Source: Closterium sp. NIES-65 (taxonomy: Eukaryota; Streptophyta; Zygnematophyceae; Desmidiales; Closteriaceae). From it: a stretch of 64,000 nucleotides of DNA. Where the stretch lies: contig CANXME010002304.1 of the NCBI GenBank assembly GCA_948144175.1, positions 186,001-250,000 of the forward strand, written 5' to 3'. Shown piece after piece: positions 1 through 64,000 of this stretch; position 1 is the first letter of the stretch; the number at the start of each line of letters is the position of its first letter. The position numbers and the translations under genes are program-made. A model generated the notes under the pieces. That model made no database searches and was not told the origin of the DNA. It worked only from the letters and a program-made list of their open reading frames with translations.

Positions 1-2654
1 ATGGATGTCGCTCGTACGTCCATGATGCATGCGGCTGCCCCCCATTTTCTGTGGCCGTTTGCGGTGAGGTACGCGGCGCATCAGCTCAACCTTCACCCCC
101 GGGTCTCTCGGCCTGCGATGTCCCCAGCCTTGCTGTGGACAGGGAAGGTTGGCGATGCGTCTGTGTTCCGTGTCTGGGGATCTCGGGCGTTTGTCCGCGA
201 CTTGTCTGCGGACAAGCTGTCCCCTCGTGCTGCTCCCTGTGTCTTCCTTGGCTTCCCCACTGACGCCCCAGGGTGGCAGTTTTACCACCCCTCCTCTCGT
301 CGGGTTCTGTCCTCCCAGGACGTCACGTTCGACGAGTCAGTCCCCTTCTACCGTCTCTTCCCCTACCGCACTCCTTCCCTCCCCCCTCCCCCGGACTTCC
401 TTGTACCGGTTCCCCCCCCGGTAGACCCCCTCCCCCCTCAGGTTCCTGCCCCCTCAGGTGTGTCCCAGGTAGACGCCGTTGACCCGGTCGAGGTTACAGG
501 TGACTCTGGTGCTGCTGCGGGTGCTGAGCCTGGGGGTGCTGACTCTGGGGGTGCTGTGCGCGGGGGTGCTGAGCCTGGGGGTGCTACTGCTGGGGGTACT
601 GGGCCTGCGGGTGCTACTGCGGAGAGTGCGGAGCCTGGGGGTGCTGAGCAGGGGGGTGCTGTGCCTGGAGGTGATGGGTCTGGGGGTGCTGGGTCGGGAG
701 CTGCTGAGCCTGGGGGTGCTGCGTCTGGAGCTGCTGAGCCTGGGGTTTCTCCTGCTGCTGCGTCTCGCCGGGAGCCCCTCTCTCCACAGGAGCTGCGCGA
801 GTGGTTCGCTCGCCGCTGGAGGCGTGCTGCTGAGTTTGGAGGTGCTGCTGGAGCTGGAGCTGGAGCTTCTTCGACCGTCGAGGGTGCGGGTGCTGCCGGT
901 CCCGGAGCTACTGGACCTGCGGGTCCTCCTGGAGCTGGAGCTGCTGAGGGCGTTGGTGCTGAGCCTGCTGCTGTTGGTCCTGCCGCTGGAGGTGTGGGTG
1001 GCGCTGGTGCTGTCTCTGAGGGCGCTGGTGCTGTCCCTGCTGCGTCTGGAGCTGCTGAGCCTGGGGTTTCTCCTGCTGCTGCGTCTCGCCTGGAGCCCCT
1101 CTCTCCACAGGAGCTGCGCGAGTGGTACGCTCGCCGCTGGAGGCGTGCTGCTGAGTCTGGAGGTGCTGCTGGAGCTGGAGCTGGAGCTTCTTCGACCGTC
1201 GAGGGTGCGGGTGCTGCCGGTCCCGGAGCTGCTGGACCTGCGGGTCCTCCTGGAGCTGGAGCTGCTGAGGGCGTTGGTGCTGAGCCTACTGCTGTTGGTC
1301 CTGCCGCTGGAGGTGTGGGTGGCGCTGGTGCTGTCGCTGAGGGTGCTGGTGCTGTCCCTGCTGAGTCTGGAGCTGCCGCGCGGCCTCGGCCGTACTTCGT
1401 TCCGCTCCTACAGCAGGTTCTTGGTCTTTCTCCTTCGGTAGAGTGTCCACAGCCTGTCCAGTCGCAGTCACTGTTGGAGCCTTCCTCTCCTCTGCCTGCT
1501 CCCTCTCCTTACACTGGTCCTACTGGAGGTCTTGCTGAGCGTCGTGAGCCTGCGTCTCGTCCCGCGTCGCCTGTTCGTGCTGCTCGCGCTAGTGGTCGCG
1601 GTTCGCGTCAGCGTCCTCCTCCTGTCCCTGGCACGCACCGGATGTCTCTGCGTCCGTCCACTGCTCCTCTGCGTGCCCCTTTGCCTTCGCCTCCTGAGTC
1701 CTCTCTTCCTGCGCTTGCCGACCCTGAGTCGGACTCTCTTCGCGCTGCCAGTCCTACTGTCACGCGTCTGCTTGCTACTGTCGTCACTGACCCCTCTTTT
1801 GAGTCCACTGCTGCGTCTGCTCTAGTCGCTGAGCTCGTTGACTTTGCTGCTCGCTGTCGTCTCGACTACGCTGCTGGTCTTGTTGCTGAGTCTGCGTCTG
1901 TCTGTCCTCCGTCCGTCGGGGGTGAGTGTGCTCTTGGCACGGACGTCCTAGAGGACAGACAGGAGGAGTTACAGTGTCTAGCGGCTGCTTCACCTCATCT
2001 CGCGTCTGTACTGCTTGCCCCTGAGGGAGACCCGGATGCACTAGACATCCCGACTCCGCGTTCTTACGCGGAGGCCGTAGAGGGTCCCTACTCCTCTCAG
2101 TGGCAGGCAGCTATGGATGCAGAGATGGCTTCCTGGAAGTCCACAGGCACCTACGTTGACGCAGTTCCCCCTCCTGGGGCGAACATCGTCAGTGGCATGT
2201 GGATCTTCCGGGTGAAGCGGCCGCCGGGCTCTCCACCTGTCTTCAAGGCGCGGTACGTTGCTCGTGGCTTCAGTCAGCGGCAGGGAGTTGACTACTTTCA
2301 GACCTTCTCTCCCACCCCGAAGATGACCACTCTTCGGGTGCTGCTGCACATAGCCGCTCAGCGCGACTACGAGCTGTACGCTTATTCTCACATCCTCCAG
2401 TGCTGTACGTCGACAACAAGGCAGCCATTGCCTTGTGTGAGGAGCACAGACTGGAGCACAGAACGAAGCACATCGCTCTGCGCTACTTCCTTGCTCGAGA
2501 GCTGCAGCAGCGTGGTCAGCTTCGTCTGCGTTACGTGGCCACTGAGGCCAACACTGCTGATGTGTTCACCAAGGCGCTTCCGCCTGTTGACCATCAGCGC
2601 TTTTGCACTCTTCTAGGCCTTGTGCCTACTGGACCTCACTTGCTTACTTCTTGA
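1..2654 (+). pseudogene. copia pol remnant: integrase C-terminus, linker, truncated RT, RNase H tail
   Basis: The frame starting at base 1 begins at MDVARTSMMHA, just after the integrase catalytic core as judged from the full copy at 55515-58358. Residues about 165-470 form a Gly/Ala/Pro-rich linker that contains a 321-bp (107-residue) tandem duplication starting near 731 and 1052; each copy carries an LREW(F/Y)A motif. The RT then starts (QWQAAMDAEM..., FQTFSPTPKMTTL near 2300). After codon DYEL at about 2375 the frame is lost: the rest of the RT, including the YVDD box, and most of RNase H are deleted. Coding resumes in another frame at 2400 with LYVDNKAAIALCEE and ends at 2654. The product cannot be an active polymerase. 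Confidence 0.9.
2379..2393 (+). other. 15-nt LTR/PBS-derived filler at the RT deletion junction
   Basis: The bases CGCTTATTCTCACAT at the deletion point are identical to the last 14 bases of the 5' LTR of the 52991-59601 element plus the first T of its primer-binding site. Neither flanking RT nor RNase H sequence accounts for them. This looks like a template-switch scar left when the deleted copy was made by reverse transcription. Confidence 0.6.
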
Positions 2655-2885
2655 CTCTGTTTGTACTGTGATCTCTATATATACCTGCATGTTTACTCTT
2701 GCTAGGTTTTGATCATTGTACCTCTTGCTCTATTATAAACCTGCATGTGAACTGGTCTTGTGACCACTTGCTTGTGCTCGGAATTTGTGTGGTATCCTCG
2801 AGATCCACCCTGAGCTTGTTTTGCCTTGCTTTGCTTTGACTGGTCTTGTGACCCCTAGTTCTCCCCCATTTTGCCTATGGGGGTG

Positions 2886-3015
2886 TGTCAAACATTGTAT
2901 GTTCTATCTGTTTAGGCTACAGTGGGTTAGCCTATAGGGGGTACACAATTCTAGGGTTTCCTACTTGTACTCATTTCACTGCTAGTTCATCCATTCCTGT
3001 TTTGTACTTCTGACA
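2886..3015 (+). repeat. 3' LTR of the first copia element
   Basis: A 130-bp LTR starts TGTCAAAC directly after the purine tract and ends TTCTGACA. It aligns along its length with the 132-bp LTRs of the element at 52991-59601, sharing the motifs GGCTACAGTGGGTTAGCC and CTAGGGTTTCCTACTTG. Confidence 0.85.
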
Positions 3016-3310
3016 AATGTGTGAAGAAACAGTGTTAAAAACAACATCTAAACGTTGAAACGGTGACATGTTGCGCGCAGGCCTATCCTTGCACAAATTC
3101 AGGCCAGCAAACGCACAAACAAGCGTCACGTGCTGTGTAGTTGGGCGAACAAGATCAAATCAGTTCCTATAGCAAGGGAATAGGATGTGCTACCTGAATA
3201 TGTGAATACATGGTGCTAAAAACAACATATAAACTTTGAAACGGTGGCATGTTGCGCACAGGCCTATCCTTGCACAGGCCAGCAAACGCACAATCAAGCG
3301 TCTCGACACG
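3016..3310 (+). repeat. 181-bp satellite remnant (about 1.6 units)
   Basis: This stretch matches the satellite array at 51135-60275: TGTGTGAAGAAA, ACATGTTGCGCGCAGGCC, CTATCCTTGCACA and GCAAACGCACAA recur in the same order and spacing. The units here are more diverged than those in the main array. The copia element therefore inserted into, or sits at the edge of, a second satellite patch. Confidence 0.8.
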
Positions 3311-5726
3311 TGGTGCCGTTTCGACGTCCAGTTATTTTGGTTTCTTTTGCTCATCCAAAATATTTTACTATCTTGCTTGCATGCTCGTCAAATCTGGTGC
3401 GGTTAGGACAACGGGGTTAGAATGCACAATGATTTACTATCTCTTTCTGTTAAGTATTTTGTCACAAGGTGAACTTGATTTACGTTACATGAGGAACCAT
3501 TTTTGTGCGACGTTAATTGCTCGACATGAAAATATTATGCAATCAATTATGTTTTTATAAGAGTAAACATATGCAACTGTATGCAGTTAAAAGAAAAGGC
3601 TTTGCACATTGAAACATCTTTGCACATTTGTGCTGAGGTAGCCAAAAACGGAGCTGAACAGTGACGCGCGAAATTCTGCCATCCGAGCAGTTCGCGCGCG
3701 ACACAGGACCTGCAATGTGATTGGCGCCAAACCAATCCCTCGAATTCCAAGCCAAAAACGAAGCAGCGCTCCAAAATCTGGTTCGGTTTCGGAGCAGCAC
3801 CAGACTCAATTGCCCTGCCAAAGTAACTTCACCAAACTAACTTGAACATAAGTAACTTTTGGGGGCTCGTCAAATTTGGGATGATGCTATTAGTTTTTCT
3901 CTCGCGCTCTCGCTCATCTGCTCTCGCTCTCGCTGCCACCTTGGAGCATTTCAGGGCTGCCGGAAGCCCTCGTGTGATCTCGCGCCGCCGACGGTTAACC
4001 GGCCGCATAAACACGCGCTGCCTTTCATCGCTCCGCTATTCGTGTTCGCCTCCCCTTCACGCCTCTACCTATTTTTATGCCAAGCATGCCGTCGTTCACA
4101 ACGAGGCCTGATCGCGCGCCTCGCCTCCCTGACGCCCCTTCGCGAGTCGGGTTGGCGCCACCCCTGTGGAACAGAAAGCCTGCCGCACGCCCCCCTGCAA
4201 CGCCCTTCCCGCTCTCTGTGTGACTGCGTTGGCGTCTCACCTTCGCCATACTTTTATTTTTGGCAGCGGTGGCAGCCCCAAGCGTGTCCGCGCAACCACT
4301 CTCGCTCCCCTCTTCAGGTAAGTAGCACCGCGCACCCTCCAGCCTTTCTCAGTCGGTACCGTATCAAGCCACATGATCATTCGTTTTCCCTGTTCTTCTG
4401 CAATGACGCTCTCTCTTTCGATCCGCTGCTCCCCACCTCACCTCAATACCCCTGCCTATGTGCATGGTACTCGGGCTTGGAATGCCGATCAGGCTGCCAA
4501 CCCACTCTCGTGAATCGCTGTGGCCAACGCCTTTGCGTTCACCCCCCCTCTCTTGCCACTGCTGGCGCTTGGCCTTGTGCTTCGGGAAGCCCGTCGGGCC
4601 CGCCCTGGCTCCCTCTCTAGCTCCCCGGTCGCGTTTGTCTCACCCCTCACTGTCTCAGCTCACAAAACCCCTCCCCCCCCCCTCGTCCCGGTGCTCCCAA
4701 CCCGCCTCTCCTCCCAGTTTCGCGCCCTTTGTCGCTACGACGCCGTCCCCACCTCTCGCTCCGGGTCTGGCTCGTTCCCCCCTGGTGGCTTCCATGACTC
4801 GCTTCTTCCTTGACCCCCCACGTCTCAACATGCTGCTATACCGCCCCTCTGTCCCCCTGGATCAGTCTTCCCTCCCTCATGCCTCTCAGGCTCCACCCTG
4901 GACCCTCAGATGGCCCTGAGGCCCTGCTGCTCCACCTTCCTTGCCCTTCGCATCCTCGCTCGTGTCACTCCCTGCCCCTCCTCTCACTCTGTATTTCAGG
5001 CAGCTTGACTCGCCTTTTCGGCTTCCAAGAAGTTTTTTCGCCGATGGAGAACTATCCCCCTTTGCATGCAACCCTAGCAACCTCTGCTGCCCCTTGTCTG
5101 CGTACCCCGCGATACCGTATGGCAGTTTTTTACACGCTGCCATGTCTAACAGGCTTCATTTGTGATTGTGCATTAACTAGATGCGACCTGTTTTTTCCTT
5201 GCAGCTCCATATCTTGTAAAATTTATAGCTGGAAACATTGCCACCAGTATATCACTACACACTTCTCCCGTCGCAAACTGTCAACACTCCCTAATAGTGA
5301 TAACACATCGCTCGTTTTTGTCACAAGCCGTAAAAGGGGTCGGACCTTTACGAACCACGAGTACCACGCAATAGCACCCAAGGTCTTTCTGTATGCTTCC
5401 TTGCCACACTCAGCACCCGCCTTGATCCACCCGTCAGCCTTGCGGGGTACCTACGGTGATGCTCACATAAAGCTAGGTCGCACATACTGGTACACTGTTC
5501 TCACCCCAAACTCCATACAGTTTTCGCTCTTGCAGCTCTCAGACTTCATGGCGCTACGCAACTTCTACATGCTGACATGCAACCAAATGTCGCGACGGCA
5601 CCATGAACCTTACCATGACCTGCACTTCACGGGCTCCGCCTCCTTTTCAAACACTGCCCGTCACAACTTCCTTGCTAGGCCGTGGATACGCACGAGCTCT
5701 CGCGCGGTGGCCTTCACGTCGTTACC
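3311..5726. other. no gene recognised; possible LINE 5' leader
   Basis: The first ~500 bases are AT-rich and featureless. From about 3880 the sequence becomes C/T-rich on the plus strand. It holds one strong splice-donor-like CAGGTAAGT at about 4313-4321. Open frames here, the longest 4810-5733, have no recognisable domain and a composition typical of pyrimidine-rich non-coding DNA. Part of this stretch may be the 5' leader of the LINE; no separate gag-like ORF1 with zinc knuckles is seen. Confidence 0.5.
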
Positions 5727-8700
5727 ATGTTAACACACCTCCGCATCCTATGCATCAATGTGAATGGAATCAACGAGACACGCAAAATGGATGAACTCAA
5801 GTCTTGGCTGGCGAGACTTCCGGCACCCGCTGACCTGGTCATCCTCATTGACACCCGGCTCATCCACAGAATCCCCAACCTCGACCTAAAACTTCGACCT
5901 CACTCCTCCGCTCACGCCCCAGCACTTCTCTCTACCGAGAGCGCCACAGGGAGGCCCACGCTCATCGGCGGTGTCTCTATCCTCTCTTTCAACAGGGCTA
6001 TCTCACTGTCCTCTCCAGCCCCCTCCGCAGACGGCAGACTAATCACTGTACACCTCAACTATTTGCGTGAGCAAATCCGCCTCATCGCCATTTACGCCCC
6101 CACACAATTCTACGGACGCAGAGTATGGTGGACCACCACACTCGTCCCGGCACTGGAAGCCCCCACCGCCGCCTCCGCATCCATGCTAGCAGGAGACTTC
6201 AACTCGGTCGTCCTCCCCATCGATAGGAATCGCCCTCCCAAAGACTTCGAGGCTCGAGAAGGCGCCTCATTTGCCAAACTCATGGAAAACCACGCCCTGA
6301 TCGACACCTTCCGCGAACTCTTCCCCACGCCGACCAACGTCTTCTCCTTTTTCGGGAGGCAACGTCTCAATACTGCGACACCCCCCACCTCCTCCCGACT
6401 CGACAGAATATACATCTCTCGAGCTTTCATACCCCGCCTCACTGCAAGTCCGTACATCCAGACCCGCACGGCAATCACGGACCACCTCTACGCCCCTCTC
6501 TGCTCGCTCAGCTTCATCAACCCCACAGTTGCCCCCCGCCCCTGGCGCCTCCGACAGCATCTACTTATGCGCCCTCATGTCTCTCAAATCATCGACTCCT
6601 ACCTCGCAATCTTCCCAAGCAATCCTTCCCCAGACTCCTGGGACTCATGGAAGCTCGACCTCACCCTTAACCTCAAACGCTTCTCCAACCAAGAACGGCG
6701 CCGCGTCGATGGCACAGTCGCACATCTGGAATATACCATCGGCTGACTTCAACGACATGCTGCGTATACGCCCCTGACCCAGGCCGAGTCTAACCGCCTT
6801 GACCAAGCAAGACTCCACCTGGCCAGGTATGAAGCCTCAAAAGCCTCCGAAATTGCGCTCAAGGCCAAGCTTAAAGTGGAAGGGCACAGGGAAATGGGAG
6901 TCTCCTCCCTTCTCTCTGGCCTCAACTCGCGAATCAAGGGCTCGATCATCAGCTCCCTGACCTTACCCAATGGACAAACAACGTCGGACCTCCCCACCAT
7001 GACAAACCTGTGCTCCAACTTCTTCCAGACACTTTACAGCGGGAACAACCCCGCCTCCGTAAACTCGGCCTTCTGGCAACACATCCCTCCCTCCTCCATC
7101 CCGAACCCCCTACTCCTACGCCTCGGCGCCCCCTTCTCCCTAGCTGAAATTGGAAAAGCACTACTCTCTCTGTCCCGAGGAAAAACCCCCGGCCCAGACG
7201 GTCTGCCCGGGGAACTCTTTCGGCAATTCGCCCCACGATTTGCACCGGTCTTCCATTCCCTGCTCTCCCCTCCGCAACCTCTCTCTCGCTTACCCCCGTC
7301 TATGCTGACCGGACGCACCGTCCTCATCCCCAAACGGGGTGACTCCTCGCTCGTAGAAAATCTTCGCCCCATCACCCTCATGAACGCTGATTACAAGATA
7401 CTCGCGCTGTGTCTTGCTAACCGCCTCCAGCTCGTTCTTCCCCAGATCATCCACCCGTCCCAAACCGCCTTCATCAAACACAGGAAAATTGGAGACACAA
7501 TCAACGACACCCTTGACATCATGGACTGGGCAGCATTCTCATCAACCCCTCTCCTCGCTCTTACGGTAGACTTTCGAAAGGCCTACGACCTGGTCGACCG
7601 CCCCTTTCTCCTCCAAGCCTTAGCGGTCCTAGGGATTCCAGCTCCCTTCATACATTGGGTACGACTAATGCACTCCGACACGAACACACGAATCTCCGTC
7701 AACAACATGCTCGGCCCAACCTTCCCTGTCCGTACGGGCGTCCGACAGGGTTGTCCTCTGGCACCTCTTCTTTTCGTCTGTGTCATAGAGATCTTCCACC
7801 GATACATGTCTCTCTTCCTACCCGGCTTCTCTCTGTCTCCCGTCCAGCGCCGACTCATGGCATGTTACGCGGACGATGTCACTCTCTTCCTCACCTCAGA
7901 CACAGAGCTCGGCCTCGCAGTGATACTCCTCGGCGTCTTCGGTTCCGTGTCTGGGGAGGTACCCAATTGGAACAAGTGCTCTATTATTCCCTTCAATATT
8001 CCCCCCACTGATCTCGCGCATGACGGGCCTATCCCCGTCCGAGCCCCCAGCGAAGCAGAACGCATCCTTGGAATTTATGTTGAACGATTACACCCCGGAT
8101 CCACCACCTGGACTAAGGCTCTCGCCCGTATACAAAACACCGCCAAATTCCTGGCGGCCTTACATGCCACTGTCACGTGCCGCAAATCTCTGTCATCGAT
8201 CTTTCTGAACTCCGTCATCTCCTATCCCGGCCGCTTCCAACCTGCTCCACTGAACATCATCAAACGAATTGACATATCAGTTGGGAACTTCCTCTCGTCC
8301 TCAAAACATAAACAGGACGGCCTCGCACAACGCTTCCTCCCCAATGGCCTCCTTTACAACTCACCCCAAGACGGTGGGGTTGGTGCGATCGCCCCATCTA
8401 CCCAAAGCCCTCGCTATCCAACGTGCACTACGCAGATTTGGACCCACCCCGTCCGAGGAAGTCACAAGGACCCTGACCCCGTTCCCCTTCGGGCTACATG
8501 GTCTGCTCTCCCATAAAGCCATCCTTGAACGTGACTATCTTACCTCCTTCATCCCCCCTCGGGCAGTGGATGAACTTAAAACCCTCCTCGCTCTTCCCCT
8601 GGTTATCCATGGCCCACCCCTACGCATGCAATGCATCCTCACCGAACCTCTCGCCTTCAACCGGTTGCTCCTCAAACCCGACGAGCGACCTTTCGGCACC

Positions 8701-9861
8701 CGCCAACACGAGCGATTCCTGCTTACAGGACAGCTCCGCATCGGACACATTGTCCGAATCACCACCTTCAACGTCAGCCCTATCTCTGCTTAGGAGTTCT
8801 GCTCCCAACTCCCGGAGGAATTTCACGATGACGCCACACGCCTCCTCCCAGATCTCATCAACGCTATCAAGCCTCCCTGGTGGGCCGGCCTCCGATCCCC
8901 TCACTCCTCCTCTGCCTCCCTTGGAGATTGGTTCATGCCCTCGGATGACCACTACTCCATATCTCACCTCGCTATCCAGGTCGTCGCTTTCATCCCCCCC
9001 TCTACCGTCTCGGCTACTGTCCACCCCGTCTCGCCCAACCATCGCATCGGCCGTACCCCAATCAAAACCGGACTCTTCCGTTTACAAGACCTCATTGAGG
9101 TGTATGTCAGGGAATGGTGGCTCGCAGGGCCACTTCACACAGGGACAGGGTTAGGAGCTAGGGTAGAACTTCTACAGGACGGCACCCCCAGCCTCGCCGA
9201 CATCCGCCGTCTCCTCTACTCCACACAGCCGCTTACTCACCACAGTCGATGGACCCGAGACCTCACCCTTCCTCCTCCCCCTCTCCCTGGCCTTAAGGAC
9301 CCCTTTCTCAAAGACCAGCCGAGCCGCCAACGGGATATCCTCTTCAGACTCTACACACTAACTCTCCCCTCTGGATCACGCTTCCAATATTTTGACGACC
9401 GAGGGGTTTGCCCCCGGTGTCCTGCTGCTGTTATAGAGACACTGCCGCATATCTTCTTCGAATGCGCCTCCGCCGGAAATGTCATCTCTGCTCTGCGCAC
9501 AGTCGCTGACCGTCACCTCGGACAAACCGCCCCCGCCGAACACATCTTCTTCCCGCCACAGTCACGGGTTGGACAGTCCCCCCCATGAAGCCTAATAGTA
9601 GGAGCAGCAGCCAAGACGCTGTGGAACAGTCGCTGTGACCACAGGTACCGCAACTCCTCCTCCTCGAGCTTCGAGATACTGCAGCTCATCTTAGCCCAGT
9701 TCCTCATCGCCTTCAAAATTTACATGTGGAGAGGCAAACGCCAATCGGCCAAGAAACGTCAACGTATATCATCCAGCATCAAGCGAGCACAGAAACTCCG
9801 CTTTCTCCTCTTCGACAGGACCGGCACACCCTCTATCCACCCCGACCTAAGGTTCTCCTGA
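5727..9861 (+). pseudogene. LINE ORF2: endonuclease - reverse transcriptase - zf-RVT, with three stops and a frameshift
   Basis: The start chosen is the ATG at 5727 (MLTHLRILCINVNGIN), the usual first strand of the endonuclease. Endonuclease landmarks are AIYAPTQFYGRR, MLAGDFNSV and RTAITDHL. The same frame continues after a TGA at 6744-6746 into the RT: GKTPGPDGLPGELF, TVLIPKRGDSS, LRPITLMNADYKI, VDFRKAYDLVDR, GVRQGCPLAPLLF and the catalytic YADDV at 7866-7880. Near 8380 a small indel moves coding to another frame. That frame runs to 9861 but carries TAG at 8791-8793 and TGA at 9586-9588. The C-terminal knuckle CPRC...HIFFEC lies near 9410-9470 and the end is WRGKRQSAKKRQ...LRFS. Few lesions in 4.1 kb suggest a fairly recent copy, not expressed as one protein. 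Confidence 0.85.
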
Positions 9862-10058
9862 CTCTTGGGAAACCCGTTCCGACCACCATAGTCATCCATC
9901 GCATAGAGCGTCTCCCCAGGCAGCTGGCGGTTGTCCGCGAGGACAAGGAATAACGTGTGTTCTACGTGCTCCACTGCGAATGCTGGCCACCTCGGCCATG
10001 TTTCTATACTGCTCTATGGATTACTCTTTGTACTTCACGATCAATATATAACCTTAAC
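5727..10058 (+). mobile_element. LINE (non-LTR retrotransposon), decayed
   Basis: A single long coding unit with an apurinic-type endonuclease, a reverse transcriptase and a C-terminal zinc knuckle, in that order, defines an L1-like plant LINE. The coding part ends at 9861. An untranslated tail follows and ends in short CTTAAC-type repeats (ATATAACCTTAACCTTAACC near 10043-10062), as many LINEs end in a short simple repeat. The true 5' end and the target duplication could not be fixed by eye. No LTRs flank it. Confidence 0.85.
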
Positions 10059-10062
10059 CTTA
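9862..10062 (+). other. LINE 3' untranslated tail
   Basis: About 200 bases of non-coding sequence follow the last LINE stop and end in CTTAAC repeats. No polyadenine tract is present. Confidence 0.6.
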
Positions 10063-10911
10063 ACCTCTCACGCTTCTTCCCCTCCTCCACTCAACCACCT
10101 CCCTCCTCTCAACTCCAAATTACTTCTTTCTCTCGTACGTGCATAATTCCTTCCTAGAAGTCGCAGCCTGCAAATGTCGGTGCCAGTTTGAAAATTAGTT
10201 TCTCCGCGTCTCAATCTCAAACGAGTCTCGGAGAAGGGTTTGCAGAGGGAGGGGACGGAGAGCTCCCCTACTTGCCGCCTTCTTGCAATGCGCAAAAGCT
10301 CGCGGCGGTTCAGCGATATTAACAATCGCGTATTCGTCGTAGCCTGGACGCGTTGAACTACTCTGCCTGACGATAGCTCTCGGAATTGCGGTAAGAAAGA
10401 ATAAGGGGAGCTTGGTACTTTGAGATGTACTACACTCGTGCTTAAGAAGGTTCAATCTTCTACTAGTTTGCTCAGTAAACGACGCAATGTTTAAAAAAAA
10501 AATCGTGTTTTTCCTTATTTGAGCTCCCCATTCCCCTACGTGTATCTGCAGAGACACGCGGAGCTCCCGCGGGAATCTGCGAGTGGCTCCCGCAATCTGC
10601 GAGCTCGTGGCTCGCTCGAGCAGTAGAGCATGTGAGGGAGCAGCGCGGGGGCCTCCGCGAGGAGCGGCGGGAAAAGCTCCGCCCAAATAGGCCGATGCAG
10701 CGCTGTGGCGATGCACGGCGCTGCTAACTCTGCTGGCGGCGAGCGCGACGCCCGCAGGCTCTGCGGGTGGCTAGCGAGGCGCTGCGTCGCACGGTTCTTG
10801 GCACGTGAGCATGGCCTCTCCTCTCGCAGTTATTTATTTTTTCATTCTAGTAGCGACTTTCGCTATCCATTTCTTATTAGCATGTGTGTCGAGTTTGTTT
10901 TTACTGCCCTC
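10063..10911. other. no gene recognised
   Basis: An A-run lies at about 10493-10502 and a GC-rich stretch with many GAGCTC/GCTCC words at about 10520-10700. ORFs on either strand are short or of biased composition. No RNA gene or known domain was seen. Confidence 0.5.
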
Positions 10912-10952
10912 GTTTCACGTACCCATTTTCTCAGTCCATGCCCGTTTCCGCG

Positions 10953-11340
10953 CTACAGGCGGAAGAACGGAGCTCCTCCGCGCCGCAGGCGGAAGAACGG
11001 AGCTCCTCCGCGCCGCAAGCGGAAGAACGGAGCTCCTCCGCGCCGCAGACGGAAGAACGGAGCTCCTCCGTGCCGCAGGCGGAAGAACGGAGCTCCTCCG
11101 CACCGCAGGCGGAAGAACGGAGCTCCTCCGCGCCGCAGGCGGAAGAAAGGAGCTCCTCCGCACCGCAGGCGGAAGAACGGAGCTCCTCCGCGCCGCAGGC
11201 GGAAGAACGGAGCTCCTCCGCGCCGCAGGCGGAAGATCGGAGCTCTTCCGCGCCGCAGGCGGAAGATCGGAGCTCTTCCGCGCTGCAGGCGGAAGAACGA
11301 AGCTCTTCCGCGCTCCAGGCGGAAGACCGGAGGCTTCCGC
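10953..11340 (+). repeat. 30-bp tandem array, SacI-type variant (about 13 units)
   Basis: Thirteen 30-bp units contain GCGGAAGAACGGAGCTCC followed by TCCGCGCCGCAG. Each contains the palindrome GGAGCTCC. The rightmost units change to GGAAGATCGGAGCTCTTCC, which can pair over eight bases (GCGGAAGA with TCTTCCGC). Because the unit is a multiple of three and lacks stops, every reading frame is open, so the long ORFs across it are not evidence of coding. Confidence 0.9.
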
Positions 11341-11426
11341 TGCTGAGTCATTCCCGCTTTCGAATTGAACTTCTCGTTCCTCCCCCTTGTTCTGCCCCGC
11401 TCGTTCCATGGCCCCTACCCCCCTCC

Positions 11427-12366
11427 AGCCGTTGCAGGCGGAAGGTCGGAGCGCTTCCACGGTGCAGGCGGAAGGTCGGAGCGCTTCCGCGGTGCAGGCG
11501 GAAGGTCGGAGCGCTTCCGCGGTGCAGGCGGAAGGTCGGAGCGCTTCCGCGGTGCAGGCGGAAGGTCGGAGCGCTTCCGCGGTGCAGGCGGAAGGTCGGA
11601 GCGCTTCCGCGGTGCAGGCGGAAGGTCGGAGCGCTTCCGCGGTGCAGGCGGAAGGTCGGAGCGCTTCCGCGGTGCAGGCGGAAGGTCGGAGCGCTTCCGC
11701 GGTGCAGGCGGAAGGTCGGAGCGCTTCCGCGGTGCAGGCGGAAGGTCGGAGCGCTTCCGCGCTGCAGGCGGAAGGTCGGAGCGCTTCCGCGCTGCAGGCG
11801 GAAGGTCGGAGCGCTTCCGCGCTGCAGGCGGAAGGTCGGAGCGCTTCCGCGCTGCAGGCGGAAGGTCGGAGCGCTTCCGCGGTGCAGGCGGAAGGTCGGA
11901 GCGCTTCCGCGGTGCAGGCGGAAGGTCGGAGCGCTTCCGCGCTGCAGGCGGAAGGTCGGAGCGCTTCCGCGCTGCAGGCGGAAGGTCGGAGCGCTTCCGC
12001 GCTGCAGGCGGAAGGTCGGAGCGCTTCCGCGCTGCAGGCGGAAGGTCGGAGCGCTTCCGCGCTGCAGGCGGAAGGTCGGAGCGCTTCCGCGGTGCAGGCG
12101 GAAGGTCGGAGCGCTTCCGCGGTGCAGGCGGAAGGTCGGAGCGCTTCCGTGCTGCAGGCGGCAGGTCGGAGCGCTTCCGCGCTGCAGGCGGAAGGTCGGA
12201 GCGCTTCCGCGCTGCAGGCGGAAGGTCGGAGCGCTTCCGCGCTGCAGGCGGAAGGTCGGAGCGCTTCCGCGGTGCAGGCGGAAGGTCGGAGCGCTTCCGC
12301 GCTGCAGGCGGAAGGTCGGAGCGCTTCCGCGCTGCAGGCGGAAGGTCGGAGCGCTTTCGCGCTTCA
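11427..12366 (+). repeat. 30-bp tandem array, GCGCTTCC variant (about 31 units)
   Basis: About 31 near-perfect units contain GCGGAAG, then GTCGGAGCG, then CTTCCGC, so each unit is a 7-bp inverted repeat around a 9-base loop. Units differ mainly at one spot (GGTGCAG or GCTGCAG), in blocks, and one unit near 12160 carries GGCAGG. The block pattern implies spread by unequal exchange. All six frames are open throughout; the GGT/GCT difference is silent only in the frame that reads Arg-Arg-Lys-Val-Gly-Ala. Confidence 0.93.
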
Positions 12367-12369
12367 TGA

Positions 12370-12900
12370 GCGTGAGCCCCTTTCCAAACATCTCGTGAAT
12401 TTCTGTTTACCCCCTTCCCCCCGCCACTGAGTTTTTGTCCCCTCGCGCCATCCCCCTCCCTTCCCCTTCCCCTCTTCCGCAACTACTCCTTTTCCACCCT
12501 GATCCGCGCCCCTCCCCGCCATTTCCGCATTTCCCTCATCCCCTCTCTCTCCTCTATGCCCTCTCCCCTCTCTCTCCCGGCTCTTCATCTCTTTCCCCTA
12601 CCCTCCGCTTCCCTCCCCCCTTCCCACCCCGATCACTCTCGCTCCCCTCTCCGTTTCCAGCCCTCGCTTTCGTTTCCTCTCCTTCGCGCACCTTGTGGTA
12701 ACTCTGTAACGCATTGATCTCGCCCATTCTTTTTCCGTTCCCGTTCTCCTTGTGCATCATGTTCCCCTTTCCGCTTTTCCCCCTGCCGCCTCCCCTTGCT
12801 CCCCCGTAGCGTAGCGTAACCCCTATTCCCGTTTCCTCTCTCCCTGTTTCTCCTCTCCCTGTTTTCTCCTATGGACGCCATGACGATATTCCCTTGCAAT
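12370..12900. other. pyrimidine-rich non-coding stretch (copy A)
   Basis: Over 500 bases of C/T-rich sequence with no recognisable domain on either strand; nearly identical in copy B at 32332-32860. It separates the 30-bp array from the 24-bp array. Confidence 0.6.
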
Positions 12901-12939
12901 GTGTGGAATGATACAAGTTATTGATATGATGACAATAGG

Positions 12940-13215
12940 CTCGGCACAGGCACGTGTGAGGCTCGGCACAGCCAGGCGAGGGTTGGCACAGCCAGGCGTG
13001 GTGAGAGGCTCGGCACAGCCAGGCGTGGTGAGAGGCTCGGCACAGCCAGGCGTGGTGAGAGGCTCGGCGCAGCCAGGTGAGAGGCTCGGCACAGTCAGGT
13101 GAGAGGCTCGGCACAGTCAGGTGAGAGGCTCGGCACAGTCAGGTGAGAGGCTCGGCACAGCTGGGTGAGAGGCTCGGCACAGCTGGGTGAGAGGCTCAGC
13201 ACAGCCAGGTGAGGG
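12940..13215 (+). repeat. 23-24-bp tandem repeat, about 11 units
   Basis: Units of the form GTGAGAGGCTCGGCACAG followed by CCAGGC, TCAG or CTGG. The copy B counterpart at 32900-33065 has roughly seven units, giving a 115-bp length difference between the duplicates. Confidence 0.85.
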
Positions 13216-13761
13216 TCGGCTCGCTGCTGCTTGAACTCTCCCATTCACCTCTCTGGTGCCAGCCTCGAAGATGCGATGATAAAGATAGAATAATAGGAGT
13301 CATTAGGAGTTTTTGATATGTATGCTTGTATGTAACATCACACATGAGCTAGTCTGGCCAGGTCCGTCCTGGCCAGGCTCGGGGAGATAGGGTCGGTTCG
13401 GCCTAGGTCCGGGAGGGGGGGGAGGGGGAGGAGGTCTGATTGGGCCAAATACAGATACAGATACAGTGACAGTGACCGAAACAGGGACAAATACAGACAC
13501 AGGGACAAAAACGGAAGGCAAACAGGGACAGAAGCGAGGTCAGGGACAGAGCGTAAATGGAAGACAAACAGGGAGAGAAGCAGCAGGGACAGGGAGAGGG
13601 ACACACCAACAGCCGACAGAAACAGGAATGGAAGACAATGAGAGAGAAGCAGGGACAGGGAGACGGATGGAAAGAGGCCAGATGTGAGGCCTACATGGCC
13701 TTTTGGCAGGTGGTGCCTGTGTGTGACTCGGCCAGGCCAGCCAAGCGATTTGAGGGGGCTG

Positions 13762-13875
13762 TGTGGGGGGGGGGGGGAGGGCTGTGTTGGGGGGGGGTGT
13801 GTATGGGGGGCTGTGTGGGGGGGCTGTGAGGGGGGCTGTGAGGGGCGTTGGGGGGTAGGGGGCCCTTCGGGGGGG
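13762..13875 (+). other. G-run tract with G-quadruplex potential (copy A)
   Basis: The plus strand holds a run of about 14 G, then several runs of 5-9 G separated by short TGT/TGTGA spacers within about 110 bases. This exceeds the four-run requirement for a quadruplex. On the transcript strand of the lectin-LysM gene it is C-rich and lies about 250 bases past the stop codon. Confidence 0.7.
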
Positions 13876-14560
13876 TCATGGAGGGGTTTTCACTCGCTTC
13901 TCGTTATTATCACTCTTGTTGTCCACTTTCTGCATCCTAGTACCATGGTCCTCTGTTATTATCTATTGTTTTTAAACCTTCAAGGTTGAGATGTTGTATT
14001 GTCTTGGGGGAAGAAGCAATGAGCTGGTGTGGTGATAGGGCACAGACACCAAGCAGGTTGGAATCAGCAGCCCCTCCCTTCCCTCCTGCTTGATGTTTCT
14101 CCACATGATATATGATTCTATTTACGGTAAACAAAGCAACAAGCCAGTCCACAACCTATTTACAGTACAATCATACCCATTGTTAAGATTCCTAAACATG
14201 TCAATCTTGCGACGGTATCTCTTGGTGATCAACATGCCGCATGTATCTCCGCGCTTCACACTGTACAATCGCTTGGTTGAACATGTATTGCCAGATAACG
14301 GCCGGCCGTCAACACTAGCCACACAAATCTGTGAGTCAACCATCAGTGAGGAACAGGATGGAAGGGGAAGAAAAATAAACTGCATTGAATAACCTTCACA
14401 CACAGAGGCAGAGACAGAGACAGAGGCAAGACATCGACAGCGGCACCAGACACAGGCACAGGCACAGGCACAAGCACAGGTACTATTTGCAGCGTATAGC
14501 GTATAACCTCCTTCCACTCCACCCCACACACAGACCTTCCCGACTCACCCTTCTCATCAT

Positions 14561-14730
14561 ATTGCCCTGCAGGGGGCTGTAGGGCAGCAGCGAGTCGCAC
14601 AAGAGGTCAAGATTCAACTGGAAGAAGCGCATCGGACTTCTTGCTCCTCCCTCAGCCCACAACTCACACCCGCAACCGCTCGACTCTCACCCTCCCAGCC
14701 CAACTCACCCTTCTCATCATGTTGCCCTGC
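14561..14730 (-). repeat. duplicated LysM half-exon, single 160-bp unit (copy A)
   Basis: One extra copy of the end of the LysM3 exon (FFQLN, CDSLLPYSPLQGNMMRR on the minus strand, followed by GTGAGT) lies in the intron. Copy B has four such units. It keeps a donor site and an upstream AG. Confidence 0.65.
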
Positions 14731-15174
14731 AGGGGGCTGTGCGGCAGCAGCGAGTCGCACGAGAGGCCGGGGTTCATCTGGAAGAAGCGCGTGGGGGAGG
14801 CGATGGCAAACGCCCGCCACAGCTGCTGGCAGGTCTGCGGGCCCTGGAGGACCGTCACGAGCACACCTACGCTCGTGTAGTTGGCTAGAGGCGGAGGAGG
14901 AGGGGGTGGTTGAGGGCTGGGTGAGGTTGTGGGCGGGGTTTGTGTCACGGCTGGGGTGATTTGGGCCTGGAGCTTGCATGATATGCGGGTCATTCCCTCT
15001 TCTAGCCACGTCTGGTTGAGGGATACACAGAGGAGCTGGGAAGGAGGGAGGGAGGAGAATGGGGGAGAGGGGGGAGAAGGGGGAGAAGAGGGGGAGTGGG
15101 GAGAGGAATGTGTGAAATGATGTGAGATCGGGTTCTGAGACTTTGGAGAACAAACTACCCTAACAACCTGTCAT

Positions 15175-15380
15175 TGCAGCAGCTTCTGTTACCAGCGCAC
15201 CTGCATTCTTGTCAGCCATCTACACTCACCTTCACCCACCTACACCCACCTCGACCCACCTACGCTCACCAACACCCACCTACACCCCCCGAGACCCACC
15301 AACACATACCTGCAACCACAAGCACTCACCTGCACCTGCATCCACACTCACGTGCCCTCACCTAACTCACTTGCACCCAT
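15175..15380 (+). repeat. CACCCACCTA-type microsatellite
   Basis: Degenerate repeats of CACC, CACCTA and CACCCACC run through an intron of the LysM gene. The same tract occurs in copy B at 35496-35700. Confidence 0.6.
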
Positions 15381-15492
15381 CTGCACCGATGCTCACCTGG
15401 CCGGGTCTGGGCCCATCAGAGCAGGTGAGGGCGGGGTTGAGCGGCTGTATCTGCGTGGAGAAGAGGGCGTTGAGTGAGTCACACGTGTCACC

Positions 15493-15855
15493 CTGCACAC
15501 GCATGTCAGGTATAGGAGGAGTGGAAGAGGAAGCGTGGTTACTGGAAGGATTGAGTTGAGTGGCTGTAACTGCGTGGAGAAGAGGGCGTTGCGTGAGTCA
15601 CACGTGTCACCCTGCACACGCATGTCAGGTATAGGAGGAGTGGAAGAGGAAGCGTGGTTACTGGAAGGATTGAGTTGAGTGGCTGTATCTGCGTGGAGAA
15701 GAGGGCGTTGAGTGAGTCACACGTGTCGCCCTGCACACACATGTCAGGTATAGGAGGAGTGGAAGAGGAAGCGTGGTTACTGGAAGGATTGAGTTGAGTG
15801 GCTGTATCTGCGTGGAGAAGAGGGCGTTGCGTGAGTCACGTGTCACCCTGCCGGC
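15493..15855 (-). repeat. 119-bp tandem repeat carrying LysM2a pseudo-exons (copy A)
   Basis: Three to four 119-bp units each contain the first half of the LysM2 exon (GDTCDS.NALFSTQ on the minus strand), preceded by a CAG acceptor. In the extra units the exon runs into CTCAATCCTTCCAG and loses the donor. The unit nearest the upstream exon has lost two bases. Unit number appears the same in copy B. Confidence 0.75.
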
Positions 15856-17032
15856 ACACAGGGAAATAGGCGAGTGAGTGTCTGGGAAAGAGACGAGGGG
15901 GTTTGAAGGGAGAAGGCACGTGGAGGGAGAAGGCACGTGGAGGGAAGGGGCAGATGGAGGAAGTGGGAAATGCAAACACAGGTGGCGATTCAGAGTGAGC
16001 AGTGAAGCGGGGTTAAGTTTTGAGATTAGGCTCAAAGGCGCTTACATAAACACACTGGGGTTTACACAAACGCACTGGCACTTGGATAAGCGCACTGGAA
16101 CTTGGAATAAGGCACTGGAAACTACTTCAACACACCGGCACTTACATAATTAGCAGTGTACATGGCAGTGCATTGGGAGAAAGCCCGGCTGGTGACGTTA
16201 ACAAGAGTGCCTACAGGGATGGGCGCTCGGCACTGGAACCCCTGCAGTCAGAACAAGGAGACATAGAGGAGAGGATTGGTCAGAACATGGGTATCTGACA
16301 GAAAAGAAACACTAAACAGGCAAGACGGGAAGGGGGGTATGGGTTTGGACGCTCTGCTGTTACAAGGAGAGATTCGAACGAGGCAGGCCGAATGGGTGGT
16401 GGGAAGAATGAGCGGAAAGTGAGGAGCAGTGAGAGAAAGTGAGGGGGGGTGGGTGGAAGCGAGGGGAATTGAGTTGAAGTGAGGGGCAGAGAGGGGAAGT
16501 GAGAGAAACTGAAGGGCAATGTGTGGCGATGAGGGGAAGTGTGGCTGTGCCGTGACCAGAAAGGGGAAATATTGAGCTTTCAGACGGACCTTGTTTTGGC
16601 TCCAGAATTCCGCTTGGGAGAGCCCATAGGTGTTGAGTTGAGGATGAGAGAGCATGTGATGTGATGTGATGCGATGCCACACAATGTGCTGCGAGATGAT
16701 TGTGCTGTGAGATGAATGTGCTGAGCTGAACTAAACACAGCCCCTTTAACCAAAGCCCACCAAAGCCCTCCTGAGCTTGTTTTGGTTGAAGAAGTCTGCT
16801 TGGGTGAGCCCATAATTGTTGAGGATGAGCGGGCATGGGACATGGAATGTCCTGACCCCAATCAATCTACAGCTTGAACCTTCCTTCAGTCCAATGTCAG
16901 ACCTTGTTTTGGCTGAAGAAGTCTGCTTGGGTGAGCCCGTAGGTGTTGAGGATGAGCGCGCATGTGAGGCCGTAGGGCGACAGGAAGGTGGGCATTCGAG
17001 TCTCAGCCAATCGCACTGCATGCACGGGGGGT

Positions 17033-17095
17033 AGGCATGCACGGGGTAGGCATGCATGGGGTAGGCATGCATGGGGTAGGCATGCATGGGGTAAT
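17033..17095 (+). repeat. 15-bp tandem repeat GGCATGCATGGGGTA, about 4-5 units
   Basis: Short perfect repeats just upstream (gene sense) of the LysM1a acceptor. Copy B has a similar run at 37346-37415. Confidence 0.8.
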
Positions 17096-17144
17096 ATAAG
17101 TCCACGTGATGAGCCCATAAGAAGTAAACACAGGAGACACGAGG

Positions 17145-17365
17145 TCCATGTGATGTGATGAGAGCCATGACGATAAGAGCTATCGGATGGGCCATGTGAT
17201 AGAAGTAGCGTTTTGAAATGTCTCAAAATACGAGGTGCATGTGATGAGAGCCATGACGATACGAGCTATCGGATGGGCCATGTGATAGAAGTAGCGTTTT
17301 GAAATGTCTCAAAATACGAGGTGCATGTGATGAGAGCCATGACGATAAGAGCCATCGGATGGGCT
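17145..17365 (+). repeat. 84-90-bp tandem repeat, three units (two in copy B)
   Basis: The unit contains GAGAGCCATGACGATA, ATCGGATGGGCCATGTGAT and TTTTGAAATGTCTCAAAATA. Copy A has one more unit than copy B, accounting for the 74-base change in offset together with small indels. Confidence 0.75.
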
Positions 17366-17984
17366 GAGATAGAACAGGCACACATGTGAGAGAGGGGCAT
17401 GTGAGAGAGGGGCATGTGAGAGTTGGGCGTATGACAGTGGGGCGTGTGAGAGCGGTGACGTGTGAGAGCGGTGACGTGTGAGAGCGGTGACGTGTGAGGG
17501 GTGTGTGTGAGAAGAGGGGGTAGGCGAGGGGTCAGAGGCATGAGCTGAAAATCAAACCTTGTTTAAGACCATCTGACCATGTGGTACGCACAATGGTAAC
17601 AGCGGGCAGCGCCTTTGGGGTAAAAGTAGAAGGGGAAGTAGGGCGAGGGGCAGAGGCAGGAGTAGGTGCCATCTATGTCATCAATGCACACCCCCGGGGC
17701 ACACGGGTTGCGGGGGAACTGGCGACATGTGAAGGAATCTGGTTTAGGGAGGGCGAGGGAAGGGGAAAGACAATCGGGGAAGCAGAGTGGGAAGAGAGCA
17801 AGAGTGAGTGAGCAGCAGACTAGGACACCATTGATGCACATCCCAAAGGGCACATGGGATAAAGGTAGAGTTTTGAGACGTCTCACAACTCTACTTATAT
17901 CAAGTGCGTGAGCAGCAGACTAGGATACCATTGATGCACATCCCATGTGCCCCTGGGATGTGCATGACCAATTGGGCTTGCCTC

Positions 17985-18180
17985 ACTACCAAATGCTCAC
18001 CCACCACACTCTGCCTCTCACCCACCATGCTCCACCTCTAACCTACCGCACTCCACCTCTCACCTACTGCACTCCACCTCTCACCTACTGCACTCCACTT
18101 CTCACCTACTGCACTCCACCTCTCACCTACCACACTCCACCTCTCACCCACCTACCGCTCTCCGCCTCTTGCCTACCTCA
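17985..18180 (+). repeat. 21-bp tandem repeat CTCTCACCTACTGCACTCCAC, about 8 units
   Basis: The repeat fills the intron between the EGF1 and EGF2 exons and recurs in copy B at 38232-38430. The words are C/A-rich and variants change the CTGC core. Confidence 0.75.
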
Positions 18181-19824
18181 GTCCACGGCTCACCAGGGAA
18201 GCAGGAGGGCAGGCCGGCAAGGTGGGAGGGTTGGAAGGAGGGGAGCTTCAAGGGGCACTTGCAGGAGGGCACGAGGATAGACGGGTCCCACGGGGCACGT
18301 GCCTTGGTGCATGCACCCGTGCCACAGGGCTGCACGGGAGAGGCCTTGCAGGGGTCGGTGTCTGTTGGGGGAGCGGGGGGAAGGGGGAAGGGAGGGGGGA
18401 GGAGGATGGGAAGGGGGAGTGTGCGGAGGTATGAGGCAGGAGGAGAGAGAGGTCCAGGTATGAGACAGCAAATGCCTTGAAGCATGCAACCATGGAACAG
18501 AGGAGCACTGGAGAGGCGTTGCAGGGGATACGCGGGGGTTCGTGGGGTTACAATAACGAAAATCCTCCCTCCCCTCTTCCTACCTCTTCAGAGCAGGCAC
18601 GTGGCTTGCTACCCCTCCCCCTCCTTCCCTCCCCCCCAGCTCCCCCCCTTCCCCCTCCCTGCCCGTGAATCGGAAGGCCCAGGAGGAGAGGGTGACAGGG
18701 GCAGGGCATGTGGCTTGCTACCCCTAAGCCCTTAACGATAAACTCGAAACCCTAAATCCTGGCTTGCTACCCCTCCCCTCTTTCCCTCCCCCCATCTCGA
18801 CCCATTCCCCTCCCCCCTACCTGTGAATCGGAAGGTCCAGGAGGAGAGGGCGACGGGGGAAGGCAGGCGGCCAGCTGCCCGAACGATGGCGACCATAGGT
18901 CCGTTGCACTGCTGCTGTCACTGCTGCTGCTGCTGCCACTTGTGGTGCTGGTGCTGTTACTGCTGTTGCTGCTGCTGCCGCTACCACTGCCGCCGCTGCT
19001 GCTTGTGCTTGTGTCAGGGCCCCCAGTGAGAGCAGCACAGAGGTCAATAGAGACTTTCATGCTGCCTACCAGAACAGGGGGTTGGTACCATCGGATCAGC
19101 ATCTCCTTGCTTCTCCCGTTATAGTCAACCCTCATCTGCAACACCTCCTCTGCCTCCACCACATTTGACACCTCCTCCTCGAAAATCGAAGTCATGTTGA
19201 AATCGGTGTTAACGCCTATGTGATAAGCATTTGGATCGTCAGTTTCCGGGTTTGTTACAGCCTGTGGGTGCCATAGCACAGCTACACTCCGCGCGCCGTC
19301 CGGCCAGCTGCCGTTAGTGAGTCGCGAGGATGGGTCCCGGCCGTACCCCATATAAGCCCCGCCTAGGCCCACGCTCGCATGTGTGCTTATAACGAATGCG
19401 AGTCCATGGGAAGCGGATACATTTATGGAAAAGCCGTATGTGAAGGTGAAAGAGCGAGCCATGCAGATGGGGGGTTCGGTTGCTGTGGGTTGGGGAGGGG
19501 AGGAGGAAGGAGAGGAATGGGGGGAGCTGCGGGGACGACGAGGAGGAGGAGGAGGAGGAGGAGGGAAGGGAGGGGAGGAGGAGTAGAGGAGGGGGAGACG
19601 GCGAGGGAAGTAGATGGCTCCAGGGGCGGGATCGTCTGATTGGCCACTGGATGATGCCACGTCAGCAGCGACCGAGAGATCAGCGGCAAAGAATCGCTTC
19701 CTGGTGCTGCCACGTGTCAGCAGGGGAGTGGCTGGCGTGATGTAGGGGAAGGAGAACGAGTCTGCCGCCCAAAACGGAAGCTGATCCTCCGCTGCTGGGG
19801 TTGGCATGGTATGGGGGCGGGGGC

Positions 19825-20458
19825 AGTGGGGGGAGGGTTAGGCATGAGTAAATGTTCAACCTTAGGCTAGGATGTGGACCGTGGGACACTGGAACTATGG
19901 CAGGTAGGTTCCATGGAGGTTCGCTCCTCCTTTTCACCACCCACCAAAACGGCAGCGAATTCGTTGCAGAAGGGGGTTGGCATTGTATGCTCCAGCATTC
20001 CACCCCCACTGATTCCTTCTCACCACCACCACCGCCCTTCCCCCTGCTCCTCTTGCCCTCCCCCTCTCCTCCCGACGACCATCCTGCTCCAGACAACCGC
20101 CTTGCTCCCATACCACTCCCCTTCTTCCCTCCCTTTCTCCCCCTTGCCGCCCCGCGTGTACCAGCACCACGGACGGTAGCAACACTCACAACAGTGCCCT
20201 CAAAAACCTCCCGGCTTTCTGCTCCTCCCACAGTCAGCACAGGTACATCCCCCGCTCCAACACCCGAGCCCTTTCCCAGTGCATCCTCCCCAATACATCC
20301 CCCCTCTCCCTCCCCATCCCCGTCCCCATCCTCCCTAATTTCGTGGCATTTCCCCTTCCCACTGCCAATCCCTGCTCCTCCTGTCTCCCTAGCAGCAAGC
20401 ATCGCTGCTTTTCTCCCCTTGGGGCCCCACTCTCTACGAACATTCACCCTGCCACCAC

Positions 20459-20511
<53 letters not shown>

Positions 20512-20531
20512 GCAGCAGCGGCAGCAGCAGC

Positions 20532-20576
<45 letters not shown>

Positions 20577-21219
20577 TCCAGCTGCTCCTCCTCTCCCTTT
20601 CCTCCCTGCAGCCGCCCCCCTCCCCACGCCTGCAGCAGCAGCCGCGCTTGCTGCTGCGATCTCCAGCTGTCGTATCCTCTCCCCCACCGTCCCTCTCACC
20701 CTGCCTTGCCCCATGCCCGCACCTCCTCCTCTCCCTCACCCTCCCGCCCTCCCACCCTCTCTCTTCCGCCTCGTTCTGCCTGGGGTCATCACAACCCCCG
20801 AGGTAAGGCCAGTATTTCCGCTCCCTATAACGAGGACAACGGTTTCCCCTGCGCCCATCTCCTCTTCTCCTTCTGTGCTTTCGAAGGTCACCCCCAGCCG
20901 TCTCTCCCCTCCACCATCTCCCTCCCCATCTGTATCCATCTCAACCGCATCAGAAAGAAGCGTGGCCGCTCCAAACGCCTGCCTTCCCTTCCCCGTTGCT
21001 CGTTTCGCTCTGCTTCTGCTGTTTCCCTCGCCATTGCCATTTCTCCTGCTCCCCCCGCTGCTGTCCAACCCGTTATTGTCACACCCTGATGCAAAACCCT
21101 CCCTGCTCGGCTCACCACCCATTAAAACGCCACAAGCACCGCATTCAACTCCTTCGTCTTCCCCGCTGCTTGAGCCCCAGCCCCCCTGCAACTCGCGCCT
21201 TCATTTCCCAAACACAGCA
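19825..21219 (-). pseudogene. truncated copy of the long disordered ORF (copy A)
   Basis: The minus strand matches the C-terminal half of the 875-residue ORF at 40417-43044 (GTVGERIRQLEIAAASA, GWSSGGEGEGKRSRGKG). The upstream half is absent because the duplication ends at 21219. The remaining frame is cut by a TGA at 20736-20738, where copy B has CGA. A long polyalanine expansion separates two parts of the frame. No promoter or start is evident. Confidence 0.75.
20458..20576 (+). repeat. CAG/GCA trinucleotide expansion
   Basis: About 38 CAG-type triplets with a few CGG and GTA interruptions. On the minus strand they read as polyalanine inside the truncated ORF. The same site in copy B (about 41200-41220) has only about five triplets. 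Confidence 0.9.
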
Positions 21220-22554
21220 GCAGCGGTAGAAAACAGCAGTAGCAAACAGTAGAAAACAGCATCAGCAGCGGCAACCAGCATGGTTAGCAGCAGCAGCAAG
21301 AAGGAACAGCAACAACTGCAGCAGCAACATAATCAGCGGCAGCAAAACACCAGCAGCGGGGGACGCAGCAGCAGGAAGCAAACGTTAGCAGCACCAGAAG
21401 GGCAAAGAAAAGCAGTCAAAGGGCTCTACAAGAAGGGATCGAAGGGATTGAAACAGCTCCAGGGAGGGGTGATGTTGCACTCGCCTGCGCAATGATTGTC
21501 AGCGCCTTGTCAGCAGCGCCCCCCCTCTGCTTGAGCCCCAACTCGTTCTCCTCGTCGTCTGCGGAAACAGTGAAGGGGCAGGGGGGAAGGAAGTGAGGGG
21601 AGGGGAGGGGGCGCGTGGGTGGGTGAGTGAGCAAGTGATAGGAGGAAGGAGGCGGGCAAGGGAGGTAGCAGAAAACCCAGATATCGGTACCAGCACCATA
21701 TGGAATCCGCAGCTTCACACGGTGACATGCAAAAACGCTGCAGGGGACATGCTTGGCTCTGTTGAGGCGAACATAAGAAACTTCTAACAGACTCTAAGAA
21801 GGAATTTGTCAAGCGTTTAACCCACCTGCATCCACGCATGCAGAATCGCAGCCATTCGCGAATGTCGTCTAGCAGCCCCGGAAAAAGCGCATGCATGTGT
21901 GTCACGCCATTGCCAGTGGCGCATCGACAGTGTTCCCAACACAGTGTGTTCTCATCACGTCATGGGCACCGCATCATCGACTGCCGCTACTACACCGCCG
22001 CGGGAAAGGCGCCGGCTCTTTTTTTGCAAGACGGCAGATGCGGCGACTGTTTTCACGTGACACATGCTGCCTGTCCGCAAATCGCGAACCGGCAAATTAG
22101 TACGAGTAGTAGTACTACTAATCGACGAGGCGCGCGAAGCGGCTTGCTGTGCTTGACCGCTGCCTCTGCTCCAGGAACCGGCGGCGTCGACGAGACTAGC
22201 ACGCCGCCTGCAGCAGCCACACTGTGGCAGGAGCAAAGCGGCGTGGTCAACATGATAAACGTCGCTTGAAGCGATGACGTAAATAATCAGAAGTGATTCC
22301 ATATCGAGACAGGAAGAAAACACAAGTACATAAGCGTGCATATCAGTCTAGGGGCTGGCGTACGTTAGAACAGCTAATACTACTACGACTACGACTAACG
22401 GTGCTAGTACCAACGACGGGCTGCATAGTACTAGGGTGGGTGGCGGCGCGATGAAGGTGATGTGAGAGGGAGTAGGTGATTTGGCGAAAGGGAGGAAATG
22501 CTGAAGCTCATGGGGCCCGTTGCCTTCTTACACCCATCTAGAAACCCTAATTTT

Positions 22555-22790
22555 CAAATCGCGGTTGAGAACGGTGGAAAAGCTGTCATCGTGCACTGAA
22601 TTGAAGAGCACGACAAATGCTGGAAACGGACACGTGGCCCCCGCCCTTGGGTTTGTTCTCAACTGCCGGAGTCAACCTTCGAGCTCGCGCAAACAGTTGC
22701 TAACGTCAGATACAGAAACAAGCAGGGTGAGCGGGATCGGCGGGGGACACACACTACAGTGCGTTTCGGTACGGTTTAATAAAGGTTATA
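22555..22790 (+). repeat. dispersed repeat family, member 1
   Basis: Shares GGTTGAGAACGGTG, GGACACGTGG and AGAAACAAGCAGGGTGAG(C/A)GGGAT and a following GGGGGACAC(A/T)CACTACAGT with the copies at 23220-23400 and 28660-28970. No coding capacity or terminal repeats were identified. Confidence 0.55.
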
Positions 22791-23219
22791 AGAGGTGAGG
22801 TGAGATGAGCTGAGGTGAGGTGGTGATATGGATTGCCCACCTGTCGTTACCGCGCAGAGCAGAAAGCGCCGCCAGATCAGCCCAAGCACTTCAAATTTTA
22901 AATACAGAGGACGAACAAAAAGTCGTGCTTTAGGTCAACGAAATAATAGATGGTTGTGGTGGGAGAGAAAACGCGCTGGATTTTAGCAAACTATCAAACG
23001 AACAATACAAACGACGTACAAAGACTGGGTGTGTAAAATAGAACAGATGTACAGTGCGAACCGGGAAGAAAATGGAGTAGCAGGTGCAAAACAAAACCAA
23101 AAAGAACAACTAACCAATACTGTACAAAAAGACCAAGTTGGAATCCCCGAACCGAATCCCGATCAGAACCTGAATTCTAGGGCACACAACTGTACAGCAT
23201 TGGCTTGCTGCTTTGTTTT

Positions 23220-23400
23220 GAAAGCCGACAGGTTGAGAACGGTGCTATCGTTAAAATCCGTTTCAGCCAAGCGCTCTGAATTGAATTGCGCGTCAGAAGG
23301 GACACGTGGACTGCACCTGTGGTTCTGTTCAACTGTCGTCTGTGAAGCTCGCGAACCATCCTGTCTGCGCAGAAGCCAGCTCTAACCAAATGTAAAACTC
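23220..23400 (+). repeat. dispersed repeat family, member 2
   Basis: Contains GGTTGAGAACGGTGC, CGTTTCAGCCAAGCGC, GGGACACGTG and TGTGAAGCTCGC(G/A)AACCATCC, matching 28660-28800 in order and spacing. Confidence 0.6.
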
Positions 23401-24647
23401 GTGCGCCAGCTCTCTTAAAAGGCAGGGAGTGTGGCGAAATGAAATAAACATGGGGGTGGCGAAAAAACGGCCTACGTGATAGCAAAACACCATACGGGCT
23501 TTACAGAGCAGCAAAAATCGGGTGCGAGAACAATAACAGATGAGAGTCGCAAGGCCGAACAAAAACATACAGGGCAGCCAGAACAAACAACTAGTATCCC
23601 CGAAGTGCGAACAGACCCTGCAGTACAGTTGAGCGAGGTGAGGTGAGAAGGTACTGCAATGGTGAATCTGCCTGTCTGTCGTATGCACGCCGACACGAAC
23701 TGAGTGCAACACAAAAAACAAAACCAAAGAAACAACACGAGAGGTGAACAATAACACGTGCCGCAGTTTCTGTCACAACGAAGGGGGGGTCTCCGAAAAA
23801 ACGGGCTAGGTCTTAGCCAAACACCAACTGTCGCATTCAACTTTTAAGCAATTGCAAGCTTCAAGCTCGCAACGCCTCGCCAACAGTTTCGAACCGTAAA
23901 AGATGACAAACCAAAACAAAGGCCCTTGCGTTGCCCGACGTGAGGTGAACTTCAGGAGAAAAAAGTCGCCACGTGCGATTCCGTCCTACTTTGCACCTGT
24001 CGTGAGCGAGCTGATTCGCTCGCTAAGAGTGCAAACGGCGCGCAAAGCTTCGCTTTACTCACGGACCAATCCACCACCCCGATTTCAAGCTTCGTATTAG
24101 TGTCCTAGCCTCGGCGTAGCCAATTGATTGGCTGCAAACGTGAACAAAATGCAGCACTAACAGTGTTACGTGAACAATTTGCAGCCCAATCGTGTTTCGG
24201 TTTCCAGGCCCACAATGCCATGCAGTATACGTACAACAATATATATCATCATATACATACATAGCACAGAAACTTTAACCAGGTGCTAACAGATAGTTCA
24301 TCACCTTATGCATAGGCACCCTCAAACTTAGCACTTCTTCGGCATGATTGACTACTTGTTATACTGACATTTACCAATAAATGTTTTCAAACCGGTCCCC
24401 CTCTCCGTGTAGAATACATTAAAAAACGGGTTTTGTAGTGCGCCTTTGAATGTCGCGTATGATCGATATCAAAATGCACATTTGCTGGTGGTGTGCATAG
24501 GTGTGTGGGTATTGATGAATGTGTCTCTATGTAGCAAATGTCCGTGTCAATCTCGGTGCTCGGATAGATTGTACCTACGCTACGGCAATGCACTGTTTGA
24601 TCTTTTCTCGCATGGATAGTATGGAAATATTGGCAGGATGACTAACT

Positions 24648-24677
24648 AAGAGCCGGTCCCATTGCTCCGGCTCTTTT
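24648..24677 (+). other. hairpin AAGAGCCGG...CCGGCTCTT followed by a T run
   Basis: A 9-bp perfect inverted repeat (24648-24656 with 24667-24675) around a 10-base loop is followed by TT. No gene end is visible beside it. Confidence 0.55.
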
Positions 24678-25078
24678 CATGCATGTCACAACACGTACCT
24701 GGGGTGGTTACGGTATGAGCTTGCTTATGGTATTTCCAGGTTTATGCTGGTGTGAAAGCAACGGACATGGCATCCTGTTTTGATTAACGGCAGAACTCTG
24801 TCATGGCACCATTGCATTTTGTTTCGACAAATGCATACAGTAAACCACAACACAAAGGCATTATGTTCCAAAAGGGGCAAAACTCTGTCACATACATACA
24901 GCACTAAGCTTGGGGAATGCCACCTGTAGCTACTGCTGAACACCAGCCCCCATCCCATCATCTCACCCTCTCACCACCCGCCCCATCCCATCATCTTACC
25001 CTCTCACAACCAGCCCCATCCCATCAGCTCACCCTCTCACCACCCGCCCCATCCCATCATCTTACCCTCTCAGCACCT

Positions 25079-25965
25079 GCTGCTGCTGCTTGTACAGTCT
25101 ACTGCTGCTGCTTGTACAGTCTGCTGCTGCTGCTTGTACAGTCTACTGCTGCTGCTTGTACAGTCTACTGCTGCTGCTTGTACAGTCTACTGCTGCTGCT
25201 TGTACAGTCTGCTGCTGCTGCTTGTACAGTCTGCTGCTGCTGCTTGTACAGTCTACTGCTGCTGCTTGTACAGTCTACTGCTGCTGCTTGTACAGTCTAC
25301 TGCTGCTGCTTGTACAGTCTACTGCTGCTGCTTGTACAGTCTACTGCTGCTGCTTGTACAGTCTACTGCTGCTGCTTGTACAGTCTGCTGCTGCTGCTTG
25401 TACAGTCTGCTGCTGCTGCTTGTACAGTCTGCTGCTGCTGCTTGTACAGTCTGCTGCTGCTGCTTGTACAGTCTACTGCTGCTGCTTGTACAGTCTACTG
25501 CTGCTGCTTGTACAGTCTACTGCTGCTGCTTGTTCAGTCTACTGCTGCTGCTTGTACAGTCTACTGCTGCTGCTTGTACAGTCTACTGCTGCTGCTTGTA
25601 CAGTCTACTGCTGCTGCTTGTACAGTCTACTGCTGCTGCTTGTACAGTCTGCTGCTGCTGCTTGTACAGTCTGCTGCTGCTGCTTGTACAGTCTGCTGCT
25701 GCTGCTTGTACAGTCTGCTGCTGCTGCTTGTACAGTCTGCTGCTGCTGCTTGTACAGTCTGCTGCTGCTGCTTGTACAGTCTGCTGCTGCTGCTTGTACA
25801 GTCTGCTGCTGCTGCTTGTACAGTCTGCTGCTACTGCTTGTACAGTCTACTGCTGCTGCTTGTACAGTCTGCTGCTGCTGCTTGTACAGTCTGCTGCTGC
25901 TGCTTGTACAGTCTGCTGCTGCTGCTTGTACAGTCTACTGCTGCTGATTGTACAGTCTGCTGCTC
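25079..25965 (+). repeat. 22-bp tandem array TGCTGCTGCTTGTACAGTCT(A/G)C, about 40 units
   Basis: Forty nearly perfect 22-bp units with one main variable base (TAC or TGC) and rare changes (TTCAGT near 25530, ACTGCT near 25830, ATTGTA near 25950). TGTACA in each unit is self-complementary. Since 22 is not a multiple of three, the frames rotate and repeat every 66 bases, giving long ORFs of Leu/Ala/Cys-rich text that are artefacts. Confidence 0.93.
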
Positions 25966-28659
25966 CTGCTGTGTCTCCTATTGCGTGTTGCTGCTGCTCC
26001 TGGGCAGGGCGGACGGCAACACGTTAGCAGGACAGGGGGAGCACATATGTTTAGTGCATATGAGAGCAGAGCCATTGAGAGAAAGGGGATAGGAGCACGA
26101 TGAAAGTGCAGACCACTCTCGGCGAGTCGCCGCCTCACCTGCCTCGCAGCTCCTCCCCCGCGTCGAACACACGGCGTGGAACAGCCTCGCTGCTTCTAAC
26201 GCGTTGCTCCTCGAGCGGAATTGCCGCCGCCGCCGGAATTTCCGGAATTGCTTCTAACGCGTTGCTCCTCGATCCAGCATTAGATGCTAAAGTATGCCGT
26301 AAACAGCTTGTTGTACCGTAGTCGTTCGTGTGGACGTTCATGGCCCGCTGCCGTCTTATAACTCACACGATGTTCAGTCGACCGAGCGGTCATATAGGAG
26401 GAAAGAAATATCAGTGTCAAGTTCACATTTGCACGGTTTTAGTGCTAGTTGTTGAACTCAGCATGGATTACCGTAGTCGGGTAAGGTCAGTCAGTGGCGT
26501 GAAAGCACATAAGCGTAGGTGGGTGCTGAGCCAAACTTCTGTCTATGCCATCACTCAGTGTGTAACGTAAGTCATTCCCCGCAACAAACATTTGTTCAAA
26601 ACTCGTGGCGCAATGAATCACGTGAAACACAAACGAACAAAAAGAAAGAAAATATGCTAACAATGCTGACAAGGGCTACGGACAACCAATGCAATATAAA
26701 AACATATTGCTTTGTATAATGCTTAGCAGTATTGCAATTGTGTGCTACTGCAATTGCTGCAAACGTTCAGCTGCTCTTGATGCAACTGCTGCTGCTGCTG
26801 AGAGCCGGCCTGCTGTAGCTGGTTGCTGTGGTTCTTGGCTGGAAAGGGATTGGGCAGGGGTGTTGACAGGACTTGATGCGGCTGCACCGGCAGTTGTAGC
26901 AGCACGCTGGTGCAGCAGCAGCAGTGGCAGCGGCAGCTACTGCTGCCGCTGCCCAAGGACCTCCCTCCCCCCCTCACTGCTACACTCACTGCTCTTCCGT
27001 GTGCTGCAATCAGCTCCAGACATGCCGTGAAGATGCTTGAACGAGAGGGGCGAGAGTGGAGGAGGAGGGGGTGGAGTGAGAGGAGAGGGCGGAGGAGGGA
27101 GGGGTGAAGTGGGAGACTTCCCATGCCTCCGCTCATTTCCCATCCCGACGCCCCTTTACCATGCCGCCAATTCACATGCCGCCTTCCGCCGCCCCTTCCC
27201 ATGCCGCAGACCATTTTATGAAGGTTCTACGCCTGCTGCGGCTGCTGCTGCCGCTGCTGCCCCTGGTGCGTGTTGCTCCGCTGCTGCTCCTGGGAGGGCG
27301 GACGGCAGCAAGTTGACAAGACACGGGGAGCAGAAGGTTGAAGTGCAAGTGATGGCAGGCATGACTCATGCGATGAGAGCAAAGGCGGAGAGAGCAAAAG
27401 CAATGAAGATCCAACCCACTCGCCTCACTCCCCTCACTCGCCTCACCTGCCTCAGTCGTCGCCGCACCTGCGCAGGTCCTCACGGAGTCGGGCAGGCGGC
27501 CTCGGAAATGCCTTGCATCGGATGCAAAAACTCTGCCGCGCGACATCATGAGCGGAAGTCGCCTGATCGCGCGATGATCGCGCACCATGCCCTTCTGCTT
27601 CTGCGATAGTCGGCCTGCTCGCTTCCCCGCTCTGCTGTTCGGCGCTGCCCCCAATCACGCCGCTGCTCCTGTGCAACGAACGCGCTAACCGCTCGGAGCG
27701 CGGCTAACATAATTACTAGCCGCAGCGGTGGCGGAAGCAGTGAGAGGGAGACAGAGGAGCAGCGTGGCCGAAGCGGAGGAGCGGCGCGGCATGGCAGAAT
27801 CAGGGGCTCTAAAGCCGTGCGCGCATCGCTATGCAGAGTCGCCGCGGTGTGACTCACAATCGGATTTTTGCTAGAATCATAGCACATCATATGTTTTTTG
27901 CGGATAGCACTGGCAGTCCGGATAGCACAAGGATCGTCGTAGTCTGTGCGCGCAGTGTGCCTTCGCGGACTTCGATGACCTAATCTGGAGCCGTAGTCGA
28001 CGATCTACTACGGCAGCGCAAGTAGTCGCGAAAATGGGTTGCTGGGATGTTGCTAGCATGTTAGCGATATCATTTGTGAAGGACGTAGGCTTCAGATTTC
28101 GATGGGGTTTCAGTACGGTTTCGAACGGTACAGGAAGAAAACGTAGTTGAGAACGATTCAAGGGTCCCACATTCTTGGATTTGGAATGGAGCGCTGCAGC
28201 ACCGTTCCCACGTGGATGGCTACCCGACGAAAGCAGCGGAGGTTGAAGCGTGCACACCTTGTTCGGTTCGGGGAGGCTGGTGAGGCACTGTGCACAGCAC
28301 AAGAACAGGTTGCCTGTGAATTTCCGCGGGTGCACGTGCCCTGGGCTTGTAGCGAAATAAGACACACTGACCTTTTCGTCAGCCAATAAAATATCGACAC
28401 GCAGCCTGGTAACTTCAGTCGTTAAGTGAAAAGATGTTGTGCTAACGAAATCAGGAAATAAACGCAGCTTGCTTTCGACGACCTCGATGTTAACACGTTT
28501 CCTGCTATCGTCAGTAGTGTCTTTTGAACAGCCACGATTATGCCACGTCGGTAGTGTCTTTTGATATTTTTCTCTCATATCCAGGCCATCTAGCTCCAGT
28601 CCCAGATGTGTCCGAATGCAAACCGCAAACCAGAGTCCGGGCCGGAATCAGGTGGTTGG

Positions 28660-28970
28660 CTCAAACGTTGAGAACGATGCAACCGTTTTCAACCGTTTCA
28701 GCCAAGCGCGCTGAAATGAATGGGGCAGCAGACGGGACACGTGTACCCAGCCAAGCACTCTCCTCTGTGAAGCTCGCAAACCATCCAGTCTGCCCGAAAC
28801 AGACAGGACAGGCAAGAAGAGTGGCGAAAAAAATATACTGTTTTAGCTAAACACCGAACGAGCAATGCAGATTAGCAAAAAAATGACTTGTGCGAAATAA
28901 ACAGCTCAGAAACAAGCAGGGTGAGAGGGATGGGTGGGGGGGGGGGACACTCACTACAGTTCGGTATATT
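28660..28970 (+). repeat. dispersed repeat family, member 3
   Basis: Combines the two parts seen separately in members 1 and 2: ACGTTGAGAACGATG ... GTTTCAGCCAAGCGCGC ... AGCTCGCAAACCATCC, then AGAAACAAGCAGGGTGAGAG and the G-run with CACTCACTACAGT. This is the fullest copy and so the best seed for defining the element. Confidence 0.6.
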
Positions 28971-29899
28971 GAGAAAACAAAATCGCAAAGTGCACACCTC
29001 CATTGCCCAAACAGTCGTAAGCGCTCACGCTACCAACCCAGCCCAAGTGGAACATAACAGCTGGGTAAAAGTCGTGCGACACGAATCTGGACCCTCAAAG
29101 TGTTGAGGTGCGACAGTGGTGCACGACAATTTCCAATTGACGCCACCGTCAACCCTCGCCTCCTGCGAAACACACGTAGGCAGAACAGTTTGACTAGAGA
29201 TCTCATTGGTTCGACGACTGTCGACGTGTGATTGTCGCATTGTAACCGTCTGTTCAAGGTCGCCAGACCAGCGGATCCGGTCGAAGCGAATTTACAATTC
29301 AGCGACCAGTTCACGATTGTAAAATGATTCAAGGGCCCGAGTGATCGTGAACCTCCAAGTCCGCATTATCTTCAAGCGTTGATAAAAAACTGGTGCATTT
29401 ATCAATAAGTAAAAGAAACAGAACATCAGGTATAAAAATAATTATACACAAGTCATTTCGCAGGAAGAATAAATAATTAGAAGTGTTTTTTTTGAGTGAA
29501 AAGATGTAGAGTCGTATTAGGACTAATATATTATATAAATTGACTCTGATGTAATAGTATATGCGCTTATGAATATTACATAATTATAGATCAAGATACG
29601 GTTATATGATCTCTATATGGTTAGTTCATGCATTTACAATACATCCTTTGTTTTAAATAATCTAATTGTGAATATATCGTTATTACAAACCAGCACACCT
29701 TGTTTTTCAAATGGTTTGTTAGATAATTGCAAGTATGCTTTTGTCGAAATTATCTGCCTAACCGTAAGTCACGGCGGCTGTAAATCGAATCGCTTGAACT
29801 GGAGCGCGATGTAAAATTTTCTTGAGGCACACCCGTTTCAGGTGTGATTGGTCAAATTAGGCGCTGCCTGATTCCCGATTTTACAGCTTGACTATACCC

Positions 29900-29931
29900 A
29901 CCCACGGCTCGAGTGATCGAGCCGCGTGGGT
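29900..29931 (+). other. hairpin ACCCACGGCTCGA / TCGAGCCG-CG-TGGGT
   Basis: A 13-bp stem with a two-base bulge closes a four-base GTGA loop, at the edge of the AT-rich island. No gene end lies beside it. Confidence 0.6.
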
Positions 29932-30596
29932 TTGTTAGTGGGCTTGTGAGGTGCTTCATATTCTGTTTTTGCCTTGGGAAAATATATTTAATCCGTCCCA
30001 CCCACATGGTACAGTATTGTTTACGTGGGGGGCTCCCATTTCCATCTCGTTTCCATCTGCTTCTGTCGTACGATTTGCGCTTCAGTTAAAATTCTTCCTG
30101 CCCTGCATGTTTCAGAATGTTTTGTGGGTGGGGTGGGGTCAAACTGTAAACTTGCTTGCGTTACCTGGAGGTTGGTTCGGTTGGATGTCGGGTCGCCAAG
30201 CCTCCCTCCCCTCCTCTCCTCCAACCCCACGCTCCACCTCCTCTATTCTCACGTCACGATCACTTCACCCACGGAAAATCGATGTAGTGCCATTCGACTT
30301 AGTAGGAGCTCAGCTCGCGTTTGTTCGTGCGCCTCGCGCGCCTCGCGCCCGTTAGATTTAGATGGTCGTCATCCCTCGCGCTTCCAGCGGTTTCGTTTCG
30401 CCGCCCCGCTCGCGCGGATATTGCCTTTTACGAATGCAAACCAGAGTCCGGACGGAATCAGGTGGGTGGCTCACACGTCATCTCCAGAAGCCAGTTTGCC
30501 CGTCAAACCCCACTTCCGATCCAAACGCCGATTCCCTCGCATATCCCTCCGCCTCTCCTTGAAGCGCCTCCGTTTGAAAGGTCTCAGTTTGGTTAA

Positions 30597-31300
30597 TTGT
30601 TTCCCTCTGAAACGACTGTTTCAGTGCTTTCCGAGTGGCGTCTTCAGCAGCTTCAAAGCCAAGCGCGCGAGGGTGGGGAGGAATCGGAGTTTGAACTGGT
30701 GTTTGCTGCAGCTGGCCGATCAGACCTCCTTCCAGGAAGCATCTCCGGGCTTCGTTTCTCCTCCTCCGCTTTTCCCGTTCATCGCTCCACGTCGTCTCGC
30801 TTCGTTACAGTCACATCCGTACTAGCGAGGGATGACGTGGTTGCGACAGGCGACGACAGCGGGTCGCAGGCTCAGCAGAGTCGCACGGAGTCGTTCTTGC
30901 TGGCGGTAGAAGAAGGAGAGAAGCGCGTGAAGGAGCTGGAGGGTAAGTGAACGCGAAGCAACGCGCGCTGGAGCAACTGCAGGTATATCTACCCATTTGA
31001 TACACTCACACACGTTCCCTTTCTCCACCCGCCTTCTTATAATCTGTTTTCCTTTTTGCGACAAGGGAAGAAAGAAAGGAATATGTGCTTGAGTGATTAA
31101 TTTCCGTTTGTTTATGTCGCGCACTTGTGCTGCAGGCTGACATGCCTCTGCTCTATTCTGAGACATTTGCTGGCGTGGAGATTGCAGCGGAATCGGCAGG
31201 AGCAGGCGAACAGGAAGGGAAGGAGGAAGAGAAGGAGCAACAGCCTGCTTCTGCTTCTGCTGCTGACGTTCCCCCGCGCGTGTTTGAGAGCCCGCATTGA
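30597..31300 (+). pseudogene. possible two-exon acidic, coiled-coil-like protein, frame disturbed
   Basis: The frame from 30597 to 30950 ends in an acidic, charged stretch (SFLLAVEEGEKRVKELEG). About 15 bases on, in another frame, NAKQRALEQLQ ends at a CAG/GTATAT donor near 30980. A CTGCAG acceptor near 31134 then opens phase 0 into ADMPLLYSETFAGVEI, an acidic Glu/Lys-rich tail and a TGA at about 31298-31300. The two halves fit one protein if a one-base shift at 30945-30952 is ignored. I recognise no family. It may be a dying gene or a mis-called splice; the composition (charged, helix-prone) is unlike nearby noise. Confidence 0.4.
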
Positions 31301-31503
31301 AAGCATCGAATGCGTGCAGAGGCGCGTCGTCAACAGACACAAAGCCGAGGGCGCGAGGGTGGGGAGAAACCGGGGTTTGAACTGTGTTGAGTTTGGTTTG
31401 ACTGCCCTTCGATATTAGAAAACTGTATTTTGGTGTTTTGGTAGCTTCCCTCTCTTCTTTTCAAAGCCCTAGTTTCAAGTACCCATTTTTCTCAGTACAT
31501 GCC

Positions 31504-32328
31504 CGTTTCCGCGCTGCAGGCGGAAGAACGGCGAGTTTCCGCGCATCAGCAGGGGCAGCGACAAGAGCACGTCGAGCCATGCAGCCATGCACCACCGCGC
31601 TGCAGGCAGGCGGAAGTTCGGAGCGCTTCCGCACTGCAAGCGGAAGGTCGGAGCGCTTCCGCGCTGCAGGCGGAAGGTCGGAGCGCTTCCGCGCTGCAGG
31701 CGGAAGGTCGGAGCGCTTCCGCGCTGCAGGCGGAAGGTCGGAGCGCTTCCGCGCTGCAGGCGGAAGGTCGGAGCGCTTCCGCGCTGCAGGCGGAAGGTCG
31801 GAGCGCTTCCGCGGTGCAGGCGGAAGGTCGGAGCGCTTCCGCGGTGCAGGCGGAAGGTCGGAGCGCTTCCGCGGTGCAGGCGGAAGGTCGGAGCGCTTCC
31901 GCGCTGCAGGCGGAAGGTCGGAGCGCTTCCGCGCTGCAGGCGGAAGGTCGGAGCGCTTCCGCGCTGCAGGCGGAAGGTCGGAGCGCTTCCGCGCTGCAGG
32001 CGGAAGGTCGGAGCGCTTCCGCGCTGCAGGCGGAAGGTCGGAGCGCTTCCGCGGTGCAGGCGGAAGGTCGGAGCGCTTCCGCGGTGCAGGCGGAAGGTCG
32101 GAGCGCTTCCGTGCTGCAGGCGGCAGGTCGGAGCGCTTCCGCGCTGCAGGCGGAAGGTCGGAGCGCTTCCGCGCTGCAGGCGGAAGGTCGGAGCGCTTCC
32201 GCGCTGCAGGCGGAAGGTCGGAGCGCTTCCGCGGTGCAGGCGGAAGGTCGGAGCGCTTCCGCGGTGCAGGCGGAAGGTCGGAGCGCTTCCGCGCTGCAGG
32301 CGGAAGGTCGGAGCGCTTTCGCGCTTCA
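31504..32328 (+). repeat. 30-bp tandem array of copy B (about 24 regular units)
   Basis: After irregular first units and a unique insert (31540-31600) the array is made of the GCGCTTCC-type unit. It includes the same odd GGCAGG unit near 32120 and the same right edge (CGCTTTCGCGCTTCATGAGC) as copy A. The SacI-type block of copy A is missing. Confidence 0.92.
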
Positions 32329-32899
32329 TGAGCGTGAGCCCCTTTCCAAACATCTCGAGAATTTCTGTTTACCCCCTTCCCCCCGCCACTGAGTTTCTGT
32401 CCCCTCGCGCCATCCCCCTCCCTTCCCCTTCCCCTCTTCCGCAACTACTCCTTTTCCACCCTGATCCGCGCCCCTCCCCGCCATTTCCGCATTTCCCTCA
32501 TCCCCTCTCTCTCCTCTATGCCCTCTCCCCTCTCTCTCCCGGCTCTTTATCTCTTTCCCCTACCCTCCGCTTCCCTCCCCCCTTCCCACCCCGATCACTC
32601 TCGCTCCCCTCTCCGTTTCCAGCCCTCGCTTTCGTTTCCTCTCCTTCGCGCACCTTGTGGTAACTCTGTAACGCATTGATCTCGCCCATTCTTTTTCCGT
32701 TCCCGTTCTCCTTGTGCATCATGTTCCCCTTTCCGCTTTTCCCCCTGCCGCCTCCCCTTGCTCCCCCGTAGCGTAGCGTAACCCCTATTCCCGTTTCCTC
32801 TCTCCCTGTTTCTCCTCTCCCTGTTTTCTCCTATGGACGCCATGACGATATTCCCTTACAATGTGTGGAATGATACAAGTTATTGATATGATGACAATA

Positions 32900-33065
32900 G
32901 GCTCGGCACAGGCACGTGTGAGGCTCGGCACAGCCAGGCGAGGGTTGGCACAGCCAGGCGTGGTGAGAGGCTCGGCACAGCCAGGCGTGGTGAGAGGCTC
33001 GGCACAGCTGGGTGAGAGGCTCGGCACAGCTGGGTGAGAGGCTCAGCACAGCCAGGTGAGGGTCG
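32900..33065 (+). repeat. 23-24-bp tandem repeat of copy B, about 7 units
   Basis: Same unit as at 12940-13215 (GTGAGAGGCTCGGCACAG core), with fewer copies. Confidence 0.8.
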
Positions 33066-33604
33066 GCTCGCTGCTGCTTGAACTCTCCCATTCACCTCTC
33101 TGGTGCCAGCCTCGAAGATGCGATGATAAAGATAGAATAATAGGAGTCATTAGGAGTTTTTGATATGTATGCTTGTATGTAACATCACACATGAGCTAGT
33201 CTGGCCAGGTCCGTCCTGGCCAGGCTCGGGGAGGTAGGGTCGGTTCGGCCTAGGTCCGGGAGGGGGGGAGGGGGAGGAGGTCTGATTGGGCCAAATACAG
33301 ATACAGATACAGTGACAGTGACCGAAACAGGGACAAATACAGACACAGGGACAAAAACGGAAGGCAAACAGGGACAGAAGCGAGGTCAGGGACAGAGCGT
33401 AAATGGAAGACAAACAGGGAGAGAAGCAGCAGGGACAGGGAGAGGGACACACCAACAGCCGACAGAAACAGGAATGGAAGACAATGAGAGAGAAGCAGGG
33501 ACAGGGAGACGGATGGAAAGAGGCCAGATGTGAGGCCTACATGGCCTTTTGGCAGGTGGTGCCTGTGTGTGACTCGGCCAGGCCAGCCAAGCGATTTGAG
33601 GGGG

Positions 33605-33722
33605 CTGTGTGGGGGGGGGGGGGGAGGGCTGTGTTGGGGGGGGGTGTGTATGGGGGGCTGTGTGGGGGGGCTGTGAGGGGGGCTGTGAGGGGCGTTGGGG
33701 GGTAGGGGGCCCTTCGGGGGGG
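33605..33722 (+). other. G-run tract with G-quadruplex potential (copy B)
   Basis: Many runs of five or more G within 120 bases, nearly identical to copy A at 13762-13875. Confidence 0.7.
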
Positions 33723-33968
33723 TCATGGAGGGGTTTTCACTCGCTTCTCGTTATTATCACTCTTGTTGTCCACTTTCTGCATCCTAGTACCATGGTCCTC
33801 TGTTATTATCTATTGTTTTTAAACCTTCAAGGTTGAGATGTTGTATTGTCTTGGGGGAAGAAGCAATGAGCTGGTGTGGTGATAGGGCACAGACACCAAG
33901 CAGGTTGGAATCAGCAGCCCCTCCCTTCCCTCCTGCTTGATGTTTCTCCACATGATATATGATTCTAT

Positions 33969-36900
33969 TTACGGTAAACAAAGCAACAAGCCAGTCCACA
34001 ACCTATTTACAGTACAATCATACCCATTGTTAAGATTCCTAAACATGTCAATCTTGCGACGGTATCTCTTGGTGATCAACATGCCGCATGTATCTCCGCG
34101 CTTCACACTGTACAATCGCTTGGTTGAACATGTATTGCCAGATAACGGCCGGCCGTCAACACTAGCCACACAAATCTGTGAGTCAACCATCAGTGAGGAA
34201 CAGGATGGAAGGGGAAGAAAAATAAACTGCATTGAATAACCTTCACACACAGAGGCAGAGACAGAGACAGAGGCAAGACATCGACAGCGGCACCAGACAC
34301 AGGCACAGGCACAAGCACAGGTACTATTTGCAGCGTATAGCGTATAACCTCCTTCCACTCCACCCCACACACAGACCTTCCCGACTCACCCTTCTCATCA
34401 TATTGCCCTGCAGGGGGCTGTAGGGCAGCAGCGAGTCGCACAAGAGGTCAAGATTCAACTGGAAGAAGCGCATCGGACTTCTTGCTCCTCCCTCAGCCCA
34501 CAACTCACACCCGCAACCGCTCGACTCTCACCCTCCCAGCCCAACTCACCCTTCTCATCATGTTGCCCTGCAGGGGGCTGTAGGGCAGCAGCGAGTCGCA
34601 CAAGAGGTCAAGATTCAACTGGAAGAAGCGCATCGGACTTCTTGCTCCTCCCTCAGCCCACAACTCACACCCGCAACCGCTCGACTCTCACCCTCCCAGC
34701 CCAACTCACCCTTCTCATCATGTTGCCCTGCAGGGGGCTGTGCGGCAGCAGCGAGTCGCACAAGAGGTCAAGATTCAACTGGAAGAAGCGCATCGGACTT
34801 CTTGCTCCTCCCTCAGCCCACAACTCACACCCGCAACCGCTCGACTCTCACCCTCCCAGCCCAACTCACCCTTCTCATCATGTTGCCCTGCAGGGGGCTG
34901 TAGGGCAGCAGCGAGTCGCACAAGAGGTCAAGATTCAACTGGAAGAAGCGCATCGGACTTCTTGCTCCTCCCTCAGCCCACAACTCACACCCGCAACCGC
35001 TCGACTCTCACCCTCCCAGCCCAACTCACCCTTCTCATCATGTTGCCCTGCAGGGGGCTGTGCGGCAGCAGCGAGTCGCACGAGAGGCCGGGGTTCATCT
35101 GGAAGAAGCGCGTGGGGGAGGCGATGGCAAACGCCCGCCACAGCTGCTGGCAGGTCTGCGGGCCCTGGAGGACCGTCACGAGCACACCTACGCTCGTGTA
35201 GTTGGCTAGAGGCGGAGGAGGAGGGGGTGGTTGAGGGCTGGGTGAGGTTGTGGGCGGGGTTTGTGTCACGGCTGGGGTGATTTGGGCCTGGAGCTTGCAT
35301 GATATGCGGGTCATTCCCTCTTCTAGCCACGTCTGGTTGAGGGATACACAGAGGAGCTGGGAAGGAGGGAGGGAGGAGAATGGGGGAGAGGGGGGAGAAG
35401 GGGGAGAAGAGGGGGAGTGGGGAGAGGAATGTGTGAAATGATGTGAGATCGGGTTCTGAGACTTTGGAGAACAAACTACCCTAACAACCTGTCATTGCAG
35501 CAGCTTCTGTTACCAGCGCACCTGCATTCTTGTCAGCCATCTACACTCACCTTCACCCACCTACACCCACCTCGACCCACCTACGCTCACCAACACCCAC
35601 CTACACCCCCCGAGACCCACCAACACATACCTGCAACCACAAGCACTCACCTGCACCTGCATCCACACTCACGTGCCCTCACCTAACTCACTTGCACCCA
35701 TCTGCACCGATGCTCACCTGGCCGGGTCTGGGCCCATCAGAGCAGGTGAGGGCGGGGTTGAGCGGCTGTATCTGCGTGGAGAAGAGGGCGTTGAGTGAGT
35801 CACACGTGTCACCCTGCACACGCATGTCAGGTATAGGAGGAGTGGAAGAGGAAGCGTGGTTACTGGAAGGATTGAGTTGAGTGGCTGTAACTGCGTGGAG
35901 AAGAGGGCGTTGCGTGAGTCACACGTGTCACCCTGCACACGCATGTCAGGTATAGGAGGAGTGGAAGAGGAAGCGTGGTTACTGGAAGGATTGAGTTGAG
36001 TGGCTGTATCTGCGTGGAGAAGAGGGCGTTGAGTGAGTCACACGTGTCGCCCTGCACACACATGTCAGGTATAGGAGGAGTGGAAGAGGAAGCGTGGTTA
36101 CTGGAAGGATTGAGTTGAGTGGCTGTATCTGCGTGGAGAAGAGGGCGTTGCGTGAGTCACGTGTCACCCTGCCGGCACACAGGGAAATAGGCGAGTGAGT
36201 GTCTGGGAAAGAGACGAGGGGGTTTGAAGGGAGAAGGCACGTGGAGGGAGAAGGCACGTGGAGGGAAGGGGCAGATGGAGGAAGTGGGAAATGCAAACAC
36301 AGGTGGCGATTCAGAGTGAGCAGTGAAGCGGGGTTAAGTTTTGAGATTAGGCTCAAAGGCGCTTACATAAACACACTGGGGTTTACACAAACGCACTGGC
36401 ACTTGGATAAGCGCACTGGAACTTGGAATAAGGCACTGGAAACTACTTCAACACACCGGCACTTACATAATTAGCAGTGTACATGGCAGTGCATTGGGAG
36501 AAAGCCCGGCTGGTGACGTTAACAAGAGTGCCTACAGGGATGGGCGCTCGGCACTGGAACCCCTGCAGTCAGAACAAGGAGACATAGAGGAGAGGATTGG
36601 TCAGAACATGGGTATCTGACAGAAAAGAAACACTAAACAGGCAAGACGGGAAGGGGGGTATGGGTTTGGACGCTCTGCTGTTACAAGGAGAGATTCGAAC
36701 GAGGCAGGCCGAATGGGTGGTGGGAAGAATGAGCGGAAAGTGAGGAGCAGTGAGAGAAAGTGAGGGGGGGTGGGTGGAAGCGAGGGGAATTGAGTTGAAG
36801 TGAGGGGCAGAGAGGGGAAGTGAGAGAAACTGAAGGGCAATGTGTGGCGATGAGGGGAAGTGTGGCTGTGCCGTGACCAGAAAGGGGAAATATTGAGCTT

Positions 36901-39900
36901 TCAGACGGACCTTGTTTTGGCTCCAGAATTCCGCTTGGGAGAGCCCATAGGTGTTGAGTTGAGGATGAGAGAGCATGTGATGTGATGTGATGCGATGCCA
37001 CACAATGTGCTGCGAGATGAATGTGCTGTGAGATGAATGTGCTGAGCTGAACTAAACACAGCCCCTTTAACCAAAGCCCACCAAAGCCCTCCTGAGCTTG
37101 TTTTGGTTGAAGAAGTCTGCTTGGGTGAGCCCATAATTGTTGAGGATGAGCGGGCATGGGACATGGAATGTCCTGACCCCAATCAATCTACAGCTTGAAC
37201 CTTCCTTCAGTCCAATGTCAGACCTTGTTTTGGCTGAAGAAGTCTGCTTGGGTGAGCCCGTAGGTGTTGAGGATGAGCGCGCATGTGAGGCCGTAGGGCG
37301 ACAGGAAGGTGGGCATTCGAGTCTCAGCCAATCGCACTGCATGCACGGGGGGTAGGCATGCACGGGGTAGGCATGCATGGGGTAGGCATGCATGGGGTAG
37401 GCATGCATGGGGTAATAACGAGAACGATATAAGTCCACGTGATGAGCCCATAAGAAGTAAACACAGGAGACACGAGGTCCATGTGATGTGATGAGAGCCA
37501 TGACGATAAGAGCTATCGGATGGGCCATGTGATAGAAGTAGCGTTTTGAAATGTCTCAAAATACGAGGTGCATGTGATGAGAGCCATGACGATAAGAGCC
37601 ATCGGATGGGCTGAGATAGAACAGGCACACATGTGAGAGAGGGGCATGTGAGAGAGGGGCATGTGAGAGTTGGGCGTATGACAGTGGGGCGTGTGAGAGC
37701 GGTGACGTGTGAGAGCGGTGACGTGTGAGAGCGGTGACGTGTGAGGGGTGTGTGTGAGAAGAGGGGGTAGGCGAGGGGTCAGAGGCATGAGCTGAAAATC
37801 AAACCTTGTTTAAGACCATCTGACCATGTGGTACGCACAATGGTAACAGCGGGCAGCGCCTTTGGGGTAAAAGTAGAAGGGGAAGTAGGGCGAGGGGCAG
37901 AGGCAGGAGTAGGTGCCATCTATGTCATCAATGCACACCCCCGGGGCACACGGGTTGCGGGGGAACTGGCGACATGTGAAGGAATCTGGTTTAGGGAGGG
38001 CGAGGGAAGGGGAAAGACAATCGGGGAAGCAGAGTGGGAAGAGAGCAAGAGTGAGTGAGCAGCAGACTAGGACACCATTGATGCACATCCCAAAGGGCAC
38101 ATGGGATAAAGGTAGAGTTTTGAGACGTCTCACAACTCTACTTATATCAAGTGCGTGAGCAGCAGACTAGGATACCATTGATGCACATCCCATGTGCCCC
38201 TGGGATGTGCATGACCAATTGGGCTTGCCTCACTACCAAATGCTCACCCACCACACTCTGCCTCTCACCCACCATGCTCCACCTCTAACCTACCGCACTC
38301 CACCTCTCACCTACTGCACTCCACCTCTCACCTACTGCACTCCACTTCTCACCTACTGCACTCCACCTCTCACCTACCACACTCCACCTCTCACCCACCT
38401 ACCGCTCTCCGCCTCTTGCCTACCTCAGTCCACGGCTCACCAGGGAAGCAGGAGGGCAGGCCGGCAAGGTGGGAGGGTTGGAAGGAGGGGAGCTTCAAGG
38501 GGCACTTGCAGGAGGGCACGAGGATAGACGGGTCCCACGGGGCACGTGCCTTGGTGCACACGCCCGTGCCACAGGGCTGCACGGGAGAGGCCTTGCAGGG
38601 GTCGGTGTCTGTTGGGGGAGCGGGGGGAAGGGGGAAGGGAGGGGGGGGAGGAGGATGGGAAGGGGGAGTGTGCGGAGGTATGAGGCAGGAGGAGAGAGAG
38701 GTCCAGGTATGAGACAGCAAATGCCTTGAAGCATGCAACCATGGAACAGAGGAGCACTGGAGAGGCGTTGCAGGGGATACGCGGGGGTTCGTGGGGTTAC
38801 AATAACGAAAATCCTCCCTCCCCTCTTCCTACCTCTTCAGAGCAGGCACGTGGCTTGCTACCCCTCCCCTTCCTTCCCTCCCCCCCAGCTCCCCCCCTTC
38901 CCCTCTCCCTACCTGTGAATCGGAAGGTCCAGGAGGAGAGGGTGACAGGGGCAGGGCATGTGGCTTGCTACCCCTAAGCCCTTAACGATAAACTCGAAAC
39001 CCTAAATCCTGGCTTGCTACCCCTAAGCCCTTAACAATAAACTCGAAACCCTAAATCCTGGCTTGCTACCCCTAAGCCCTTAACGATAAACTCGAAACCC
39101 TAAATCCTGGCTTGCTACCCCTAAGCCCTTAACGATAAACTCGAAACCCGAAATCCTGGCTTGCTACCCCTAAGCCCTTAACGATAAACTCGAAACCCTA
39201 AATCCTGGCTTGCTACCCCTAAGCCCTTAACGATAAACTCGAAACCCTAAATCCTGGCTTGCTACCCCTAAGCCCTTAACGATAAACTCGAAACCCTAAA
39301 TCCTGGCTTGCTACCCCTAAGCCCTTAACGATAAACTCGAAACCCTAAATCCTGGCTTGCTACCCCTAAGCCCTTAACGATAAACTCGAAACCCTAAATC
39401 CTGGCTTGCTACCCCTAAGCCCTTAACGATAAACTCGAAACCCTAAATCCTGGCTTGCTACCCCTCCCCTCTTTCCCTCCCCCCCATCTCGACCCATTCC
39501 CCTCCCCCCTACCTGTGAATCGGAAGGTCCAGGAGGAGAGGGCGACGGGGGAAGGCAGGCGGCCAGGGGGGGGAGGGAGGGCAGCGCTGGTGAACCCAAC
39601 GACCAGCTGCCCGAACGATGGCGACCATAGGTCCGTTGCACTGCTGCTGTCACTGCTGCTGCTGCTGCCACTTGTGGTGGTGGTGCTGGTGTTTCTGCTG
39701 TTGCTGCTGCTGCCGCTACCAGTGCCGCCGCTGCTGCTTGTGCTTGTGTCAGGGCCCCCAGTGAGAGCAGCACAGAGGTCAAGGGAGACTTTCATGCTGC
39801 CTACTAGAACAGGGGGTTGGTACCATCTGATCAGCATCTCCTTGCTCCTCCCGTGATAGTCAACCCTCATCTGCAACACCTCCTCTGCCTCCACCACATT

Positions 39901-40544
39901 TGACACCTCCTCCTCGAAAATCGAAGTCATGTTGAAATCGGTGTTAACGCCTATGTGATAAGCATTTGGATCATCAGTTTCCGGGTTTGTTACAGCCTGT
40001 GGGTGCCATAGCACAGCTACACTCCGCGCGCCGTCTGGCCAGCTGCCGTTAGTGAGTCGCGAGGATGGGTCCCGGCCGTACCCCATATAAGCCCCGGCTA
40101 GGCCCACACTCGCATGTGTGCTTATAACGAATGCGAGCCCTTGAGACGGGGAAACATTCATGGAAAAGCCATAGTTGAAGGTGAACGAACGAGCCATGCA
40201 GATTGGGGGTTCGGTTGCTGTGGTTTGAGGAGGGGAGGGGGGAAGGAAGGAGAGGAATGGGGGGAGCTGTGAGGACGAGGAGGAGGAGGAGGAGGAGGGA
40301 AGGGAGGGGAGGAGGAGGAGTAGAGGAGGGGGAGACGGCGAGGGAAGTAGATGGCTCCAGGGGCGGGATCGTCTGATTGGCCACTGGATGATGCCACGTC
40401 AGCAGCGACGGAGAGATCAGCGGCAAAGAATCGCTTCCTGGTGCTGCCACGTGTCAGAAGGGGAGTGGCTGGCGTGATGTAGGGGAAGGAGAACGAGTCT
40501 GCCGCCCAAAACGGAAGCTGATCCTCTGCTGCTGGGGTTGGCAT
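33969..40544 (-). CDS. putative secreted L-type lectin - EGF - EGF - LysM x4 protein, copy B
   Basis: Exons in gene order, joined by GT-AG sites: lectin 40544-39513, EGF1 38608-38441, EGF2 37985-37839, LysM1a 37336-37224, LysM1b 36562-36467, LysM2a 35813-35718, LysM2b/3a 35356-35030, LysM3b/4 34175-33969 (stop TAA). Phases agree at every join. The lectin part shows SFSFPYITP, GLAFVIST, NPETDDPNAYHIGVN, LQMRVDY and a final VVGFTSA...SSWTFRFT. EGF modules are Cys-rich (DPC, NPCAPGVCIDDIDGTYSCLCP). LysM signatures include LILNTYGLTQADFFSQNK, GDTCDSLNALFSTQ, FFQMNPGLSCDSLL and YSVKRGDTCGMLITKRY. Such domains bind glycans, LysM usually chitin or peptidoglycan oligomers. No membrane segment or kinase follows. 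The lectin exon has an indel relative to copy A in its Pro-rich insert (about 40200-40330), so the first ATG at 40544 is not in frame with the core; start and signal peptide are unresolved. Confidence 0.72.
34401..35041 (-). repeat. 160-bp tandem repeat of LysM3 half-exon, four extra units
   Basis: The word TTGCCCTGCAGGGGGCTG recurs at about 34403, 34563, 34723, 34883 and 35043. On the minus strand each unit holds TTCCAG, then LNLDLLCDSLLPYSPLQGNM, then GTGAGT: a LysM half with its own acceptor-like AG and a good donor. The units are nearly identical to one another and differ from the true exon at several codons, so they amplified recently from one diverged copy. Confidence 0.82.
35814..36172 (-). 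repeat. 119-bp tandem repeat carrying LysM2a pseudo-exons (copy B)
   Basis: Start-like ATGs of the unit fall at 35825, 35944 and 36063, exactly 119 bases apart. Each unit repeats the acceptor and the first part of LysM2 (GDTCDS(L/R)NALFSTQ) but lacks the donor. Confidence 0.8.
36905..37190 (-). repeat. two diverged LysM1a pseudo-exons
   Basis: Besides the exon at 37224-37336, the minus strand has LILNNYGLTQADFFNQNK near 37095-37150 (donor changed to AAGCTC) and LNTYGLSQAEFWSQNK near 36910-36960 (GTCCGT follows). They resemble the real exon end but have lost the first half. The same set is present in copy A at 16584-16870. Confidence 0.65.
38971..39460 (+). repeat. 49-bp tandem repeat with telomere-like CCCTAAA, ten units
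   Basis: Ten units read CCCCTAAGCCCTTAACGATA, AACTCGAAACCCTAAATCCT, GGCTTGCTA. Each carries the plant-type telomere heptamer CCCTAAA once. Units are almost identical (one CCCGAAA and one ACAATA change). The array lies in the intron between the lectin and EGF1 exons and is bounded by two copies of the lectin exon end (38911-38950 and 39510-39545). Copy A has one unit at about 18717-18766. Confidence 0.92.
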
Positions 40545-42236
40545 GGTATGGGGGCGGGGGCAGTGGGGGGAGGGTTAGGCATGAGTAAATGTTCAACCTT
40601 AGGCTAGGATGTGGACCGTGGGACACTGGAACTATGGCAGGTAGGTTCCATGGAGGTTCGCTCCTCCTTTTCACCACCCACCAAAACGGCAGCAAATTCG
40701 TTGCAGAAGGGGGTTGGCATTGTATGCTCCAGCATTCCACCCCCACTGATTCCTTCTCACCACCACCACCGCCCTTCCCCCTGCTCCTCTTGCCCTCCCC
40801 CTCTCCTCCCGACGACCATCCTGCTCCAGACAACCGCCTTGCTCCCATACCACTCCCCTTCTTCCCTCCCTTTCTCCCCCTTGCCGCCCCGCGTGTACCA
40901 GCACCACGGACGGTAGCAACACTCACAACAGCACCCTCAAGAACCGCCCGGTTGTCTGCTCCTCCCACAGTCAGCACAGGTACATCCCCCAATCCATCAC
41001 CCGAGCCCTTTCCCAGTCCATCCTCCCCAATACACCCCCCCTCTCCCTCCCCATCCCCGTCCCCATCCTCCCTAATTTCGTGGTCTTTCCGCTTCCCACT
41101 GCCAATCCCTGCTCCTCCTGTCTCCCCAGCAGCAAGCATCGCTGCTTTTCTCCCCTTGGGGCCCCACTCTCTACGAGCATTCACCCTGCCACCAGCACCA
41201 CCACCAGCAGCAGCAGCAACTCCTGCCGCTCCTCCTCTCCCTTTCCTCCCGACCATCGCCCCCCTCCCCACGCCTGCAGCAGCAGCCGCGCTTGCTGCTG
41301 CTATCTCCAGCTGTCGTATCCTCTCCCCCACCGTCCCTCTCACCCTACCTTGCCCCATGCCCGCACCTCCTCCTCTCCCTCGCCCCCCCGTCCTCCCACC
41401 CTCTCTCTTCCGCCTCGTTCTGCCTGGAGTCATCACAACCCCTGAGGTAAGGCCAGTATTTCCGCTCCCTATAACGAGGACAACGGTTTCCCCTGCGCCC
41501 ATCTCCTCTTCTCCTTCTGTGCTTTCGAAGGTCACCCCCAGCCGTCTCTCCCCTCCATGTCCCTCCCCATCTGTATCCATCTCAACCGCATCAGAAAGAA
41601 GCGTGGCCGTTCCAAACGCCTGCCTTCCCTTCCCCGTTGCTCGTTTCCCTCTGCTGCTGCTGTTTCCCTCGCCATTGCCATTTCTCCTGCTCCCCCCGCT
41701 GCAGTCCAACCCGTTATTGTCACACCCTGATGCAAAACCCTCCCTGCTCGGCTCACCACCCATTAAAACGCCACAAGCACCGCATTCCACTCCTTCGTCT
41801 TCCCCGCTTGCTTCAGCCCCAGCCTCCCTGCAACTCGCACCGTCATTTCCCAAACACTCCTCATCCAGACGTCTCGAAGCCTCTCCCAACCCGCACCCAT
41901 CGTCTCCTCCTCTGCTCGTGCTCGTGCTCGAGCTCGTCGGCACATGACAGGGTGAGTTCGGCAGTCCCTGCAACGCCTGCTTCCCCTGCTGCCGCTTCTG
42001 CACCTGGCTCTTCATAGCATGGGGGGAATTACCCAAGTTTGACCCTGCGGGTTGCCCTTTCCGTCTCGGGGACGCTCTGTCTGCGGGACCGAGAACGGAC
42101 CCCGTTCTAAGCGACCCATCTCTCTTCATTCTACCGTTCGCAGCGTTAGGGTTACCACTACTACCCAATGCGTCTGAGGAATCTGTGTCTGTAGTGGCGC
42201 CGCTGCTGACGCTACGCCGGACAGCCTTCACGTTCG

Positions 42237-42287
<51 letters not shown>

Positions 42288-43044
42288 TGCCGCTGACGGT
42301 GCTCTTGCTGCTCTTGCTGGCCTTACTCGCTTTTCGAACCGGCCCCGCTGCTCCGGCGGTTCTTACTCCTCCGGTCTTGGACTGTTCGAAGAGAGACCTC
42401 AGCTGCCGAACGCTCACGTTAGACGACAAGCCGGGACTGCTTGGGCGGCGAGGGCTGGCGCGTAGCGCAGCAAGGTCCTGGGGTTGCGGCCCTTTGATTC
42501 GCTCCGTGTGCTGCCGTAGTTGCTCGGCTGTCAGCTCTGCGGCTTGCCCTGTTGCCGGCCGACCTGCCACTACCTTCTGTGGTTCCGCTCTAGACTGCTT
42601 CCCTTCTTCCTGCTGACCGTTCGCTTCCCTATCCTGCCGTATCTGCTCGGCAGTCAGCAATGAAGCTTCCTCTGTCGTTGACCAAACTCCTGACACCGGC
42701 CGATCAGGCACAACCTTTTCTCGTTCTGCTCTAGACTGCTCCTCCTCCAGCTGCTGCTCGTTCGCTCGCTCCTTTGCCTTCCCTTTCTCCTGCGGTTTCC
42801 GTTTCGCCGAGGACGAGCGAGGGCGGGGAAGCTTCTTTTTCTCCGCTTTAACTGCCTGACCCGTATCCCGTCCCTGGCCAGACGACTGCTCGAGAGTCGT
42901 TTCCCGAGCCTGGTCAGAATCCGTTACCGTCTCAGAATCCGTCACCTGCTGGGATTCCGGTATCTGTTTATGAACTACGGCTCCTATCCGCTCGTCCATC
43001 GCAAAACGCTCGCATTGCCTTTCGGCAGTTCGACTCATGTGCAC
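40417..43044 (-). CDS. unrecognised long disordered protein ORF (875 residues)
   Basis: An uninterrupted 2.6-kb frame on the minus strand starts MHMSRTAERQCERF at 43044. The first third is Glu/Gln/Lys-rich and contains the two related motifs SLLTAEQIRQDRE and AELTAEQLRQHTE. Then come SSNVSVRQLRSLFEQSK (short helix), a polyglycine run, a Ser/Arg-rich stretch, and a Gly/Arg-rich C-terminal half with GTVGERIRQLEIAAASA. I know no family. The last ~40 residues overlap the lectin exon in another frame, so the real 3' end is probably an intron upstream of that point. It may be an independent gene or first exon of the lectin gene; I see no splice that proves the latter. Copy A preserves only the C-terminal half. 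Confidence 0.5.
42240..42291 (+). repeat. GCC trinucleotide run (polyglycine on minus strand)
   Basis: About 17 consecutive GCC triplets inside the long minus-strand ORF, encoding polyglycine near residue 265. Confidence 0.9.
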
Positions 43045-45291
43045 CTAATTTACATAATGTCGGTGGTTGTTTGCGAGGTGCCCAGTTATGTTGATCGGGG
43101 TTCTGGTGGTTATTTTCGTCTGTCCTGGCCACGTCCCACCGAAAGCTGCCTCAATTTCGCGAATGATAAACCTGTCGTTTTTTGCAGCGTGGTTACAATT
43201 TCGTTACAATCGCCAATAAGGCAGGACATCCTTGCTCACGTCCAGCCATCTGGGGCCGTAGGTTCAAATCGGACACCCTTGCGAACCACGTCGCGCGATC
43301 GTGAGCACGCACAGCCAGTTTCGCATAACGAAAAGCTTCGCGAATCCCAGGGGTAGATGTTGATGTGCTGCTGGCGCACAAAACAACCTTCGCGATGGTT
43401 GGACTTGAATTCGCTGAAGGTATCGGTTTTCGTTCTCGGTTTCGCAGCTGGAACAGAAGAACCAGACACCCCTTGTGCAGACGGCTCTGTTCAAATTGGT
43501 GAGGGCCTTGTTTCAGCATCCTCGTTTACAGTGCATTTTTCATGCAGGAAAGAATGCTGTGATGTGACCTAATTTTGCATTCCCCAGCAAACAGACTTCT
43601 TTCCTACGTCGGTTTCCCCCTGTACACCGGAAAATATTCTCAACCATCTGGAGAGGCGGAGAGATAAAGGGCGAAGAGAGCGGGAGAATAAAACGGAGGC
43701 TTGAGTGCGAAGCTCCCAGAGTGAGAGGAGCTGTTTAAGAGACAAAGGAGGCCCACAATGGGAGGGGGTGAGAGAAATGGTCGTCCGGGAACATTAGTTA
43801 CGCAAGCTGCGGGCAATCCGGAAGGGTTCAAGGAAGAGGAGGAAAAGAGGGAGCCTTCCATAGAGGAGAGCTCATCGCAAAAAAAAGGGCTTCTGAAAGC
43901 TACCGCAAAGCAACTTTGCGGTAGCTCTGGGGTTGGTTTGGAGGGTGCTACCTTGGGGTTGCTGGCAAGGTTACGTTGAAGCTGCTGTTGGGCTCGCGAC
44001 ATTACAATGAAAAATTTGCGACGAATCTGTGCGGCACATCTCGAAGGAGATGAAGCTACTTCAGCGTAACTCTCATTCTGGTTTCTCTTGTACATAACAT
44101 TGAAATTTGATCTGGACCGCACATCGCCAGATTCTCGAAGCTACTCTCGCGTAGCTATGAACATGACGAGAACAATCCAGGACACGTGTCTTGCACCTAT
44201 TCCTGGCATTCTGATCGTACTAACAGTCGCAAGCCAATCGGATTTGTCGAAGAGTCTAAAACGAAAATGTTAGCGAGCTTGCTCGAAAGCTATGCCAACT
44301 GTTATGTTTCTCAGTTACGAAACTGGTTACGATTTGGTACAGTGATTCTGAGAAAGCTTGTATAATTATGATAAATCATAAACGTTCAAAACGTTACCGA
44401 GTTACCTCGTAGTAGTAACACTTGCGGAAAATACGTAGGGTTCAGAACAGACGTATAATATAATCATTACAAAACACAATTCGTATAAATCAACCATGCT
44501 ATTGATGTTTTTCATTACTCTTTTATTAGCATGTTTCAAATCTTTACAATGAAAAGATGTACACACAACATTTGATTTACATAACACAGAAATTGTCAAC
44601 AAGCATCCAAGGAACAAGCTTCCTGTTACATCCACGACACATAGGGGTCATACGGAACTAGGAGCTGCACAATAAGAGCAACGTCAGAGAACAAAAACAG
44701 AAGCAAAATTGGAGAGTTCACTTACAGCTTCAACCAAACTGTTCTCCGCCACTGGGTGAAAAGTAAGCTACCTGCAAAACATCCAGGAAATAAAAGCAAA
44801 CGCAAAACCAGTATCAAGTAATTGACTGGCGTGAGCCACATGCAGAGGAAGCAGTGGGGATAACCTCACCACGAACCCTGGCAGAATCTCCGACGCACAG
44901 CGTTCCGTGACGCTTGCAGACGACCTGTACAAATGCAAGAAAACAATAATACAAACCACGTGGACACGACAAAACTTAAGACCGACCAATGCGTAAATGC
45001 CGGAAAAGGGGAACAAAAGCGGAAAATACTCAGCTGGAAAGTGGAAAATACTTATGAAACTACGTTTTCATGCAGGTGCGAGCGTGCGTATGAATGTACG
45101 TACGTGCGAACGAATGTAGGTATGCGCGTGCAAGTGTAGGCACTCATGAAATCTCATGCGGGACGCGCTGGTCGCGCAGCATGCACTGGGAGCGATGCAC
45201 ATGCCACTTGCGTGCGCGCATGTACCGGCGCAGGCACTCGACGGATCATAATATCTGCGCGGGTTTGGAGACTGGGCTGAGAGATGCGCAC
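43045..45291. other. no gene recognised; hairpin and a diverged repeat fragment
   Basis: 43750-43870 is a diverged partner of 60920-61040 (GGGAGGG, GAAATG(G/A)TC, GGAAGAGGAGGAAA / AGGGGAGGAAACGAGGGAGCC). A strong hairpin lies at 43898-43926. From about 44280 to 44640 the DNA is AT-rich. ORFs such as 43640-44122 on the minus strand show no known domain. Confidence 0.5.
43898..43926 (+). other. perfect 13-bp hairpin with 3-base loop
   Basis: AGCTACCGCAAAG (43898-43910), loop CAA, then CTTTGCGGTAGCT (43914-43926). The arms are exact complements. It lies within the diverged repeat fragment and has no adjacent gene end. Confidence 0.8.
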
Positions 45292-45429
45292 TGTGTAAAT
45301 GAGTAAGCAGGAATGGGGTGAACTATGAATGAAAGCAGTACAAATATGAAACCCTAACTTGGTTGTACCCCCTATGGGATACCCCACTACAGCCTACACA
45401 GCAGTATAAGCTATAGATATGTTCTGACA
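45292..45429 (-). repeat. 3' LTR of the 4.4-kb copia element
   Basis: 138 bp, TG...CA ends in element sense. It is next to the purine tract and nearly identical to 49561-49698. Confidence 0.95.
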
Positions 45430-45638
45430 CACCCCCATAGGCAAAGTGGGGGAGAACAAGGGGTCACAAGACCAGTCAAGCAAGACAAAGCAAAGCTCAG
45501 GGTGGATCACAAAGTCACCACACAGTCCGAGCACAAGAGCAAGGCCAAAGGCCAGTTCACAAGCAAGAGTACAGACATATATATATAAAACTAGACAAGC
45601 AAGAGCAGGTATATATATATGTCACAATACAAGTAAAG

Positions 45639-47279
45639 TCAAGAGGAGAGCAAGTGAGGCAAGACAGGCACAAGACCCAGCTGGGTGCAGAAGCGCTGAT
45701 GGTCACAAGGCGCAAGTGCCTTGGTGAACACATCAGCAGTGTTGGCCTCAGAGGCCACGTACGCAAGTCGCAACTGACCACGCTGCTGCAACTCACGAGC
45801 AAGGAAGTAGCGGAGAGCAATGTGCTTCGTTCTGTGCTCCAAGCGCTGCTCTCGACACAAGGCCAGCATAGCCTTGTTGTCTACGTACAGCACTGGAGGA
45901 GAACGAGGCGGCTCTCCAAGGTCAGTCAGCAGGTAGGTGAGCCAGCGAAGCTCCTGTGCAGCCATGGCTCCGGCGTAGATCTCAGCCTCACAACTGGAGC
46001 CGAGAACCGAAGACGAGCGAGTAGACCGCCACGAGACAGAGCCGGAACCAAGGCTGAAGGTGTAACCCTGTGACGACCGCTGCGTAGCCTGGTCGTCAGC
46101 CCAAGAAGCGTCCGCGTGGCCGGTAAGGACCACTGGACTCCGCCCTCCAAGCACTAGCCCCATGCCTGACGTACTGCACAGGTAGCGCAATACCCTCTTC
46201 GCTGCAGCCATGTGCTCCGGTCTGTGTCTCCCAGGAGCAACATAGCGTGCAAGAATGCTCAGAGGGTATGCAAGGTCAGGTCGTGTGCAGGTCATCAGGT
46301 ACATGAGGCAGCCAACAAGCTCTGCATACGGACCACTCGACTCTACGGACTCATCCGAAGGCAGAGCTGAGAGTGAGTGGCGAGTAGGCAGAGGAGTGGC
46401 CTGAGGCGAGGAGTACGTGAAGCCGAAGCGCTGAAGGACCTGCTGCACCATGTGTGACTGAGTCAAGGTAATGGTGCGGCGTGCTCTGTCCCGAGTGATC
46501 TGCAAGCCAAGGTAGCTGCGCAGTTCACCCAGGTCTGTGCACGTGTGTCTCTTCAGCAGCTCGGACTTCACGTAGGCGAGTCCAGCAGTGTCCGCTGTGG
46601 CAAAGACCAAGTCGTCGACGTACACGAGGATGTAGAACGGCGGCAGGGAAGTGTCGGTGCGAAGAAACAGCGACGGGTCAGCAGTAGAAGGAGCAAACCG
46701 AAGAGCCGCAAGCGTAGTCCTCAGTGTGTCGTGCCACTCACGCGGTGCCTGGCGGAGACCGTAGACTGGCCGTCTGAGGCTCCACTGGGTGCCAGGAGGG
46801 AAAGTCCCAGTGAAGCCAGGTGGACGGCGAAGCCAGATCTCCTCGTGCAGGCTACCCTGCAAGAACGCAGTGCTGAAGTCGAGAGAGTGAAGCTCGTAGT
46901 CGCGCTGAGCGGCTATGTGCAGCAGCACCCGAAGAGTAGTCATCTTCGGGGTGGGAGAGAAGGTCTGAAAGTAGTCAACTCCCTGCCGCTGACTGAAGCC
47001 ACGAGCAACGTACCGTGCCTTGAAGACAGGTGGAGAGCCCGGCGGCCGCTTCACCCTGAAGATCCACATGCCACTGACGATGTTCGCCCCAGGAGGGGGA
47101 ACCGCGTCAACGTAGGTGCCTGTGGACTTCCAGGAAGCCATCTCTGCATCCATGGCTGCCTGCCACTGAGAGGAGTAGGGGCCCTCTACGGCCTCCGCGT
47201 AAGAACGCGGAGTCGGGATGTCTAGTGCATCCGGGTCTCCCTCAGGGGCAAGCAGTACAGACGCGAGATGAGGTAACAC
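45639..47279 (-). CDS. copia reverse transcriptase - RNase H
   Basis: The 546-residue open frame holds a full RT: YAEAVEGPYSSQWQAAM, MWIFRVKRPPG, ARGFSQRQGVDYFQTFSP, LDFSTAFLQG (first catalytic Asp), VYGLRQAPREWHD and FYILVYVDDLVF. RNase H follows with GHADASWADDQATQ, SSCEAEIYAG and LYVDNKAMLALCRE, ending FTKALAPCDHQRF. It looks enzymatically intact. The first Met is an accident of the deletion junction. Upstream gag coding is in a different frame across the junction, so no Gag-Pol fusion could be made without a shift. Confidence 0.93.
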   Translation of the reverse strand: MLPHLASVLLAPEGDPDALDIPTPRSYAEAVEGPYSSQWQAAMDAEMASWKSTGTYVDAVPPPGANIVSGMWIFRVKRPPGSPPVFKARYVARGFSQRQGVDYFQTFSPTPKMTTLRVLLHIAAQRDYELHSLDFSTAFLQGSLHEEIWLRRPPGFTGTFPPGTQWSLRRPVYGLRQAPREWHDTLRTTLAALRFAPSTADPSLFLRTDTSLPPFYILVYVDDLVFATADTAGLAYVKSELLKRHTCTDLGELRSYLGLQITRDRARRTITLTQSHMVQQVLQRFGFTYSSPQATPLPTRHSLSALPSDESVESSGPYAELVGCLMYLMTCTRPDLAYPLSILARYVAPGRHRPEHMAAAKRVLRYLCSTSGMGLVLGGRSPVVLTGHADASWADDQATQRSSQGYTFSLGSGSVSWRSTRSSSVLGSSCEAEIYAGAMAAQELRWLTYLLTDLGEPPRSPPVLYVDNKAMLALCREQRLEHRTKHIALRYFLARELQQRGQLRLAYVASEANTADVFTKALAPCDHQRFCTQLGLVPVLPHLLSS

Positions 47280-48716
47280 CGGTAACCCTCATTCTCCTCA
47301 CTATAATCCACAACATACATAGCAGTAAGGATAGCATCAAAATCAAGATCAAAGATCGCTACACCAGCCCTGAGAAGCTCATCCCAGCGAGGGATCTCAC
47401 TAGCCCCAGGGAACTGCTGACGCCAAGCGTCCGTCAGGCGGCCAAAGCAGCGCTGGGTGGCGTGGGCACCCCCACATTGCTCACCCGCGCGGTCGCCGGA
47501 ACGAAGAACGTAGGTGCAGGGACCAGTACCCCCACCCCTCTGACGCCCAGCGTACCACTCACGAAGCTGCTGAGGCGAAGGGATGTCCCGTGAGCGCTGC
47601 TGCTGCTGCCGGTGCGAGCGCTGGCCACCACCACCGCCGCTACGCTGCTGGGTACCACCCCGACCAGCTCCACCTCCTCCACCACAACTGCCTCCGCCGC
47701 TGCCGCCTCCACTGCCTCCACCTCCGCCGCCTCCACCTCCGCCGCTGCCTCCACCACCACTGCTGGCACCACCACCACCGTCTCCGCCGCTGCTGCCACC
47801 ACCACCACCACCACCCCCGCCACTAGTCCCGCCGCCACCCCCACTCCCTCCGCAGCCACCACCGCCACCGCCACCGCCCCCCCCCAGCTCCACCCGCGCC
47901 CTTGCCTCCCTTGCCCTTGCTGGAGCGACGTCTCCCACCAGGGGCAGACGCCGCGCCGACCGACTCAAGACCAAGCAGGTCGGCAGCAGCAGCAGAGGCA
48001 ACAGAGGGCAGCAAGGGGGAAGGAGAGCACCCCTCAAAGATGGGGGTGCGAGGGTCACCACGAGAAGCACCTACAGCGACTATGCTCTTCTCCGCTGCAA
48101 GGAGGGCCTTCTCGAGGAGGTCGACGGTGAGAGTGGTGGGACAGACTGCGAGAAAGTGGTCCCTGATGACGCGAAGGGAGTCAGGGAGGCGCGCGACTAC
48201 GTAGTAGAGAGCGATGTACATGGGAGGGGGGTTCCTAGCGCAGAACTCAGCAGGAAGGGCGGCGCGGTAGCGAGTGTCACTAGTGCGGAGGTGCGTAATG
48301 AGGTCAGCGACAGTGGGAAAGGCAGAGAGGTCAGGAAAGAGGTAGGGAAGCATGAGACGGCTCAGTGCAGCAGTGGCAGGGGAGGAGTAGCGCGCAACTA
48401 CAGCGTCGTACAAGGTCCGAGCACTCTTGTACTGACTAAAGTGCGCACGCTCAGAGGTAGGGAGGTGGCGACGCACAGCAAGACGTGCAGCAGCATCGCG
48501 GGTGGCCCACTTAGAGCGGACAGCGGGACCAGCATCAGCAGCAGGAGCAGGAGAGGCGCCAGAGGTGAGGTCAAAGAGAGAAAGGTCATCAGCCCTGTCG
48601 CACTGTAAGAACAGCTGCAGGTCGTCTAGCCAGACCTCAAAATCAATGGCGCGACCCTCAGCGTCAAAAGCTAGGACACTAGGGGTAGCCATGACGACGA
48701 CTGTGAAGCAGTGCAA
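47222..48716 (-). CDS. copia gag with frameshift at a G9 tract
   Basis: The frame from 48716 (more likely start ATG 48692, MATPSVLAFDAEGRAID) matches the retrotransposon Gag capsid family: FEVWLDDLQLFLQCD, SKWATRDAAARLAVRRHLP, ARTLYDAVVARYSSPATAAL, YALYYVVARLPDSL-like and VDLLEKALLAAE. In the Gly-rich linker the run of nine G at 47877-47885 shifts the frame by one. The gag C-terminus then reads on in the other frame to 47222, with SPQQLREWYA and a CCHC-like C-X13-C-X3-H-X4-C cluster (CTYVL...CGGAHATQRCF), ending AILTAMYVVDYSEENEG at the deletion junction with RT. Confidence 0.85.
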
Positions 48717-48769
48717 GCAGTAGGGGGGAGAGCACGCAGTGACAGTGGGACTGTGCTCACCAGGCAGGG

Positions 48770-49480
48770 CAGGTCGCGCAGCTCGACAGAAAAGCTGAAC
48801 GGCGACCGGGCGGCTCGGGTGTACAGCGGATCGGCTCCCGGGCGGCTCGACGGCAGGGCGGCTCGGGTGCAGGGCGGCTCGGCTCCCGGGCGGCTCGGCT
48901 GCAGGGCGGCTCGGGTGCAGGGCGGCTCGGCTCCCGGGCGGCTCGGCTGCAGGGCGGCTCGGGTCCCGGGCTGCTCGGCGACAGGCGGCTCGGGTCGCGT
49001 AGAAGTGAGACGGGGCGGGGCCGCGTCAGGGCCGGCGGTAGGGCCGCGTAGGAGCCGGGGCAGGGCCGCGAAGGAGCCGGGGCGGGGCCGTGATAGGAGC
49101 CGGGGCAGGGCCGAGTAGGAGGCCGGCGGTGGGGCCGCTTAAGGGGCCGGCTGCGGGGCCGAGTAGGAGCCAGCTGCGGGGCCGCGTGAGAGCCGGCGCG
49201 GGGCCGCGTAGGAGCCGGCGGCGTGGCCGCGTCAGGGCCGCGTAAGGGGGGGGGGCCGGCGCGGGGCCGCGTAAGAGCCGCGTAGGAGTCGGCGCGGAGC
49301 CGCGTAGGGGCCGGGGAGGGGCCGCGTAAGGAGCCGGCGCGGGGCCGCGTAGGAGCTGGCGGCGTGGCCGCGTAAGGGCCGCGTAAGGAGCAGGCGGCGG
49401 GGCCGCGTAAGGAGCAGGGCGGGGCCGCGACAGAGTGGGCGGCGAGGCCGCAGGGGAGAGGGCGACTCGAGGGGTCGCTA
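48770..49480 (-). repeat. GC-rich degenerate tandem repeats in the copia leader
   Basis: Two repeat types, CGGCTCGG(G/C)TGCAGGG (48840-48990) and GGGGCCGCGTAGGAGCCGG-like words (49020-49440), fill the untranslated leader between primer site and gag. Sense-strand ORFs through it are low-complexity Pro/Arg and not credible. Confidence 0.75.
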
Positions 49481-49532
49481 AAAAAAATCGCGCCTCGGGG
49501 GCGCGCTTCGGTGGGCCCAAAAAAAAAATTTC

Positions 49533-49547
49533 GGTCCTGGAGGGACC
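49533..49547 (-). other. small hairpin beside the primer site (4.4-kb element)
   Basis: Sense GGTCC-CTCCA-GGACC starts two bases after the primer site. The 6.6-kb element has the same stem with another loop (GGTCC-TTCTAC-GGACC, 59442-59457). Both are followed by a T-run and GGGCCC. Confidence 0.55.
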
Positions 49548-49549
49548 TA

Positions 49550-49560
49550 GCTCTATACCA
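49550..49560 (-). other. primer-binding site TGGTATAGAGC
   Basis: Directly next to the 5' LTR. It differs from the common plant copia site complementary to initiator Met tRNA (TGGTATCAGAGC) by one missing C. The other complete element has the same 11 bases. Confidence 0.8.
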
Positions 49561-49698
49561 TGTGTAAATGAGTAAGCAGGAATGGGGTGAACTATGAATG
49601 AAAGCAGTACAAATATGAAACCCTAACTTGGTTGTACCCCCTATGGGATACCCCACTACAGCCTACACAGCAGTATAAGCTACAGATATGTTCTGACA
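49561..49698 (-). repeat. 5' LTR of the 4.4-kb copia element
   Basis: 138 bp, one mismatch to 45292-45429. It presumably holds promoter and transcript start; no TATA box can be singled out reliably. Confidence 0.95.
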
Positions 49699-49703
49699 CG
49701 CAC

Positions 49704-51134
49704 AGCTCCTTCACCTGCACGCGGAGAAACGAGCTGAGAGAGAAAATGAGAGCGCAAATACTCAGAGGAGAGACTAGAACGCATACGAAAGGGAGAGTCG
49801 TCGCTCAGTATGTTCGGTTAGACAATGAAAAAAAAAAACGCGTGAAGAGGGTGAAGGGGCCAGTAGTTCCTGAGTCTACCTATATAATCAAGTAACGCAG
49901 AGACGTAGGTGCACTGCCAAACGAGCAGAGCAGACACACACGCAGGGCAGTTACGATTGACTGGCAGATGGACTGCTAAAAAGAAAAGGCACGAAGAGGA
50001 GCGGGGTGGAGAATGAGTATGGGGCGGGAGTGTCTTGGGGTTGTGACTTTGAAAAGGGATGAGGGGGGCGAAGTCGAGCTTGCTGCGGGTAGAGAGAACA
50101 AAAAAGTAGACGAAAAAAACAGCTACTGTGCTAGGAACACTAGCTGCAAAGAGCATTCAAACTTCTAAAAAAATGCAAGCCAAATCCGGTCAGGAGATAA
50201 CGAGAACCCCAAACGAAATTCACACACAAACCACCACTGCCACCAGCGCATCACCCGGACGAGTTGGATGAGGGAGTTTTGGTAAAGTGGCTGCCGTGGC
50301 AAGAAATGCGCTGGAGCACATGACACAGACGAAATTCATTCGCTAGAATTACCTCGACGGAATCGCGCTCAATTCCATATCTGCGTTGGCCACGTTGGTG
50401 CACCACACTGCACCCTGCGCGCCGCGTTTTTTTCCGAGGATAAATGCCAGCGCGACAAATGCGACAGTTCTTGCACAATTGCTGAGCTGTAGATAAAGAA
50501 GGCCATATTCTTCTTCCAACAAAGTCCCACTCGTTTACAGTGTTTCTTTGACAAACGCCAGAATCGCTTCGGTAAAAACTCCAACACAAGTAGTCACAAA
50601 TAAGCACGAATTCGGGCAACAAGCAGCAAACAGCCGAGACAGTCCAGGGCAAATGACTGTTTGTGTCCGGATTCTCAAATATATATATGTATATATATTT
50701 ATATATGTATGTAAGCCTTGGTAAACATAATTGCCATACATATGCAAACGTTGAATCTAATAATTGCTCATTAATATGCGTACATATATATAAGTGATCG
50801 TAGCTTTGCTTAGTTCCTTAGCGCTTGCACATTCACGGGAGAAATCCGCAAGAGTTTCACTAAGAAGCAATGACAAAAAAGACTACATCAGGCACCTATC
50901 AACTCTGGAGCTAGCCTGGTCGACCGCCAGCACAGCATGATCGATCGCCTGCCAGCGTTGCGTAGAGGAGCCGCGCCAGCACTGCATAAAGGCGGCCTGC
51001 CAATACAGCAGGTCGACGGCGTCTAACGCTGTAGTATAGCAGCTGTCCAGCGTTGCACCCGTAGATGGCAGCAGTGCACACGCTCACAGGTGCGCGCAAA
51101 CGATTGGCCCGACTTGCACCGTTGTGCATCCGTC
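49704..51134. other. no gene recognised
   Basis: Includes an AT microsatellite (ATATATATATGTATATATAT near 50678-50697) and a block 50920-51120 with repeated GCCAGC(A/G)(C/T)TGC words just before the satellite. ORFs are short and show no known domain. Confidence 0.5.
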
Positions 51135-52990
51135 GGCTGTTGTGCTAACGAGATGAATCAGTTCCTATGGCTAGGGAATAGGATGTAGTAGAGAACTGTG
51201 TGAAGAAATAGTGGTAAAAAAGGCATTCAGACGTTGGCGAAGTGACATGTTGCCCACAGGCCTATCCTTGCACAGATTTAGGCGAGCAAACGCACAAACA
51301 TGCATCACGAGCTGCGTAGTTGTGCTAACGAGATGAAATCAGTTCCTACGGCTAGGTAATAGGATGTATTAGAGAACTGTGTGAAGAAATAGTGGTAAAA
51401 AAAGTATCCAGACGTTGGCGCAGCGACATGTTGCGCACATGCCTATCCTTGCACAGATTTAGGCGAGCAAACGCACAAACATGCATCACGAGCTGCGTAG
51501 TTGTGCTAACGAGATGAAATCAGTTCCTATGGCTAGGTAATAGGATGTAGTAGAGAACAGTGTGAACAAATAGTGGTAAAGAAGGCATTCAGACGTTGGC
51601 GCAGTGACATTTTGCGGTCAGGCCTATCCTTGCACAGATTCAGGCCAGCAAACGCACAAACAAGCGCCACGTGCAACGTAGTTGTGTGAACGAGGTCAAA
51701 ACAGTTCCTATGGCTAGGTAATAGGATGTAGTAGAGTACTGTGTGAAGAAATAGTGGTAAAAAAGGCATACAGACGTCGGCGCAGTGGCATGTTGCGCGC
51801 AGGCCTATCCTTGCACAGATTCAGGCCAGCAAACGCACAAACAAGCGCCACGTTCAACGTAGTTGTGCGAACGAGGTCAAACCAGTTCCTATGGCTAGGT
51901 AAAAGGATGTAGTAGAGTAGTGTGTGAAGAAATAGTGGTAAAAAAGGCATCCAGACGTCGGCGCAGTGGCATGTTGCGCGCAGGCCTATCCTTGCACAGA
52001 TTCAGGCCAGCAAACGTCAAACAAGCGCCACGTGCTGCCTAGTTGTGCGAACGAGGTCAAACCAGTTCCTATGGCTAGGTAATAGGATGCAGTAGAGTAT
52101 TGTATGACGAAATAGTGGTAAAAAAGGCATCCAAACGTCGGCATAGTGGCATGTTGCGCGCAGGCCTATCCTTGCACAGATTCAGGCCAGCAAACGCACA
52201 AACAAGCGCCACGTGCTGCCTAGTTTTGCGAACGAGGTCAAACCTGTTCCTATGGTTAGGTAATAGGATGTAGTAGAGTATTGTGTGAAGAAATAGTGGT
52301 AAAAAAGGCATCCAGACGTTGGCGCAGTGACATGTTGCGCACAGACCTATCCTAGCACAGATTCAGGCCAGCGAACGCACAAACATGCACCACGAGCCGC
52401 GTAGTTGTGCTAACGATATGAAATCAGTTCCTATGGCTATGTCATAGGATGTAGTAGAGAATTGTGTGAAGCAACAGGGGTAAAAAAGGCATCCAGACGT
52501 CGGCGCAGTGACATGTTGCGCACAGGCCTACCCTTGCACAGATTCAGGCCAGCAAACGCACAAACAAGCGCCACGTGCTGCGTAGTTGTGCGAACGAGGT
52601 CAAACCAGCTCCTATGGCTAGGTAATAGGATGTAGTAGAGTACTGTTTGAAGAAATTGTGGTAAAAAAGGCATCCAGACGTCGGCACAGTGACATGTTGC
52701 GCGCACGCCTATCCTTGCACAGATTCAGGCCAGCAAACGCACAAACAAGCGCCACGTGCTGCGTAGTTGTGCAAACGAGGTCAAACCAGTTCCAATGGCT
52801 AGGTAATAGGATGTAGTAGAGTACTGTGTGAAGAAATAGTGGTAAAAAAGGCATCTAGACGTAGGCGCAGTGACATGCTGCACACAGACCTATCCTTGCA
52901 CAAATTCGGGCCAGCAAACGCACAAACATGCGCCACGTGCTGCGTAGTTGTGCTAACGAGATGAAACCAGTTCCTATGGCTAGGTAATAG
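51135..52990 (+). repeat. 181-bp satellite array, left part (about ten units)
   Basis: Units of about 181 bp run head to tail. Each has CAGTTCCTATGGCTAGGTAA, TAGGATGTAGTAGAG, TGTGTGAAGAAATAGTGGTA, CAGTGACATGTTGCGC, CAGGCCTATCCTTGCACAGA, and AACGCACAAACA(T/A)GC. Units differ by some percent. The short minus-strand ORF repeated in each unit is a by-product. The array is interrupted by the copia element at 52991 and resumes at 59602. Confidence 0.92.
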
Positions 52991-53122
52991 TGTGAGAAAA
53001 AGCGAACAGGAATGAATGAACTAGCAGTGAAATGAGTACAAGTAGGAAACCCTAGAATTGTGTACCCCCTATAGGCTAACCCACTGTAGCCTACACAAGC
53101 ATAACATATATAATGTTTGACA
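52991..53122 (-). repeat. 3' LTR of the 6.6-kb copia element
   Basis: 132 bp, next to the purine tract at 53123-53131, two mismatches to 59470-59601. Confidence 0.95.
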
Positions 53123-53328
53123 CACCCCCATAGGCAAAGTGGGGGAGAACAAGGGGTCACAAGACCAGTCAAGCAAAGCAAAGCAAGCTCAGGGTGGATC
53201 ACAAAGTCACCACACAGTCCGAGCACAAGAGCAGGGCCAGAGGCCAGTTCACATGCAGGAGTACAGACATATATATAAAACTAGACAAGCAAGAGCAGGT
53301 ATATATATATGTCACAGTACAAGTGAAG

Positions 53329-55641
53329 TCAAGAGGAGAGCAAGTGAGGCAAGACAGGCACAAGACCCAGCTGGGTGCAAAAGCGCTGATGGTCACAAGG
53401 CGCGAGTGCCTTGGTGAACACATCAGCAGTGTTGGCCTCAGAGGCCACGTACGCAAGTCGCAACTGACCACGCTGCTGCAGCTCACGAGCAAGGAAGTAG
53501 CGGAGAGCAATGTGCTTCGTTCTGTGCTCCAAGCGCTGCTCTCGACACAAGGCCAGCATGGCCTTGTTGTCTACGTACAGCACTGGAGGAGAACGAGGCG
53601 GCTCTCCAAGGTCAGTCAGCAGGTAGGTGAGCCAGCGAAGCTCCTGTGCAGCCATGGCCCCGGCGTAGATCTCAGCCTCACAACTGGAGCCGAGAACCGA
53701 AGACGAGCGAGTAGACCGCCACGAGACAGAGCCGGAACCAAGGCTGAAGGTGTAACCCTGTGACGACCGCTGCGTAGCCTGGTCGTCAGCCCAAGAAGCG
53801 TCCGCGTGGCCGGTAAGGACCACTGGACTCCGCCCTCCAAGCACAAGCCCCATGCCCGACGTACTGCACAGGTAGCGCAATACCCTCTTCGCTGCAGCCA
53901 TGTGCTCTAGTCGGTGTCTCCCAGGAGCAACATAGCGTGCAAGAATGCTCAGAGGATATGCAAGGTCAGGTCGTGTGCAGGTCATCAGGTACATGAGGCA
54001 GCCAACAAGCTCTGCATACGGACCACTCGACTCTACGGACTCATCCGAAGGCAGAGCTGAGAGTGAGTGGCGAGTAGGCAGAGGAGTGGCCTGAGGCGAG
54101 GAGTACGTGAAGCCGAAGCGCTGAAGGACCTGCTGCACCATGTGTGACTGAGTCAAGGTAATGGTGCGGCGTGCTCTGTCCCGAGTGATCTGCAAGCCAA
54201 GGTAGCTGCGCAGTTGACCCAGGTCTGTGCACGTGTGTCTCTTCTGCAGCTCAGACATCACGTAGGCGAGTCCAGCAGTGTCCGCTGTGGCAAAGACCAA
54301 GTCGTCGACGTACACGAGGATGTAGAACGGCGGCAGAGAAGTGTCGGTGCGCAGAAACAGCGACGGGTCAGCAGTAGAAGGAGCAAACCCAAGAGCCGCA
54401 AGCGTAGTCCTCAGTGTGTCGTGCCACTCACGAGGTGCCTGGCGGAGACCGTAGACTGGCCGTCGGAGGCTCCACTGGGTGCCAGGAGGGAAAGTCCCAG
54501 TGAAGCCAGGCGGACGGCGCAGCCAGATCTCCTCGTGCAGGCTACCCTGCAGGAACGCAGTGCTGAAGTCGAGAGAGTGAAGCTCGTAGTCGCGCTGAGC
54601 GGCTATGTGCAGCAGCACCCGAAGAGTGGTCATCTTCGGGGTGGGAGAGAAGGTCTGAAAGTAGTCAACTCCCTGCCGCTGACTGAAGCCACGAGCAACG
54701 TACCGCGCCTTGAAGACAGGTGGAGAGCCCGGCGGCCGCTTCACCCGGAAGATCCACATGCCACTGACGATGTTCGCCCCAGGAGGGGGAACTGCGTCAA
54801 CGTAGGTGCCTGTGGACTTCCAGGAAGCCATCTCTGCATCCATAGCTGCCTGCCACTGAGAGGAGTAGGGACCCTCTACGGCCTCCGCGTAAGAACGCGG
54901 AGTCGGGATGTCTAGTGCATCCGGGTCTCCCTCAGGGGCAAGCAATACAGACGCGAGATGAGGTGAAGCAGCCGCTAGACACTGTAACTCCTCCTGTCTG
55001 TCCTCTAGGACGTCCGTGCCAAGAGCACACTCACCCCCGACGGACGGAGGACAGACAGACTCAGACTCAGCAACAAGACCAGCAGCGTAGTCGAGACGAC
55101 AGCGAGCAGCAAAGTCAACGAGCTCAGCGACTAGAGCAGACGCAGCAGTGGACTCAAAAGAGGGGTCAGTGACGAGAGTAGCAAGCAGACGCGTGACAGT
55201 AGGACTGGCAGCGCGAAGAGAGTCCGACTCAGGGTCGGCAAGCGCAGGAAGAGAGGACTCAGGAGGCGAAGGCAAAGGGGCACGCAGAGGAGCAGTGGAC
55301 GGACGCAGAGACATCCGGTGCGTGCCAGGGACAGGAGGAGGACGCTGACGCGAACCGCGACCACTAGCGCGAGCAGCACGAACAGGCGACGCGGGACGAG
55401 ACGCAGGCTCACGACGCTCAGCAAGACCTCCAGTAGGACCAGTGTAAGGAGAGGGAGCAGGCAGAGGAGAGGAAGGCTCCAACAGTGACTGCGACTGGAC
55501 AGGCTGTGGACACTCTACCGAAGGAGAAAGACCAAGAACCTGCTGTAGGAGCGGAACGAAGTACGGCCGAGGCCGCGCGGCAGCTCCAGACTCAGCAGGG
55601 ACAGCACCAGCACCCTCAGCGACAGCACCAGCGCCACCCAC
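53329..55641 (-). CDS. copia linker - reverse transcriptase - RNase H
   Basis: The 770-residue frame starts in the Gly/Ala linker (no natural start) and holds a complete RT of about residues 250-520 and RNase H of about 590-750. Key residues seen are D358 in LDFSTAFLQG and YVDD at 444-447. The RNase H markers are DASWADD, CEAEIYAG and LYVDNKA. The end is HQRFCTQLGLVPVLPHLLSS. It differs from the 4.4-kb copy by only a few residues (LGFAP for LRFAP, MSELQK for KSELLK). The preceding gag-protease-integrase frame is offset, so the polyprotein is interrupted once. Confidence 0.93.
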   Translation of the reverse strand: MGGAGAVAEGAGAVPAESGAAARPRPYFVPLLQQVLGLSPSVECPQPVQSQSLLEPSSPLPAPSPYTGPTGGLAERREPASRPASPVRAARASGRGSRQRPPPVPGTHRMSLRPSTAPLRAPLPSPPESSLPALADPESDSLRAASPTVTRLLATLVTDPSFESTAASALVAELVDFAARCRLDYAAGLVAESESVCPPSVGGECALGTDVLEDRQEELQCLAAASPHLASVLLAPEGDPDALDIPTPRSYAEAVEGPYSSQWQAAMDAEMASWKSTGTYVDAVPPPGANIVSGMWIFRVKRPPGSPPVFKARYVARGFSQRQGVDYFQTFSPTPKMTTLRVLLHIAAQRDYELHSLDFSTAFLQGSLHEEIWLRRPPGFTGTFPPGTQWSLRRPVYGLRQAPREWHDTLRTTLAALGFAPSTADPSLFLRTDTSLPPFYILVYVDDLVFATADTAGLAYVMSELQKRHTCTDLGQLRSYLGLQITRDRARRTITLTQSHMVQQVLQRFGFTYSSPQATPLPTRHSLSALPSDESVESSGPYAELVGCLMYLMTCTRPDLAYPLSILARYVAPGRHRLEHMAAAKRVLRYLCSTSGMGLVLGGRSPVVLTGHADASWADDQATQRSSQGYTFSLGSGSVSWRSTRSSSVLGSSCEAEIYAGAMAAQELRWLTYLLTDLGEPPRSPPVLYVDNKAMLALCREQRLEHRTKHIALRYFLARELQQRGQLRLAYVASEANTADVFTKALAPCDHQRFCTQLGLVPVLPHLLSS

Positions 55642-58358
55642 ACCTCCAGCGGCAGGACCAATAGCAGTAGGCTCAGCACCAACGCCCTCAGCACCTCCAT
55701 CTCCAGGAGGACCCGCAGGTCCAGCAGCTCCGGGACCGGCAGCACCCGCACCCTCGACGGTCGAAGAAGCTCCAGCTCCAGCTCCAGCAGCACCTCCAGA
55801 CTCAGCAGCACGCCTCCAGCGGCGAGCGTACCACTCGCGCAGCTCCTATGGAGAGAGGGGCTCCCGGCGAGACGCAGCAGCAGGAGAAACCCCAGGCTCA
55901 GCAGCTCCAGACGCAGCAGGGACAGCACCAGCGCCCTCAGAGACAGTACCAGCGCCACCCACACCTCCAGCGGCAGGACCAACAGCAGCAGGCTCAGCAC
56001 CAACGCCCTCAGCAGCTCCAGCTCCAGGAGGACCCGCAGGTCCAGTAGCTCCGGGACCGGCAGCACCCGCACCCTCGACGGTCGAAGAAGCTCCAGCTCC
56101 AGCTCCAGCAGCACCTCCAGACTCAGCAGCACGCCTCCAGACTCAGCACCCGCAGCAGCACCAGAGTCACCTGTAACCTCGACCGGGTCAACGGCGTCTA
56201 CCTGGGACACACCTGAGGGGGCAGGAACCTGAGGGGGGAGGGGGTCTACCGGGGGGGGAACCGGTACAAGGAAGTCCGGGGCAGGGGGGAGGGAAGGAGT
56301 GCGGTAGGGGAAGAGACGGTAGAAGGGGACTGACTCGTCGAACGTGACGTCCTGGGAGGACAGAACACGACGAGAGGAGGGGTGGTAAAACTGCCACCCT
56401 GGGGCGTCAGTGGGGAAGCCAAGGAAGACACAGGGAGCAGCACGAGGGGACAGCTTGTCCGCAGACAAGTCGCGGACAAACGCCCGAGATCCCCAGACAC
56501 GGAACACAGACGCATCGCCAACCTTCCCTGTCCACAGCAAGGCTGGGGACATCGCAGGCCGAGAGACCCGGGGGTGAAGGTTGAGCTGATGCGCCGCGTA
56601 CCTCACCGCAAACGGCCACAGAAAATGGGGGGCAGCCGCATGCATCATGGACGTACGAGCGACATCCATGACCATGCCAATGCGGCGCTCAGCAATCCCA
56701 TTTTGCTGTGGTGAGTCCGGAAGCGTGAAGGACTGGCGGATGCCTCGCGCACGACAGTAGGCACGCAGAAGGCCAGAGGAGAACTCTCCGCCTCTGTCCG
56801 AGTGCAGACGCAGAACAGGAAAGTCCGAGCCGAAGCTCTTCCTGAGCCGGAGACGAGCCTCGCGGATCCAGTCGATCAGCACCTCAGTGACCTCACCCTT
56901 GCTGCGCAAGGGGAGGACTGTGGTGTAACGCGAGTAGTCGTCAACCACCAACAGGAAGTAGCGCTCGTAATCCTGCCCACGGACGGGGGCTGGGCCCCAC
57001 ACATCCATGTGAAGCGTGTGCAGGGGAGCCTCTGTCGGGGGGAAGTGGGAGGAGTGAGGAGTAGCCCGGAGGCGACCCTCGACACAGGGGACACAGGAAG
57101 GTCCTGGCCCGGAGGGGAGAGGAGGGAGAGACTGGGGAAGACCAGAGACAAGGACACGGGAAGCCATGCTCCGAAGACGGGGCAAGGAGGGGTGGCCAAG
57201 ACGGTGGTGCCACAGGAGAGTCTCGTGAGACAGGAGGCGACAAGTACAGGGGGCAGACTCAGGACCAGACCTGGACGCAGCAGCAAACACCTGACCCGAC
57301 GCTGCTACCTGACCGGACACGGGGACAGGAGGAGACTCAGTGGTCAGGGTGTAGAGGCTCGACCCCGGCCGACGCGAGAACGTGGCCAGGTGCCGGCCTG
57401 TGCGTGCGTCCGTGCAGTGGGTCACCCGCTGACTCGCAGGAGTGAACTGGTGAACCCCCGCATCCTGTAGGTCTGCACCACTCACCAAGTTCGTCGAGAA
57501 CGAGGGGAGGTACAGGCCAGGCAGGGTGCCCGAGGGGGCAGCCGGACACGGGAGGACAGTGGAGAAGTGAGCGAGGACAGGACCCCCAGAGGGGTCAGCC
57601 AGGGAGACTGCAACCGGCCGACCAAGCGGCGTGAGTGTGGTGCGGTCCCGAAAGAAGGAGCGAGAAGCCCCAGAGTCAAGTGTAAAGGTGAGGGAGGCCG
57701 AAGCCAACGCGGTACCTGAGAGCGCAGCCTCACCCGCACCTGAGGAAGCAGACTCACTAGCACCTAGAGCAGCAGCCGCACCTGTACCTGGAGCAGGAGA
57801 CTCACTAGCACCCAGAGCAGCAGCCTCACCAGTAGCTAGAGCAGCAGGTCCTATACCTGGGTCAGGCGGGACGCACAGGTGACCTGCACGGTCAGCACTA
57901 GTAGGCAATGCATACATGGCAGTGAGAATAGCATCATAGTCAAGAGCATATATATCTACCCTCTGCCTAAGCAACTCCACCCAGTCGGGAAGCTCAGCCT
58001 CGTCGCCAAACACGGTACGCCAGGCGTCGCTCAGACGGGCGAAGCAGCGGGACGGTGTATGACTACGTGTCCCACAAGGCTGACCAGTCCGAGTACCAGT
58101 GCGAATCACGTAAGAGCAGCGAACAGCACTGAGAGACCCTCCACTCTGAGCGTACCACTCACGAAGCTGGCGAGGCGTGAGAGACACGCGAGAGGGTCGC
58201 GGGAGCTGCATCTGGCCGCCACCACGAGTAGAAGCAGCAGGAGTGGTAGTAGGAGTAGCGTCGCCACCCCTACAGCCCCAACCAGCGTACCACTCACGCA
58301 GCTGCTGCGGCGTGAGGGACTCACGCCGGCGTCGCTGGGGCTGCATTTGGCTCCGCAA
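55515..58358 (-). CDS. copia gag C-terminus - protease - integrase, frameshifted in the linker
   Basis: Frame from 58358. Residues 15-70 hold two (S/T)LTPxQLREWYA motifs. A CCHC-like cluster C81-X13-C95-X4-H100-X4-C105 follows. Protease active site is LDSGASRS (D228). The GAG-pre-integrase zinc domain is HHRLGH (384-389) with C422-X2-C425. Integrase has D452 (HMDVWGP), D521 (HSDRGGEF) and E557 (NGIAERR), all present. After GDSGAAAGAESGG, near 56137, a deletion joins the linker out of frame; from there to 55515 the translation (LLELELELLRP...) is the wrong frame of the Gly/Ala repeats. The real product continues in the frame of 53329-55641. Confidence 0.92.
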   Translation of the reverse strand: MRSQMQPQRRRRESLTPQQLREWYAGWGCRGGDATPTTTPAASTRGGGQMQLPRPSRVSLTPRQLREWYAQSGGSLSAVRCSYVIRTGTRTGQPCGTRSHTPSRCFARLSDAWRTVFGDEAELPDWVELLRQRVDIYALDYDAILTAMYALPTSADRAGHLCVPPDPGIGPAALATGEAAALGASESPAPGTGAAAALGASESASSGAGEAALSGTALASASLTFTLDSGASRSFFRDRTTLTPLGRPVAVSLADPSGGPVLAHFSTVLPCPAAPSGTLPGLYLPSFSTNLVSGADLQDAGVHQFTPASQRVTHCTDARTGRHLATFSRRPGSSLYTLTTESPPVPVSGQVAASGQVFAAASRSGPESAPCTCRLLSHETLLWHHRLGHPSLPRLRSMASRVLVSGLPQSLPPLPSGPGPSCVPCVEGRLRATPHSSHFPPTEAPLHTLHMDVWGPAPVRGQDYERYFLLVVDDYSRYTTVLPLRSKGEVTEVLIDWIREARLRLRKSFGSDFPVLRLHSDRGGEFSSGLLRAYCRARGIRQSFTLPDSPQQNGIAERRIGMVMDVARTSMMHAAAPHFLWPFAVRYAAHQLNLHPRVSRPAMSPALLWTGKVGDASVFRVWGSRAFVRDLSADKLSPRAAPCVFLGFPTDAPGWQFYHPSSRRVLSSQDVTFDESVPFYRLFPYRTPSLPPAPDFLVPVPPPVDPLPPQVPAPSGVSQVDAVDPVEVTGDSGAAAGAESGGVLLSLEVLLELELELLRPSRVRVLPVPELLDLRVLLELELLRALVLSLLLLVLPLEVWVALVLSLRALVLSLLRLELLSLGFLLLLRLAGSPSLHRSCASGTLAAGGVLLSLEVLLELELELLRPSRVRVLPVPELLDLRVLLEMEVLRALVLSLLLLVLPLEVWVALVLSLRVLVLSLLSLELPRGLGRTSFRSYSRFLVFLLR

Positions 58359-58439
58359 GTAGAAGCAGGAGCAGGACTAGCAGCAGGGAGGCAGGCAGCC
58401 AGGCAAGCCAAAAGGCAGGCAGGCAGGCAAGCAGGCGAC

Positions 58440-59400
58440 GCGCAGCGTGCTAGCAGGGCAAGAGCTCACCAGTGGTGGGAAGAGTAGGTTCGGCGACTCA
58501 GCGGCTCGGCAGCTCGGCGGCTCGGCGGCTCGGGCGACTCGGGCGGCTCGGCGGCAAGGCGGCTCAGCAGCAACTGCAGCTCAGTAGCTCGGTGACTCGG
58601 CGGCTCGGCGGCAGGGCGGCTCGGCAGCAACTGCAGCTCAGCAGCTCAGCGACCCGGCGGCTCGGCGGCAGGGCGGCTCGGCTGTGGGGCGGCTCGGCTG
58701 CTGCAGTGGGAGATGAAGGAGGAGGAGAAGCAGGGGAGGCCACACACCTGCCACCCCTCTGCTGCGGCCCCCGAAGGAGCCGCGACGGGCGACGGGAAAA
58801 GGGGGGGTGGGTGGTGGGGGGGGCGGTAGGTGCAGCGGCGGGGCCAGCAGGTGCAGTTGCGGGGCCGGTAGAAGGGGACGGCAGGAGCCGTCAGGAGGGG
58901 ACGGCGGGGCCGTCAGGAAGGGACGGCGGGGCCGTCACGAAGGGACGGCGGGGCCGTCAGGAGGTGACCGGGCCGCGACGGGGGCAGGCGGCGGGGCCGC
59001 GTAAGGGCCTGGGCGGGGCCGCGACAGAGCCGTCGGCGGGGCCGCGTGAAAGCCGGGGCGGGGCCGCGTAGAAGCCGGGGCGGGGCCGCGCGAGAGCAGG
59101 CGGCGGGGCCGCGAAGGAGCCGGGGCGGGGCCGCGTGAGAGCAGGCGGCGGAGCCGCGTAAGGGCCTGGGCGGGGCCGCGACAAAGCCGTCGGCGGGGCC
59201 GCGTGAAAGCCGGGGCGGGGCCGCGTAGAAGCCGGGGCGGGGCCGCGCGAGAGCAGGCGGCGGGGCCGCGAAGGAGCCGGGGCGGGGCCGCGTGAGAGCA
59301 GGCGGCGGGGCCGCGACAGAGAGGGCGGCGGGGCCGCGTCAGTGAAGGCGGCGGGGCCGCAGGGGAAATGGCGACCCGAGGGGTCGCTAAAAAAAAAAAG
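58440..59400 (-). repeat. GC-rich degenerate tandem repeats in the copia leader (6.6-kb element)
   Basis: Two repeat blocks: CGGCTCGGCGGCAGGGCGG-type words (58500-58700) and GCGGGGCCGCG(T/A)(A/G)-type words (58980-59340), with a duplicated ~130-base block. They correspond in position and style to 48770-49480. No gag capsid coding is found in any frame. Confidence 0.75.
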
Positions 59401-59458
59401 ATCGCGCCTCGGGGGGCGCTTCGGTGGGCCCAAAAAAAAACGGTCCGTAGAAGGACCC

Positions 59459-59469
59459 GCTCTATACCA
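59459..59469 (-). other. primer-binding site TGGTATAGAGC
   Basis: Abuts the 5' LTR of the 6.6-kb element. It is the same one-base-short version of the initiator-Met-tRNA site as in the 4.4-kb element. Confidence 0.8.
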
Positions 59470-59601
59470 TGTGAGAATAAGCGAATAGGAATGAATGAAC
59501 TAGCAGTGAAATGAGTACAAGTAGGAAACCCTAGAATTGTGTACCCCCTATAGGCTAACCCACTGTAGCCTACACAAGCATAACATATATAATGTTTGAC
59601 A
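59470..59601 (-). repeat. 5' LTR of the 6.6-kb copia element
   Basis: 132 bp with TG...CA ends, flanked by the AATAG target duplication. Confidence 0.95.
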
Positions 59602-60275
59602 AATAGGATGTAGTAGAGTACTGTGTGAAGAAATAGTAGTAAAAAAGGCATCCAGACGTAGGCGCAGTGACATGCTGCGCACAGACCTATCCTTGCACAA
59701 ATTCGGGCTAGCAAACGCACAAACATGCGCCACGTGCTGCGTAGTTGTGTGAACGAGGTCAAACCAGTTCCTATGGCTAGGTAATAGGATGTAGTAGGGA
59801 ACTGTATGAAGAAATAGTGGTAACAAAGACATCCAGACGTTGGCGCAGTGACATGCTGCGCACAGGCCTATCCCTGCACAGATTCAGGCTAGCGAACGCA
59901 CAAACATGCGCCACGTGCTGCGTAGTTGTGCGAACGAGGTCAAACCAGTTCTTATGGCTAGGTAATAGAATGTAGTAGAGAATTGTGTGAAAAAATAGTG
60001 GTAACAAAGGCATCCAGATGTTGGGGCAGTGACATGTTGCGCACAGATCTATCCTAGCACATATTCAGGCCAGCGAACGCACAAACATGTGCCACGTGAT
60101 GCGTAGTTGTGCTAACGAGGTCAAACCAGTTCCTATGGCTAGGTAATAGAATGTAGTAGAGAACTGTGTGAAGAAATGGTGGTAACAAAGGCGTCCAGAC
60201 GTTGGCGCAGTGACATGTTGCGCACAGATCTATCCTAGCACAGATTCAGGCCAGCGAACGCACAAACATGCAACA
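59602..60275 (+). repeat. 181-bp satellite array, right part (about 3.7 units)
   Basis: Continuation of the array after the inserted element. The units share ACAAAGGCATCCAGACGTTGG-like words and end at CAAACATGCAACACGTTAAA, where unrelated AT-rich DNA begins. Confidence 0.9.
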
Positions 60276-63200
60276 CGTTAAAAAGCGTGCAAGGCCATGC
60301 CTTAGCATTAAATGGTGCCGTTTATGCGTAGTTGTTTTTTGCATGAATCTTCATGATTATCTAACGAGTCACCACATTCAAAGTGTATGAAAGCTGGTTA
60401 TTAATTTTGAGAAATATATAATAGGGTTCAATTGGTTCAATTTGACATGTACATCATTCATAAGAATCATATAGACGCTTTGGATTACTTATGTATATTG
60501 GTAGATGATAGTTTTTGAAACCTCTAAGAACAACAACATACTCTGAATCAACAACACTAGACAACAAATTGTCTTATTAACAAAATACATCTAGAAATAG
60601 TTGCTGGAAACATGTAGCTACTATATTCTTAGAGGGGTTTCGAATCTCAGAGAAACACACCCGAAACCATTCATCGGGCGAAACGGGCGATGCAAACACT
60701 GGAAATGCAAACGAAACAAAATGATTTCGCTCAGTGCAGCTCTCTCGTAGCTATGAATCTGCATCCAATCACAAGCGTTCACGCAATCTCACGTTCTCAT
60801 CATTCCGCCAATTCCCGAAGCGCCCATGCTCAAAGCAGCTGTGAGGTAGGTAGTCAGTAGCTTTCAGTCGAGCAGCTTCGAAGCACGTGAAACTAAACCT
60901 ACCCCTCAACCATCCCTGTTTTTGCGATGCTGTAGTGGGAGGGATTGGACGAAATGATCATCCGATGGGCAATTATTAGGCAAGCGACAACTGTTCCGAA
61001 GTTTTGAAGGAAGGGGAGGAAACGAGGGAGCCTTTTCAAAGGATTAGTACGGAAAGGGGAGCTGTGGGGATCCTGGGGTAGCAGTTGACGGCAGCTGAGG
61101 GGATGTAGAGGTGGAGCCATTGGGAGTCGACCTTTTTGACGTTCAAAAGTCGTCTGCTTCAGAACCGTGTCAACAGTTGACTCAGCATTAGGGCACGAAG
61201 GAACCATTGGGAATCAACTGTAATGATGGTGCCAGGGAAGAAGAAGGGGAGGGGGTGAGTTGACGAGGCAAGGGTTCCTGGTGGGCCAAGGCAAGGGTTT
61301 CGCATGGGGTATGGTGGAGGTGCAGACGAGCAGCCTTTCATGTCGAGATGAACAGTGCAATGACCAGTGCTGTCAGCAAGCACTTCAGGCAATAATATAC
61401 GGGCAGATGAATTTCCCTATTCAGATGCCCTGCCTGTACTTCGGGTGAAGGCTTTGGCCGAAGCTGGGAAGATTGGGAAGATGGAAAGACAGAGGGATGG
61501 GCTGGAGGAGATGGGCTGGAGGAGATGGGCTGTTGAAAGGGGATGCCTTTGGCCATATCTGCAGGCTAGCAGTTGGCGTAGCAGTTGCAGAACGGCAGAA
61601 GTGGGTCGCGATATATGCTTGCCACTCGCAAAATGCCTCAACAGACAGGCAGGTGAACTCTAAAAAGACTTTTGAGTCAGCCGGCTTCTCAAAACCAGCA
61701 GGGAATATGGAGAGTGAAGCGACATTTAAGAGACATGCGAAGCAGCTCATGAGGCTCCTGGAACACTGCCGCACTGCCATTGGCAACCACCAGTCAAGCG
61801 CCTCTCTCCAATCAGCCTATCCCGTGTGGCTGCTTCCGTTGATGCGTCAGCAGCTGTTCCTTCTGCTGATAGGCCACTGGCAGCAGCTGTAGAGAGACCT
61901 TTGACTGCTGCAGGTATCGTTCTCGAAATGCCCCCCACTATGGCCCACTCAGTGTGAGCCTCCCACGTCCACTGGTTAGTTTCCCCTTCGCCTGTCAACA
62001 CACGCCACTGTCCGAAGCCCATGCATTCCCGATGCTGCCTGCAAGAAACGAGTTGGAACCTCCTCCTGTCGCACCTCCCCATATCACACCTCCCATTATC
62101 ACCCCTCCCCTCACACCTCCTGCTATCTCACCTCCCGCTATCGCACCTCCGCTTATCACATCAACACTATCCATCCCAGACTTCTGCCATCCGTGGAACA
62201 GCAGTGGCGGGTACAGCAGAGGCAACAGCAGCAGGTACTTTCCACCCGTTTGGTCTTCCAGACTCGGATGCGCCACAACCACCTACCGGGATACCATTCT
62301 AATACCATCACCATCCACTGGCATGTGACATGTCACATGTCCTGCCTTACACTCATGGCACACAGCAGACCATACGGGAGACTATACCGCAGCAACACAT
62401 GGGCCAGGGACCCGTGGTGATGGGCGAGCAGCAGACGCCACTGCAGCACTCCATCGGCCAGGGATGTGATATGCACACAGCTCTTCCCCCCTGTGCGCCA
62501 GGGGCCTCTGCATGTCAACACCCCCTGTGGCACAGGAACCTTTGCGTTCCACACCCTCCAATCCGTTTGAGTCCAGCCTTGCTCCTTTTCCCCACGATTA
62601 CACCCCGCTAACCCGTTTGACTCGTCCCATCCGCCCAATATGCCCGTTTCTGATCCAACGGTAACCATACTCCTCGCCAGCTGTGCCCATTCAGCTGGGT
62701 CTGCCCTTTCTTCCACTTTTGCCCCTTCTGTTAGACGTGCCCTTTCTCCCCTGTGCACTGGTACCATCCATCCTCAGCAGCATGATAGGCCGTTGGCAGC
62801 AGCAGCAATGGCAGAAGCAAGGTCAGCAAGTGTAGTGGCAATGACTGCAGCAGCATCGACTCCCATGAGTGGTGGGTCCTTTTTTTCCCACCACAATGGG
62901 AAGGGGCAGGCACAGCAGCAAGCGCCACGCCCTCTGCAGCTGTAGCGTGGCAGTGGACAGCAGTTGGGGCACCAGAAGGATTAGTGGATTGGTAGGGAGC
63001 AGAGTGGTGGCAGAAGAAGGGAGAGAGGGGGTCGATGAGAGAGTGGGACCAAGGGAGGCGAGGGTGTGAGCAGAGGCGGCGAGAAGGGTTGCGCCGGGAA
63101 GGGTAAATCCTGCTCGGTTCCACAGGGTGGTGAGTTCAGGCGCTGCCCAGATGACCACATTCAGTACCGCTATGCCCACAGGAGCTCGCGTGGCCTCCCC

Positions 63201-64000
63201 GGTAACCCTTAGTGGGAGTGATGGCCACGGGAGGAATAATGGTGCTGCTGGTGGGGACTCGGGAGGGTATGATTGGTGTGAGTGGTGTGGCTGGTGGCAG
63301 CAGTTACGGAAAGGTGGTGTTGAAGATGCAGGCGCAGAGGCAGCAGCGGCGGAAGCATCTCCTGCTGCTTTAGTTGCAGCTCATGCTGTGGACCTGTTGT
63401 GGGTTTCCTGCTAACGAGGATGGAGAAGCAGGAGAAGGGGAGGAGAACCAGCAGCAGAGTCTGACCCACCAGCAGCAGCACCAGCTGTACGAGCAGTTGC
63501 AGCAGAGCCGTGGGGGGGCTAGAGACGAACAGGCACTGGTAGATGACTTTTGAGTCGACTCAAAAGTCAACTCTTTTGAGCCGACTCAAAAGTCAACTCT
63601 TTTGAGTCGACTCAACAGGCATTGGTAGATGCTGCTCTTTGGTTCCTCCAACTCATCCACTCTGCTTACCAACAGTGCTGCTACTATTGCTTACAGACAC
63701 TCTGCTGCTGATACTGCTTCAGCAGCTGCTGGTTCTTCTACCACTGCCGCAAATGTTGTCTTCATGGTTCCCAGCATCAGCATGAGTGGTGGCAGCGATG
63801 GCAGCAGCCGGCACACGGCAGGGAGTGCATCGGCGGTAGAACACCTAGCACTGTAGCAGGTCCTGTAGCAAGTACTGCAATTCGCACCATGTCAGGGACT
63901 GTAGCAGGGAGTGTAGCGAGGACTGTAGCAGGAGCAGGAGTGCCACTGGTAGCAGTGCTAGGAGGTTCGCCAATCCAGGTGTCATCCAGACAAACACAGA
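60276..64000. other. no gene recognised; AT-rich, then CAG-rich DNA
   Basis: 60276-60640 is AT-rich. 60920-61040 is a diverged partner of 43750-43870. 62050-62165 has short CACCTCCC(A/G)CTATC-type repeats. From about 62180 on, CAGCAG-type triplets are common on both strands. No frame shows a recognisable domain; biased Ser/Ala/Gln ORFs are explained by composition. Confidence 0.5.
63545..63616 (+). repeat. 24-bp perfect palindrome followed by 26-bp inverted/tandem units
   Basis: GACTTTTGAGTC followed at once by its own complement (63545-63568), then two further units built from GACTCAAAAGTC, AA and CTCTTTTGAG(T/C)C, ending GACTCAACAGG. Related halves (GACTTTTGAGTC, TTTTGACGTTCAAAAGTC) occur at about 61668 and 61136. 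Confidence 0.8.

Follow-up and report, generated by a model that had tools for sequence, protein, structure and literature searches.

Closterium is a green alga of the sister lineage to land plants, whose receptor kinases carry, among other sugar sensors, LysM domains and L-type lectin domains. The window analysed here, a stretch of 64,000 nucleotides from Closterium sp. NIES-65, holds a minus-strand locus that appears to join both domain types through two EGF-like modules. The locus raises the question of whether this chain is a complete secreted protein, as an earlier sequence-only reading had proposed, or one part of a longer protein, and which function the combination may serve. A soluble protein of the algal sister group with LysM domains, L-type lectins and a tail that also occurs in proteases would make it directly testable what role secreted glycan binders play alongside receptor kinases.

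Domain composition of the window gene

Nine minus-strand segments, from 40544 to 33969, were joined in phase and gave an open frame of 688 residues (Table 1). The predicted protein matched Lectin_legB (PF00139) with 31.8 bits (Pfam curated cut-off 26.3) and LysM (PF01476) in three stretches with 36 bits (cut-off 20.9); relatives reached 34.6-115.8 bits for Lectin_legB. When the modules were scanned in isolation, LysM1, LysM2 and LysM4 scored 14.3, 17.3 and 15.0 bits, each below the cut-off, and LysM3 gave no Pfam match. The Pfam search bore out the lectin and LysM domains of the sequence-only reading; of its EGF-like modules, EGF2 alone scored 18.5 bits against a cut-off of 27 and EGF1 alone was unmatched. 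Both EGF-like modules hold six cysteines in their sequence. The papain domain Peptidase_C1 (PF00112) was absent from the window protein and from the family models scanned.

The numbers of LysM and EGF-like modules were checked by profile-profile comparison of family alignments with hhalign, which included the domains of P0024, a Closterium papain protein described below. LysM3 gave 93.8% with the four P0024 LysMs and 90.0% with LysM1, against only 34.9% and 32.1% with LysM2 and LysM4. EGF1 matched the P0024 EGFs at 88.2% and EGF2 at 75.6%, and EGF2 matched the P0024 EGFs at 95.6%. The alignments of LysM3, EGF1 and EGF2 contained no P0024 row; the matches of LysM1, LysM2 and LysM4 to P0024 (98.6-98.8%) are not independent, because one P0024 row lies inside each of those alignments. 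Four controls with unlike domains gave 0.1-0.7%. The profile comparison supports four predicted LysMs and two predicted EGF-like modules in the window gene, and the order first read on the minus strand, a lectin, two EGFs and four LysMs, holds by frame, Pfam and hhalign. The exons also look constrained, with a dN/dS of 0.34 (dS 0.204, dN 0.070; 596 codons, 19 dropped) between this copy (copy 1) and a paralogue on the same contig.

Table 1. Features of the locus. Positions are those of the window, except for the paralogue, which is given in the coordinates of contig C2006.
Feature	Position	Strand	Basis
Start codon of the sequence-only reading; upstream of the exon (intron) in most homologous models	40542..40544	-	
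L-type lectin 2, copy 1 (exons 1 and 2 of the sequence-only reading)	39513..40531	-	joined frame, Pfam, homologous models
EGF-like module 1 exon	38441..38608	-	frame, hhalign; no Pfam match alone
EGF-like module 2 exon	37839..37985	-	frame, Pfam below cut-off, hhalign
LysM1, first exon	37224..37336	-	
LysM1, second exon, and beginning of LysM2	36467..36562	-	
LysM2 core exon	35718..35813	-	
End of LysM2, Pro-rich linker, LysM3	35030..35356	-	
End of LysM3, LysM4, stop codon	33969..34175	-	
Second copy of the truncated gene (copy 2)	14122..19823	-	homology; linker in frame
Segmental duplicate of about 11430-21215	31606..41857	.	pieces 95.2-99.3% identical
Upstream limit of similarity to the paralogue with the full order, shortly ahead of the lectin 2 exon	40624..40625	.	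megablast
Open frame of 875 codons and low complexity, upstream of copy 1	40420..43044	-	no Pfam match
Paralogue lectin 1	298,162-296,798	-	
Paralogue lectin 2	294,096 to about 292,977	-	
Paralogue EGF1	292,700-292,599	-	
Paralogue EGF2	291,667-291,521	-	
Paralogue LysM1	291,036-290,917 and 282,852-282,754	-	
Paralogue LysM2	281,288-281,190	-	
Paralogue LysM3	279,992-279,654	-	
Paralogue LysM4	279,275-279,021	-	

Several repeats were observed within the gene. A 160-bp tandem repeat (4.6 copies, 34380-35111) takes in part of the LysM3 exon and a 119-bp tandem repeat (3.5 copies, 35757-36172) part of the LysM2 exon; the repeat listing of copy 2 contains the 119-bp array and lacks the 160-bp array. 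Degenerate additional copies of the first LysM1 exon lie in the next intron, at 37189-37097 and 36970-36900. The intron between the lectin and EGF1 holds a 49-bp repeat of 10.3 copies (38961-39465), absent from the copy 2 listing, and AAACCCTAAA inside it resembles the plant telomere motif.

Splice junctions and the first intron

The deposited Closterium models derive from a pipeline that is described, for the six strains of its source paper, as joining Augustus with RNA-seq-based PASA (PMC10407611). Junction recurrence was counted among the models holding the upstream landmark, and the junctions first assigned to the window gene recur there. EGF2/LysM1 was found in 23/26 models, the two halves of LysM1 in 20/22, LysM1/LysM2 in 16/16 and LysM2/LysM3 in 19/22; recurrence was weaker for lectin/EGF1 (8/12), EGF1/EGF2 (12/26) and LysM3/LysM4 (9/16). 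Two deposited NIES-65 proteins cover parts of the window directly, with 394 of the 415 15-mers of P0021 and 410 of the 541 15-mers of P0004 present in it; the unmatched 15-mers are about the expected cost of splice junctions.

The first intron of the sequence-only reading, between 40336 and 40218, is contested. This stretch measures 119 bp in copy 1, and its equivalent in copy 2 measures 117 bp and is in frame. The place is present in ten of the 37 family models: four read through it (P0001, P0002, P0003 and P0016), P0012 splices it as first proposed, three leave at its donor and pass straight to EGF1 (P0013, P0014 and P0017), P0021 reads into it and then stops, and P0027 exits elsewhere. In alignment, the first part of this stretch corresponds to coding residues of lectin 1. 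On balance, a coding Pro/Ser linker that carries a frameshift in copy 1 appears slightly favoured over an intron.

Longer family members and the start of the gene

Homologues were searched by scoring the best 8000, 8000 and 7985 candidates by shared words, and relatives in other algae may therefore be missed. Among the candidates scored, all 24 homologues of one search came from Closterium, as did 37 of the 38 of another, the exception being a PEP-CTERM protein. Eighteen models hold the start of the lectin 2 exon, and 14 of them carry a further L-type lectin, lectin 1, upstream in the same chain; the four that do not are P0001, P0002, P0012 and P0021. This argues against the start at 40544 that was first assigned, and illustrates that, where copy-number variation is rich in a genome, one copy taken singly can give a misleading picture of the start of its gene. 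The lectin 2 exon of copy 1 probably starts at 40531 or 40528. Two adjacent AG acceptors occur at 40528-40533, and the deposited models vary there between AED and AAED.

Landmarks of lectin 1, the lectin 2 start, EGF1 and LysM1 were found in one chain in ten of the 37 family models, from strains Yama58-4, NIES-64, NIES-65 and Naga37s-1. These ten omit much of the lectin 2 core, and lectin 1 landmarks together with the lectin 2 core landmark occurred in none of the deposited family models. The divergent P0016 (31% identity) shows two Lectin_legB stretches; its lectin 2 is whole and its lectin 1 only partial. The longer models carry an additional N-terminal region of about 300 residues, which matched no known family; a jelly-roll carbohydrate module was considered for it and found no support in Pfam or PDB profile searches. 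Taken together, the gene models show the longer predicted members to consist, in order, of the N-terminal region, L-type lectin 1, lectin 2, two EGFs, four LysMs and a stop.

By simple hydropathy, no strongly hydrophobic N-terminus was found in the window model. Hydropathy alone was likewise used for the longer proteins, where P0003 is hydrophobic at residues 21-35 and P0013, P0025 and P0027 are not.

Duplicates and a paralogue on the contig

Copies 1 and 2 have about 10 kb in common, at 95.2-99.3% identity. The Closterium species complex is described as showing extensive copy-number variation (PMC10407611), and the duplication may in part be an assembly artefact. Copy 2 carries a 40-bp deletion near the 3' end of the lectin that shifts the frame. 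Retroelement frames were observed around the duplicated segments, at 1-2613, 5679-8513, 45642-47288 and 55518-58376 (RVT_2/integrase type, and RVT_1 with endonuclease).

The window occupies C2006:186001-250000 on a contig of 298,967 bases. A third copy, the paralogue, is likewise on the minus strand, some 52 kb further along this contig than copy 1, in the flank C2006:250001-298967, and presents lectin 1, lectin 2, EGF, EGF and four LysMs on one strand. It has several frame breaks and therefore shows the order rather than an intact frame. Its front seems to leave the contig end, since only a short match was found upstream of the lectin 1 part. Its C-terminus, LLCLP followed by the stop, is that of the window copy, in agreement with the stop right after LysM4 that had been read from the window. 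Splicing at the GTAAAT of the stop into an extra exon beyond LysM4 was considered and rejected, as the paralogue reads CCTAA at that place and its chain ends there too. Downstream, tblastx gave four weak matches (E 7e-4 to 1e-3, opposite strands), which were taken as low-complexity chance.

A tblastn search of the window with 12 of the 24 homologues detected neither lectin 1 nor the N-terminal region, apart from weak cross-matches of lectin 2. Homology thus marks copy 1 as a duplicate truncated at its 5' side, with the similarity to the paralogue ending just upstream of lectin 2. The description of the locus as a complete secreted protein is therefore unsupported here, given the extra lectin and N-terminal region of the longer models and the truncation of a window copy that, by hydropathy, has no signal peptide.

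Structure comparison and site residues of the lectins

The lectin 1 profile matched legume lectin structures with E values down to 1.8e-12 and the lectin 2 profile with E values down to 1e-4, and the two lectins are homologous to each other (98.4%). Five positions (Glu, Asp, Asp, Asn and His), presumably the metal site of legume lectins, were compared. The lectin 1 alignment keeps Glu, both Asp and His and has Ser in place of Asn, and in the alignment of the window lectin 2 the Glu and the first Asp are lost. AF2 models were poor, with a mean pLDDT of 37.4 for P0003 (22-row alignment) and 36.0 for P0001 (20-row alignment), and the P0001 model was locally confident in part of the lectin only. 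A Foldseek search with this part returned legume-type lectins in all of the best 50 of 432 matches, none with E <= 0.001.

A tail in common with papain proteins

The arrangement of two EGFs followed by several C-terminal LysMs also occurs in a Closterium family of papain (C1A) proteins represented by P0024. The profiles of the two tails match, and the heads differ: the P0024 family has papain in place of the lectins, and P0024 itself also has a Kazal-like match. When the EGF-LysM region of P0024 was searched (best 7985 candidates scored), 29 of the 39 matches carried PF00112 and 28 of the 39 are named as Closterium proteins. Because the EGF-EGF-LysM part is common to both families, it was read as a glycan-targeting tail; its presence behind papain in a related family suggests a predicted targeting tail with exchangeable heads. 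P0073, a partial NIES-64 model of 1354 residues, combines LRR repeats with a legume lectin, papain and LysM, with EGF-like cysteine clusters recognised by eye, and may connect the family with papain heads to the one with lectins.

Comparison with known systems

The Lectin_legB fold is shared with L-type lectin receptor kinases and soluble legume lectins. In contrast to these, the Closterium lectins stand in tandem and are followed by EGF and LysM domains; no Pkinase match was found in the 13 of 37 family models scanned, and the chain terminates after LysM4. Plant LysM receptor kinases and LysM proteins have the LysM array in common with the Closterium chain, which is probably secreted and, unlike the kinases, has neither a kinase nor a membrane stretch and bears lectin and EGF domains in front.

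Among algae, Chlamydomonas is reported to combine LysM with another lectin type, F-type or C-type, in one protein (PMC6362431). These proteins are similar in pairing LysM with a second lectin type and differ in fold, and the available part of that source makes no mention of LysM paired with a legume lectin. The same source describes C1A peptidases with lectin domains in green algae, outside the vascular plants. In Zygnema, of the same algal class, Lectin_legB is reported in 26 combination architectures (PMC11096116), so that legume lectins are joined to other domains there as well; the available part mentions no combination with LysM. Within the open-licence papers searched, no description of a legume lectin with LysM in Closterium was found. 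The predicted lectin-EGF-EGF-LysM4 chain brings known modules together in a new combination with a predicted function; the sequence-only reading had likewise not recognised the domain order from described proteins.

Functional reading and alternative explanations

LysM domains are described as binding GlcNAc and its derivatives and polymers (PMC12355970). Judged by its domains, the full-length family is best read as a predicted multivalent soluble glycan binder. The full-length protein would be secreted, with the EGF-EGF-LysM tail docking on a GlcNAc-containing polymer, such as microbial chitin or peptidoglycan or a component of the wall, and a second glycan being bound by the lectin head; lectin 1 would be a likelier sugar binder than lectin 2. 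The window copies, apparently without a signal peptide, may yield no normal product. Overall, we consider it reasonably likely that the locus corresponds to the 3' portion of a gene family in Closterium with lectin 1, lectin 2, EGF, EGF and four LysMs, present here as a 5'-truncated duplicate, and that the full-length member is a secreted multivalent glycan binder whose EGF-EGF-LysM part serves as a targeting tail.

A reading that falls just short of an even chance is that both window copies are dead fragments of a segmental duplication, and that only full-length paralogues elsewhere work. The 5' truncation of both copies, the deletion in copy 2, the retroelement frames on either side and, if the linker is coding, the frameshift in copy 1 are consistent with it. 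However, the remaining exons of copy 1 are all open, and parts of this copy are covered by P0004 and P0021, NIES-65 models from a pipeline that uses RNA-seq hints.

The target of the full-length protein may also be the alga itself. A role in its own wall, mucilage or mating rather than in defence, through the cross-linking or sensing of self glycans, is possible, at somewhat less than an even chance. The two lectin heads would suit it, and concanavalin A is reported to disrupt the release of fibrous material for zygote formation in the same species complex (PMC4942458). Against this, the GlcNAc specificity described for LysM (PMC12355970) fits a microbial target, and the tail is common to proteases.

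It is improbable that the gene is complete as first drawn, a secreted lectin-EGF-EGF-LysM4 protein of nine exons beginning at 40544. Its frame is open in phase, P0002 begins at the equivalent Met and P0012 splices the first intron identically, but the N-terminus is not hydrophobic, 14 of the 18 models extend upstream into lectin 1 and copy 2 is open across that intron. Equally improbable is a chimeric gene in which the upstream 875-codon frame was captured as a new front. P0021, which splices part of that frame onto the start of the lectin 2 exon, is a model of this kind and speaks for it, but it continues into the linker and stops, and the frame is of low complexity, with neither a Pfam match nor a signal peptide.

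Beyond the preferred reading of a secreted glycan binder, we propose, as a tentative and rather doubtful extension, that the EGF-EGF-LysM part is an interchangeable targeting module in Closterium, placed on papain, on twin legume lectins or, as in P0073, on LRR, lectin and papain. It would belong to a secreted toolkit recognising microbial glycans, spread by segmental duplication, with new heads captured at the lectin intron. If true, the toolkit would use, in the sister lineage, domains that land plants mounted on receptor kinases. As separate observations, proteins of the P0024 type are numerous in Closterium, P0068, a P0024-type protein from a metagenome source, adds a hevein-type chitin-binding domain, and the source genome holds at least 141 LysM matches (150 of 397 candidates scored).
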